Shown here: positions 1 to 64,000 of the stretch, piece after piece | How the letters are laid out: each line of letters starts with the position of its first letter | Position numbering within the stretch: the first letter of the stretch is position 1 | NCBI RefSeq assembly: GCF_025766255.1 | Contig: NW_026516681.1 | Coordinates: 124,001-188,000, forward strand | Origin: Zychaea mexicana | Lineage: Eukaryota > Mucoromycota > Mucoromycetes > Mucorales > Lichtheimiaceae | DNA: 64,000 nt | Reading direction: 5' to 3' | Position numbers and translations under genes: made by a program | Notes under the pieces: model-generated | Seen by the model: the letters and a program-made list of their open reading frames with translations, nothing else | Told to the model about the DNA's origin: nothing | Database searches by the model: none

Positions 1-2072
1 ATGGAGAAGTTCTCAGGAAACGTGGTTAATGCCTTGCCAACCTGCTGCAGGGTCTCCATGGAGACACCCGTAGGAAAATGCGGTAAAACTTCTTCGGCCA
101 ACTCCTTGGGCGACTTGAATCCTGGCCATGAGCTCGAAAGCCATTCGCGCGATGTGGGCGTATAATCCTTGCTCTTGGCATAGCTCTCCTCCAAGATCTT
201 CCATACACGCATCTTGGTCTCGTCAACATCCGAGTCGGACATGGATCCCTCGCTCTTGAGCTGCGAAGCATATTTTTCAGCTACAGGGGTTTGCTTTTCG
301 ATCGCCTGGTACATTCTTGGCTGGGTGAAGCTGGGCTGGTCCGTTTCGTTGTGGCCATGGCGGCGGTAGCACACCAGATCAATGACGACGTCCTTGTGAA
401 ACGTCTGTCGCCAGTCCGACGCGAGCTGCATGACAAATGTGACAGCCTCAGCATCGTCGGCATTGACGTGGAATACTGGTGCACTGATACTCTTGGCAAT
501 GTCGGTGCAGTACGGAGTCGACCGGCCAAAGCGTGGATCGGTCGTGAAACCAACTTGATTGTTGACAACAATATGGATTGTACCACCTGTCGTGTATGCT
601 GGCAGGTCGTGGAAGCCCATGGTCTCGTATACAATGCCCTGACCTGCAAAGGCAGCATCGCCGTGCATCAAAATGGCCATCGAGTGCTCTCGCTCAGCGT
701 CTTTGCTATAGAATTGGAGCGCACGGGTCTTTCCTAGCACGACTGGATCGGCAGCTTCCAAGTGAGATGGGTTGGCCACAAGGGACAAATGGACACGTTT
801 ACCCGAGGGAGTAGGTCGGACATAGTTCATGCCTAAATGGTACTTTACGTCACCAGACCCTTCTTCCGATGGTTCCAAAGCGCCGCTGAATTCGCAGAAG
901 ATGGATTCGTTTGGTTTCCGGACCACGTTACTGAGAACGTTCAATCGACCACGGTGTGGCATGCCAATGACGATAGATTCAACACCGAGGTCAACTGACC
1001 TGTCAATCTAAAGTGCCAATTTTGGACCAGGAAAAGCCACAGTGACGGTGAGAACTCCTTAATGGAAAAAGCATCACAGAAGCTTACCATTGCTTTCATG
1101 CCTGGAATCAAGGTTTCGCCACCTTCTAAGCCAAAGCGCTTTTCAGACGGGTACTTGGATGCAATAAAGCGCTCGAAACTGTCAGACCACGTCAAGCGGT
1201 CGAAGATAACGCGTTTCTGGTCGACCGTGAATTTATACGGTGTGGGCGTTTCAATTCGTTGGCGTATCCAATCACATTGAGAGCGATCGGGGATGTGGAT
1301 ATACTCGACACCGATAGAGCCGCCTGTTTGGTTTGTATTTGTTTACGTGTGAGTATGTCCTTCTTTTGTTCTTCTTGCATAAAGAGAAAGAAAAGAAAAG
1401 ATACTTGCAATATATCTTTTGCAAATGGTCAACAATCTCACGCAACGTCATCTTTTTTGAGTCAGTGCCATACGCGGGGAGGATGCCAGGACCCAACGTG
1501 AAGGTGCGGTCGAGGTCTTTCTCAGTGAATCCGTAGAATTTGGGCGATAGCTCGGGAGGTGATGAATCTTGCAAGTCTGCGTTCAAAATACCCAGTGGAT
1601 CGAGGTTGGCAATGTGATGACCGCGCACCTGGTACGCGCGTACCATCAACTGGATTTTCATATGGTCGAGCACCTCTAAATCGCTTGCGCCCGCAACGAC
1701 ATCTGAAGGTAAACTAGGCAAACGCGCACTACCGGATGGCACAAGGGTGGGCGGCGCCATATACGCTTGACCAGGCTGCACGCCGTTCTTCATGTTCTTG
1801 AAATACACTTGCCACGATATATGGACAGACGATGGATCATGGAGCCATGCTTCGTACATTTCTTCAATATAGTTGGCTGCGTTGCCGTGCAAGAAGCTGT
1901 CGGCCGTCTCTGGCGGGCCTTTGCTGCTCGCAAAGGAGCGTACAGCAGCAACGCTGGCCGTGGTGATGGCTGGTACTCCAACGGTTGGATAGCGTGCATT
2001 CAGCAGTGGTGCGATGGTCGAGCGCCGCCGTAAAAGTGGGCGAACGATACGAGGGATCGACGCGCGATACAT
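1..2072 (-). CDS. KGD1: 2-oxoglutarate dehydrogenase E1 component, N-terminal part (truncated by window edge)
   Basis: Mitochondrial thiamine-diphosphate enzyme of the TCA cycle that decarboxylates 2-oxoglutarate in the OGDH complex. Three exons are readable: 2072-1409, 1323-1088 and 1007 to beyond position 1, giving about 635 of the roughly 1000 residues usual for the family. The start at 2072 opens a basic, Ser/Arg-rich presequence, then the E1 N-terminal motif around [19 protein letters not shown]. Exon 2 starts with the conserved GSIGVEY block. Exon 3 holds [11 protein letters not shown] and the [10 protein letters not shown] thiamine-site segment. Conserved residues stay in frame across the first junction only with a GC donor (GCAAGT, G at 1408) and the CAG at 1326-1324. 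Intron 2 (1087-1008) is GT-AG. Identification is firm; the C-terminal third is outside the window. Confidence 0.96.
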
Positions 2073-2543
2073 TGCTTTTAATACTAAAGGTAAGAGAAAC
2101 AAAAGAAGAAGAGAGCTGTGTGGGAGAGAGAAACAAGGTGGCTCTTGTATTTGATTGCTTCATGCACACAGTGACGCAAAATTTTTTCTCCGCGAATGCA
2201 GCGCGCATATGTGGCACACAATCACGCTCACCCTTCAACCTTCACTGAAAAGAATTGACCGAGCACTTTTTCTTTGACTGTTGGCGTTGCTCCACTTGAA
2301 TACCTTACATCGAAAATTCCGGATCACATAGCAGGAAAAGCTACCCTTCGTACACGAAAACGGCAGCAATTTATTGTTCCAAAACTGGCTACAAAGAGCC
2401 TGTTCGAAGCAGCTATTATATAATGCTGATGAGAAAAACGAATAAGTCGATACTGTATATCCCCGCCTTGCTTGAAATGGAAGGAGGACCCTCTTCTTTT
2501 CACTCTTCCACTTCTTGAAGGTGGCACTATAATAGGCGTTATA
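2073..2543. promoter_or_regulatory. Divergent promoter region between OGDH E1 and the molybdopterin-domain gene
   Basis: These 471 bases separate two divergently read start codons, so both promoters should lie here. An AT-rich TATA-like string (TATTATATAA, 2414-2423) lies about 120 bases before the right-hand start. I see no other convincing site and no conserved ORF. Confidence 0.4.
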
Positions 2544-3498
2544 ATGGCACAAGATCCATCGTTGACAGCAGCATCATTGATAATAGGTGATGAGATTCTA
2601 AATGGAAAGACTCAAGACACCAACTCACACTATCTTGGTACGGTACCTTCTTGTTCTTATTCGTACAAGAAACCTGTCACTCACAAGTATAAGTGTCATT
2701 GCAGCTCAGTTTCTATTCAAACTTGGCATTGAACTGAAACGTGTTGAAGTTGTAAGTGATGACATGGACGCTATTGCAGACTCTATTCGACGGCTGTCAA
2801 ATGACCATGACATTGTATTCACCAGTGGTGGCATAGGTAATAAATACACACACACTAGGGGAGCGGACTCGAACTGTTTCATATTACTAAACTTTCAAAG
2901 CAACAAAGGCGTTACGCATGATGATATCTCCTATGCTGCCATTGCCAAAGCATACCAACTTGAGCTAAAACTGGACAACGATACCTATGAACGTGTGCAA
3001 GCCATGCTCAACAAGCGCAAGATCACACAGCGCGAAGGATACGAACGGCTAGCAACATTTCCTCATCCTGCGCAACTGTTACGACCCCAACAAAGCTTCT
3101 TGATTCCTGTCGTCATCGTCAACGATAACGTTTACATTCTGCCTGGCATCCCACGCCTTTTCCAACTGTTGTTAGAGTCACTGAAACCACATCTGCAGCA
3201 GCTCAGTCTAAAGAAGAACGGCAAGCACATCATTGGCTTTTCACGGACAGATATTGCAACACAAAAGAGTGAGGGTGCAATTGCATCCACATTGTCAGCT
3301 ATCCAAGCGCGCTATCGGGATATCAAGATCGGCAGCTATCCACTCATGGGCGATAAAGATGTCAGCGTGGTCGTTAGCGTGGTCGGCAAGAATAATAACG
3401 CAGTTGAATCGATAGCACAAGAGATTGCTACGAAGATTGATGGCTGGACACTCGTCAGCAATAGCAGCAAAAACAACAATGCCAAAGCACATCTCTAA
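2544..3498 (+). CDS. MoCF/molybdopterin-binding-domain protein (FLAD1 N-domain / CinA-like)
   Basis: Three exons, 2544-2637, 2705-2836 and 2909-3498, encode 271 residues. Introns 2638-2704 and 2837-2908 are GT-AG, and splicing them joins NSHYL to AQFLFKLG and SGGIG to VTHDD. The order IIGDEILNGKTQDTNS, then RVEVVSDD, FTSGGIG, THDD and LPGIP is the molybdopterin-binding fold seen in CinA and in the N-terminal domain of animal FAD synthase. No PAPS-reductase-like FAD-synthase domain follows, so this is the stand-alone domain. Its biochemical role is not certain: hydrolase or pyrophosphatase activities are known in the family, but no substrate can be read from sequence. It converges on the methyltransferase gene with 128 bases between the stops. 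Confidence 0.9.
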
Positions 3499-3626
3499 AC
3501 GACCATTTTCCGTACATGCATTTCAAGCGATCAACACCTATTGATATACTATAGTATTACACAAGTTTCTATTATTTTACAACGGTTATAAGATTACTGT
3601 TGTTATTACATTTTAGTTTAAGGCTC

Positions 3627-4912
3627 TTATGGCCAATAGTAAAGTACAACATTTTTGCCCTCAAATCCTAGATATGACTTTTGTATCCGGGTATCCTTTT
3701 CCATCAAGTACTGTATAAATTCCTCGGTCGTAACTACCTCTCCTCCGTTATTAAGCCTTCGATCTCGATTCTCATGCCCAAATACACAGCATGGAATCAC
3801 TGCGAATGCTTTGTTAAGCTTGAGTGCCATATCCACAATAGGCTCCGTCGCCTGATCTGCATGCATTCCCACTAATAGCCCAGTATTTGCAACAATCTCC
3901 GGATAGTCTTCGAGAAATTTGTCATCCATAAGTGTACCGAGATAGGTCGGCTCCAATTCGTACGGCCATTTTTCGTCCATGGGCGTATTGCTACTCGGAT
4001 CCTCGTTCCGTGCTATCCGACACGCATATCGTCGTAACCGTACATACCAATGGTTTGGCCGTTTTCGGATTTCCGGCTCGACAACAGTACTTGGTATATT
4101 AAATGCGTGACTGAGAAACATGGATACGTCGCCTTTGCCGCCTGCAACGTCCAATACACCAACACCGTCCGTGAGTATGTCACCAAACGTTTGATGGATC
4201 CATTGCACAAACACCATGGCCCGCATGGCATGCGACTTTTTTGATGTATGTGGATCGTCTGGGTCATGCGTTGTGATTTTTCGAACTGCTAGACGCTATT
4301 TACCCATTCGTAACAAGCACCAAATTAATACCAAGTATTCACTTGTCTGCCTTCCTACAGTGTTCTTCGCAGTAGAAGAATACTTACATCCTCAATCCAT
4401 GTTTTGCGTGCTTCCTCATATTCTTCTTCGGACGGATGCAGGTACGGACAATTTGGTAACCGGACACACTCCCGCTGGTTGATCCAAAACTTGCAAAACA
4501 TATCCGCTTTCTGCTTTGTCGTACCATCTTGCCGTACGACCGTCTGCTTAGGTCCTTTGCTTCCCAGTGGTGGATCGGCAATAAAAGTCTTTGGATCGTT
4601 GTAAAGTTTAATCATGGTCAAAGGTACATTAGATTGCCACACTTTATAGGATGTCGTTTCTCCAGGATCGGTTGGTAATCCGACGTCGACACGGATAATG
4701 CTGCCTGGTCGTGCTGTGCGATAAGTGTCCTGCACCAATTCTCGAGTGCAGGTTCCGTCGTCACTTCGAAACAGGACTTGCTCTTTGGTGTTATCACTTA
4801 ATAGCACATCAATGAAAAATAAATCTTTACAGAGTTTGCGACGGTGCCTGATTTGTCCTTGAACCGTGGATGTTAGGACAAGTGGGCGAGTGAACCGATC
4901 GCTTTTTGACAT
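3627..4912 (-). CDS. OB-fold + CCCH zinc finger + SAM-dependent methyltransferase, probably RNA-modifying
   Basis: Two exons (4912-4388 and 4295-3627; intron 4387-4296, GT-AG) give 397 residues. Residues about 8-110 resemble an OB-fold like those of tRNA-binding proteins (VQGQIRHRRKLCKDLFFIDV). A textbook CCCH finger follows: C140-x8-C149-x5-C155-x3-H159. After a linker, residues 222-231 (VLDVAGGKGD) are the glycine-rich SAM motif I, followed by an acidic VVEPE, GMHADQATEP and IPCCVF (342-347). The CCCH finger and OB-fold point to an RNA substrate. I cannot assign the methylated base or a yeast orthologue, and Trm13-like enzymes are only a loose comparison. The acceptor at 4296 was chosen because it is the only nearby AG that keeps the frame. 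Confidence 0.82.
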
Positions 4913-5095
4913 CGTATATATTCGACAGTAGACCTTGCTGGAAACAAAAAAAATGTACCTATAAAAGTGCTTAAATGATTTAACCGATCAATGTGATTGG
5001 TCGTGGCAGTATCGAATTTTTGGAAAGCTTAAAAGCTATGTTGCCTCTTTTTACAGGCCCTCCGCACCCCTTCTATTACCCTTAGTAACGAGAGC

Positions 5096-5801
5096 ATGGA
5101 CTTCATGATGGGCACGGTCACTGATTTGTTTTCGGCACTTCCAGAAGGTTACCTTCCTAAATGGTTCTTGTTTACCTCGGCCTTGGGCATATTCAACTCG
5201 ATTCAAAACTTTTGCACTGACAAGTTGACCAAGCGCCTCTATGCTGGCAAGCCTGATGAAGGTAAGCAATCGTGTCAGGACAATATTTACGCTTACGTGT
5301 TTTAGCATGTTGCGCATATAACTACAGCCGGTATACGCGAGCCTGACTCGCAGAAAGCAGAACTATATGATAACAATAATAATGTTTCATAGTGACTCCT
5401 ATGAGTGCCCGTTTCTTTGCCACTTGGACTTGGTCTGTCAGCATGATCCGTATCTACGCTGCATTTTATCTCGAACACAAGTTGTGAGTATCTTAATGAA
5501 ACGAGCGTATGCACTATTGAATATCTTGAGCGCTAAATAATCTATTAATGTAGCATGTATGAACTGGGTATCTGGACTTACGTTATTGCATTGACGCATT
5601 ATTGTGCCGAATTGTTTGTCTTTAAAGGGTGCAAACTCAACGGTCCGTTCTTGTCCCCCTTCTGCGTGGCCAGTAAGTGTTTAACCCCGCATCTTGACAA
5701 AGATAGAACAAACAATATGAATATATTTCTAACCTCTATTTTTAGCCACCTCACTTATCTGGATGATCAGCCAATATGACTACTATGTAAAATACGCTTG
5801 A
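5096..5801 (+). CDS. ERG28: Erg28-like ergosterol biosynthesis scaffold protein
   Basis: Small ER membrane protein that tethers the C-4 demethylation enzymes (Erg25, Erg26, Erg27) in sterol synthesis. Four exons, 5096-5261, 5393-5483, 5554-5672 and 5746-5801, give 143 residues; yeast Erg28 is of similar size. All three introns are GT-AG and phase-consistent. Recognisable blocks are GYLPKWFLF with SIQNF, then the highly conserved RFFATWTW followed by IRIYAAFYL, then HKFMYELGIWTYVIAL and HYCAELFVFKG. The hydrophobic stretches fit four membrane segments. The start lies 183 bases from the divergent methyltransferase start, so the two may share a promoter. A pyrimidine-rich stretch ending in AG (5042-5056) could be a 5'UTR intron acceptor. 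Confidence 0.93.
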
Positions 5802-7084
5802 AACATTTAATACAGTACAAATCATTAATCGTCGAATTACTACTATCAATGGAACATCCGAAATTTCAGATTCGCGTTTTGGCGTCTTATAAGGCTATCC
5901 AAGGCCAATTTAGGCGTCAAAAAGCATAAAGAAGTATCAAAGGGAATTTTGGACTTTAGGATGAAGGGATGGAAAGATTGATAGCCTGTTATCTATTTTT
6001 ATCGAACTGGAAGCGGTCAAGAAAGTGAACAGCGAGGGGAGTGAAGATAAAGGCAAGAAAGGCCCAGCAAAAACGCAAATGGACGGAATGGATGACAGGT
6101 CGTAAGATACTTGGAGTCTATGACACAATTGAGGGACGTCTTCGCAACCTATATCACGGATAGTGAGTGCAGTAGTAGACAACTGATTGCTGAAAAATAT
6201 GAGGGTATCGAGCTTATCTAATCCCAACATCAGCACATGGTTCGTTGTTGAATACGATTATCAGACGAAAATATCGTTTTTTCGATCTCAATTTTTGATG
6301 CCATGTAGCATGTACGATCTCATTAATCGCAGCTGGAGCATGCATGTTAGCGGGCAACAACAGAGCATGTAAATTTGTGATATAATCATGATCCTTTTAA
6401 AATACTGCCGTTGTCGAGAGGATATAGCAGCTCTACTTGATCGGACCACGGTTTTACACACCGGAACATATGATGACAGAAAGAGCACCAATTTGCATCA
6501 TGCTCATCATGCAGTACCGTTTAAGTAACGAACCATTTTTCCGCACTTCCTTGACGTGTCCCATAACGACTCCGTGCATATTGATAGACACATCTTTTAT
6601 GCTTCTTTGACAACTTTTTTGCTACCACAAACCAAGATTTTATTTGTTTTCTACATGCTCTAATTGTTCTTCTTCCCTTTTAACAAGGAACAGCTGCTAC
6701 CAAATGCAAACCACCAGATTTTATTTTGAACACACGCGACGGCTGTCAAAATTCAAGACATTACATCCCTTAATCGGTGCACTGACTACTGTATCTAGGC
6801 CTTCCTTGACATTTTACCACTCGCTATATCTGTCGCTGTTCAATCATAGCCTCTCCCCGATTTTCATGCTAAGATGTGCTGTCAGACCATCAACATCTAT
6901 TAGAGCCTCAATGCGAGCCTTCCAAAAGTCGTAGCCAGAACCTCAGTTTTAGACTTTCTCGATTATTACTTTTCCTTTTGCAGACAGAGTACAGCTGACT
7001 AGTCAACTTAATAATACATACATTTCCTGCATGACGTTTGATTATATAGAAGGACGTACCTGCACCGTTTGGCACACGACAAGA
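5802..7084. other. Intergenic region between ERG28 and the first repeat unit
   Basis: About 1.3 kb without a gene I can support. Several short open frames exist on both strands but look random. The one piece worth noting starts at 6867 (plus strand), a 22-residue Arg/Ser/Ala-rich peptide ending at a stop near 6934. It resembles a mitochondrial presequence and could be the first exon of a gene destroyed by the repeats to its right. Confidence 0.5.
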
Positions 7085-7305
7085 ATACAGCTAAAAAGCC
7101 GCTCAGAGGTAGACGCCCGACCCTGATATCGACGTTGGAAACTTGGCCCTTCCATTCTTGACGAAAGAATCTGTCAACTTCATCTTAGCTTAGAAGGAAC
7201 TAAAGCCTATAACCACTCCACTTCTGAGGTTTCCGCTCCGACACCTATGCCAATTGTTTTGTGTAACTTGGAAAAAACAGTAGACGGAAACTGGAAATGC
7301 TGCGG
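7085..7305 (+). repeat. Left flank of repeat unit U1
   Basis: Similarity to the other two units begins near 7085 (compare about 38880-39132 and 62365-62640 inverted). It carries the 12-bp target GAAATGCTGCGG at 7294-7305, duplicated on the far side of the adjacent MULE. A partly open frame runs here, but no gene is recognised. Confidence 0.7.
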
Positions 7306-10160
7306 TTTCGTTATTCATCAAGAAAAATTTACGTCAGAGGAATTTTCTCTTTTTATTTTTTGTAAAGGACCATAGACCCGATTTTATTTGGTCAGTCACA
7401 AGCATAGAGAAAGTTCCCACAGCGACGCGTCGCAACTACACTGTACCTTTGTATTTGACAGTTGCTTACCTACAACAATGACCTCTGCATCTGATAGCCT
7501 TGGATACCTTGTCCGTGTCTTTCCCACCTACCCGACCGAAGTAGTTACAGAGACTTTTGACAACCAGCAACAACTTGACGAGTGGGTTAAAGAAAACCCC
7601 AAGCAGCATGCCAACTTCATCACCAACAACAAGTACATCTCCGTACCCAAGGCTTCAGATGCACGCCGAAATAATGCCGGCCGTCCTCGGACAGTTGAAC
7701 GTAGTGTCACTTTTTTTTGTGATCACTCAAGAGAAACATCGGCTCCAGCTGTCCCTGCTCTGCTTATAGACTCAACTGAACCTGCTCCCATAAAAAAACG
7801 TCGACTTGCAAAACCATCTATTAAAGTAATTTGTCGTGCTCGATACCGTATTCAATACTTATTCTCAGGCAAAATCAAACTTGTATATCACTGGCAACAT
7901 CAACACCATGACCCTACCGAGATAACCAATGCTACTCGCTCACAACTCCCCGCTGAAACACGTAAATGGATCGAAGAACTTGTCAATAACAAGTTGGAGT
8001 GGGATCAAATTCAGGAACATCTGCGTTTGACTGATAAACAACTTCAAGATGTAAGTATCATCTATACGTGTAAAGCAAAACTATGATGATAACTTGTAGA
8101 GATGCTAACCTGTGGTATCAGCTCGAGGAAGGCGAAGGACCGTTCCCGGAAGCCTTACGTGTGAAGCAGCATCATGTCATGAATATCATCGCCAACCAAC
8201 AGTCAAGATTAGCAAGAAAAGATATAATCGATGAAGAAAGTGTAGTCAAGTGGCTTCTCTTTTTAAAAGATCAAGGTTATCAAACGTTGGAATATATCAC
8301 GGATTCTACTTTTGTTGTTGCATGGATATCACCACGACAAGCTTTGGTAAGAAAAGATATATACTTGAATATAATGCAATGTTCGTATATTAAGATGCGT
8401 ATGTGCTTTATAGCTGCTCAAGAGATCAAGTGAGATCTGTATTGATGCCACACACATGATTTGCAAATCTATTATCAATGGCCGGGCTGATGTGTATCTG
8501 TTCTCTATCGTTGCTAAGCATACAGTTACTGGACAAGGTTACCCTCTTGCTTTTATGATCACAGATAAAGAAGTTAGTGAAAGTCGGCAAGTATGGTTTC
8601 GATGGCTCTGGGACAGAATGGAATACACACCAACAAGGATCATGATCGATTGCAGTCCAGTTGAAATTAACAGCATCCGAGAAGTTTATGGTCATCAAGT
8701 TCAAGTTTTCTGTGTCATTGGCACATCAAAAGAGCATGGGAAAAGAACATTATGTCCAAGGTACCTTTTAATTAGCCACATTTTGTATTTATATTTAGAA
8801 TTCCTTTTTTTAATATGTTGGGTTATAGATTAAAACTACTCTGTCAACAGACGATACGAAGAAAAAAAGAGATGAAGCTCGTTCTGCCCTTAGTGCTTTG
8901 ATGAATTGCAAAACCGTCGTTGAATTTGTGCATGCTTGGGATGAATTTGGTAAAAAATGGTGTGATACATATGAGCATTTTGAATTTTATGGCTATGTGT
9001 TGGACTATTGATATCCTAAGCATCATCTTTGGTGCAAAGCTTGGAGAGAGGTACGTTTTAGGCTCGTTTTAGTTTTATTTTGCGCTTCAATATTATTTAC
9101 GGTTGTATATTCTATAGAATGCGTCCTTCCGTACAAGTAATCTGATCGAAAGCTGCCATTTCAAACTTAAACGCAAATATCTTCCATACAGTCGCAATCA
9201 TCGTGCTGATCGTGTGATCTATGTGCTGACACAGTTGGTCGAAAATGATTACCGTGCTCAAGTCCTGCGTGTTTTGGCTGGTGTTGAAGAAACAACAGCG
9301 ACTAGAGAAGCTCAACAAAGGAAAAAAGAAGCTTGCAGAAAATCACCAGATGAAGCTGACTGGATGATAACTTTTTATGATGACCATGTATGTATCATTT
9401 CTGTATATGTGCGTTTACTTTTACAATTGCTGATCGTACCGTGGCAATAAATCACCTGTCAATCTTTTACTAGTTCTGCATTGTATACTCTATAGTTTGA
9501 AGAAACCAATAGCAATGGCGTTATTGGTTCTTGTAGTTGTGAAGACTTAAAAAAGCGTAACCAGCCATGCAAGCATATATATCTTATCGCATATCACACC
9601 ACCATTCCAGTAATCATAAACCAAAGCTTTCCTCGCCATTCAACAACAACAGTATCATCATAATCAATACCAGCATCGTCATTACCAGCATCATCAATAT
9701 CATCTACGTCGTCAACAACATTAACAGCATATGTGCAACTACCACCACCATCCTTACAGCAGCAGCAGCAGCATAGAAACGATCTGCTCGCTGAATATGA
9801 ACGCTCGAAAAATCAACTTGATAGTCCATTTGCAAAAAGCAAACCAAAAATAACTACAACACAACTAGAAAATATAATTGTTCTACAAAAAAGGCTGTAC
9901 ACAGACATAGAGAAAATCATCAATCCAAACGCACGTCCCTCTTGTCAACAATAAAGATTATAATATATATTTAGCAGAGATACTTATCACATATGTTTTG
10001 TTTTCGAATACTCTTAGTTTTCGATACAGTTGTTGGACTTAGCATATTTTTTTTTGGATATAGTTGTTGGACTTGCAAATTGGGACTTAGAATTTCTCTA
10101 TGCTTGTGACTGACTACAAAATTCCTCTGATGTAATTTTTCTTGATGAATAGAGCAACTC
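7306..10160 (+). mobile_element. MULE-type DNA transposon, copy A
   Basis: A 2855-bp element bounded by the direct repeat GAAATGCTGCGG (7294-7305 and 10161-10172), within the 8-12 bp target-duplication range of Mutator-like elements. Inside each boundary lies an inverted repeat of about 80 bp with the core CTATTCATCAAGAAAAATTA and AGTCACAAGCATAGAGAAA. The left copy carries an extra block of about 50 bp. Copies B and C sit at the same target site in their units, so one insertion was followed by segmental duplication. Confidence 0.88.
7478..9954 (+). pseudogene. MULE transposase with SWIM zinc finger, copy A (broken)
   Basis: Six exons can be traced: 7478-8050, 8122-8346, 8414-8760, 8829-9050, 9118-9387 and 9496-9954, about 698 codons, with GT-AG introns. 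Landmarks are ICIDATH (first catalytic Asp), IMIDCSPVEIN (second Asp), a helical region around LVENDYRAQVLRVLAGVEE, and a C-terminal SWIM finger, CSCEDLKKRNQPCKH (CxC...CxH). The tail is Ser/Thr- and Gln-rich. Defects against copy C are a 1-nt deletion near 8707 in exon 3, TGA at 9008-9010 where Trp is expected (LDY-stop-YPKHH), and TAA at 9661 shortening the tail. The class is secure; this copy should not make a full protein. Confidence 0.85.
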
Positions 10161-10172
10161 GAAATGCTGCGG

Positions 10173-10725
10173 CTGGCAGAGGTCACTTGACTTCGTTCAA
10201 GATCATTGCAGCAAAAGGTTTATCTCAAAGTACATTACCACCTCGAGAATCAGAGCGGGATGAGCAATCAGAAGCTCAAAACTAGGAAGACAGTAATAAT
10301 TAAAAAGTAACAGCGACATCGCGATTACACGGATACTAAAACATGTACTCATGTAGTTATTAAAGATGCTAGCAATAGTTTAACGTTTGCAAATTTCGTC
10401 AAAGACAAAACAGAATATATTTTAAAGCAAACAAAAATTGGTGAAGATTTTAAGAACAATTGGCCCTCTCGTTTCAGCAAAGTTGCTGGACAACTTAGAA
10501 AACCAGTGGTACGTTTTGACATGGTTCTATATATCTATCAATGCCAATGATAGCAGCAAATTCTTACCTTGTTTTTATCTCAGAAACGCAGTAAGCCAAA
10601 TTGGTCAGAACTTTGTGTGCGTCTTGTGGAACAGGCGACGAACAACACTGGAGCCAAGGTTGCAACAAACGCTTGTTCGAGTAAATCAAGCCACACAGTT
10701 TCAGGACGCTCTAGCTCTGCTTCTA
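10173..10725 (+). pseudogene. Repeated gene X, 5' part (unit U1), cut by MULE A and by RdRp element 1
   Basis: Function unknown. Exon 10173-10508 includes TFANFVKDKTEYILKQTKIG and NNWPSRFSKVAGQLRKP. A GT-AG intron (10509-10583) leads to exon 10584-10725 (KRSKPNWSELCVRLVEQATN, then a Ser-rich stretch). The exon ends abruptly at the TA where the RdRp transposon begins. Earlier codons contain stops, so the gene is decayed. The downstream exons of this same copy now lie inverted at 29696-29281, see the inversion finding. Unit U3 keeps X uninterrupted at this point. Confidence 0.6.
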
Positions 10726-10879
10726 CAGTGGTCCCCCGCTTTTTGCAGCCCTACTTTTTGCAGATCCTCAATTTTTGCAGATTTTTTTGGAGCATACCCA
10801 CTTATCACTTAGTAAAATTGCAGTTTCCTCACTTTTTGCATTTTGCAGGCCAAAAATGGGGACCTGCAATTTTCCGCTA

Positions 10880-10894
10880 TTAACTCGAGAGCCT
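10880..10894 (+). repeat. 15-bp direct repeat, 3' side of RdRp cDNA (copy 1)
   Basis: TTAACTCGAGAGCCT, identical to 12737-12751. On the RdRp strand it follows the stop codon by about 63 bases and comes just after ACAATAAAAAGTA. It is read as one half of a target-site duplication made by LINE-type retroposition. The same site is at 32929-32943 (copy 2) and 42543-42557 (copy 3), each with one change. Confidence 0.85.
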
Positions 10895-10957
10895 TACTTT
10901 TTATTGTAGGGCAACAGCCCGATGGGTGCAAGGTGCTATTGCTCTATTTACTACAAT

Positions 10958-12730
10958 TTAAAAATATGCTAGGATTTGTGCAATAGACATTTCTTTTAAC
11001 TTTAGTCTTCCTTTCCTCCTCATTCCTATCTTCGACGGCATCATGTCTGTTCCTATTTCTTCTCTTTTGACATTTATCCACTTGATTCCTTCAGTGACAG
11101 TGCTTCCGACATAGTACAGCCTTTTGTGCCTGCCTTGGGAGTAAAAGTCGTAGACGCTTGTGACTTCTCCGAACCCAACTGTTCTCCAGTCGTCGTCATA
11201 CCACCTGTCGTCACCAGCCCACGCTCCATAGTATTGCATTATGTGATCAAGCGTCTTTTGAAAGAGTTTGTCGGCTTTGTCGTCAAATGCATTGTCGATC
11301 ATAGCGCCAACAAGTCTCTTGAGGAAATCGCTTGGTCGCGTATCGGGTTTTTCTGGGAGTAACAGTTGTGTATATGTCTTGGAATATGCTCTGAAGGTGG
11401 GCTCGCCCTCCACATGCCCAAATCTTCTTCCTAGGAACTCGACTCCTTTGTCTTCTTCATCGATCCATCCAACATGATCCGTCTCCCAACTCTTCTCCTT
11501 CGACACCTTGTAGTTAAACGTTTTCTCGAGATATTCTGCTACTTGTCCAATACTTGTTTCTGGTACATCTTTAGGTCCAGTGTACTTCACTACACTATCA
11601 TCACCACTGATGAAGAACTGCATATTTCTTGTCTTATTTTCTTGTTCTTGCTCGCATTCTCCAAATGCCTGTCTGAGCATGACAAAATTGCAGATGCTAT
11701 CAATCAATGATGTGAAAATGCTTCCACTCGGGATTCCACCTTTCTTCTTGTACAAATACCGTTCAGAAAGTATGATGTATGATCTAGCAAACTGGACGTA
11801 ATGCCAGTGCAACCATCTCTCGAGAAATTCATCATCAGGGTCGGCGTATGCATATTTGATTACATCAAAAGCAAAACAGATAACCTTGTCTGGGACATTC
11901 GCGTCAAAAGTGCTCGCATCAAGTATCCAATAGTGCTTTCCACCGGAGAGCCTTTTCTGCATTTCCGATTGCTGTGGACCAAACCATGACTTCCCATAGA
12001 TGATTGGGCCGTCGTGTCTTTTGAGTTTCGCCTGAATCGGCTGGGCAATCGCCCCACCCAGTATGCTCTCGTGCATATCTGGCATCAAAACCAGCCTTGC
12101 CAATTTCCTTTCACCATCCAACTCGTTTCGCAGGTCAACAATTTTGTCTCGCTGTGCTGTTCCCCACAGGATGTCGCCTGGCCACTTTCCGTCCTTTAGT
12201 TCTTGGTACACCCTGGCCGCTTCAACTATGGCACGATCGTAGCCTTGTTGTTTTGTTTGGTATCCTTTTGCTTTATACTGGGGTCCAGGGTTTGCTTTGG
12301 GGTTTGACATGTATGTAAAAGCGAGGTGGTGTTGTTGTGGTATTGGAAGTTTGAATTTTGTGAAGCCTAGTGCGCGAGCTATTGTTTTGGGAGTTTCTCG
12401 TAACCAGAGTGCGTCAGGTGGTTGGACATCAAATTCTTTCAGCTTATGCCACCTGTCCAGGGTATTAAGCATTTTCCTTTCCTGTCAGTGCAGCTCTGGC
12501 TCCTTGATATCTTGTTCAAATACAATGTCCTCGAAATAGGGACTGGGGGTGCTCTTCTTCTTGAAACTTTGGTACATGCTTGGTCCACATTGTTGTTGGT
12601 TGGGTCTGATTGCGTCGTTGACATCTTGAAGGGCTGCTTTGTATGCTTGTCGCGCCGCTTCTGCCCTGCGCTCTGCTTCCACAATTGCTTGTTTTCGCTC
12701 TCTCTTCGCTTGTAACCATGCTTCGTACAT
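10958..12730 (-). pseudogene. Partitivirus-like RNA-dependent RNA polymerase, endogenous copy 1
   Basis: Single-exon frame of 590 codons, broken only by TGA at codon 82 (12487-12485); copies 2 and 3 have Trp there. The C-terminal part (12472-10958) is open for 504 codons. Polymerase motifs are clear: motif A DASTFD (D271 and D276 of the full frame), motif B GGIPSGSIFTSLIDSICN (331-348) and motif C SGDDS with GDD at 376-378. The PSGSxFTxLIDSIxN form is typical of partitivirus/picobirnavirus-like dsRNA viruses, and a 590-codon length suits partitivirus RdRps. Partitiviruses are common in fungi, so a mycoviral origin is likely. Only nine bases separate the ATG from the 15-bp repeat, so the 5' end may be truncated. 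Confidence 0.9.
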
Positions 12731-12736
12731 TTCCCG

Positions 12737-12751
12737 TTAACTCGAGAGCCT
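12737..12751 (+). repeat. 15-bp direct repeat, 5' side of RdRp cDNA (copy 1)
   Basis: The partner of 10880-10894, perfect over 15 bp. It lies just upstream of the RdRp ATG. Equivalent sites are 31072-31086 and 44400-44414, each with one change (CTCGAG to CTCAAG on the RdRp strand). It marks the outer edge of the retroposed insert within the transposon. Confidence 0.85.
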
Positions 12752-12849
12752 GTGACATAGAGTCTTGAACCAGTGACATCTACATGTAATGTTGATAGAT
12801 AGCATCCTTTTACTCGTCAGTAAGCTTTGGGTATTTTGCTTTTACCATA

Positions 12850-13624
12850 TGGTGCAAGCACCTTATAATCCGCAAATTTGTAGGTAATCTTTGAATCCCT
12901 ACTACTTTTTAATGTCACCTTAAAATAAAAAAAGAAGCGGCTACTTATGTTTTTTAGACCTTTAAAAATAATATTTGTGGATTAGATTTGAGTTCTTGCT
13001 TCTTTAAAAAAAGTTATAGGCTTCTGAAGTTGGTCACTTTTGGCGGAGGTATAGCAAATTGAAACATATAGGATTATTCTTAAGCAAGCGGAAATCAAGT
13101 TTAGCCTTATGGGTAAAATATTTAAGCAGTCCAAAGCCACTTACAACTGGCTACTAACTTCGGTTCATTTTTGCTTTGCCTTCTCATGCGTATTCCACAC
13201 AATTTCTCCATTATACCTCGTCCTAAAGATCAAAAGAAAGCTGCTAAAAAGCACAATTGAACAGAAATCGGTAACTTCGTCACTATAATGGAGCAATTGC
13301 AGCTGCATATGAGGAATGTGCGACAACTCCTCTGCTGGCCTTCAGAAACACCTTCCTATTGCTTTAGACTAAGCTTTTCCCCCAATAAGCCCACAAAGAT
13401 TCGTAGATATTACAAAATATGGTTTTATTATATAGAAGGATATAAGTAAAGGGAGAGGATGCCTGGGCAGAAGATGAAGAAGTGAGGATATTCATAACCA
13501 AAATTGCAAGCTCCCATTGGAAAGTAGGCATTGATGATTAAAAACTACCATATATAGAAGCGGAATCTGAAAACTCGAAATTGAAACAAATTTCAAAATT
13601 GTGGATTATAAGGTATGTGCACCA
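12850..13624. mobile_element. 775-bp MITE inserted in RdRp element 1
   Basis: Bounded by TA (12848-12849 and 13625-13626) with imperfect inverted ends TGGTGCAAGCACCTTATAAT and TGGTGCACATACCTTATAAT. The empty site TTTTACCATAGTGGTG is intact in RdRp element copy 3 near 44910-44925. There is no ORF of note. Its TA target suggests mobilisation by a Tc1/mariner-type transposase. Confidence 0.82.
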
Positions 13625-13680
13625 TAGTGGTGTGGAGGTGTCGATAGTACAGTATATAAACATCAAGAATGAGACGACAG

Positions 13681-13691
13681 CCTTTTATATA
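13681..13691 (-). promoter_or_regulatory. TATA-like box upstream of RdRp (copy 1)
   Basis: Reads TATATAAAAGG on the RdRp coding strand and is conserved at 30501-30511 and 44985-44975. It belongs to the transposon rather than the viral insert, lying about 175 bases before the RdRp ATG once the inserted MITEs are discounted. It is a plausible promoter, with no proof of use. Confidence 0.45.
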
Positions 13692-14116
13692 AGAGTTGAT
13701 TTATAATAAGTAGGCTGTTTAATAGTTTATTAATTTTTTAATTATTAATTTATTTTATATATTTAGTTTTTAAGTTTTATTTTTAAATAATAAAGAATGA
13801 TCAACATAATTAGGGGTGGTCAGAGAAAATCTTTGATTTTCGATGACGTGGTTAGCTGGTCATTGAGACGTTAGTCGAAACCCTAGAATAATGGTAGTTA
13901 TTCTAAAAACTTGTCTACAAGTGCCTTATGAACAGTGTTCTAAGTAGCCTCAGTACAACACCAACACTTTTAATTGGTTTACTATCATTGACACTTGATT
14001 AATATAATAGACTCAGTCTGTGTAACATCTCATACTCATCCTCACTTTTTGCAGTTCCCTACTTTTTGCAGTTTTTTCCACCAAAAACCGCTGCTGCAAA
14101 AAGCGGGGGACCACTG

Positions 14117-14157
14117 TACTATATGTTTTGTATCAAAGTTACTTTCTTTTTCCCAAG
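14117..14157 (-). pseudogene. Middle fragment of the D1 chromodomain gene
   Basis: Read on the minus strand this stretch gives ST-WEKESNFDTKHI-V, the second half of a chromodomain. It sits between F1 (right) and RdRp element 1 (left). It continues in frame from 17944 if F1 is removed, and into 33098-33128 if the RdRp elements and the inversion are undone. Confidence 0.8.
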
Positions 14158-14228
14158 TACAGGATTTTTCATCTCCTAGCAGACGTTTGAACTTTTATTT
14201 AGGCAGAAGGGATTTAATTTTAGGCAGA

Positions 14229-14655
14229 GTGGACATGAATGTTAATCTGAGTGGACATGAATGAAAATCGAGCTGGACATGAACGAAAATTGATCTGGAC
14301 ATGAATGAAAATCGAGCTGGACATGAATGAAAATCGAGCTGAACATGAATGAAAATTGAGCTGGACATGAATGAAAATCGAGCTGGACATGAATGAAAAT
14401 CGAGCTGGACATGAATGAAAATCGAGCTGGACATGAATAAAGATCGAGCTGGACATGAATAAAGATCGAGCTGGACATGAGTATAAAACGATCTGGACAT
14501 GAATATAAATCGACCTGGACATGAATATAAATCGATCTGGACATGAGTAAAATCAATCTGGACAAGATAAAAATCAATCTGTACATGAATGAAAATCATT
14601 CTGGACAAGAATAATAATCAATCTAAACATGAATAATAGACAACGTGGACATAAT
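14229..14655. repeat. 22-bp tandem array in F1 left arm (mirrored at about 17445-17872)
   Basis: About 17 imperfect units of CTGGACATGAATGAAAATCG plus two bases, period 22. Because 22 is not divisible by three and the units lack stops, long artificial reading frames of a repeated IHVQLDFHSCPARF type appear in all three frames on one strand; these are not genes. Outer units drift to ATAATAAT-rich versions. The position next to the ends suggests arrayed protein-binding sites. Confidence 0.85.
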
Positions 14656-15568
14656 AACAGTCAACTAAGACATAATAAAAGTTGAAGTAGATAATATATT
14701 AAGTGTTGTAGCAGAGCAGAATATTTGAGTATCTAAGATTTTCAATTCAAGTCAAGACATAATAGATGTTAAGCAGTACAAAGCCAATGTCACGATACAG
14801 TAGTATGGCTGTCTCACTCGTGACAAGAAGCTTGTAGGCTAATGTACAGGAAATGGCAAGGGTGCGTCAGAGACTCACTGTGCGCATAAGCCTATTTTAC
14901 TGCTGTGGGAACAGGGCCTGAGCGTTTCCCCTCATTTCATTTTACCTGGGTTGAGTTTGAAACAAATTGGAGTTTGTTACAGCAGGGAGGAAAAAATCAA
15001 CAACCAAAGATCCTTTTTCTTTCTCATTACCATTCCGCCACGGCAAATCAACAGCTTCGACGCACACTTGTAAATGGCTCCTACTCTCTTCACGATGAAT
15101 AAAAAACAAAGAAAACAAAACGGCACAATCCACGGATTTATTTGATAAACGAAATGAAGGTAATTGTTCTCTTAAAAAAGCATGTGCTCAAGATTTATAA
15201 GGAGTAGACCGCCGTTACTGCTGCTTAAAAAAACGCTGGGTAAGTGAACAAGGGAAGGAAAAGGTTATCGGTTGTGCTTGGGGTATAGCTTTAGTGGACA
15301 TATGTTCATTCAGAATTGCTGCTTCTTTCTCTTTTTCTCTGTATATACGTGATGCACCATCTTGCACCAATCCAACGTCAAACGTACGTGCGTAATACAA
15401 CGTCGTCCTCTACCTGCACAAACGATTCGTACTCACAACAAGAACGACGCAACAATCTTCTTCTCCATTACTCAAACACAATCATATACAACATGACGCT
15501 GATCCGCCATTGACTTGCAAAATATACAGCCTGACGCGAATACTTTTTACCTTTTGCATATACCAACG

Positions 15569-16512
15569 TTAACATCGCCGGTCTTTATAGATAAATGAGC
15601 TGTAGATAGCAGGAAGGATAACTGACGGGTTTCTTTCCTTTTGTGTTGCTGTGGAATTAATTGAAAATAAAGTATGTTGACCGTTATTTAAGAAAGACAA
15701 CGAAGAAGGTTCTACAAGAGTTATACAAGTGCGAAGGATGTTGTTTCGTGGTGAAGGATGGTTATCGTAATTATTGATATTGCGTGGCAGAGCGTCTGGT
15801 GCCATGCACGGTCTCACGTTTGTGAACCCATTTGTAGCCACAAAATTCCGAGATGCGATCCTTGAAGATCTGCCATCGAGCAGCAGGAACGCACACGATT
15901 TCATTAGGAATGAGTGCAAGAACTCCACGTACAGTCGAGTGAGAGAGAGCTTAGCGAATGTCGGCAAGGGTAGTAACTTGTCGGTTGTTCATAGTTGTTG
16001 TTATTAACAACAAATAAAGTTGCTGTTGTAATAGCAAAGAAACTTCCTCCTTCATAACAACAAACATCTTTTCTTCTTTGTCCCTGCCATATTATCAACA
16101 CCGCTCAGAGCTATATCCATGAAGCACTTGTAATAACATGCAATCCTATCTCACACCCGTTCATGCAAACAACTGATACATAATGACTACATAATGTATG
16201 ATCTTTTACTTTTATTTTTTTATCCCAACCATAACATCTACAGTAACAACAATAAAATTCTACATTCCACCCGTCAGCATATATGACTACCTTATCCATC
16301 AAGTCCGGCAATGTTGTGTAGGCATATGCAAAAAGAAAAGGTAATCGTCGTTGCCATCGTGTGTGTGCGAGTACAGCGAATTGCAGAGGAGGATTATAGT
16401 TGTGGTGGTGTGTATGCATCATAGGAATATAATTATCATCGCGTTGATGTGTATACAAACAGCAAAGAAAGTGATGACCGTCATTACGATGATGATGTGC
16501 TTGAGCGTACAA
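15569..16512 (-). other. F1 central region with possible decayed coding sequence
   Basis: The unique centre of the F element is conserved in F2 (about 25100-26150) and F3 (about 49200-50270). On the minus strand one frame around 16000-15780 reads YALSHSTVRGVLALIPNEIV then VPAARWQIFKDRISE, more protein-like than its neighbours. F2 has a stop (TAG) where F1 and F3 read TGG. A second open frame (16512-16111) is Cys/His/Tyr-rich and shifts frame between copies. I do not recognise either. Confidence 0.3.
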
Positions 16513-17943
16513 GTATTAAAACAAAAGACCGGCGTCATAGTCGTCATCGTGTAATATGGGCGTACATGATAGTGAAAGGTGAATACGTCAGGCTGTATAT
16601 TTTGCAAGTCAATGGCGGATCAGCGTCATGTTGTATATGATTGTGTTTGAGTAATGGAGAAGAAGATTGTTGCGTCGTTCTTGTTGTGAGTACGAATCGT
16701 TTGTGCAGGTAGAGGACGATGTTGTATTACGCACGTACGTTTGACGTTGGATTGGTGCAAGATGGTGCATCATGTATATACAGAGAAAAAGAGAAAGAAG
16801 CAGCAATTCTGAATGAACATATGTCCACTAAAGCTATACCCCAAGCACAACCGATAACCTTTTCCTTCCCTTGTTCACTTACCCAGCGTTTTTTTAAGCA
16901 GCAGTAACGGCGGTCTACTCCTTATAAATCTTGAGCACATGCTTTTTTTAAGAGAACAATTACCTTCATTTCGTTTATCAAATAAATCCGTGGATTGTGC
17001 CGTTTTGTTTTCTTTGTTTTTTATTCATCGTGAAGAGAGTAGGAGCCATTTACAAGTGTGCGTCGAAGCTGTTGATTTGCCGTGGCGGAATGGTAATGAG
17101 AAAGAAAAAGGATCTTTGGTTGTTGATTTTTTCCTCCCTGCTGTAACAAACTCCAATTTGTTTCAAACTCAACCCAGGTAAAATGAAATGAGGGGAAACG
17201 CTCAGGCCCTGTTCCCACAGCAGTAAAATAGGCTTATGCGCACAGTGAGTCTCTGACGCACCCTTGCCATTTCTTGTACATTAGCCTACAAGCTTCTTGT
17301 CACGAGTGAGACAGCCATACTACTGTATCGTGACATTGGCTTTGTACTGCTTAACATCTATTATGTCTTGACTTGAATTGAAAATCTTAGATACTCAAAT
17401 ATTCTGCTCTGCTACAACACTTAATATATTATCTACTTCAACTTTTATTATGTCTTAGTTGACTGTTATTATGTCCACGTTGTCTATTATTCATGTTTAG
17501 ATTGATTATTATTCTTGTCCAGAATGATTTTCATTCATGTACAGATTGATTTTTATCTTGTCCAGATTGATTTTACTCATGTCCAGATCGATTTATATTC
17601 ATGTCCAGGTCGATTTATATTCATGTCCAGATCGTTTTATACTCATGTCCAGCTCGATCTTTATTCATGTCCAGCTCGATCTTTATTCATGTCCAGCTCG
17701 ATTTTCATTCATGTCCAGCTCGATTTTCATTCATGTCTAGATCGATTTTCATTCATGTCCAGCTCAATTTTCATTCATGTTCAGCTCGATTTTCATTCAT
17801 GTCCAGATCAATTTTCATTTATGTCCAGCTCGATTTTCATTCATGTCCACTCAGATTAACATTCATGTCTACTCTGCCTAAAATTAAATCCCTTCTGCCT
17901 AAATAAAATTTCAAACGTCCGCTAGGAGATGAAAAATCCTGTA

Positions 17944-18185
17944 CTATCGTCATTGCTATAACCAGCCCATTTTACCTAAAAAATATATTTGCCTTGATTA
18001 TCTAACGTATGGTCTAATATTTTTTCTACTTCATATGATTTTTTTTCCTTTGATTTTTCATTGTGTTTATTTCTTCTTCTTTTTTTACCTGGTTCAGGTA
18101 TTTCATTCTCTGATATTATATCGTCATCAACATCATTTAGTATTTCTATATCTTCTATATTAAGATTCATTATTCTCTCTTGCAT
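17944..18185 (-). pseudogene. D1 chromodomain protein, N-terminal part
   Basis: From the ATG at 18185 an acidic then Lys/Arg-rich leader (PGKKRRRNKHNEKSKEKK) leads into SYEVEKILDHTLDNQGKYIF, the opening of a chromodomain. One extra G near 17978 shifts the frame, after which VKWAGYSNDDST follows in the next frame before F1 interrupts it. It lies 41 bases downstream of the D1 DDE transposase frame on the same strand, as in D2. In transposons chromodomains can direct integration to marked chromatin; that role here is inference. Confidence 0.82.
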
Positions 18186-18226
18186 ATCTATTATTTATTA
18201 TATTCCTGATTAAATGTTTGAGAATT

Positions 18227-19349
18227 TTAAAAAATATAATTAAGTATAGTTAATTTTGTAGGAAATTCAAAATTATTATTATACCATAACATATGATGTG
18301 GTAATGCTTCTATTTTGTAATCATCTACCATTTTCCATATATTCTTTATTAAACAAGCTACTCTAAATTGTAAATTATAGTATTTTATATCAGTTATTTG
18401 AACAGCAGATCTATTGTTATTAAACCTATCAAATTTACTAGCTAAAACTGAGAAATGATTTTCAATACCTGAACGAAATGAACCAAATTTTTTATTGTAA
18501 TCAAGTTCTATAACAGTTCTTTTTACATTTTGCTCTTTTCTTATTGGGTATACAAAATTTCTTTTATCAAATTTATTATTAGAATTATATTCATCAGTAT
18601 TGTCAATAAAGTTATGTATAAATAAATCATACCTACTATCAAAACCAATACAATCAGCTTCCGATATTTTATCTTTAAATAACTTCATATTCAAAAACAT
18701 AGTACCATCATTACCAATAGCGCATTTTTCACTATCTGATACATATGTAATCATATTATTCATATCAGACATAACTCCTGAACCTTTTAATTTATATGAG
18801 TACATAGTTTTTGTAGATTCACTTGGATTATAGTATTTAATTTTACTATCATGGCCATCAAGAAATAGTGTTACATTTTTAAAACCATCAGGATTATTTA
18901 CTTTTGCTGCCAATATCCTTATTTTTATATTTGAAAATAATTCATTTAAATCTTTTTTTAGAATTTTATTTAAATCAGCATAATTAGTAATCCAAATTTT
19001 TTTATATAAATCGTAAAAAGTTATGTATGGTATAAATTCGCGCATATTCTTACCAGGATTACCAGATACAATATGGTATAATAAAATTAAACCTTTTTCA
19101 ATTTCTCTATATAGACTATGATATTCTTTATTTCCATATAAAATCACTAAGAAATAAAATACAGGTATATAACCTAATTGTTTTAAAAGTATATCTTTTA
19201 TAGTTTCTATTTTATCGTCTTTGGTATCTTTAATTTCTGTCCTATGGTTAAATCTATTATGAATGTATGGCCATTCCATATTTAAAAATGTCCATTTATT
19301 TCCAATAAGTTTATAAACTTCTGAGTTTAATTGGCTGGTAAGATTATTA
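18227..19349 (-). pseudogene. D1 DDE transposase (DDE_Tnp_4/Harbinger-like), start separated by an IS630-type insertion
   Basis: Frame of about 374 residues aligned along its length to the D2 protein at 57668-56595. Likely catalytic features are LFLDGHDSK (first Asp), IGFDSRYDLF (second Asp) and FGSFRSGIENHFSVLASKFD (Glu plus a conserved Arg-rich helix), the pattern of DDE_Tnp_4/PIF-Harbinger-type transposases, though distant. Codon use is very AT-rich. A 2.6-kb element inserted at a TA after the third codon moved the ATG to 21966-21964; deleting it joins M-D-T to N-N-L-T-S-Q in frame. The family call is from motif pattern only. Confidence 0.65.
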
Positions 19350-21956
19350 TGGTGTATTTCATCTATAACCGCCAATGTTTCAATTTTGAAATTTCAAATG
19401 CCGCTTCTTTATTTGGTAATATTCAAATAATAGTAGGGAAATCGTCACGACGGTGTGAGCTGTAAGTTCGGGAAGTATATCTTTCCACAAGAGTGATAGC
19501 TTCGGGAGTTGGTAGTTCTTGGGAATAAGCGTCTATAAAACGCCACACCCTTCCATAAACTCGTCTAATTAGTGTAGGTACTTCGTCTGGGGGCGAAACA
19601 GTATCCAGGAACTTTGGTAAGTTTTCTTTCAAAGCTTTAAAACTGTAATCACAATTGATTCGTACATGGTACTTTGCTTGGCCCCAATATCGTTCGATCC
19701 AATTGCACTCGCAATGGAATTTTGGATATAGCTCAAAAATGTGACCCGCGTTCTCCACAGCTTCACAAAGGGCTGTCTTTTGATCTCGAAAGTCAGGCTG
19801 AGCACCAAGAAAATGTCTAGCACAACACTTGCTATCGTCCGCTTCTTCTTTTTTGCAATCCATTCGCCAAACTTTTCCAGGTCTATACGGGTCTTCCTCA
19901 AACCAAAGTCCACGCTCATTCAAAATGATTTTTATCCCCTTGAAATGGCATACTTGCTGTTTGTCGGCCGTGACTATCGTGACACCTCGCTTGCATTTCT
20001 TAATGTTTTCTTCGATATTCATGTACATCCTTTGTGTTTTCTTTTCTTTGGTTGCTTCATCGATAAAGTAGCTGTCCTGATACACGTGCATGCTGCAGTC
20101 ATGCTCTGCGTTATCCACTCCACACCGCTTTGGATCCTTGCACATAGTTCTCGCCAGTAATGCATCACTTGGGTAAGCGTTATGATTACTACTTTGATCG
20201 AATATAAATAATGCTTGACAACCAGGGTGCAAAAGGTCAAATAGTGGGATCGCATCTTCTTCTAACTGCTTAACCATGTCTTTGCTGGTCCAATACTGTT
20301 CTCAGTTAGCCCCTGCATAGAAGTATGTACGCGAGGTCCATATTCCAGATCGCATTGTGCCATGACACGCGCATTGGAACTCGGATATCATAATGGATTG
20401 TCCAGGGCTTTTGTTGTGTAGGATACTCTCGCCGTCTGCCAGCCATAGCTTTTGTTTACCGTCGTTTGCATAGAAGGTTGACTCATCATAGGTAACCATA
20501 ACAAGTTTCTTTTGATCAGGCGCTAAAGATGGCTCAATGATGATTTCTGCACGTTGTCCTTCGTACGAGTCCATCCGCTTCTTGTACTCCACCATTCGTT
20601 TAGCCCATTTTAATCGGTATGCTACCACGTCATCTCGTTCGTGCCCGTCGTAATATATATCCTTGCTGTTTTTGCGGTATCGATAACCCCACTCAGACAT
20701 ATATCGCCATAATGTCGTCTGTGATACTGAGCCTGGAACACCAAGTATCTCAGGGATGATACTTTTATTGATAACTTTAACAAAAGCAGGGAGGTTACGC
20801 AGCTCGAATTTCTGACTGCCTATCAATAGACGGATTCGTTCTTCCACGGACTCGTTACTGAGGAGTGATTCTCTTTTTACATGCTTCCCTTGTTGATGTG
20901 TTGAGATGGACCCAGAATCACGGAATTCGCGCGCCCAGTAGCGGATGGCCTTTGCCCTATACTCTTTTGATGGGGTGGTCCAGATATCGACAGCAGCTCT
21001 TTGAGAACTATCAATACTTTTCAATCCCTGTGACTGATAGTGATAGTACCGGTATACAGCTTGTGTTTTTGCCATTTGAAAAGCACCCATAGTATTGAGC
21101 GTGCTTCCTTTGTTCGCTACCGGCTTTATAAGTGCTTTTAAAGATGCTAAAAGCTGTGAGAGTTGCTCCTCACCATCAATATTGGCGACGCTGTGGTTTT
21201 TGTGGAGAGCTTTAGAAGAGTTCTCTGAATGTATACACGGCGTTTGCGTCACCTTCGTGAAATAATCATCGACCTTTTTGCAACCTTCTGCAGCAGCTCT
21301 TGCTTCTGTTCGTCTTCGCCAGTTGGTCGTACGGGAGTCTTTATTATATACTACACGCATGGATTTATCTGCATCGTCTTTCCAAGCCAGCGATAGTTTT
21401 GCAGCCTGTTGTAATATATTGTGCGTCAGGTCAACGAGTTCCCAATCGTTGATATTATCGTCGTCGTTGTTGTCACTTAGTTCAGATCCTGCATCGACAT
21501 ATGTAATAGTCGCTGGACTTTCCGAAGCTATGAATCTTCCATATTCATCCTGTTGTTTTCTCTTTGCGTTCTCTCTAGCGCTCTTCTGGCGCTTCCTAAG
21601 TGGTGGCATCTGGTAGAAGGAACAGGGTGTAGCCACATCTCAGCTCTTGCGAATAATAGTGTAAGGCATTAGATACTAACCAAATTAGGAAATTTCACGT
21701 GAGTATTATTTACCCGAATATGCATGAGTGCGTTTCAATTTTACCCTTCGCCTGCAAAATTTTCCTAAACCGGCAGACTTTGACGACTATCCTCTCCTTC
21801 CCAAAACATTTTTTTAAGAAGTTAGCCAAATAGAAATAGACTAAAGATGCTTAAGAAACAATTGATTTGGTTGCTTTTGTGGTAAACTTGTTTTTGGGGG
21901 TGCTGATAGCTTTCAATTTTGGGGAACATTTTGGCGGTTATAGATGAAATACACTA
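19350..21956 (-). mobile_element. IS630/Tc1-type transposon inserted in D1
   Basis: A 2607-bp element with inverted ends TRGTGTATTTCATCTATAAC followed by CGCCAA, flanked by TA (19348-19349 and 21957-21958). It contains one transposase gene in two in-frame halves. It is the youngest layer at this spot, because it splits the D1 transposase frame. Confidence 0.85.
19423..21609 (-). pseudogene. IS630/Tc1-superfamily (DDE_3-like) transposase with a single in-frame TGA
   Basis: ATG at 21609 starts a Lys/Arg-rich leader; the frame runs about 728 codons to 19423 with one TGA at 20304-20302. An HTH-like region (about 20950-20650) precedes the catalytic core: VTYDESTFYANDG (first Asp), LFIFDQSSNHNAYPSDAL (second Asp) and CNWIERYWGQAK (Glu), then a YTSRTYSSHRR C-terminus common in fungal relatives. 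The stop sits in YAGAN-stop-EQYW, where CGA (Arg) is expected, so one C-to-T change explains it. Readthrough is possible but nonsense decay is simpler. Confidence 0.85.
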
Positions 21957-22409
21957 TAGTATCCATTATATTAATAATAGTAATAGTAGAAGTAGTAGAA
22001 GTAGTAGCAGTGGTAGCAGTGGTAGCAGTGATAAAATATATATTAAGGTTGCCGCGTTTAAGACAAAAGGTTATCCTTAATAAGAAAAGAAGAATGTGTA
22101 AATTATGTAAGTAATCAAGTATAAGCAATTACTTATTATATTAAAAACAAGTTGAATTTTTTGATAAAAAGTAATTGAGTTTCGAAAATAAAACAATAGT
22201 AAAATGATTTGTCATCAATAAAAAGCAATTGGTAATGTATATCCCCCTTTTTTAAAAAATTCAAAATAAAAAATCTATACTCTCCCCTACTGAGAAAGGC
22301 AATAAACCATTTCATCAATATTTTTCATAATTTCTTCTTTACTTTTTGATTTATACATCTCTATTATTGTAATAATTGTTTTATAGCATAAGCTAGATAA
22401 AAGCTGCCA
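21957..22409. other. D1 upstream spacer with trinucleotide repeats
   Basis: Contains the displaced first codons of the D1 transposase (21966-21957, minus strand), then a microsatellite rich in TAG/AGTAG/GCAGTGG (about 21970-22032). AT-rich sequence without a gene follows. Confidence 0.6.
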
Positions 22410-22883
22410 CTATTGCAGATATACACTTTTTTGATTTTTTTGGATTTTTTTTATACCTTTTTTAAGAATACCATTGTTATTAACAATTATACATGGTAAT
22501 TCTGGATTTTCAATTTTGTTTGTAGGTTTTTTGTTGCGTTTTTTAGGTGTATAAAGTTTACTATGTTTAATACAAAGAAAATCTGGCTTATTATCACCTA
22601 TATTTGTATTAATCTTCCTATGACACATATGACCTTCTTTTTTACCTCTTCTATGAATAGAAGTACATATATTAGGTGAAGAGTTAAGATACCAAAAGTT
22701 TTTATCTTTGACTTCATTAATTTTTTCTTTAATTATATTCTCTATCAATTTCTTTTTTTCATCTTCTTTTTTAAGTAATATCTCATCTTCAAAATAATTT
22801 TTCATAACTTGTAACATTAATTCTTTAATAGAATTAATCATATTATATTTATCAATAAGTATTTCTGTATTCAAGATAACCAT
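22410..22883 (-). CDS. D1 small Cys/His-motif protein
   Basis: 157 residues, no family name known to me. The N-terminal half is charged and helical, probably coiled coil. The core is C-x3-H-x9-C-x16-C-x2-H (ICTSIHRRGKKEGHMCHRKI, then FLCIKH), a likely zinc knuckle. The C-terminus is Lys-rich. The protein at 55560-56099 has the same core and opening (MVIL-TEIL). Similar G-rich Cys/His knuckles occur in proteins of large DNA viruses, a resemblance from memory of the pattern rather than a search. The frame is intact, and the conserved link to the D transposase suggests an accessory role. Confidence 0.65.
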   Translation of the reverse strand: MVILNTEILIDKYNMINSIKELMLQVMKNYFEDEILLKKEDEKKKLIENIIKEKINEVKDKNFWYLNSSPNICTSIHRRGKKEGHMCHRKINTNIGDNKPDFLCIKHSKLYTPKKRNKKPTNKIENPELPCIIVNNNGILKKGIKKIQKNQKSVYLQ

Positions 22884-23051
22884 TTTTATTTTATGAAAAT
22901 TCGGGTAAGATATAATGTGTTTATTTTTATAATAAGAAAAAATTCAATTTTTAATAAAAAAGTATGCACGTCAAAAATGTTTGTGTAACATTTAAATCAT
23001 TTCGACCAAAATTGGCCATACCGATAGTAAATTATTTATAGATATAAAAGG

Positions 23052-23595
23052 TTATAGTCCGTAACCGATCAGTCCTCTTGGCGCCATCTTTGGCAAACTT
23101 GCCAGCATGTCTTTGAGCGTTCTTGGAAGCTTTAGTCTCCCTTCAATGGTAGCTTCTGTGTTGTGTTGGTCGTCGGAGCATGTCTCTTCCAGACAGCCAT
23201 ACTCATGAGCCCCATTAATGAAGATGAGGTCAACCTTTGTTCCTACTAGCTTTCTGTCTAGTAGACCCTCATCATCTATCCTCCATGCTTCATTCTTTCT
23301 TACTGAGGAGCTAGAACTGGCCTTTTCACTAGTACATACCAAAGTGATTGGTAAGTTAGGGTGATATAAATCATTAGATATCATGCCGTCGTATAGATTC
23401 AAATACCTTTGCACTTGGAGCTTTGACTCAGAGCTTTGACTCATAGAAGCACGACTGGATAAATCCCTATTTCTGGTGAGTCAGATCAGCTTCGGTGTCA
23501 TCATTGGCTGGCAGAATATCATACAAGAACTAGTCCAAGATATTGATGATGGATATTTGAGGCCAGTACAAATAGGCTTGTTCGATGGGGTGGCG
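23052..23595 (-). pseudogene. Repeated gene Y, 5' part (unit U1), truncated by M1 and by D1
   Basis: Minus strand. Matches gene Y at 53154-53660 closely: YLNLYDGMISNDLYHPNLPI, ...GLLDRKLVGTKVDLIFINGA, ...EGRLKLPRTLKDMLASLPKM. A 13-bp tandem duplication (GAGCTTTGACTCA type, about 23420-23445) and stops break it. The right end is cut by M1 at 23596 and the 3' part is missing at 23052, where D1 begins; the missing part is at 33206-33784. The style (a KVDLIF block with an LPRTLKDML block) recalls a multicopy Mucoromycota gene family of unknown function. Confidence 0.6.
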
Positions 23596-23743
23596 GTAAT
23601 GGGTTTAACACAAAACAGTTAGTTATATATCCTCCTTTAGAAGGAAAGAAAACAAACATACTTCTTACCTTCTACATAGGATCTTATTCAGACATACCTT
23701 TTTAAGGTGGATTCTATAAGTATCATTATTTAATGAGAAACTA

Positions 23744-26700
23744 CAGGATTTTTCATCTCCTAGTGGATGTTTGAACTTTTATTTAGGCAGAAGGGATTTA
23801 ATTTTAGGCAGAGTGGACATGAATGTTAATCTGAGTAGACATGAATAAAAGTTAATCTGGACATGAATGAAAATCAAGCTGGACATGAATGAAAATCGAG
23901 CTGGACATGAATGAAAATCGATCTAGACATGAATGAAAATCGAGCTGGACATGAATATAAATTGACCTGTACATGAATGAAAATCGAGCTGGACATGAAT
24001 AAAGATCGATCTGGACATGGATATAAAACGATCTGGACATGAATATAAATCGATCTGGACATGAGTAAAATCAATCTGGACAAAATAAAAATCAATCTGT
24101 ACATGAATGAAAATCGTTCTGGACAAGAATAATAATCAATGTAAACATGAATAATAGACAACCTGAACATAATAACAGTCAAACTGGACATTGTTTTAGT
24201 CAACTAAGACATAATAAAAGTTGAAGTAGATAATATATTAAGTGTAGCAGAGCAGAATATTTGAGTACTTAAGATTTTCAATTCAAGTCAAGACATAATA
24301 GAAGTTAAGCAGTACAAAGCCAATGTCAAGATATAGTAGTATGGCTGGTTCACTCGTGACAAAAAGCTTGTAGGCTAATGTACAGGAAATGGCAAGGGTG
24401 CGTCAGAGACTCACTACTGTGCGCATAAGCCTATTTTGCTGCTGTGGGAACAGGGCCTGAGCGTTTCCCCTCCATTCATTTTACCCGGGTTGAGTTTAAC
24501 ACAAACTGGAGGCTGGTGGCTGAGGTAGGTGGAAAGTGTGGGGTTTGTTAGCAGCAGCAGGGAGGAAAAAAAAACAACCAAAGATCCTTTTTTTTCTCAT
24601 TACCATTTGCCACGGCAAATCAACAGCTTCGACGCACACTTGTAAATGACTCCTACTCTCTTCACGATGAATAAAAACAAAGAAAACAAAACGGCACAAA
24701 CCACGGATTTATTGAAAAACGAAATGAAGGTAACTGTTTTCTTAAAAAGAGCATGTGCTCAAGATTGATAAGGAGTAGACCGCCGTTACTGCTTAAAAAA
24801 ACGCTGGGTAAGTGAACAAGGGAAGGAAAAGGTTACTGGTTGTGCTTGGGGTATAGCTTTAGTAGACATACGCTCATTCAGAATTACTGTTTTTTTCTTC
24901 TCTGTATATACTTGATGCACCATCTTACACCATTCCAACGTCAGACTTGCGTGCGTAATACAACATCGTGCTCTACCTGCACAAACGATTCGTACTCACA
25001 ACAAGAACGACGCAACAATCTTCTTCTCCAATACTCATACACAATCATATACAACATGGCGCTGATCCGCCATTGACTTGCAAAACATACAGCCTGACGC
25101 GATTATTTTTTTCCTTTTGTATATAACAATGTTAACATCGCCGGTCTTTATGGATAAATGAGCTGTAGATAGCAAGAAGGATAACTGACGGGTTTCTTTC
25201 CGTTTGTGTTGATGTGGATTGGATGAAAATAAAGTATGATGGCCGAGATATAAGAAAGACAAAAAAGAAGGTTCTATAAGAGTTATACAAGTGCGAAGGA
25301 TGTTGTTTCGTGGTGAAGGATGGTTATTGTAATTATTGATATTGCGTGGCAGAGCGTCTGGTGCCATGCACAGTCTCGCGTTTGTGAACCTATTTGTAGC
25401 CACACAATTCCGAGATGCGATCCTTGAGGATCTGCCATCGAGCAGCAGGAACGCACACGATTTCATTAGGAAAGAGTGCAAGAACTCCACGTACAGTCGA
25501 GTGAGAGAGAGCGTAGCGAATGACGTCAAGGGTACTAACTTGTCGGTTGTTCATAGTTGTTGTTATTAACAACAAATAAAGTTGCTGTTGTAATAGCAAA
25601 GAAACTTCCTCCTTCATAACAACAAACACCTTTTCTTCTTTGTCCCTGCCATATTATCATCACCACTCAGAGCTATATCTATAGTTTTTATAGAAGCACT
25701 TGTAATAATATGCAATCCCATCTAACACCCGTTTATGCAGACAACTGAAACATAATGACTACATAATGTATGATCTTTTACTTTTATTTTTTTCATCCCA
25801 ACCATAACATCTACAGTAACAATAATAAAACCCTACATACCACCCATCAGCATATATAACTACCTTATCTATCAAGACCGGCAATGTTCGTGTTGGCATA
25901 TGCAAAAAGAAAAAGGTAATCGTTATTGCCATCGTGTGTGCGAGTACAGCGAATTGCAGAGGAGGATTATAGTTGTGGTGGTGTGTATGCATCATAGGAA
26001 TATAATTATCATCGCATTGATGTGAATACAAACAGCAAAGAAAGAGATGACCGTCATTACGATGATGATGTGCTTGAGCGTACAAGTATTAAAACAAAAG
26101 ACCGGCGTCATAGTCGTCATCGTGTAATATGGGCGTACATGATAGTGAAAGGTAATCGCGTCAGGCTGTATATTTGCAAATCAATGGCAGATCAGTGTGA
26201 TGTTGTATATGATAGTGTATGAGTAATAGAGAAGAAGATTGTTGCGTCGTTCTTGTTGTGAGTACGAATCGTTTGTGCAGGTAGAGGACGATGTTGTATT
26301 ACGCAAGCAAGTCTGACGTTGGAATGGTGCAAGATGGTGCATCAAGTATATACAGAGAAGAAAAAAATACAGTAATTCTGAATGAGCGTATGTCTACTAA
26401 AGCTATACCCCAAGCACAACCAGTAACCTTTTCCTTCCCTTGTTCACTTACCCAGCGTTTTTTTAAGCAGTAACGGCGGTCTACTCCTTATCAATCGTGA
26501 GCACATGCTCTTTTTAAGAAAACAGTTACCTTCATTTCGTTTTTCAATAAATCCGTGGTTTGTGCCGTTTTGTTTTCTTTGTTTTTATTCATCGTGAAGA
26601 GAGTAGGAGTCATTTACAAGTGTGCGTCGAAGCTGTTGATTTGCCGTGGCAAATGGTAATGAGAAAAAAAAGGATCTTTGGTTGTTTTTTTTCCTCCCTG

Positions 26701-27547
26701 CTGCTGCTAACAAACCCCACACTTTCCACCTACCTCAGCCACCAGCCTCCAGTTTGTGTTAAACTCAACCCGGGTAAAATGAATGGAGGGGAAACGCTCA
26801 GGCCCTGTTCCCACAGCAGCAAAATAGGCTTATGCGCACAGTAGTGAGTCTCTGACGCACCCTTGCCATTTCCTGTACATTAGCCTACAAGCTTTTTGTC
26901 ACGAGTGAACCAGCCATACTACTATATCTTGACATTGGCTTTGTACTGCTTAACTTCTATTATGTCTTGACTTGAATTGAAAATCTTAAGTACTCAAATA
27001 TTCTGCTCTGCTACACTTAATATATTATCTACTTCAACTTTTATTATGTCTTAGTTGACTAAAACAATGTCCAGTTTGACTGTTATTATGTTCAGGTTGT
27101 CTATTATTCATGTTTACATTGATTATTATTCTTGTCCAGAACGATTTTCATTCATGTACAGATTGATTTTTATTTTGTCTAGATTGATTTTACTCTTGTC
27201 CAGATCGATTTATATTCATGTCCAGGTCGATTTATATTCATGTCCAGGTCAATTTATATTCATGTCCAGATCGTTTTATATTCATGTCCAGATCGATCTT
27301 TATTCATGTCCAGGTCATGTCCAGCTCGATTTTCATTCATGTCTAGATCGATTTTCATTCATGTCCAGCTCGATTTTCATTCATGTCCAGCTTGATTTTC
27401 ATTCATGTCCAGATCAATTATTATTCATGTCTAGATTAACTTTTATTCATGTCCACTTAGATTAACATTCATGTCTACTCTGCCTAAAATTAAATCCCTT
27501 CTGCCTAAATAAAAGTTTAAACGTCCGCTAGGAGATGAAAGATCCTG
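23744..27547. mobile_element. F element copy 2
   Basis: A 3804-bp foldback element with the same CAGGATTTTTCATCTCCTAG ends, flanked by TA (23742-23743 and 27548-27549). The 22-bp arrays are at about 23815-24190 and 27070-27475. Arms are mirror images with small indels. It sits at the same M junction (TAAGTAATTAGATAGC) as F3 in M2. Confidence 0.87.
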
Positions 27548-27699
27548 TAAGTAATTAGATAGCATCTAATTTTTAGTAATGATTTATTTAGTTTCAAGAT
27601 TAATTATCTCTTCTTACAGTAGCGCCACAAGAAGGCATAAATCAAGGTACTAGGGGAGAATTTTATAAAATAATAATAATAAATATTGGTATCATAGGA

Positions 27700-28899
27700 G
27701 ATTATTTATTATTATTATAAAAATAATAATAATAATCTTTTATATGAATCATCAACCCAGAATGATTCGTTTAAATAATAGCAAATAACAAAAATTCCAA
27801 TATGTCATAATAACATAGTTATTAATAATACAAAATTATTCCAATCTCTTAATGAAATAATAAGGCAAACTAATTTATGTAATACAGGTCTATTCTTAAT
27901 AAACTCTTGTTCTTCAATTTTAATTAGTTTACTTAACATAACTATAATTAAAAAGAAACAACCAAGAATTCCAATAAATGTAAATAGACAAACACATAAA
28001 ATTAAAATAGGAGTAGGATTTCTATTACTACCTCTAAAATATTCATTTAATAAATTAAATATATCTTGTGGATTTTCAATGAATTTTGAAATTAATTCTA
28101 CAAAATTATTACTATTTTCATTTAGAGAATTAATTTTGAAGTTTCCATCTAGTGGAGGACTACCAGATCTTTCAATAGAGTGATAATACATTCTTTCACA
28201 CATTTCTCTCATTTTTTTTCTTTCTTCAAAGTTATAATTCATCATTTCACCTAATCCATAAGTAGCAAAACCACCAATAGTGCCAACAACACCTAAGAAC
28301 AATCCATTTCTAGGATTTGTTTTTGCAATTTTAACTGCAGCAGTTATTATTGTTCCAGAAATAACTCCCGCAGCAACTCCAGGAGAAGTAATTAGTCTAT
28401 CATTATTAGAATTACTATCTGATGGATGATTATTTGACCCTGCACCTCCATCTCCAAAATTAACATTAAAAGTATTTCTTGATGAAGGATTTGTATTAGA
28501 TGAATTAGGGGCAGAACTTATATAAATTAATAAACCTAGTAATACTAAACCTAAAGAGCCTATAAAAATGTTAGAAAGATTATCATTTAAGAAGTGAATA
28601 AATTCTATAAAATAAAGATGAATAGAATCAACTAGATTATTAGGAATTAAAAATACAGATGCAAATCTAAAATGATTTTTATCTGTAGAATAGTAATACT
28701 TATGTTTAATAAACTTAATAATGGATAGAATATTATTCTGTAATAAAGAATAATAAGTTTGTAATAATCTATTACATCCATAAATAAGTATTTTAAACCA
28801 ATAACTAGAAATAACCCAAACTAAGTTTAAAGTTAATTGTAGGATACAAAGGGGGAATAGGGCGATCGCTAAGATTTTAAAAGACATTTTTGTAAACAT
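27700..28899 (-). pseudogene. M1 multi-pass membrane protein, one premature stop
   Basis: From ATG 28899 the frame is open for 364 codons to TGA at 27807-27805, where other copies have TGT (Cys). The homologous tail would extend to about 27700, giving about 398 residues. About six hydrophobic segments are visible: near residues 8-30, one ending LLIYISS, VAAGVISGTIITAAV, GLFLGVVGTIGGFATYGLG, ILILCVCLFTFIGILGCFFL, and the C-terminal LLITMLL region. A Ser/Asn-rich loop (SSAPNSSNTNPSS) lies between. I do not recognise the family. The AT-rich, hydrophobic, inverted-repeat setting recalls mitochondrial linear plasmids, but that is a guess. It is the only gene of the M element. Confidence 0.6.
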
Positions 28900-29280
28900 T
28901 TTCTTTTAATAAATTAATAAAATTAGATAGCATTAATTAAATAACACTATTTTTTTAAAAAATAAAGACATTTAGTTTCTCATTGAATAATGATACTTAT
29001 AGAATCCACCTAAAAAAGGTATGTCTGAATAAGATCCTATCTAGAAGGAAAGAAGTATGTTTATTTTCTTTCCTTCTAAAGGAGGATATGTAAATAACTG
29101 TTTTATGTTAAACCCATTACCCTTGCGAAAGAGGATATGTAAATAACTGTTTCAAGTTAAACCTATTACCCCCCTCGAAATGGTGTACTTTTTGGTGGGC
29201 CAAAAGGGCAGGCATGTTTTTCTATGTAATGAAACGCTTTAGCTCTTACTGTCCCTTTTACACAAGCACACAAATGGGGT

Positions 29281-29696
29281 TTAGCACAATCGTTTTACCT
29301 TTCCAGCATATAACATCAAGTATTGCTCAAAGGCAGGCAGCAATGGTGGTAGTTTGGAGGCTTTGTAGTTGGTGATTTCAGCAAGTTGATCCGGAGAGAA
29401 GTAAGAAAGCCAAACGGCCTCTTTGGGATCGATTATGAGTGAGTGGACGGAGCTAAAACAGTATGAGAATGCTGGTAAAGTATGTTGGTTACTGACCTCC
29501 ACCCTTATCTTTATTTGTCAACTAATATGGACGTACTGATGATGTATATATTTAAGGGCCAATTGCTGCATTTGGTCTTCGACTGCCACTCTTTCTTCAC
29601 CTTCTGCTCTAGCGAGCAGCCACCACTTTTGATTTGCTGCTAGCCGTTTGTATATCATTTTTACCCATAGGCGGTTGCTGGGGGTTAGAGTTGATA
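29281..29696 (-). pseudogene. Repeated gene X, 3' exons (unit U1, now inverted)
   Basis: Exon 29696-29537 reads NRLWVKMIYKRLAANQKWWL and AEGEERVAVEDQMQQLALKY. After a GT-AG intron, exon 29452-29281 reads IDPKEAVWLSYFSPDQLAEI and ends KVKRLC-stop. It is cut at 29697 by a MITE and then RdRp element 2. It is the continuation of 10173-10725 before the inversion. No known domain. Confidence 0.6.
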
Positions 29697-30049
29697 TCGG
29701 GGATTAATCCTTAATCGTAATTCTTTAAAAGGTTTTATTAATTAAAGAAATATCATTGTTTAAAGATATATATAAAAAAATAAAAAATTAGATTATAAAT
29801 TTTTTATTTTTGAAACTAATAACTTTTTTTTAAACTTTTTTTTTTTGGTTTAGGTTTTGTATAAACCTTTTTAAACCTTTGAAAGAGTTATATCCTTTAA
29901 TAATTACTTTAAAATAGGCTAGGAGGTACGACGACGCCCAGTTCATTTAAAAATCAATGAAGTTAGATTTTTATTTGAACACTTGATAGAGTAATACAAT
30001 GACATAATTAATTTACTGTTACAGTAAAATTAATTGTTATTGATTACTC
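29697..30049. mobile_element. MITE of the tRNA-like family, short form, next to RdRp element 2
   Basis: About 353 bp, ends GGGATTAATCC and (inverse) GAGTAATCAATAAC, the same family as 30617-31020. Its matching copy is 45437-45796. The target duplication is not clean here. In U3 the X sequence runs through this point without it (58955-58975). Confidence 0.7.
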
Positions 30050-30500
30050 TTCACACAGTGGTCCCCCGCTTTTTGCAGCAGCGGTTTTTGGTGGAAAAAA
30101 CTGCAAAAAGTGGGGAACTGCAAAAAGTGAGGATGAGTATGAGATGTTACACAGACTGAGTCTATTATGTTAATCAAGTGTCAATGATAGTAAACCAATT
30201 AAAAGTGTTGGTGTTGTACTGAGGCTACTTAAAACACTGTTCATAAGGCACGAACACTGTTCATAAGGCACTTGTAGACAAGTTTTTAGAATAACTACCA
30301 TTATTCTAGGGTTTCGACTAACGTCTCAATGACCAGCTAACCACGTCATCGAAAATCAAAGATTTTCTCTGACCACCCCTAATTATATTGATCATTCTTT
30401 ATTATTTAAAAATAAAACTTAAAAACTAAATATATAAAATAAATTAATAATTAAAAAATTAATAAACTATTAAACAGCCTACTTATTATAAATCAACTCT

Positions 30501-30511
30501 TATATAAAAGG
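30501..30511 (+). promoter_or_regulatory. TATA-like box upstream of RdRp (copy 2)
   Basis: TATATAAAAGG on the RdRp strand, identical in all three copies. It is 582 bases before the ATG here only because of the 404-bp MITE. Confidence 0.45.
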
Positions 30512-30616
30512 CTGTCGTCTCATTCTTGATGTTTATATACTGTACTATCGACACCTCCACACCACTATGGTAAAAGCAAAATACCTAAAGCTTACTGACG
30601 AGCAAAAGGATGCTAT

Positions 30617-31020
30617 GAGGTTCAATCCATAACAATTAATTTTACTGTAAACAGTAAATTAATTTTAGTTATTCCTTTCCCTGTCAAGCGTTCTAGTAAA
30701 TTAAAATTTCATTTTAATTTATCTGAACTGGGGCGTCGTCGTACCTCCTAGCCTAGAAGGAGGGGGTGCTCACTACCGTTCCGCTACTTTTCAAATTAAA
30801 TATTAAACCTTAAAGGATATAACTCTTTTAAAGGTTTAAAAAGGTTTATGCGAAACATAAACATTTTAAAGAATTAAAAAAAAAAGTTAAAAAAAAAGAT
30901 AAAAGTTTTAAAAATAAAAAAATTAAAATCTAATTTTTTATTTTTCCTAAACATGTTTAAACAATGATTTATCTTTAAACAATAAAACCTTTTAAGGAAT
31001 TACAATTAAGGATTAAACCC
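30617..31020. mobile_element. 404-bp MITE with tRNA-like boxes, in RdRp element 2
   Basis: Flanked by CTAT (30613-30616 and 31021-31024). Ends GAGGTTCAATCC and GGGTTTAATCC are imperfect inverted repeats. On the minus strand it contains TAGCGGAACGGTAGTGAGC (like a pol III A box and D arm) and, about 33 bases on, GGTACGACGAC (8 of 11 matches to a B box). The empty site is in RdRp element 1 at about 12785-12835. Confidence 0.82.
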
Positions 31021-31092
31021 CTATCTATCAACATTACATGTAAATGTCACTGGTTCAAGACTCTATGTCCCAGGCTCTCAAGTTAACGGGAA

Positions 31093-32865
31093 ATGTACGA
31101 AGCATGGTTACAAGCGAAGAGAGAGCGAAAACAAGCAATTGTGGAAGCAGAGCGCAGGGCAGAAGCGGCGCGACAAGCATACAAAGCAGCCCTTCAAGAT
31201 GTCAACGACGCAATCAGACCCAACCAACAACAATGTGGACTAAGCATGTACCAAAGTTTCAAGAAGAAGAGCACCCCCAGTCCCTATTTCGAGGACATTG
31301 TATTTGAACAAGATATCAAGGAACCAGAGCTGCACTGGCAGGAAAGGAAAATGCTTAGTACCCTGGACAGGTGGCATAAGCTGAAAGAATTTGATGTCCA
31401 ACCACCTGACGCACTCCGGTTACGAGAAACTCCCAAAACAATAGCTCGCGCACTAGGCTTCACAAAATTCAAACTTCCAATACCACAACAACACCACCTC
31501 GCTTTTACATACATGTCAAACCCTGAAGCAAACCCTGGACCCCAGTATAAAGCAAAAGGATACCAAACAAAACAACAAGGCTACGATCGTGCCATAGTTG
31601 AAGCGGCCAGGGTGTACCAAGAACTAAAGGACGGAAAGTGGCCAGGCGACATCCTGTGGGGAACAGCACAGCGAGACAAAATTGTTGACCTGCGAAACGA
31701 GTTGGATGGTGAAAGGAAATTGGCAAGGCTGGTTTTGATGCCAGATATGCACGAGAGCATACTGGGTGGGGCGATTGCCCAGCCGATTTAGGCGAAACTC
31801 AAAAGACACGACGGCCCAATCATCTATAGGAAGTCATGGTTTGGTCCACAGCAATCGGAAATGCAGAAAAGGCTCTCCGGTGGAAAGCACTATTGGATAC
31901 TTGATGCGAGCACTTTTGACGCGAATGTCCCAGACAAGGTTATCCGTTTTGCTTTTGATGTAATCAAATATGCATACGCCGACCCTGATGATGAATTTCT
32001 CGAGAGATGGTTGCACTGGCATTACGTCCAGTTTGCTAGATCATACATCATACTTTCTGAAGGGTATTTGTACAAGAAGAAAGGTGGAATCCCGAGTGGA
32101 AGCATTTTCACATCATTGATTGATAGCATCTGCAATTTTGTCATGCTCAGACAGGCATTTGGAGAATGCGAGCAAGAACAAGAAAATAAGACAAGAAATA
32201 TGCAGTTCTTCATCAGTGGTGATGATAGTGTAGTGAAGTACACTGGACCTAAAGATGTACCAGAAACAAGTATTGGACGAGTAGCAGAATATCTCGAGAA
32301 AACTTTTAACTATAAGGTGTCGAAGGAGAAGAGTTGGGAGACGGATCATGTTGGATGGATCGATGAAGAAGACAAAGGAGTCGAGTTCCTAGGAACAAGA
32401 TTTGGGCATGTGGAGGGCGAGCCCACCTTCAGAGCATATTCCAAGACATATACACAACTGTTACTCCCAGAAAAACCCGATACGCGACCAAGCGATTTCC
32501 TCAAGAGACTTGTTGGCGCTATGATCGACAATGCATTTGACGACAAAGCCGACAAACTCTTTCAAAAGACGCTTGATCACATAATGCAATACTATGGAGC
32601 GTGGGCTGGTGACAACAGGTGGTACAACGACGACCGGAGAACAGTTGGGTTCGGAGAAGTCACAAGCGTCTACGACTTTTACTCCCAAGGCAGGCACAAA
32701 AGGCTGTACTATGTCGGAAGCACTGTCACTGAAGGAATCAAGTGGATAAATGTCAAAAGAGAAGAAATAGGAACAGACATGATGCCGTCGAAGATAGGAA
32801 TGAGGAGGAAAGGAAGACTAAAGTTAAAAGAAATGTCCATTGCACAAATCCTGGCATATTTTTAA
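31093..32865 (+). pseudogene. Partitivirus-like RdRp, endogenous copy 2
   Basis: 590-codon frame broken only by TAG at codon 233 (31789-31791), where the other copies read CAG. Motifs A, B and C are intact (GDD at codons 376-378, about 32218-32226). Same length as copies 1 and 3 with no indels. The short 3' trailer contains a GGGC-TGTT-GCCC hairpin and AATAAA before the flanking 15-bp repeat (32929-32943). Confidence 0.9.
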
Positions 32866-33097
32866 ATTGTAGTAAATAGAGCAATAGCACCTTGCACCCA
32901 TCGGGCTGTTGCCCTACAATAAAAAGTAAGGCTCTCGAGTTGATAGCGGAAAATTGCAGGTCCCCATTTTTGGCCTGCAAAATGCAAAAAGTGAGGAAAC
33001 TGCAATTTTACTAAGTGATAAGTGGGTATGCTCCAAAAAAATCTGCAAAAATTGAGGATCTGCAAAAAGTAGGGCTGCAAAAAGCAGGGGACCACTG

Positions 33098-33128
33098 TAA
33101 ATGAATATGAAAAATTAAAAAAGTTATA
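33098..33128 (+). pseudogene. C-terminal end of the D1 chromodomain gene
   Basis: Right after RdRp element 2 the plus strand reads V-NEYEKLKKL-stop, the expected end of the chromodomain protein whose preceding part (FDTKHI) lies at 14157-14117. It is followed by AT-rich D1 tail sequence to about 33200. Confidence 0.75.
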
Positions 33129-33205
33129 AATTAATGTATTATTGAAGATATTCATTATATATTTAAATATTTTATATAAACAATTGATTTAAAATAATCA
33201 TCAAG

Positions 33206-33784
33206 ACCTAAACCAATCGCCCAACCAGGACCCATGACCTCAAGGTCATTGGCTTCATCGTAACTGGTAAGCATAATCTAGTACTCACATTGCCTCCCAT
33301 TTTAATTCTCGTGTGAAAGACATATAGAGAGTTATAGGAATAGGAAAAAAATTGATTTTGGAGAACTTGTACCAAATGGAGAGCTGCAAGATGTAATTCA
33401 CCTTGGGGTCCCGAAATCGATTTTCAACTTATCCAACTCTCTCTATTTCAATTCTCAATTTCGATTAACACAAGTCTCTAAATAGGAAGGAATCTGACCT
33501 TATACATTCTGGATTGCCCCAATGGTTCAGTGGCGAGAATCAAAAAATTTTGCCCATACGAGTTCCCTTCGTCTGTTGAACAGTTCTCAAAAATGTTCAT
33601 TCCTCTTCTTTCTTTGGTGTGGCAGGCTAAAACTATCATGAAAAACACGCTTGCCATCATCAATGACGACGACGACATTGTTCTACCGACAGACGATGGC
33701 TTAATTCCATCACTGATACCTCCCTGCATGCCTTCTCCAAAAGCCGGTTCCAAGCGAAAAATATATGAAATCGATGCCGAGTAA
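33206..33784 (+). pseudogene. Repeated gene Y, 3' part (unit U1)
   Basis: Exon from about 33206 reads THDLKVIGFIVTG (close to 53665-53700). A GT-AG intron (33267-33485) joins it to RNLTLYILDCPNGSVARIKK, then VWQAKTIMKNTLAIIN and an acidic tail ending in EIDAE at 33784. It is the missing 3' part of the fragment at 23052-23595. Without the 5' part it cannot be functional. The intron lacks the MITE found in Y2. Confidence 0.6.
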
Positions 33785-34620
33785 CGTCTCGCTGAATATC
33801 CCATGCTATCGATCTTTCTATTTTCTAAATCGCCAATTTCTTTCTCTCTCCACTTGTATATACATGATCCATCCCTCTTTTAACTGTATATTTGATTCAC
33901 TTTTCTCGTCATCTATATAAGCTACAAACATACAAAAAGACACATTTGGAGCCCACGTACGCTTTTCCAGAATGCGAAAACGAAATACCTGTATTATGCA
34001 CTGCCGTTGAGCATGCACAGTGAACCGCGCGCTTCTGAGTCTTCTCCTTTATGCTCCCTTTGTTCTGATCTTTGGCTTCAGCTTTTCGAACAATGCATGT
34101 GCAATAGGGCTACGTTGAAGCAATCATGTGAAACAAGGATGATGACCTCCTTTACTGGCACTGGGTTGCCAAAGACGAAAGATAGCAACAATAACAAGAA
34201 ACTAGCCAATGAATAAAGCGTGCTATGCCATGTCGAGCTCATCCAGGCTCTTATCATACTGACGTGCTTCAAGGCAGCCATATTCGATTTGCGCTGACGA
34301 GTTATTTGTGGCACAATTACTAGATGCTGCAGTATATATATGTATATAATCGATATTGATGGCTTGATAGGATCATTGTCTGTGCATAACCCGTCATCTA
34401 TGAATCAACAAAAAGAACGAGTGGATTGGTAAGAAAGGCTATAGCCAGGAGAATGGGATCGAAGCAAGAACTTAATACATGATAATGGCACTGAAAAATA
34501 GCTACAACTGTATGTACATAGTACGTGGTGAGGTATCGCCACCACCATCAAATAATTGAAAGTACATCATCGCCCTGTGATCACGTTCCTGAGTGCTTGA
34601 CAATGGGGCGGATACAGACT
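33785..34620 (+). repeat. Gene Y downstream region, shared with 54584-55400
   Basis: About 0.8 kb near-identical to the sequence after Y2. A frame of about 69 codons (34007-34216) is kept in both copies (SMHSEPRASESSPLCSLCS...), but its start differs and I cannot support it as a gene. Similarity stops near 34620 at GACAATGG, where U2 continues into element D2. Confidence 0.65.
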
Positions 34621-36880
34621 CTATTGTAAGTATCCAAATTATATGATCCTTCGCGGACACTAATTATTATTTTGAAGTTTTTTGGATTACGTTGTCGTAC
34701 ATGTACCACGAATTAGTACTGCAAACAGTGCGGGACGCTTGTCCAGTTCTTTGACAGGATATCACAGACAATGTCAGCAACGACAACAAAACATCGAGCC
34801 ATGATGTGCCTCTTGATGGTCATTTAGTATACTAAACAATGGCACCAGGTTACGGTTCATTGGATAAATTAGCAACATCTTCAGTATCAATTTGGTACTT
34901 GCTCCAGCTGACAGCACATGATAGGCGTACCAATTAAAGTGGCCGAGCCTCTCATATGATACAGCCTGACGATTCATCGTTTAAGTTAGTGCTCAAAACA
35001 TCGAGATAGTCATATTGTAACACATAATGTACTATAGCTGTACCCAGCCAGCACCTGAGGCAGCTCTGTCGTCAGTCAAACACTCTCATGCATATAGTTT
35101 ACTGACACGCGGCGAAATGACACCTTCAATACACTAATGTCTTTTACTGGTATAATTTATACTTGGGCGTCACCTATTGTTACTGTTATTATTATTACTG
35201 TATCGTTATTATCCTGCCCTCTACATACTCAAGAGCACAAACAGAAACCAGCAGCTTCACTGTAAACGATGATACATATTAAAGACACCTTATTGTACTC
35301 GTTCTAAATTTCAAAAAAGAAGAATTATATGAGTCGGCAGGAATGTTGAACACGACGTGACAACACTCACTGACTGATGATTGGACATAATAATTCAAAA
35401 TGTAGATTGTCTTGACGTAAGTTGATACAACTAAATCGTTTAACGATCGATAAGTAACGCATCGTCTACCTCTCATAGGAAGATGAAAGAAGCAGCCCAA
35501 CAACGACCCTAAAAAAGGGGAACATTTTCATATTGTAGCAGCGAGCTCTGTATGGCCTTGTTTATTAACATGCAACTAATAATTGATAAGAGATCAATAT
35601 GATATACAGACAGCTTTGAATTGACGTCGAGGGAGCATGAACAAATTATACGTATAGCAATACAGTTCCATCGATGATGAATTTTGACTAGGTTCCTGGT
35701 GCACTGCGCTCGATCCGATAGGTCTGCCAGACTTGGGATGATTAAGTTTCTCATGTTGTCTAGGTAATGCTGCCATTCAATCTGGTCAATAACACATAAA
35801 TTGCATATGGCCAAGATAGCAAAAATAACTTGAATTCCCGTGGACGTGGTATAAGAGAGGGCCGTGCTAGCAAGACAACTACCGGATATAACTTGATGGA
35901 CTATTGAGAAAAACCACTGGCTTGGTGTCAAGATCAACATAATAGATGATAGATATTCCTGCGGTGCGTTGCGTTCGTCAGCATTAAAAAATAGTCATCA
36001 ACTACCGGCGACGCCTGTGCTGAAGACCGCTTCGCTCAAAGACGTGATACTGCTCTATGCTGTTTCTACCAGTGTAACTGGCTGGAAGCAGTCTTGCAAC
36101 TACAAATATTATAACAGTTAAAGTTATCTGATCAGGGTACATGCATATGAAATATTTGCGAACAGCTGTACTTGATATTCACTTTGCATATAAAAGGACG
36201 TTAGCATTACAGCCTACATTTTCGATCGCATAATGATTATAGCAGTCGATAATGTGCATATTAGCGATCTAGTTAATATAATTCCAGCCGCCAAAAATGA
36301 TCACGATGTGACTCGCGAGCATAGAGAAAAGAGGCCAAGTTAGATCAGAAGTTAGCATCCACGACCTGCTTAAAAAGAAAATAAAGGAAATATTCGCAAC
36401 CATGGAGAGGGACAAGGCAAAGGTGTGACGCTCGGCCAGGCTTGCATCCACGACCTGCTTGCAAAGAATTGAAATTACAGGTGCAACAATGGAAAAGCCC
36501 CAGAGTGCTTCAATAAGATTTGCGTTCACGACTTACTATTAATTATGACACAATGGAAAAGCTAGTATATGGAAATGTCATCTAGGATATCGATATCGGT
36601 CTACTAAAGAAAAGCAAAAAAAATCAGAAGATAGCATTAGTAACGACGTGCAAAAAAAAAGCTTAGAAAATGGTAGAAGCATCTCTTCATCAAGGTAACT
36701 CCGTGGAGACAAGCTTGGTTACATATTCTATTGTGTTGTGCAACTGCAAGTAAGCCACAAGCAACGAAATTTGCGGAAACGAAATATTTACCTTCTTCTG
36801 CTCATCTTTCCGCGGCCTCTTTTCTGCACTTACCACTCAACTGCATATAGGCCCCGCTTCCTGGGCACGACAAAATACGT
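34621..36880. other. Unique sequence between units U1 and U2
   Basis: About 2.2 kb that I cannot match elsewhere in the window. A minus-strand frame of 143 codons (35940-35509) has two hydrophobic segments in its first half, and another of 86 codons (36529-36269) is also hydrophobic. They might be exons of one membrane-protein gene, but I found no convincing splice pair. Three imperfect repeats start with TCGTGGATGC on the minus strand (near 36532, 36456 and 36367). Confidence 0.4.
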
Positions 36881-37680
36881 CGTCCGGGCTTTTCCAAGCT
36901 ACAAGTTCCGCATTTATTTGTATTCGACCATCAACTCGGGTATATCCGTCGCCGCACCCCCGTAGACGGGATCTATCACCGCATCTTAACAACAAGATTT
37001 TTTACCGACTTATGGGAAGGGAGGATCTACTTTCTTGCCGGATTTGCGAAAGTTGCGATACAAACTACAGCACCAGGGGGAGGCATTTTGGGTCTCAGTG
37101 ACGCTCAACCTTTGCACCAATATGTGCAACAGCAACTGCCACGATGGCAAACACGAGCATACAAACAACTTTGCACGCCACCACAACACAGCGTACCCCA
37201 GATCGTCGCCAAACAGTGAAAGCAATTTTGGCGTTGGCCAATGGAACATGGATCCCGCAACCTATGGTATCGTACCATATACAACTCGTTACCAACTGCC
37301 GAGCGTCTGTTCCGTCTGGGTCTGCAGGATCTTACCAGTGCTACATGCCGCTTATGCAATGACGATATTGATACTCCTGCACACTTGCTAGTGCTTTGTC
37401 GCCACCGCCATTCCGTATGGAACCTTATCTGGGGACAATACTACTACCGAGCTGCATACTGATCGCCTTATACATTTTCTTCGGACGCTCTCGTGGCCTG
37501 ACTACCATTCTCCACCAACACACCATTCGCGCTATGCTCCCACTCTCATCGCCTGCACTATGGGAGGTATTTGGGCGGCGTACTGGCAACTCATCTTTGA
37601 TGATATCCCATACACTATGGCAAGCGTCAAACGCAATATCACCAAAGGTTTCACTCGTTTCCATCTAGCCAACGCATAGT
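36880..37680 (+). pseudogene. LINE (non-LTR retrotransposon) 3' remnant with reverse-transcriptase zinc-binding domain
   Basis: Plus strand. A frame reads GYIRRRTPVDGIYHRILTTR, ...LPRWQTRAYKQLCTPPQHS, then (after a TGA near 37218) NLWYRTIYNSLPTAERLFRL and CRLCNDDIDTPAHLLVLC. The last is the CxxC...HxxxxC finger found C-terminal to LINE reverse transcriptases. The RT core itself is absent (5' truncated). Frame shifts follow. A tail with a C-run and AATAAA near 37820 resembles a 3'UTR. The matching copy begins at 64000 on the minus strand. Confidence 0.65.
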
Positions 37681-37689
37681 GCTATTACA

Positions 37690-38460
37690 TCTTCTGTAAC
37701 AGATCAAGCAACCACAGCTGGTAATCTTTCTTTGTTCCTTTATCTCTTAATTTGTACGCTAGCAGTCTCTCAATGCCTCGGTGCGCGTGACTGATTTCCC
37801 CCCCCCTCGATAATCAATAAAATTGAGGCCACCCACACCTCTCTACTTCTCGGGGATAAAAGACAAAACGAAATATTTACCTTCAGGCGTTTAAGTATAA
37901 CGAAATAGAGACGCCAGGATGTGCAACATCCTTCGAGGAGGACAAGTGAAAACGCGGGTCCAGGCTTGTTGCTTGAGAGGGCCTAAAATACTCCAGTGAT
38001 TGCTATATTGCACCTACCACCTCGTCGCGGTTGAAGGTGTTTGCTGCGAAGCATGGACAACGAGGATTCGTGCATCTGAGAGCGCCAATGGCAGCAACCA
38101 CGTTGTCGCCAGCTCGATATTTCTGTAGATTTTTTTTTTCAGGCTGTCTTGCTTTTGCAGTCTTCGTTTATGACGACCAGCATGTCACGTTTGTGAGGGG
38201 AGTTCCCAGCCGTTTCTTTGAGTTATTTGTTCGCTCGTCAGGCATGACTTTGTATCGACACGTTTGGACCTGTATACTTCTCGAAAGACAACCATTATCC
38301 TTCTGTGCTTAGCCATTGTATGTGGCGTCCAAGATCCGATATTGGTCGCTTATGATACGAGGTCGTTCATTTTATATACGATCACGAGCAAGCACTGGTA
38401 GCCGTAGCTATCGTACCAAGAGAAGTCATGGAAACCCTAGTAGAGGTGTCAAACTAGGCG
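37690..38460 (+). repeat. LINE tail and upstream part of recombinase remnant
   Basis: Shared, inverted, with about 63040-63800. It has a possible hairpin CCTCAATTTTATTGATTATC around 37805-37830. Open frames are short and interrupted, with no intact gene. Confidence 0.5.
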
Positions 38461-38469
38461 TCATCCAAG

Positions 38470-38865
38470 AAGAAATCGTCTGCCCGGTTCGTACCTTACA
38501 ATGCGGGTGGCAAAGACTATACAATTACGCAGACGTCTCCTATCGGAACACATTTATTTTGGTTATCTGGAAGGACAAACACGTTCATGCAGGCCTGCCA
38601 CAATCGCAAGCTGGGTCAAGGAAGTGCTACAGAAACTACAGCAAGTTGGTGCTCATACTACCATTGTCAAGGCATACTCGACCCGAGCAGCGGCGAGTAC
38701 CAAGGCTATTGAACAAGACATCGTGGATATGTTGAAAGAGTACGGAACTGGAGCATGCATAGCAAAACTCTTGAGAAATATTACCATCGACCCCAGGTCT
38801 AACACAAACGAGGCTTCTAACAATTTTTTCCATCAACTGAAAACATAACCACCACTTCTGATGCT
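38470..38865 (+). pseudogene. Tyrosine-recombinase C-terminal fragment (DIRS-like)
   Basis: The frame from 38501 reads HIYFGYLEGQ, ATIASWVKEVLQKLQQVG, then TIVKAYSTRAAASTKAIEQD, with the Arg region of the HxxR box (KAYSTRAAAS in place of KAHSxRxAA). One frameshift later NWSMHSKTLEKYYHRPQV supplies the W/H and terminal Tyr pattern. This is the arrangement in DIRS-type retrotransposon recombinases, which are common in Mucoromycota. The rest of a DIRS element is not seen. The copy at 62997-62650 has the same frameshift. Confidence 0.6.
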
Positions 38866-39132
38866 GAAGCAAAGTAGTTCAAGTGGTAGACGTCTACCCT
38901 GGTATCGACATTGGATAATATGGCCCTCCGATTGACGATGAAATGAGATTGTCAACTTCATCTTAGCTTAGAAGGAACTTGAGGTTATAATCATGGATAG
39001 GAAGATTTTGTTGAGAATAAAGCACGTCATAGAGAGCCAATGACCCCTTCACTTCTGAGGTTTCCACTCTAACACCTATGCCAGTTTGTGTATCTTGGTA
39101 GAAACAGTAGACGGAAACTGGAAATGCTGCGG

Positions 39133-42003
39133 TTTCGTTATTCATCAAGAAAAATTTACATCAGAGGAATTTTCTCTTTTTATTTTTTTTGTAAAGGACC
39201 ATAGACCCGATTTTATTTGGTCAAAGGAATTTTAAGTCAGTCACAAGCATAGAGAAAGTTCCCACAGCGACGCGTCGTAACTACACTGTACCTTTGTATT
39301 TGACAGTTGCTTACCTACAACAATGACCTCTGCATCTGATAGCCTTGGGTACCTTGTCCGTGTCTTTCCCACCTATTCAACCGAAGTAGTTACAGAGACT
39401 TTTGACAACCAGCAACAACTTGACGAGTGAACTACTGAAAACCTCAAGCAGCATGCCAACTTCAACACCAACAACAAGTACATCTCCGTACCCAAGGCTT
39501 CAGATGCACGCCAAAACAATGCCGGCCGTCCTCGGACAGTTGAACTTAGTATTACTTTTCTCTGTGATTACTCAAGAGAAACATCGGTTCCAGCTGTCCC
39601 TGCTCTGCCTGTAGACTCAACTGAACCTACTCCCATAAAAAAACGTCAACTTGCAAAACCTTCCATTAAAGTAAACTGTCGTGCTCGATAATGTATCCAA
39701 TACTTGGTCTCAGGCAAAATTAGAGTTGTATATCACTGGCAACATCAGCACCATGACCCTACGGATAACCAATGCTACTCGCTCACAAGTCCCCCCCTGA
39801 AACACGTAAATGGATTGAAAACCTTGTCAATAACAAGTTGGAGTGGGATCAAATTCAGGAACATCTGCGTTTGACTAGTAAACAACTTCAAGATGTAAGT
39901 ATCATGTATACATGTAAAGCAAAACTTTGATATCAACTTGTAGAGATGCTAACCGGTGGTATCAGCTCGAGGAAGGCGAAGGACCGTTCCCGGAAGCCTT
40001 ACGTGTGAAGCAGCATCATGTCATGAATATCATCGCCAACTAACAGTCAAGATCAGCAAGAAAAGATCCAATCGATAGAGAAAGTGTAGTCAAATGGCTT
40101 CTCTATCTAAAAGGTCAAGGTTATCAGACGTTGGATTATACTAAGAATTATACTTTTGCTGTTGCATGGATATCACCACGACAAGCTTTGGTAAGAAAAG
40201 ACATATACTTAAATATAAGGCAATGTTCGTATATAAAGATACGTATGTGCTCTATAGCTGCTCAAGAGATCAAATGAGATCTGTATTGATGCCACACACA
40301 TGATTTGCAAATCTATTATCAATGGCCGGGCTGATGTGTATCTGTTCTCTATCGTTGCTAAGCATACAGTTACTGGACAAGGTTACCCTCTTGCTTTTAT
40401 GATCACAGATAAAGAAGTTAGTGAAAGTCGGCAAGTATGGTTTCGATGGCTCCGGGACAGAATGGAATACACACCAACAAGGATCATGATCGATTGCAGT
40501 CCAGTTGAAATTAACAGCATCCGAGAAGTTTATGGTCATCAATTTCAAGTTTTCTGTGTCATTGGCACATCAAAAGAGCATGGGAAAAGAACATTATGTC
40601 CAAGGTACCTTTTAATTAGCCACATTTTGTATTTATATTTAAAATTCCTTTTTTTAATATGTTGGGTTATAGATTAAAACTACTCTGTCAACAGACAATA
40701 CGAAGAAAAAAAGAGATGAAGCTCGTTCTGCCCTTAGTGCTTTGATGAATTGCAAAACCGTCGCTGAATTTGTGCATGCTTGGGATGAATTTGGTAAAAA
40801 ATGGTGTGATACATATGAGCATTTTAAATTTTATGGCTATGTGTTGGACTATTGATATCCTAAGCATCATCTTTGGTGCAAAGCTTGGAGAGAGGTACGT
40901 TTTAGGCTCGTTTTACCTTTATTTTGCGCTTCAATATTATGTACGATTGTATATTCCATAGAATGCGTCCTTCCATACAAGTAATCTGATCGAAGCTGCC
41001 ACTTCAAACTTAAACGCAAATATCTTCCATACAGTCGCAATCATCGTGCTGATCGTGTGATCTATGTGCTGACACAGTTGGTCGAAAATGATTACCGTGC
41101 TCAAGTCCTGCGTGTTTTGGCTGGTGTTGAAGAAACAACAGCGACTAGAGAAGCTCAACAAAGGAAAAAAGAAGCTTGCAGAAAATCACCAGATGAAGCT
41201 GACTGGATGATAACTTTTTATGATGACCATGTATGTATCATTTCTGTATATGTGCGTTTACTTTTACAATTGCTGATCGTACCGTGGCAATAAGTCACCT
41301 GTCAATCTTTTACTAGTTCTGCATTGTATACTCTATAGTTTGAAGAAACCAATAGCAATGGCGTTATTGGTTCTTGTAGTTGTGAAGACTTAAAAAAGCG
41401 TAACCAGCCATGCAAGCATATATATCTTATCGCATATCACACCACCATTCCAGTAATCATAAACCAAAGCTTTCCTCGCCATTCAACAACAACAGTATCA
41501 TCATAATCAATACCAGCATCGTCATTACCAGCATCATCAATATCATCTACGTCGTCAACAACATTAACAGCATATGTGCAACTACCACCACCATCCTTAC
41601 AGCAGCAGCAGCAGCATAGAAACGATCTGCTCGCTGAATATGAACGCTCGAAAAATCAACTTGATAGTCCATTTGCAAAAAGCAAACCAAAAATAACTAC
41701 AACACAACTAGAAAATATAATTGTTCTACAAAAAAGGCTGTACACAGACATAGAGAAAATCATCAATCCAAACGCACGTCCCTCTTGTCAACAATAAAGA
41801 TTATAATATATATTTAGCAGAGATACTTATCACATATGTTTTGTTTTCGAATACTCTTAGTTTTCGATACAGTTGTTGGACTTAGCATATTTTTTTTTGG
41901 ATATAGTTGTTGGACTTGCAAATTGGGACTTAGAATTTCTCTATGCTTGTGACTGACTACAAAATTCCTCTGATGTAATTTTTCTTGATGAATAGAGCAA
42001 CTC
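39133..42003 (+). mobile_element. MULE-type DNA transposon, copy B
   Basis: 2871 bp between GAAATGCTGCGG repeats (39121-39132 and 42004-42015). Same inverted ends as copy A. It occupies the same target position in unit U2, so it descends with the unit. Confidence 0.87.
39323..41797 (+). pseudogene. MULE transposase with SWIM finger, copy B (broken)
   Basis: Same six-exon layout as copy A. Stops include TGA soon after the start (LDE-stop, about 39428, shared with copy C), TAA near 40040 and the LDY-stop near 40855. It shares with copy A the 1-nt deletion in exon 3 (about 40550), and a further deletion near 40995 breaks SNLIES. The second Asp region (IMIDCSPVEIN) and the SWIM finger remain readable. 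Non-functional. Confidence 0.83.
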
Positions 42004-42015
42004 GAAATGCTGCGG

Positions 42016-42388
42016 CTGGCAGAGGTCACTTGACTTCATTCAAGATCATTGCAGCAAAAGGTTTATCTCAAAGTACATTACCACCTCGAGAATCAGAGCG
42101 GGGTGAGCAATCAGAAGCTCAAAAGGCCCTCTCGTTTTAGCAAAGTTGCTGGACAACTTAGAAAACCAGTGGTACGTTTTGACATGGTTCTATATATCTA
42201 TCGATGCCAATGATAGCAGCAAATTCTCACCTTGTTTTTATCTCAGAAACGCAGTAAGCCAAATTGGTCAGAACTTTGTGTGCGTCTTGTGGAACAGGCG
42301 ACGAACAACACTGGAGCCAAGGTTGCAACAAACGCTTGTTCGAGTAAATCAAGCCACACAGTTTCAGGACGCTCTAGCTCTGCTTCTA
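42016..42388 (+). pseudogene. Repeated gene X, 5' part (unit U2), with internal deletion
   Basis: Equivalent to 10173-10725, but about 184 bp are missing between CAGAAGCTCAAAA and GGCCCTCTCG (junction near 42125), removing most of the first readable exon. The exon after the intron (42247-42388) is kept and is cut by RdRp element 3 at the TA 42387-42388. Confidence 0.6.
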
Positions 42389-42620
42389 CAGTGGTCCCCT
42401 GCTTTTTGCAGCCCTACTTTTTGCAGATCCTCAATTTTTGCAGATTTTTTTGGAGCATACCCACTTATCACTTAGTAAAATTGCAGTTTCCTCACTTTTT
42501 GCATTTTACAGGCCAAAAATGGGGACCTGCAATTTTCCGCTATCAACTCGAGAGCCTTACTTTTTATTGTAGGGCAACAGCCCGATGGGTGCAAGGTGCT
42601 ATTGCTCTATTTACTACAAT

Positions 42621-44393
42621 TTAAAAATATGCCAGGATTTGTGCAATGGACATTTCTTTTAACTTTAGTCTTCCTTTCCTCCTCATTCCTATCTTCGACG
42701 GCATCATGTCTGTTCCTATTTCTTCTCTTTTGACATTTATCCACTTGATTCCTTCAGTGACAGTGCTTCCGACATAGTACAGCCTTTTGTGCCTGCCTTG
42801 GGAGTAAAAGTCGTAGACGCTTGTGACTTCTCCGAACCCAACTGTTCTCCGGTCGTCGTCGTACCACCTGTTGTCACCAGCCCACGCTCCATAGTATTGC
42901 ATTATGTGATCAAGCGTCTTTTGAAAGAGTTTGTCGGCTTTGTCGTCAAATGCATTGTCGATCATAGTGCCAACAAGTCTCTTGAGGAAATCGCTTGGTC
43001 GCGTATCGGGTTTTTCTGGGAGTAACAGTTGTGTATATGTCTTGGAATATGCTCTGAAGGTGGGCTCGCCCTCCACATGCCCAAATCTTGTTCCTAGGAA
43101 CTCGACTCCTTTGTCTTCTTCATCGATCCATCCAACATGATCCGTCTCCCAACTCTTCTCCTTCGACACCTTGTAGTTAAAAGTTTTCTCGAGATATTCT
43201 GCTACTCGTCCAATACTTGTTTCTGGTACATCTTTAGGTCCAGTGTACTTCACTACACTATCATCACCACTGATGAAGAACTGCATATTTCTTGTCTTAT
43301 TTTCTTGTTCTTGCTCGCATTCTCCAAATGCCTGTCTGAGCATGACAAAATTGCAGATGCTATCAATCAATGATGTGAAAATGCTTCCACTCGGGATTCC
43401 ACCTTTCTTCTTGTACAAATACCCTTCAGAAAGTATGATGTATGATCTAGCAAACTGGACGTAATGCCAGTGCAACCATCTCTCGAGAAATTCATCATCA
43501 GGGTCGGCGTATGCATATTTGATTACATCAAAAGCAAAACGGATAACCTTGTCTGGGACATTCGCGTCAAAAGTGCTCGCATCAAGTATCCAATAGTGCT
43601 TTCCACCGGAGAGCCTTTTCTGCATTTCCGATTGCTGTGGACCAAACCATGACTTCCTATAGATGATTGGGCCGTCGTGTCTTTTGAGTTTCGTCTGAAT
43701 CGGCTGGGCAATCGCCCCACCCAGTATGCTCTCGTGCATATCTGGCATCAAAACCAGCCTTGCCAATTTCCTTTCACCATCCAACTCGTTTCGCAGGTCA
43801 ACAATTTTGTCTCGCTGTGCTGTTCCCCACAGGATGTCGCCTGGCCACTTTCCGTCCTTTAGTTCTCAGTACACCCTGGCTGCTTCAACCATGGCACGAT
43901 CGTAGCCTTGTTGTTTTGTTTGGTATCCTTTTGCTTTATACTGGGGTCCAGGGTTTGCTTCGGGGTTTAACATGTATGTAAAAGCGAGGTGGTGTTGTTG
44001 TGGTATTGGAAGTTTGAATTTTGTGAAGCCTAGTGCGTGAGCTATTGTTTTGGGAGTTTCTCGTAACCGGAGTGCGTCAGGTGGTTGGACATCAAATTCT
44101 TTCAGCTTATACCACCTGTCCAGGGTACTAAGCATTTTCCTTTCCTGCCAGTGCAGCTCTGGTTCCTTGATATCTTGTTCAAATACAATGTCCTCGAAAT
44201 AGGGACTAGGGGTGCTCTTCTTCTTGAAACTTTGGTACATGCTTGGTGCACATTGTTGTTGGTTAGGTCTGATAGCGTCGTTGACATCTTGAAGGGCTGC
44301 TTTGTATGCTTGTCGCGCCGCTTCTGCCCTGCGCTCTGCTTCCACAATTGCTTGTTTTCGCTCTCTCTTCACTTGTAACCATGCTTCGTACAT
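42621..44393 (-). pseudogene. Partitivirus-like RdRp, endogenous copy 3
   Basis: 590-codon frame with a single break, TGA at codon 176 (43868-43866), where the other copies read CAA. The 387-codon stretch from 43784 down is open and includes all three polymerase motifs. No indels relative to copies 1 and 2. Flanking 15-bp repeats are at 42543-42557 and 44400-44414. Confidence 0.9.
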
Positions 44394-44465
44394 TTCCCGT
44401 TAACTTGAGAGCCTGGGACATAGAGTCTTGAACCAGTGACATCTACATGTAATGTTGATAGATAG

Positions 44466-44869
44466 GGGTTTAATCCTTAATTGTAATTCCTTAAAAGGTT
44501 TTATTGTTTAAAGATAAATCATTGTTTAAACATGTTTAGGAAAAATAAAAAATTAGATTTTAATTTTTTTATTTTTAAAACTTTTATCTTTTTTTTTAAC
44601 TTTTTTTTTTAATTCTTTAAAATGTTTATGTTTCGCATAAACCTTTTTAAACCTTTAAAAGAGTTATATCCTTTAAGGTTTAATATTTAATTTGAAAAGT
44701 AGCGGAACGGTAGTGAGCACCCCCTCCTTCTAGGCTAGGAGGTACGACGACGCCCCAGTTCAGATAAATTAAAATGAAATTTTAATTTACTAGAACGCTT
44801 GACAGGGAAAGGAATAACTAAAATTAATTTACTGTTTACAGTAAAATTAATTGTTATGGATTGAACCTC
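44466..44869. mobile_element. 404-bp MITE with tRNA-like boxes, in RdRp element 3
   Basis: Flanked by ATAG (44462-44465 and 44870-44873). Same insertion as in RdRp element 2 (reverse orientation on the plus strand), so those two copies share descent after this insertion. Confidence 0.82.
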
Positions 44870-44974
44870 ATAGCATCCTTTTGCTCGTCAGTAAGCTTTG
44901 GGTATTTTGCTTTTACCATAGTGGTGTGGAGGTGTCGATAGTACAGTATATAAACATCAAGAATGAGACGACAG

Positions 44975-44985
44975 CCTTTTATATA
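44975..44985 (-). promoter_or_regulatory. TATA-like box upstream of RdRp (copy 3)
   Basis: TATATAAAAGG on the RdRp strand, as in the other copies. Confidence 0.45.
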
Positions 44986-45436
44986 AGAGTTGATTTATAA
45001 TAAGTAGGCTGTTTAATAGTTTATTAATTTTTTAATTATTAATTTATTTTATATATTTAGTTTTTAAGTTTTATTTTTAAATAATAAAGAATGATCAATA
45101 TAATTAGGGGTGGTCAGAGAAAATCTTTGATTTTCGATGACGTGGTTAGCTGGTCATTGAGACGTTAGTCGAAACCCTAGAATAATGGTAGTTATTCTAT
45201 AAACTTGTCTACAAGTGCCTTATGAACAGTGTTCGTGCCTTATTAACAGTGTTCTAAGTAGCCTCAGTACAACACCGACACTTTTAATTGGTTTACTATC
45301 ATTGACACTTGATTAACATAATAGACTCAGTCTGTGTAACATCTCATACTCATCCTCACTTTTTGCAGTTCCCCACTTTTTGCAGTTTTTTCCACCAAAA
45401 ACCGCTGCTGCAAAAAGCGGGGGACCACTGTGTGAT

Positions 45437-45796
45437 GAGTAATCAATAACAATTAATTTTACTGTAACAGTAAATTAATTATGTCATTGTATTACTCTAT
45501 CAAGTGTTCAAATAAAAATCTAACTTCATTGATTTTTAAATGAACTGGGCGTCGTTGTACCTCCTAGCCTATTTTAAAGTAATTATAAAAGGATATAACT
45601 CTTTTAAAGGTTTAAAAAGGTTTATACAAAACCTAAACCTTTTAAAGAATTAAAAAAAAGGTTTAAAAAGAGTTAAAAGTTTCAAAAATAAAAAAGCTAT
45701 AATCTAATTTTTTGTTTTTTTATATATATCTTTAAACAATGATATTTCTTTAATTAATAAAACCTTTTAAAGAATTACGATTAAGGATTAATCCCC
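45437..45796. mobile_element. MITE of the tRNA-like family, short form, next to RdRp element 3
   Basis: 360 bp, from GAGTAATCAATAAC to GGATTAATCCCC. It is the inverted counterpart of 29697-30049. It lies six bases from the RdRp element end, within gene X. Confidence 0.7.
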
Positions 45797-46210
45797 GATA
45801 TCAACTCTAACCCCCAGCAACCGCCTATGGGTAAAAATGATATATAAACGGCTAGCAGCAAATCAAAAGTAGTGGCTGCTCGCTAGAGCAGAAGGTGAAG
45901 AAAGAGTGGCGGTCGAAGACCAAATGCAGCAATTGGCCCTTATATACATCATCAGTACGTCCATATTAGTTGACAAATAAAGATAAGGGTGGAGGTCAGT
46001 AACCAACATACTTTACTAACATTCTCATACTGTTTTAGCTCCGTCCACTCACTCATAATCAATCCCAAAGAGGCCGTTTGGCTTTCTTATTTCTCTGCGG
46101 ATCAACTTGCTGAAATCACCAACTACAAAGCCTCCAAACTACCACCATTGCTGCCTGCCTTGGAGCAATACGTGATGTTATATGCTGGAAAGGTAAAACG
46201 ATCGTGCTAA
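45797..46210 (+). pseudogene. Repeated gene X, 3' exons (unit U2)
   Basis: Exon 45797-45954 (KMIYKRLAANQK region) and exon 46039-46210 (SVHSLIINPKEAVWLSYFSA, ...NYKASKLPPLLPALEQYV, ...KVKRSC-stop), joined by GT-AG intron 45955-46038. The 5' half lies beyond RdRp element 3. About 110 bases of shared downstream sequence separate it from M2. Confidence 0.6.
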
Positions 46211-46545
46211 ACCCCATTTGTGTGCTTGTGTAAAAGGGACAGTAAGAGCTAAAGCGTTTCATTACATAGAAAAACATGCCTGCCCTTTTGGCCCACCGAA
46301 AAGTACACCATTTCGAGGGGGGGTAATAGGTTTGATACGAAACAGTTATTTACATATCCTCCTCTAGAAGGAAAGAAAACAAACATACTTCTTTCCTTCT
46401 ATATAGGATCTTATTCAGACATACCTTTTTGAGGTAGATTCTATAAGTATCATTATTCAATGAGAAACTAAATGTCTTTATTTTTTTTTAAAAAATAGTG
46501 TTATTTAATGGATGCTATCTAATTTTATTAATTTATTAAAAGAAA

Positions 46546-47743
46546 ATGTTTACAAAAATGTCTTTTAAAATCTTAGCGATCGCCCTATTCCCCCTTTGTA
46601 TCCTGCGATTAACTTTAAACTTAGTTTGGGTTATTCTAATATTGGTTTAAAATACTTATTTATGGATGTAATAGATTATTACAGACTTATTATTCTTTAT
46701 TACAGAATAATATTCTATCTATTATTAAGTTTAATAAATATAAGTATTACTATTCTCCAGATAAAAATAATTTTAGATTTGCATCTGTATTTTTAATTCC
46801 TAATAATCTAGTTGATTCTATTCATCTTTATTTTATAGAATTTATTTACTTCTTAAATAATAATCTTTCTAACATTTTTACAGGCTCTTTAGGTTCAGTA
46901 TTACTAGGTTTATTAATTTATATAAGTTCTGCCCCTAATTCATCTAATACAAATCCTTCATCAAAAAATACTTTTAATGTTAATTTTGGAGATGGAGGTG
47001 CAGGGTCAAATAATCATCCATCAGATAGTAATTCTAATAATGATAAACTAATTACTTCTCCTGGAGTTGCTGCGGGAATTATTTCTGCAACAACAATAAC
47101 TGCTGCAGTTAAAATTGCAAAAACAAATCCTAGAAATAGATTGTTTTTAGGTATTGTTGGTACTATTGGGGGTTTTGCTACTTATGGATTAGGTGAAATG
47201 ATGAATCATAACTATGAAGAAAGAAAAAGAAAATGAGAGAAATGTATGAAAGAATGTATTATCACTCTATTGAAAGATCTGGTAGTCCTCTACCAGATGG
47301 AAACTTCAAAATTAATTCTCTAAATGAAAATAGCAATAATTTTGTAGAATTAATTTCAAATTTCATTGAAAATCCACAAGATGTATTTAACTTATTAAAT
47401 GAATATTTTAGAGGTAGTAATGGAAATCCTACTCCTTTTTTTAATTTTACGTGTTTGTCTATTTACATTTATTGGAATTCTTGGTTGTTTCTTTTTAATT
47501 ATAGGTATGTTAAGTAAACTAATTAAAATTGAAGAACAAGAATTTATTAAGAATAGACCTTTATTACATAAATTAGTTTGCCTTATTATTTCATTAAGAG
47601 ATTGGAGTAATTTTGTATTATTAATAATTATGTTATTATGTCATATCGGAATTTTAGCTATTTGCTATTATTTAAACGAATCATTCTGGGTTGATGATTC
47701 ATATAAAAGATTATTATTATTATCTTATAATAATAATAAATAA
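46546..47743 (+). pseudogene. M2 left-arm membrane protein gene (frameshifted)
   Basis: ATG at 46546 opens MFTKMSFKILAIALFPLCIL, then the frame breaks near 46630 (VISSYW region). Later pieces are readable in other frames: MREMYERMYYHSIERSGS (47233 on) and CLFTFIGILGCFFLIIGML to a stop at 47743. The +2 shift at GAAAGAAAAAGAAAATG and the +1 T at CCTTTTTTTAAT are also in the right arm. Not functional as it stands. Confidence 0.65.
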
Positions 47744-47895
47744 TCTCCCATGATATCAATATTTATCATTATTATTTTGTAAAATTCTCCCCTGGTACCT
47801 TGATTTATGCCTTCTTGTAGCGGTACTGTAAGTAGAGATAATTAATCGAAACTAAATAAATCATTACTAAAAATTAAATGCTATCTAATGACTTA

Positions 47896-50800
47896 CAGGA
47901 TTTTTCATCTCCTAGCAGACGTTTGAACTTTTATTTAGGCAGAAGGGATTTAATTTTAGGCAGAGTGGACATGAATGTTAATCTGAGTGGACATGAATAA
48001 AAGTTAATCTAGACATGAGTGAAAATCGAGCTGGGCATGAATGAAAATCGAGCTGGGCATGAATAAAGATCGATCTGGATATGAGTATAAAACGATCTGG
48101 ACATGAATATAAATCGACCTGGACATGAATATAAATCGATCTAGACATGAGTAAAATCAATTTGGACAAAATAAAAAATCAATCTATACATGAATGAAAA
48201 TCATTCTGGACAAGAATAATAATATATCTAAACATGAATAATAGACAACCTGGACATAATAACAGTCAACCTGGACATAATAGCAGTCAACCTGGACATA
48301 GTTTTAGTCAACTAAGACATAATAAAAGTGGAAGTAGATAATATATTAAGTGTAGCAGAGCATAATATTTGAGTACTTAAGATTTTCAATTCAAGTCAAG
48401 ACATAATAGAAGTTAAGCAGTATAAAGCCAATGTCACGATATAGTAGTATGGCTGTTTCACTCATAACAAGAAGCTTGTAGGCTAATGTACAGGAAATGG
48501 CAAGGGTGCATCAGAGACTCAATACTATGCACATAAGCCTATTTTGCTGCTGTGGGAACGGGGCCTGAGCGTTTCCCCTCATTTCATTTTACCTAGGTTG
48601 AGTTTGAAACAAATTGGAGGGTGGTAGCTGAGGTAGGTGGAATGTGTGGGGTTTACTAGTAGCAGCAGGGAGGAAAAACCAACAACAGCCAAAGATCTCA
48701 TTACCATTCGCCACGGTAAATCAACAGCTTCGACGCACACTTGTAAATGGCTCCTACTCTCTTCACGATGAATAAAAAATAAAGAAAACAAAACGGCACA
48801 ATCCATGGATCTATTGAAAAACGAAATGAAGGTAACTGTTTTCTTAAAAAAAGCATGTGCTCATGATTTATAAGGAGTAGACCGCTGTTACTGCTGCTTA
48901 AAAAAACGCTGGGTAAGTGAACAAGGGAAGGAAAAGGTTGTCGGTTGTGCTTGAGGTATAGCTTTGGTGGAGATATGCCCATTCAGAATTACTGTTTCTT
49001 TCTCTTTTTCTATGTATATACTTATGCACCATCTTGTACTATTCCAACGTCAAACTTACGTGTGTAATACAACATCGTCCTCTACCTGCACAAACCATTC
49101 GTACTCACAACAAGAACGACGCCACAATCTTCTTCTCCATTACTCATACACAATCATATACAACATGACGCTGATCTGCCATTGATTTGTAAATATACAG
49201 CCTGACGCGATTACTCTTCTCCTTTTGCATATACCAACGTTAACATCGCCGGTTTTTATGGATAAATGAGCTGTAGATAGCAGGAAGGATAACTGACGGG
49301 TTTCTTTCCTTTTGTGCTGCTGTGGATTGGATGAAAATAAAGTATGATGACCCTTATATAAGAAAGACAACAAAGAAGGTTCTATAAGAGTTTTACAAGT
49401 GCGAAGGATGTTGTTTCGTGGTGAAGGATGGTTATTGTAATTATTGATATTGCGTGGCAGAGCGTCTGGTGCCATGCACAGTCTCGTGTTTGTGAACCCA
49501 TTTGTAGCCACACAATTCCGAGATGCGATCCTTGAAGATCTGCCATCGAGCAGCAGGAACGCACACGATTTCATTAGGAATGAGTGCAAGAACTCCATGT
49601 ACAGTCGAGTGAGAGAGAGCGTAGCGAGTCGTCAAGGGTAGTAACTTGTCGGTTGTTCATAGTTGTTGTTATTACAACAAATAAAGTTGCTGTTGTAATA
49701 GCAAAGAAACTTCCTCCTTCATAACAACAAACGCCTTTTCTTCTTTGTCCCTGCTATATTATCATCACCGCTCAGAGCTATATCTATAGTTTTTATAGAA
49801 GCACTTGTAATAGCATGCAATCCCATCTCATACCCGTTTATGCAGACAACTGAAACATAATGACTACATAATGTATGATCTTTTACTTTTATTTTTTTAA
49901 CCCAACCATAACATCTACAGTAACAATAATAAAACCCTACATACCACCCATCAGCATATATAACTACCTTATCCATCAAGACCGGCAATGTTCGTGTTGG
50001 CATATGCAAAACGAAAAAGGCAATCGTCGTTGCCATCATATGTGTGCGAGTACAGCGAATTGCAGAGGAGGGTTATAGTTGTGGTGGTGTGTATGCATCA
50101 TAGGAATATAATTATCATCGCATTGATGTGTATACAAACAGCAAAGAAAGAGATGACCGTCATTACGATGATGATGTGCTTGAGCGTACTAGTATTAAAA
50201 CAAAAGACCGGCGTCATAGTCGTCATCGTGTAATATGGGCGTACATGATAGTGAAAGGTAATCGCGTCAGGCTATATATTTGCAAATCAATGGCAGATCA
50301 GCGTCATGTTGTATATGATTGTGTATGAGTAATGGAGAAGAAGATTGTGGCGTCGTTCTTGTTGTGAGTACGAATGGTTTGTGCAGGTAGAGGACGATGT
50401 TGTATTACACACGTAAGTTTGACGTTGGAATAGTACAAGATGGTGCATAAGTATATACATAGAAAAAGAGAAAGAAACAGTAATTCTGAATGGGCATATC
50501 TCCACCAAAGCTATACCTCAAGCACAACCGACAACCTTTTCCTTCCCTTGTTCACTTACCCAGCGTTTTTTTAAGCAGCAGTAACAGCGGTCTACTCCTT
50601 ATAAATCATGAGCACATGCTTTTTTTAAGAAAACAGTTACCTTCATTTCGTTTTTCAATAGATCCATGGATTGTGCCGTTTTGTTTTCTTTGTTTTTTAT
50701 TCATCGTGAAGAGAGTAGGAGCCATTTACAAGTGTGCGTCGAAGCTGTTGATTTACCGTGGCGAATGGTAATGAGATCTTTGGCTGTTGTTGGTTTTTCC

Positions 50801-51577
50801 TCCCTACTGCTACTAGTAAACCCCACACATTCCACCTACCTCAGCCACCACCCTCCAATTTGTTTCAAACTCAACCTGGGTAAAATGAAATGAGGGGAAA
50901 CGCTCAGGCCCCGTTCCCACAGCAGCAAAATAGGCTTATGTGCATAGTATTGAGTCTCTGATGCACCCTTGCCATTTCCTGTACATTAGCCTACAAGCTT
51001 CTTGTTATGAGTGAAACAGCCATACTACTATATCGTGACATTGGCTTTATACTGCTTAACTTCTATTATGTCTTGACTTGAATTGAAAATCTTAAGTACT
51101 CAAATATTATGCTCTGCTACACTTAATATATTATCTACTTCCACTTTTATTATGTCTTAGTTGACTAAAACTATGTCCAGGTTGACTGCTATTATGTCTA
51201 GGTTGACTGTTATTATGTCCAGGTTGTCTATTATTCATGTTTAGATATATTATTATTCTTGTCCAGAATGATTTTCATTTATGTATAGATTGATTTTTTA
51301 TTTTGTCCAAAATGATTTTACTCATGTCCAGATCGATCTTTATTCATGTCCAGCTCGATTTTCATTTATGTCTAGCTCGATTTTCATTTATGTCTAGATC
51401 AATTTTCATTCATGTCCAGCTCGATTTTCATTCATGTCCAGATCAATTATTATTCATGTCCAGATTAACTTTTATCCATATCCACTTAGATTAACATTCA
51501 TGTCCACTCTGCCTAAAATTAAATCCCTTCTGCCTAAATAAAAGTTCAAACGTCTGCTAGGAGATGAAAAATCCTGT
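47896..51577. mobile_element. F element copy 3
   Basis: 3682 bp with the same ends, TA at 47894-47895 and 51578-51579. 22-bp arrays at about 47965-48310 and 51170-51510. The centre is at about 49200-50270. It sits at the symmetry axis of M2. Confidence 0.87.
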
Positions 51578-51730
51578 AAGTCATTAGATAGCATTTAATT
51601 TTTAGTAATGATTTATTTAGTTTCAAGATTAACTATCTCTACTTACAGTACCACCACAAGAAGGCACAAATCAAGGTACCAGGGGAGAATTTTATAAAAT
51701 AATAATAATAAATATTGATATCATGGGAGA

Positions 51731-52930
51731 TTATTTATTATTATTATAAGATAATAATAATAATCTTTTATATGAATCATCAACCCAGAATGATTCGTTT
51801 AAATAATAGCAAATAACTAAAATTCCAATATGACATAATAACATAATTATTAATAATACAAAATTATTCCAATCTCTTAATGAAATAATAAGCCAAACTA
51901 ATTTATGTAATAAAGGTCTATTCTTAATAAATTCTTGTTCTTCAATTTTAATTAGTTTACTTAACATACCTATAATTAAAAAGAAACAACCAAGAATTCC
52001 AATAAATGTAAATAGACAAACACATAAAATTAAAAAAAGGAGTAGGATTTCCATTACTACCTCTAAAATATTCATTTAATAAGTTAAATACATCTTGTGG
52101 ATTTTCAATGAAATTTGAAATTAATTCTACAAAATTATTGCTATTTTCATTTAGAGAATTAATTTTGAAGTTTCCATCTGGTAGAGGACTACCAGATCTT
52201 TCAATAGAGTGATAATACATTCTTTCATACATTTCTCTCATTTTCTTTTTCTTTCTTCATAGTTATGATTCATCATTTCACCTAATCCATAAGTAGCAAA
52301 ACCCCCAATAGTACCAACAATACCTAAAAACAATCCATTTCTAGGATTTGTTTTTGCAATTTTAACTGCAGCAGTTATTGTTGTTCTAGAAATAATTCCC
52401 GCAGCAACTCCAGGAGAAGTAATTAGTTTATCATTATTAGAATTACTATCTGATGGATGATTATTTGACCCTGCACCTCCATCTCCAAAATTAACATTAA
52501 AAGTATTTTTTGATGAAGGATTTGTATTAGATGAATTAGGGGCAGAACTAATATAAATTAATAAACCTAGTAATACTGAACCTAAAGAGCCTGTAAAAAT
52601 GTTAGAAAGATTATTATTTAAGAAGTGAATAAATTCTATAAAATAAAGATGAATAGAATCAACTAGATTATTAGGAATTAAAAATACAGATGCAAATCTA
52701 AAATGATTTTTATCTGTAGAATAGTAATACTTATGTTTAATAAACTTAATAATAGATAGAATATTATTCTGTAATAAAGAATAATAAGTTTGTAATAATC
52801 TATTACATCTATAAATAAGTATTTTAAACCAATAACTAGAAATAACCCAAACTAAGTTTAAAGTTAATCGCAGGATACAAAGGGGGAATAGGGCGATCGC
52901 TAAGATTTTAAAAGACATTTTTGTAAACAT
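51731..52930 (-). pseudogene. M2 right-arm membrane protein gene (two frameshifts)
   Basis: ATG at 52930; open for 230 codons, then a +2 shift near 52241 and a +1 shift near 52035 divide it into three readable frames ending at 51731. It retains the C-terminus lost from M1 (CHIGILVICYYLNESFWVDD). About 398 residues are implied for the ancestral protein. Same hydrophobic layout as M1. Confidence 0.65.
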
Positions 52931-53153
52931 TTTCTTTTAATAAATTAATAAAATTAGATAGCATCCATTAAATAACACTATTTTTTAAAAAAAAATAAAG
53001 ACATTTAGTTTCTCATTGAATAATGATACTTATAGAATCTACCTCAAAAAGGTATGTCTGAATAAGATCCTATCTAGAAGGAAAGAAGTATGTTTATTTT
53101 CTTTCCTTCTAAAGGAGGATATGTAAATAACTGTTTCGTGTTAAACCCATTAC

Positions 53154-54583
53154 CCCCACCCCATCGAACAAGCTGATTTGTACTGGGCTCAAATATCCAT
53201 CATCAATATCTTAGACTTGTTCTTATATGATATTCTGCCAGCCAATGATGATATTGAAGCTGATCTGATTCACCAGAAATGGGGATTTATCCAGTTGTGC
53301 TTCTATGAGTCAAAGCTCCGAGTGCAAAGGTATTTGAACCTATACGACGGCATGATATCTAATGATTTATATCACCCTAACTTACCAATCACTTTGGCAT
53401 GTACTGGTGAAAAGGCCAGTTCTAGCTCCTCAGTAAGAAAGAATGAAGCGTGGAGGACAGATGATGAGGGTCTACTGGACAGAAAGCTAGTAGGAACAAA
53501 GGTTGACCTCATCTTTATTAATGGGGCTCATGAGTATGGCTGTCTGGAAGCGACATGCTCTGACGACCAGCACAACACAAAAGCTACCATTGAAGGGAGA
53601 CTAAAGCTTCCAAGAACGCTCAAAGACATACTGGCAAGTTTGTCAAAGATGGCGCCAATCAGGACCCATGACCTTAAGGTCATTGGCTTCATCGTAACTG
53701 GTAAGCATAATCTAGTACTCACATTGCCTCCCATTTTAATTCTCGCGTGAAAGACATATAGAGAGTTATAGGAATAGGAAAAAATTGATTTTGGAGAACA
53801 TGCACCAAATGGAGAGCTGCAAGATGTAATTCACCTTGGGGTCCCGAAATCGATTTTTAACTTATCCAAATCTCTCTATGAGTATCAATCCATAACAATT
53901 AATTTAGCAATAAATTGCTAATTAATTTGTTATTCCTTTCACTGTCAAGCTACCAGTTGTCCAAGTATTCCTCAGGTAGAGGAGGGTATGCTCACTACCA
54001 TTCCGCCACTTTTTAAATTAAACATTAAACATTAAAAGATATATCACTTTAAAATATTTAAAAAGGTTTATACAGAACTTAAACCTTTTAAAGAATTAAA
54101 AAAAAGTTAAAAAAAAAGTTAAAAGTTTTAAAAATAAAAAAATTATAATCTAATTTTTTATTTTTTCCTATATATTTTTAAACAATTATTTATATATAAT
54201 TATTAAAACCTTTTATTAATTTATTGTTAATGATTAATACCCTATTTCAATTCTCAATTTCGATTAACACAAGTCTCTAAATAGGAAGGAATCTGACCTT
54301 GTACATTCTAGATTGCCCCAATGGTTCAGTGGCGAGAATCAAAAAATTTGGCCCATACGAGTTCCCTTCGTCTGTTGAACAGTTCTCAAAAATGTTCATT
54401 CCTCTTCTTTCTTTGGTGTGGCAGGCTAAAACTATCATGAAAAACACGCTTGCCATCATCAATGACGATGACGACATTGTTCTACCGACAGACGATGGCT
54501 TAATTCCATCACCGATACCTCCCTGCATGCCTTCTCCGAAAGCCAGTTCCAAGCGAAAAATATATGAAATCGATGCCGAGTAA
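53154..54583 (+). pseudogene. Repeated gene Y, copy 2 (5' end cut by M2)
   Basis: The frame is open from the M2 border (no ATG in the first part): YWAQISIINILDLFLYDILP, ...RRYLNLYD-type and VDLIFINGAHEYGCLEA blocks, then THDLKVIGFIVTG. A GT-AG intron (53701-54284, enlarged by a MITE) joins to RNLTLYILDCPNGSVARIKK and the acidic tail ending EIDAE-stop. About 270 codons remain. It is the most complete copy here. I do not recognise a named domain; a conserved multicopy fungal family is likely. Confidence 0.6.
53880..54241. mobile_element. 362-bp MITE (tRNA-like family) in the intron of gene Y2
   Basis: Flanked by CTAT (53876-53879 and 54242-54245), ends GAGTATCAATCC and GGGTATTAATCA. The empty site is in Y1 (33443-33453). 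On the minus strand TGGCGGAATGGTAGTGAGC is close to the A-box/D-arm of a Leu-type tRNA. Being intronic, it may be tolerated. Confidence 0.85.
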
Positions 54584-55405
54584 CGTCTCACTGAATATCC
54601 CATGCTATCGATCTTTCTATTTTCTAAATCGCCAATTTCTTTCTCTCTCCACTTGTATATACATGATCTATCCCTCTTTTTACTGTATATTTGATTCACT
54701 TTTCTCGGCATCTGTATAAGCTACAAACATACAAAAGACACATTTGAAGCCCACGTACGCTTTTCCAGAATGCGAAGATGGAATACCTGTATTATGCACT
54801 GCCGTTGAGCATGCACAGTGAACCGCGCGCTTCTGAGTCTTCTCCTTTATGCTCCCTTTGTTCTTATTTTTGGCTTCAGCTTTTCGAACAATGCATGTGC
54901 AATAGGGCTACGTTGAAGCAATCATGTAAAACAAGGATGATGACCTCCTTTACTGGCACTGGCTTACTAAAGACGAAAGATAGCAGCAATAACAAGAAAC
55001 TAGCCAATGAATAAAGCGTACTATGCCATGTCGAGCTCATCCAGGCTCTTATCATACTGACGTGCTTCAAGGCAGCCATATTTGATTTGCGCTGATGAGT
55101 TATTTGTGGCACAATTACTAGATGCTGCAGTATATATATATAAATAATCGATATTGATGGCTTGATAGGATCATTGTCTGTGCGTAACCCGTTATCTATG
55201 AATCAACAAAAAGAACGAGTGGATTGGTAAGAAAGGCTATAGCCAGGAGAATGGGATCGAAGCAAGAACTTAATACATGATAATGGCACTGAAAAATAGC
55301 TACAACTGTATGTACATAGTACATGGTAAGGTATCGCCACCACCATCAAATAATCAAAAAGTACATCATCGCCCTGTGATCACGTTCCTGAGTGCTTGAC
55401 AATGG
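54584..55405 (+). repeat. Gene Y downstream region, shared with 33785-34620
   Basis: Near-identical duplicate of U1 sequence, including a 78-codon frame (54778-55014) that I cannot support as a gene. The similarity ends at GACAATGG, where D2 starts. Confidence 0.65.
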
Positions 55406-55559
55406 CGGTATACTTATAATTATAAGTATTTAATAAAACTATTGGTAATCTATTACTCATAGGTAATTAAAAATTTTTTAAGTAAAAAAAAATTGAATTT
55501 TTTTTAATTAAAAAAATAAAAATATCCAAGTTCTCTTACCATTTCAATAAATTTTTAAA

Positions 55560-56099
55560 ATGGTAATTTTAAGCACAGAAATTCTTGTATCTACAAAATC
55601 CTTAACTAAAAGTATAAGAAATCTTATGGAAGAGGTTATGAAGGAATATTTTGATGATGAAGTGTTGGTAGAAAAAAAAGAAAGTAAGATGAAGATTATG
55701 GAAAATAAAATAAATGAAAAAATGAATAAAGTTAAAGATAAACAATTTTGGTACTTAAATAGTAGTGAAAATGTTTGCACTTTCATACATACAAGAGGTA
55801 AGAAAGAAGGTCACATGTGCCACAGGAAGATTAGAACTAATATTGGAGATAACAAGCTTGATTATCTATGTTCTAGTCATAGTAAAATTCATGTACCTAA
55901 GAAAAAAAATAAAAAAATTGTTTTACCACCTTACATATCTATTGATAATGGTAATCCTAAAAAAGATTTAAAAAAAGTAAAAAAAAGAAAATCAAAAACA
56001 ATATATGTATGTAATAGCGGCAACCTTAACCTGGAATATTATAAAAAGCTTATTACATTAACTACGGACGTCATACATACAACAATATATCCTATATAG
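55560..56099 (+). CDS. D2 small Cys/His-motif protein
   Basis: 179 residues, intact. The core VCTFIHTRGKKEGHMCHRKI, then YLCSSHSK, keeps the Cys/His spacing of the D1 protein (157 aa), so the knuckle is under constraint. N-terminal charged helices, Lys-rich region after the motif (KKKNKK), and a longer C-terminus than D1. Function unknown; likely zinc- or nucleic-acid-binding, encoded by the element. Confidence 0.65.
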   Translation: MVILSTEILVSTKSLTKSIRNLMEEVMKEYFDDEVLVEKKESKMKIMENKINEKMNKVKDKQFWYLNSSENVCTFIHTRGKKEGHMCHRKIRTNIGDNKLDYLCSSHSKIHVPKKKNKKIVLPPYISIDNGNPKKDLKKVKKRKSKTIYVCNSGNLNLEYYKKLITLTTDVIHTTIYPI

Positions 56100-56139
56100 A
56101 TATTCATTTATATATAGGAGGGGGAGATTATCAAATTAT

Positions 56140-56502
56140 TTATAATGCACTAAGATTATTATTTTTAATATATTCATTTAACATTTCCTTTACATTAAAT
56201 TTTTCTATTGTTAGCCAACTATTATCACTATCGGAATAATCTTTCCATTTAACTAAAAATGTATATAAACCATCTTTAAGTTTATGGTCAACAACAGCTT
56301 CAATTTGATAGGATTTATAAATTTTCTCCTTTTGTTATCCTTTTAATTTTCTTTTTTTAGACCTTTCATTGAATTTAGGGACATCTTCACCTTCACTTGA
56401 AATATCTTTATGATTATTAGAATCTTCATCTGAAAACTCATCAATAACCATATTATTTTCTGATACATTCATATTTAAGAAATTCATTTGTAATTCAAGC
56501 AT
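56140..56502 (-). pseudogene. D2 chromodomain protein with one in-frame TAA
   Basis: ATG at 56502; an acidic Ser/Asp/Glu region and a KKRKLKG basic patch, then TAA (56337-56335), then KSYQIEAVVDHKLKDGLYTF, LVKWKDYSDSDNSW and a helical end NVKEMLNEYIKNNN. The aromatic cage positions of chromodomains (Tyr, Trp of VKW, and the Trp of NSW) are present. It could be two exons or a decayed gene; no splice pair was evident. Confidence 0.75.
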
Positions 56503-56594
56503 TTTATCTAATTTATCTTTATTTTGCTTATCATTACTTACTACAATATCTAATAATTTTTTTTTTCAACAGGAAATTCAAATCCATTTGATTC

Positions 56595-57668
56595 CTATAG
56601 TTTATGATGGGGTAAAATTGGTACATTAAATTTATCTACAAAAATACTGGTACTTTTTAATAAACAGGCAACCTTAAATTGTAAATTGTAAAACTTTATA
56701 TTATCCATTCTAACAACTGATTTATTGTTATTAAATCTATAAAATTTATTACCTAACTCTGAAAACTGATTTTCTATTTTTGAACGAAAACTTCCAAAGG
56801 TCTTATTAAAATGGTCTTCAGTTATAGATAAACTTTCATTAACATTTTTTCTAATAGGATAAACAAAATTAGAATCACTATATGTATAACCTTTTTCAAC
56901 AGCTAAATCTACAAATTGGTTTACAAACAAAGTATATCCGCCGTTGATAGCAATAGTATCTTTATCATCCATTTTGTGATATAATTTCATATTAAGAAAC
57001 ATTGAACCATCTGAACTATCTAAACAAAAATTACTTTTGGATATAAAAAGTATCATATCATTAATATCACTAACGATTTGTGTTCTTAATCCATTTTTTT
57101 TAAATTTGTAAGAATATAATCTACTATGCTTAATTTCTGTATCCACATAATTGATTCTTGAGTCGTGACCGTCAAGAATTAAAGTAATATGTTTAAACAA
57201 ATCAGGATTGTATTTATGTGCTGATAATATTCTTAATCTTATATTAGAAAACATAGTATCTAATGACTCATTAACAATTTTGTTTAACCTTTTATAATTA
57301 TCTTCATCCATCCAAAATTTTTTATAAAAGCGATGAAATATACTTTGCGGAAGATATTTATCTATTTCTTCTTTCCCAGCAATACCCGAAACTAAATGGT
57401 ATAATAAGAATAAACCTTTTTCAATTTCATAGTAAGGTCCAGGGTACTCCTTATTGCTATATAATACTATCAAAAAGAAAAATACAGCAATATATCCTAA
57501 TTTTTCTACTAATTTTTTTATAATAATGTCTATATAATTTATATGTTTTAATTCAGTTCTATGTTTATATTTATGATTAATAACAGGCCAATTAATATTC
57601 AAAAAAATCCAATGATTTATAAGAATTGAATGAATCTCATTTGTTATCAAGCTATTAACATCCATCAT
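56595..57668 (-). CDS. D2 DDE transposase (DDE_Tnp_4/Harbinger-like)
   Basis: 357 residues from ATG 57668, ending in a TAG where D1 continues for about 17 residues, so possibly slightly shortened. Parallel motifs with D1: LILDGHDSRINY (first Asp), DTIAINGGYTLFV at the position of D1 IGFDSRYDLF (the second Asp is not obvious here, which may mean inactivity), and FGSFRSKIENQFSELGNKFY (Glu). The N-terminal half is conserved too (FLNINWPVINHKYKHRTELK against FLNMEWPYIHNRFNHRTEIK). Very AT-rich codon use. Confidence 0.6.
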   Translation of the reverse strand: MMDVNSLITNEIHSILINHWIFLNINWPVINHKYKHRTELKHINYIDIIIKKLVEKLGYIAVFFFLIVLYSNKEYPGPYYEIEKGLFLLYHLVSGIAGKEEIDKYLPQSIFHRFYKKFWMDEDNYKRLNKIVNESLDTMFSNIRLRILSAHKYNPDLFKHITLILDGHDSRINYVDTEIKHSRLYSYKFKKNGLRTQIVSDINDMILFISKSNFCLDSSDGSMFLNMKLYHKMDDKDTIAINGGYTLFVNQFVDLAVEKGYTYSDSNFVYPIRKNVNESLSITEDHFNKTFGSFRSKIENQFSELGNKFYRFNNNKSVVRMDNIKFYNLQFKVACLLKSTSIFVDKFNVPILPHHKL

Positions 57669-57770
57669 TATTACTTTTTTAATAAATAGAAATTCAATTT
57701 TTTTTTAGAAATACAATAGTAATTATAAATTTATAAATAATCTCCTTATTTATAAAATTATTCTTACTTA

Positions 57771-58445
57771 TGGCTACGAATATATCCGCATTAAAAGTAT
57801 TTTTTGATGAAGGATTTGTATTAGATGAATTAGGGGCAGAAATTATATAAATTAATAAACCTAGTAATACTAAGCCTAAAGAGCCTATAAAAATGTTAGA
57901 AAGATTATTATTTAAGAAGTGAATAAATTCTATAAAATAAAGATGAATAGAATCAACTAGATTATTAGGAATTAAAAATACAGATGCAAATCTAAAATTA
58001 TTTTTATCTGTAGAATAGTAATACTTATGTTTAATAAACTTAATAATAGATAGAATATTATTCTGTAATAAAGAATAATAAGTTTGTAATAATCTATTAC
58101 ATCCATAAATAAGTATTTTAAACCAATAACTAGAAATAACCCAAATTAAGTTTAAAGTTAATCATAGGATACAAAGGGGAATAGGGCGATCGCTAAGATT
58201 TTAAAAGACATTTTTGTAAACATCTTCTTTTAATAAATTAATAAAATTAGATAGCATCAATTAAATAACACTATTTTTTTAAAAAAATAAAGACATTTAG
58301 TTTCTCATTGAATAATGATACTTATAGAATCCACCTCAAAAAGGTATGTCTGAATAAGATCCTATCTAGAAGGAAAGAAGTATGTTTATTTTCTTTCCTT
58401 CTAAAGGAGGATATGTAAATAACTGTTTCATGTTAAACCTATTAC
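57771..58445 (-). pseudogene. Truncated M element (M3) with N-terminal part of the membrane-protein gene
   Basis: Only the right end of an M element is present: terminal inverted repeat (to 58445, ...TTAAACCTATTAC), the AT-rich leader, and the first ~150 codons, with a stop early on (TGA replaces a Leu/Arg codon near 58160). The break at about 57771 abuts D2. Confidence 0.65.
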
Positions 58446-59516
58446 CCCTCCTCAAAATGGTGTACTTTTCAGTAGGCCAAAAGGGCAGGCATGTTTTTCT
58501 ATGTAATGAAACGCTTTAGCTCTTACTGTCCCTTTTACACAAGCACACAAATGGGGTTTAGCACGATCGTTTTACCTTTCTAGCATATGACATTAAGTAT
58601 TGCTCCAAGACAGGCAGCAATGGTGGTAGTTTCGAGGCTTTGTAGTTGGGGAAGTTGATCCGGAGAGAAATAAGAAAGCTAAGCGGCCTCTTTGGGATCG
58701 ATTGAGTGAGTGGACGGAGCTAAAACAGTATGAGAATGTTAGTAAAGTATGTTGGTTACTGACCTGCACCCTTATTTCTATTTGTCAACTAATATGGACG
58801 TACTGATGATGTATATATTTAAGGGCCAATTGCTGCATTTGGTCTTCGACCGCCACTCTTTCTTCACCTTCTGCTCTAGCGAGCAGCCACCACTTTTGAC
58901 TTGCTGCTAGCCGTTCATATATCATTTTTACCCATAGGCGGTTGCTGGGGGTTAGAGTTGATATAGAAGCAGTGCTAGAGCGTCCCGAAACTGTGTGGCT
59001 TGATTTACTCGAAAAAGCGTTTGTTGCGACCTTGGCTCCAGTGTTGATCGTCGCCTGTTCCATAAGACACACACAAAGCTCTGACCAATTTGGTTTACTG
59101 CGTTTCTAAGATAAAAACAAGGTGAGAATTTGCTGCTATCATTGGCATCAATAGATATGTAGAACCACGTGAAAACGTACCACCGGTTTTCCAAGTTGTC
59201 AAGCAACTTTGCTAAAACGAGAGAGCCAATTGTTCTTAAAATCTTCACCAATTTTTGTTTGCTTTAAAATAAATTCTGTTTTGTCTTTGACGAAATTTGC
59301 AAACGTTAAACTATTGCCAGCATCTTTAATAACTACATGAGTACATGTTTTAGTATCTGTGTAATCGCGATGTCGCTGTTACTTTTTAATTATTACCATC
59401 TTCCCAGTTTTGAGCTTCTGATTGCTCACCCCGCTCTGATTCTCGAGGTGGTAATGTACTTTGAGATGAACCTTTTGCTGCAATGATCTTAAACGAAGTC
59501 AAGTGACCTCTGCCAG
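58446..59516 (-). pseudogene. Repeated gene X, copy 3 (unit U3) without RdRp or MITE insertion
   Basis: Read on the minus strand. Exon from about 59516 contains TFANFVKDKTEFILKQTKIG and ends at the intron donor near 59180. Exon 59105-58804 runs from KRSKPNWSELCVCLMEQATI through the Ser-rich part straight into NRLWVKMIYERLAASQKWWL, showing the uninterrupted site (STASISTLTP). Exon 58719 onward is frameshifted by small deletions. TAG replaces Gly near 59205. It is the reference for what the RdRp element interrupted. Confidence 0.65.
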
Positions 59517-59528
59517 CCACAGCATTTC

Positions 59529-62364
59529 GAGTTCCTCTATTCATCAAGAAAAATTACGTCAGAGGAGTTTTGTAGTCAGTCACAAGCATAGAGAAATTCC
59601 AAGTCCCAATTTACAAGTCCAACAACTGTATCGAAAACTTAGAGTATTCGAGAACAAAACATATGTGATAAGTATCTCTGCTAAATATATATTATAATCT
59701 TTATTGTTGACAAGAGGGACGTGCGTTTGGATTGATGATTTTCTCTATGTTCGTGTACAGCCTTTTTTGTAGAATAATCATATTTTCTAGTTGTGTTGTA
59801 GTTATTTTTGGTTTGCTTTTTGCAAATATATTATCAAGTTGATTTTTCGAGCGTTCATATTCAGCGAGCAGATCGTTTCTATGCTGCTGCTGCTGTAAGG
59901 ATGGTGGTGGTAGTTGCACATATGCTGTTAATGTTGTTGACGACGTAGATGATATTAATGATGCTGGTAATGACGATGCTGGTATTGATGATGATGATAC
60001 TGTTGTTGTTGAATGGCGAGGAAAGCTTTGGTTTATGATTACTGGAATGGTGGTGTGATATGCGATATGATATATATGCTTGCATGGCTGGTTACGCTTT
60101 TTAAAGTCTTCACAACTACAAGAACCAATAACGCCATTGCTATTGGTTTTTTCAAACTTTAGAGTATACAATGCAGAACTAGTAAAAGATTGACAGGTGA
60201 CTTAATGTCACGGTACGATCAGCAATTGTAAAAGTAAACGCACATATACAGAAATGATACATACATGGTCATCATAAAAAGTTATCATCCAGTCAGCTTC
60301 ATCTGGTGCTTTTCTGCAAGCTTCTTTTTTCCTTTGTTGAGCTTCTCTAGTTGCTGTTGTTTCTTCAACACCAGCCAAAACACGCAGGACTTGAGCACGG
60401 TAAACATTTTCGACCAACTGTGTCAGCACATAGATCACACGATCAGCACGATGATTGCGACTGTATGGAAGATATTTGCGTTTAAGTTTGAAATGGCAGC
60501 TTTCGATCAGATTACTTGTATGGAAGGACGCATTCAATAGAATATACAACCGTAAATAATATTGAAGCGCAAAATAAAGCTAAAACGAGCCTAAAACGTA
60601 CCTCTCTCCAAGCTTTGCACCAAAGATGATGCTTAGGATATCAATAGTCCAACACATAGCCATAAAATTCAAAATGCTCATATGTATCACACCATTTTTT
60701 ACCAAATTCATCCCAAGCATGCACAAATTCAACGACGGTTTTGCAATTCATCAAAGCACTAAGGGCAGAACGAGCTTCATCTCTTTTTTTCTTCGTATCG
60801 TCTGTTGACAGAGTAGTTTTAATCTATAACCCAACATTTTAAAAAAGGAATTTTAAATATAAATACGAAATGTGGCTAATTAAAAGGTACCTTGGACATA
60901 ATGTTCTTTTCCCATGCTCTTTTGATGTGCCAATGACACAGAGGAACTTGAACTTGATGACCATAAACTTCTTGGATGCTGTTAATTTCAACTGGACTGC
61001 AATCGATCATGATCCTTGTTGGTGTGTATTCCATTCTGTCCTGGAGCCATCGAAACCATACTTGCAGACTTTCACTATCTTCTTATCTGTGATCATAAAA
61101 GCAAGAGGGTAACCTTGTCCAGTAACTGTATGCTTAGCAACGATAGAGAACAGATACACATCAGCCCGTCCATTGATATTAGATTTGCAAGTCTTGTGTG
61201 TGGCATCAATACAGATCTCATTTGATTTCTTGAGCAGCTATAGAGCACATACGTATCGTAATATACGAACAGTGCCTTATATTTAAGTATATGTCTTTTC
61301 TTACCAAAGCTTGTCGTGGTGATATCAATGCAACAGCAAAAGTATAATTCTTGGTATAATCCAACGTCTGATAACCTTGACCTTTTAGATAGAGAAGCCA
61401 TTTGACTACACTTTCTCTATCGATTGGATCTTTTCTTGCTAATCTTGACTGTTAGTTGGCGATGATATTCATGACATGATGCTGCTTCACACGTAAGGCT
61501 TCCGGGAATGGTCCTTCGCCTTCCTCGAGCTGATACCACCGGTTAGCATCTCTACAAGTTGATATCAAAGTTTTGCTTTACATATATACATGATACTTAC
61601 ATCTTGAAGTTGTTTACTAGTCAAACGCAGATGTTCCTGAATTTGATCCCACTCCAACTTGTTATTGACAAGTTTTTCAATCCATTTACGTGTTTCAGGG
61701 GGGGGACTTGTGAGCGAGTAGCATTGGTTATCCGTAGGGTCATAGTGCTGATGTTGCCAGTGATATACAACTTTAATTTTGCCTGAGACCAAGTATTGGA
61801 TACAATATCGAGCACGACAGTTTACTTTAATGGAAGGTTTTGCAAGTTGACGTTCTTTTATGGGAGCAGGCTCAGTTGAGTCTACAGGCAGAGCAGGGAC
61901 AGCTGGAACCGATGTTTTTCTTAAGTGATCACAGAAAAAAGTAATACTACGTTCAACTGTCCGAGGACGGCCGGCATTGTTTTGGCGTGCATCTGAAGCC
62001 TTGGGTACGGAGATGTACTTGTTGTTGGTGTTGAAGTTGGCATGCTGCTTGAGGTTTTCAGTAGTTCACTCGTCAAGTTGTTGCTGGTTGTCAAAAGTCT
62101 CTGTAACTACTTCGGTTGAATAGGTGGGAAAGACACGGACAAGGTACCCAAGGCTATCAGATGCAGAGGTCATTGTTGTAGGTAAGCAACTGTCAAATAC
62201 AAAGGTACAGTGTAGTTGCGACGCGTCGCTGTGGGAACCATCTCTATGCTTGTGACTGACTTAAAAATTCCTTTGACCAAATAAAATCGGGTCTATGGTC
62301 CTTTATAAAAAAAATAAAAAGAGAAAATTCCTCTGACGTAAATTTTTCTTGATGAATAACGAAA
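59529..62364 (-). mobile_element. MULE-type DNA transposon, copy C
   Basis: 2836 bp between 12-bp repeats CCACAGCATTTC (59517-59528) and CCGCAGCATTTC (62365-62376), one mismatch. Same inverted ends as copies A and B. Inverted relative to copy B. Confidence 0.87.
59701..62173 (-). pseudogene. MULE transposase with SWIM finger, copy C
   Basis: Same layout. This copy keeps the exon-3 base lost in A and B and has the full C-terminus (...QQQQHRNDLLAEYERSKNQL... to 59701), with the SWIM finger CSCEDFKKRNQPCKHIYH. Defects: TGA after LDE (shared with B), a 1-nt deletion in the ITDKK region near 61090, and TAG near 61455. The first catalytic region is still readable (ICIDATH). Confidence 0.82.
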
Positions 62365-62639
62365 CCGCAGCATTTCCAGTTTCTGTCTACTGTTTTTTCC
62401 AAGTTACACAAACTGGCATAGGTGTCAGAGTGGAAACCTCAGAAGTGAAGGGGTCATTGGCTCTCTATGCCGTGCTTTATTCTCAACAAAATCTTCCTAT
62501 CCATGGGTTATAACCTCAAGTTCCTTCTAAGCTAAGATGAAGTTGACAATCTCATTTCATCGTCAATCGGAGGGCCATATTATCCAAAGTCGATACCAGG
62601 GTAGACGTCTACCACTTGAACTACTTTGCTTCAGCATCA

Positions 62640-63035
62640 GAAGTGGTGGTTATAGTTTCAGTTGATGGAAAAAATTGTTAGCGGCCTCGTTTGTGTTAGA
62701 CCTGGGGTCGATGGTAATATTTCTCAAGAGTTTTGCTATGCATGCTCCAGTTCCGTACTCTTTCAACATATCCACGATGCCTTGTTCAATAGCCTTGGTA
62801 CTCGCCGCTGCTCGGGTCGAGTATGCCTTGACAATGGTAGTATGAGCACCAACTTGCTGTAGTTTCTGTAGCACTTCCTTGACCCAGCTTGCGATTGTGG
62901 CAGGCCTGTATGAACGTGTTTGCCCTTCCAGATAACCAAAATAAATGTGTTCCGATAGGAGACGTCTGCGTAATTGTATAGTCTTTGCCACCCGCATTGT
63001 TAGGTACGAACCGGGCAGACAATTTCTTCTTAGAT
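62640..63035 (-). pseudogene. Tyrosine-recombinase fragment (DIRS-like), unit U3 copy
   Basis: Inverted counterpart of 38470-38865 with a few substitutions (IEQG for IEQD) and the same frameshift before the NWSMHSKT segment, showing that the decay preceded the duplication. Confidence 0.6.
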
Positions 63036-64000
63036 GACGCCTAGTTTGACACCTCTACTGGGGTTTCTATGACTTCTCTTGCTACGATAGCTACGGCTAC
63101 CAGTGCTTGCTCGTGATCATATATAAAATGAATGACCTCGTATCATAAGCGACCAATATCGGATCTTGGACGCCACATACAATGGCTAAGCACAGAAAGA
63201 TAATGGTTGTCCTTCGAGAAGTATACAGGTCCAAACGTGTCGATACAAAGTCATGCCTGACGAGCGAACAAAAAACTCAAAGAAACGGCTGGGAACTCCC
63301 CTCACAAACGTGACATGCTGGTCGTCATAAACGAATACTGCAAAAGCAAGACAGCCCGAAAACAATTACAGAAATATCGAGCTGGCGACAACGTGGTTGC
63401 TGCTATTGGCGCTCTCAAATGCACGAATCCTCGTTGTCCACGCTTCGCAGCAAACACCTTCAACCGCGACGAGGTGGTAGGTGCAATATAGCAATCACTG
63501 GAGTATTTTAGGCCCTCTCAAGCAACAAGCCTGGACCTGCGTTCTCACTTGTCCTCCTCGAAGGATGTTGCACATCCTGGCGTCTCTATTTCGTTATACT
63601 TAAACGCCTGAAGGTAAATATTTCGTTTTGTCTTTTATCCCCGAGAAGTAGAGAGGTGTGGGTGGCCTCAATTTTATTGATTATCGAGGGGGGGGGAAAT
63701 CAGTCACGCGCACCGAGGCATTGAGAGACTGCTAGCGTACAAATTAAGAGATAAAGGAACAAAGAAAGATTACCAGCTGTGGTTGCTTGATCTGTTACAG
63801 AAGATGTAATAGCACTATGCGTTGGCTAGATGGAAACGAGTGAAACCTTTGGTGATATTGCGTTTGACGCTTGCCATAGTGTATGGGATATCATCAAAGA
63901 TGAGTTGCCAGTACGCCGCCCAAATACCTCCCATAGTGCAGGCGATGAGAGTGGGAGCATAGCGCGAATGGTGTGTTGGTGGAGAATGGTAGTCAGGCCA
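63036..64000 (-). repeat. LINE tail and LINE 3' remnant, unit U3 copy (runs off the window)
   Basis: Inverted duplicate of about 37495-38470. The last ~180 bases match the LINE C-terminal region. The repeat continues past the window end, so U3 is longer than seen here. Confidence 0.65.

Follow-up and report, generated by a model that had tools for sequence, protein, structure and literature searches.

The window, a 64,000-nucleotide stretch of the Zychaea mexicana genome, holds three copies of a viral RdRp gene, each enclosed by elements that, judged by their sequence, are short non-autonomous pogo-like DNA transposons. We regard these with good confidence as a viral fossil that reached the transposon by LINE retroposition and a single capture, followed by local transposition and later rearrangement. 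Since loaded elements occur at two different places, the RNA-virus gene is probably mobile cargo of a DNA transposon. It is reasonably probable, too, that a LINE enzyme put the viral RNA into the pogo-like element as DNA and that a transposase then took the element with its load to a second TA site. A DNA copy of a partiti-like viral (+)RNA, 1842 bp long, was inserted into a TIR element, with 15 bp of the target duplicated; a LINE enzyme would have made this copy from the viral RNA by target-primed retroposition and left it short at its 5' end. This one founding capture would lie behind all three loaded elements: a transposase acting in trans on the TIRs would have moved the loaded element locally, after which duplication, inversion between oppositely oriented copies and gene conversion would have produced the present three copies.

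Table 1. Features of the three RdRp-bearing elements and their surroundings in the window
Feature	Position	Strand	Remarks
Copy 1, RdRp-bearing TIR element	10726..14116	+	TIR CAGTGGTCCCC... begins at 10726, its complement finishes at 14116; TA at 10724-10725 and at 14117-14118; site B on the left flank, site A on the right
Target duplication, left copy	10880..10894	+	TTAACTCGAGAGCCT, 15 bp
Viral cDNA insert of copy 1	10895..12736	- (sense strand)	1842 nt, frame interrupted
504-aa open stretch with RdRP_1 (PF00680)	10958..12472	-	
Target duplication, right copy	12737..12751	+	TTAACTCGAGAGCCT, 15 bp
Nested ~780-bp repeat	12846..13626	+	Among loaded copies, copy 1 only; also at other genomic places
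Segment probably inverted between copies 1 and 2	14117..30055	.	Reciprocally swapped flanks
Copy 2, RdRp-bearing element, inverted	30056..33097	-	Site A on the left flank, site B on the right
AT-rich insertion of copy 2	30624..31032	.	Common to copy 3, 0/409 differences
RdRp insert of copy 2	31087..32928	+	1842 nt, frame interrupted
Copy 3, RdRp-bearing element	42389..45430	+	Site B on both flanks
RdRp insert of copy 3	42558..44399	-	1842 nt, frame interrupted
AT-rich insertion of copy 3	44454..44862	.	Common to copy 2
Element-free counterpart of site B	58964..58965	.	Copy 3 flanks meet here (..CTTCTATATCAAC.. on minus strand)

The nested architecture originally noted for copy 1 is confirmed throughout, i.e., the RdRp, the 15-bp repeats (identical at 15/15 positions), the TIRs (24 identical bases at both ends) and the TA outside both ends; its insert also has a 63-nt trailer with AATAAA. 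The same layout had been ascribed to copies 2 and 3, and there the layout and the 1842-nt insert hold good, but one base has changed in each repeat (TCAACTCGAGAGCCT and TTAACTTGAGAGCCT) and TA stands directly outside the left ends only, the right ends having an AT-rich insertion. Copy 1 is inverted relative to copy 2, and copy 2 relative to copy 3. As none of the copies retains an unbroken RdRp frame (0/3 intact), the cargo is seen as a passenger without evidence of function.

The open stretch matches the Pfam RdRP_1 model at 103.7 bits (cut-off 23.9) and displays the polymerase motifs DASTFD, GGIPSGS and GDD; the nearest proteins are a JGI protein (35–36% over the core) and that of Hubei partiti-like virus 20 (27%). 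RdRP_1 spans further virus families besides Partitiviridae, and the label "partitivirus-like" stands at the level of the polymerase domain, whereas membership in the family could not be shown. A PDB search returned two weak viral polymerase matches; a scan of IMG/VR with a four-protein alignment gave 178 pattern stretches, with none confirmed, and a renewed protein search with that alignment recovered the same four proteins and nothing further. Structure prediction for the 504-aa stretch gave a mean pLDDT of 37 and was set aside.

The carrier belongs to a family of ~523-bp, TA-flanked TIR elements with many RdRp-free copies, the RdRp copies accounting for 3 of the 40 scored left-end matches. 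The predicted pogo-type affinity is established through a 2329-bp full-length relative (L087), whose 24-base TIRs are identical to those of copy 1 at both ends and whose pieces match HTH_Tnp_Tc5 (44.9 bits, cut-off 22.2) and DDE_1 (73.3 bits, cut-off 22), a domain combination of the Pogo/Tigger type. The reading frame of this relative is split, and the transposase activity of this copy is putative. In 8 of the 40 left-end matches, a match to DDE_1 follows 930–968 bp inward; none of 14 control genomes has a DDE_1 match. Among 20 RdRp-free elements, TA directly abuts the left end in 19 (the twentieth left end being altered) and the right end in all 20, and TA is likewise found at the junctions of the element-free counterparts of both target sites.

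These RdRp-free relatives reveal the order of events. Exactly one uninterrupted copy of the 15-bp site occurs at the same alignment place in 20/20 distinct RdRp-free full-length elements (13 exact, 7 with one mismatch), these being the ones that could be excised whole from the loci cut out; in all, the check for the site covered 23 of the 37 RdRp-free left-end matches. Thus, the search for RdRp-free elements with a single uninterrupted site, proposed with the original prediction, came out positive, and the claim that viral sequence entered the TIR element, as cDNA inserted into it, is borne out. When the whole genome was scanned for the site plus its neighborhood, 23 places were found (22 RdRp-free and one being the right junction of copy 1; 0 with a backwards control pattern), adding three RdRp-free places, on C66, C162 and C265. 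The relative on C162 has a 1.2-kb insertion of its own at the exact base of RdRp entry.

The flanks of the loaded copies represent two target sites, called A and B, and for both of these an element-free counterpart exists. Site A is element-free at two loci (L035 and L036) found through the copy-2 flank; each is 94% identical to the copy-2 left flank, and both then follow the copy-1 right flank for 44 bp, one of them with a single mismatch and the other with two. A search with the copy-1 right flank itself gave only the neighboring 22-bp-repeat element among the best 40 of 166 candidates. The element-free counterparts are related repeats, 3–6% diverged, and not the same loci of another strain. 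The flanks of copies 1 and 2 are reciprocally swapped, from which an inversion can be inferred. A crossover in mid-element was considered, but copy-1-specific alleles extend from element position 12 almost to the right end; the exchange would thus have occurred at the left end (within ~155 bp), or a later conversion would have overwritten it. A single segmental duplication for all three copies was rejected on account of the two target sites represented in the flanks and of the halves exchanged between copies 1 and 2. Two C>T variants flanking the insert, at columns 27 and 176, are private to the loaded copies (3/3 versus 0/20 RdRp-free elements), making one founding capture likely; C>T being the commonest change here, the chance of their independent recurrence is not nil.

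The further prediction that the transposon then spread the gene holds only modestly: there are two target sites and three copies, all within 35 kb, and part of this number reflects local duplication or gene conversion. An alternative to transposition is that, after a single retroposition, ectopic gene conversion from one TIR element to another put the RdRp into an RdRp-free element already resident at the second target site. A sign of such conversion is that the inserts of copies 2 and 3 (19/1842 differences) are more alike than their site-B right flanks (40/1142); their inner AT insertions differ at 0/409 positions and the outer ones at 14/359, and the copies lie close together with exchanged flanks. 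Against this, private or rare variants common to the loaded copies span columns 27–290 of 523, their bodies are uniform from TIR to TIR, and conversion would need two adjacent family members supplied by another route, which local hopping would provide directly. Loading of the second site by conversion is thus unlikely, if still worth serious consideration, and local transposition is preferred.

As to how the viral cDNA was made, three features speak well for the predicted retroposition: the duplication of 15 bp, the shortened 5' end and the LINE-type endonucleases in the genome. The absence of a poly(A) tail counts against it. The duplication falls inside the 7–20 bp range of LINE-mediated retroposition, and fungal LINE-made chimeras have duplications of 10–20 bp in the available text of PMC2104539. 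Truncation is indicated by the insert's 5' end lying inside a frame that stays open ~330 nt further upstream in a relative on contig C190 (92% identical over 156 bp, and not the same copy as the window insert). The LINE-type endonuclease domain PF14529 is found at 48 genome places (35/48 over the cut-off alone and 2 more with neighbors), several in frames >1000 aa, while 3 of 14 bacterial and archaeal control genomes have matches, one over the cut-off. At its 3' end the insert has no poly(A) tail and ends in AATAAAAAGTA (last letters ..CAATAAAAAGTA), and the likely first nick, AGCCT/GGGAC, is not T-rich, so that an L1-type enzyme is not indicated. LINE retroposition, by a putative host LINE, fits the duplication, the truncation and the presence of the endonuclease domains.

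A cDNA made by a non-LINE route—e.g., by viral polymerase activity, as suggested for a partitivirus in the available part of PMC12027680, or by the enzyme of an LTR retrotransposon—and then joined in by repair would account for the want of both a poly(A) tail and a T-rich nick site. Moreover, a related viral fragment on contig C38 abuts stretches of retrotransposon, overlapping them by 11 and 7 bp, suggesting that LTR-type enzymes have probably copied such RNA in this genome. However, LTR integrases produce 4–6 bp duplications and plain break repair as a rule none, whereas a flush 15-bp target duplication with 5' truncation is a LINE signature in fungi, making a non-LINE origin of the window insert improbable.

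Related viral gene fragments are present on three other contigs (C38, C44 and C190), none flanked by the 15-bp repeat. That on C38 is fused to a retrotransposon, and in the C38 and C44 loci no 24-bp TIR match surpasses those in shuffled sequence. At the C190 locus, a diverged pogo-like right end (6/24 mismatches; shuffles >=9) lies ~750 nt past the viral fragment, but 2775 bases, at the start of the contig, contain no left end to match; this fragment may have had a TIR carrier. Being diverged from the window copies and differently embedded, all three look like separate captures. RdRp sequences without the TIRs, which the original prediction had named as evidence against itself, thus exist, though in a weak form.

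These fragments, together with the inversion of copy 2 relative to copies 1 and 3, might also be read as pointing to a selected host component rather than a passenger, e.g., a source of antiviral small RNAs to which inverted copies could contribute by pairing; Mucorales do possess RNA interference. Yet all three frames are broken and the differences among the inserts are mostly transitions, and selection for such a role seems a distant prospect. That the element instead inserted into, or was assembled around, an already integrated viral gene, with the 15-bp repeat unrelated, could appeal to the related fragments elsewhere but is ruled out for practical purposes by the uninterrupted sites in all 20 RdRp-free elements.

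Several known systems share parts of this arrangement. Partitivirus non-retroviral endogenous elements, in the available portions of PMC3136472 and PMC12027680, are likewise DNA copies of a partiti-type gene in cellular genomes, with transposable elements near or inside them; unlike those, the Zychaea copy occupies a defined point of a TIR element with many RdRp-free relatives and preserves its entry duplication. The LINE-made chimeric retrogenes of Magnaporthe grisea (PMC2104539, in part) parallel it in their 10–20 bp direct repeats, 5' truncation and fungal setting, but here the template is viral and both LINE tail and poly(A) are absent. Non-autonomous TIR elements of the Pogo/Tigger type have the same TA target, TIRs and transposase domains in a full-length relative; ordinary ones differ in having no viral polymerase gene inserted. 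The virus in Teratorn is a herpesvirus. As the available text of PMC10175614 describes it, Teratorn is a piggyBac-like transposon fused to a virus, similarly uniting DNA transposon and virus, but as a 180-kb composite with a large DNA virus, whereas here an RNA-virus gene would be passive cargo acquired via reverse transcription. Plant Pack-TYPE transposons (PMC8903248, in part) are also non-autonomous DNA transposons with foreign coding DNA, captured, however, from the host genome and not, as here, from viral RNA retroposed into the element.

For integrated RNA-virus genes, the mechanism of entry remained unknown according to the available part of PMC3136472, and clear entry marks are often absent. 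Here the entry mark, the RdRp-free relatives, a full-length carrier with transposase domains and the element-free sites A and B survive together, making the order of events readable and testable. The case offers a concrete route for an RNA-virus gene to become a mobile unit of a nuclear genome. In this genome, the capture of related viral RNAs seems to have followed at least two different routes. If this reading holds, RNA-virus genes would have entered the cut-and-paste mobile gene pool, and one genome would have taken up a single viral lineage on several occasions, through different retroelements.

The nested arrangement in the original prediction, a partitivirus-like RdRp within a TIR element, is real: the viral insert, its 15-bp repeats (matching at 15 of 15 positions) and the flanking TA were all confirmed in copy 1, where a 504-aa open stretch on the minus strand scores 103.7 bits against RdRP_1. 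Insert length and layout are the same in copies 2 and 3, whose 15-bp repeats have each changed at one position. The RdRp frame is broken in all three copies, profile searches placing one stop inside a matched region of each. A ~780-bp repeat (12846-13626) also sits inside copy 1, and near-complete copies of it (96-98%) occur at eight further genomic locations.

RdRp-bearing elements and neighbouring features, by position in the window
Feature	Position	Details
RdRp-bearing element, copy 1	10726-14116	TA at both sides
Viral insert of copy 1	10895-12736	1842 nt; bracketed by TTAACTCGAGAGCCT
RdRp-bearing element, copy 2 (inverted)	30056-33097	
RdRp-bearing element, copy 3	42389-45430	
MULE-like element copies, left side of target site B	7204-10725, 39035-42388, 58964-62462	MULE domain below cut-off, SWIM zinc finger above
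Three related ~3.8-kb elements	14156-17945, 23739-27549, 47848-51624	long inverted arms with 22-bp tandem-repeat arrays

Across the 50.3-Mb genome the left end of the element was scored at 40 places out of 104 candidates, three of them the RdRp copies. Searches with the left end and the 15-bp site yielded 43 loci; the left end is present in 42, and in eight of these the right end is absent within the stretch, namely in all three RdRp copies and in five loci that represent three places lacking the RdRp. Removal of doubly cut loci left 20 RdRp-free elements of 505-524 bp, every one with a single 15-bp site (13 exact, seven with one mismatch) and none with two. An RdRp-free element with one uninterrupted site had been proposed as what would confirm the order of events, and on this evidence the viral sequence went into the element, not the reverse. 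Three of the 20 (on C15, C187 and C196) have a common right flank and are therefore probably duplicates of one insertion. With up to three mismatches, the site pattern occurs at 23 genome places, namely the right junction of copy 1, 19 of the 20 elements and a further three places free of RdRp; of the 37 RdRp-free left-end matches, 23 were examined for the site. One RdRp-free relative, on C162 (L061 ~281-1502), has a 1.2-kb AT-rich insertion at the exact base of RdRp entry, encoding a 174-aa stretch that by eye resembles the window ORFs at 22410-22883 and 55560-56099.

A full-length relative on contig C263 measures 2329 bp, has the same ends as the 523-bp elements (its left 169 bp being 94% identical) and contains a single diverged site, TTGACTCAGGAGCCT, with three mismatches. 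Its frame is split, with pieces matching HTH_Tnp_Tc5 and DDE_1. The genome contains 68 DDE_1 matches, as against none in 14 control genomes, and at eight of the 40 scored places such a match lies 930-968 bp inward of the element's left end. Given these common ends, transposase domains and DDE_1 matches inside left ends, the 523-bp elements are internal-deletion relatives of a pogo/Tigger-like transposon, the family name being assigned from its two domains; the predicted pogo-type affinity is thereby confirmed.

In the element's own, non-viral sequence, C>T is present at columns 27 and 176 in all three loaded (RdRp-bearing) copies and in none of the 20 RdRp-free ones, and the loaded-copy states at columns 75, 78 and 290 recur in two, one and one of the 20, respectively. 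Because the shared variants sit at both sides of the insert, the simplest reading is one founding loaded element.

At 58964, on the opposite strand, the two flanks of copy 3 join directly with no element between them (..CTTCTATATCAAC..). This defines site B in its element-free form, whose left half lies at copy 1 and right half at copy 2. Two loci, L035 (C54) and L036 (C33), are 94% identical to the left flank of copy 2 over 120-121 bp and continue into the right flank of copy 1 over 44 bp (one mismatch in one locus, two in the other); they represent an element-free site A, to which the remaining halves of copies 1 and 2 belong. The element-free counterparts of both sites are related repeats within the same genome, not orthologues. 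Loaded elements thus occupied both sites. Since copies 1 and 2 are oppositely oriented, an inversion of the segment between them (~14117-30055), apparently through exchange between these two RdRp-bearing elements, explains the reciprocal swap of flanks.

Of the original claim that the transposon spread the RdRp, the loaded elements at two target sites stand, and transposition itself is likely but not proven. Gene conversion has to be taken seriously as a rival: between copies 2 and 3 the insert differs at 19 of 1842 positions but the right flank of site B at 40 of 1142, and an inner AT-rich insertion is identical (0 of 409) while an outer one differs at 14 of 359. The left flanks of copies 1 and 3 differ at 7 of 1400 positions near the element and at 110 of 3335 overall, so that they are less alike further out. 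Sequence exchange has taken place within the cluster. Pairwise insert differences number 19-30 in 1842, mostly transitions (17/19, 18/21 and 25/30); in the whole-element comparison, C-to-T or G-to-A changes, judged against the remaining two copies, make up 6/6 of the differences unique to copy 2 and 11/18 of those unique to copy 3. Local transposition of a loaded element is the simplest account of how the second site was loaded.

As to the entry of the viral sequence, contig C190 carries a related fragment (92% identity over 156 bp) that extends ~330 nt further upstream in an open frame, so the window insert is 5'-truncated, starting within the viral ORF. It stops 63 nt past the ORF, in ..CAATAAAAAGTA. 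LINE-type endonuclease domains occur at 48 genome places, 35 of which pass the cut-off by themselves and 2 more together with their neighbours; 3 of 14 control genomes also contain matches to this family. On C168 (435057-458092) the domains are spaced ~5.5-5.8 kb apart, like a tandem array. According to PMC2104539, LINE machinery, in fungi included, generates 10-20 bp duplications with frequent 5' truncation. The proposed LINE-type retroposition is thus favoured by the 15-bp duplication, the truncation and the endonucleases; neither a poly(A) tail at the 3' end of the insert nor a T-rich nick site at the insertion point was found. Interrupted poly(A) tails are described as typical of partitiviral mRNA in PMC3136472. 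Reverse-transcriptase activity of the partitivirus RdRP itself, as suggested for one such enzyme in PMC12027680, might have produced the DNA copy but would leave the 15-bp duplication unexplained. Against a standard L1 enzyme as the maker of the insert count both the missing poly(A) and the missing T-rich nick. An LTR-type integrase typically leaves target duplications of 4-6 bp, as against 15 bp here.

Seven places match the amino-terminal part of the RdRp: the three window copies, one place each on C38 and C190, and two pieces on C44. The carboxy-terminal part matches the window copies only. RdRP_1 exceeds its cut-off only at these three; two weak matches, on C273 and C190, stay under it, and 1 of 14 control genomes also has a match. 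On C38 (L051 1507-1879), 373 bp of RdRp (91%) lie between two retrotransposon-linked stretches found elsewhere without RdRp, at five and three other places. RNase H and integrase zinc-binding domains are present on one side, and overlaps of 11 and 7 bp at the joins resemble template switching. This fragment belongs to a public hypothetical protein, BDB00DRAFT_878340. Because its side stretches are on opposite strands in C122 and C36, the C38 arrangement is itself rearranged, and a single uninterrupted relative into which the RdRp inserted is thereby rejected. On C190 (L053 ~793-1345, 2023-2093) the 5' part of a related viral ORF adjoins a retroelement integrase core that runs in the opposite direction. 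About 750 nt downstream of the viral fragment there is a diverged pogo-like right end, its left partner being absent in the stretch examined. The C44 relative (L052 132-1539; 43-45% aa identity) lies between two ~60-bp direct repeats that are 82% alike. A 15-bp repeat was not found around the C38, C190 or C44 fragments.

The nearest protein outside this genome is an unnamed JGI protein (35-36% over the polymerase core), others being at 23-32% (Hubei partiti-like virus 20 at 27%). The virus is a partiti-like lineage with no close relative in the protein searches performed. In the literature covered (titles and abstract starts, subscription literature mostly not included), no published case of a TIR DNA transposon carrying an RNA-virus gene was recognised, in Zychaea or more widely. 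Overall, the finding is real and well explained, and its strongest claim, that an element loaded with a viral polymerase gene itself transposed, is likely but not proven.
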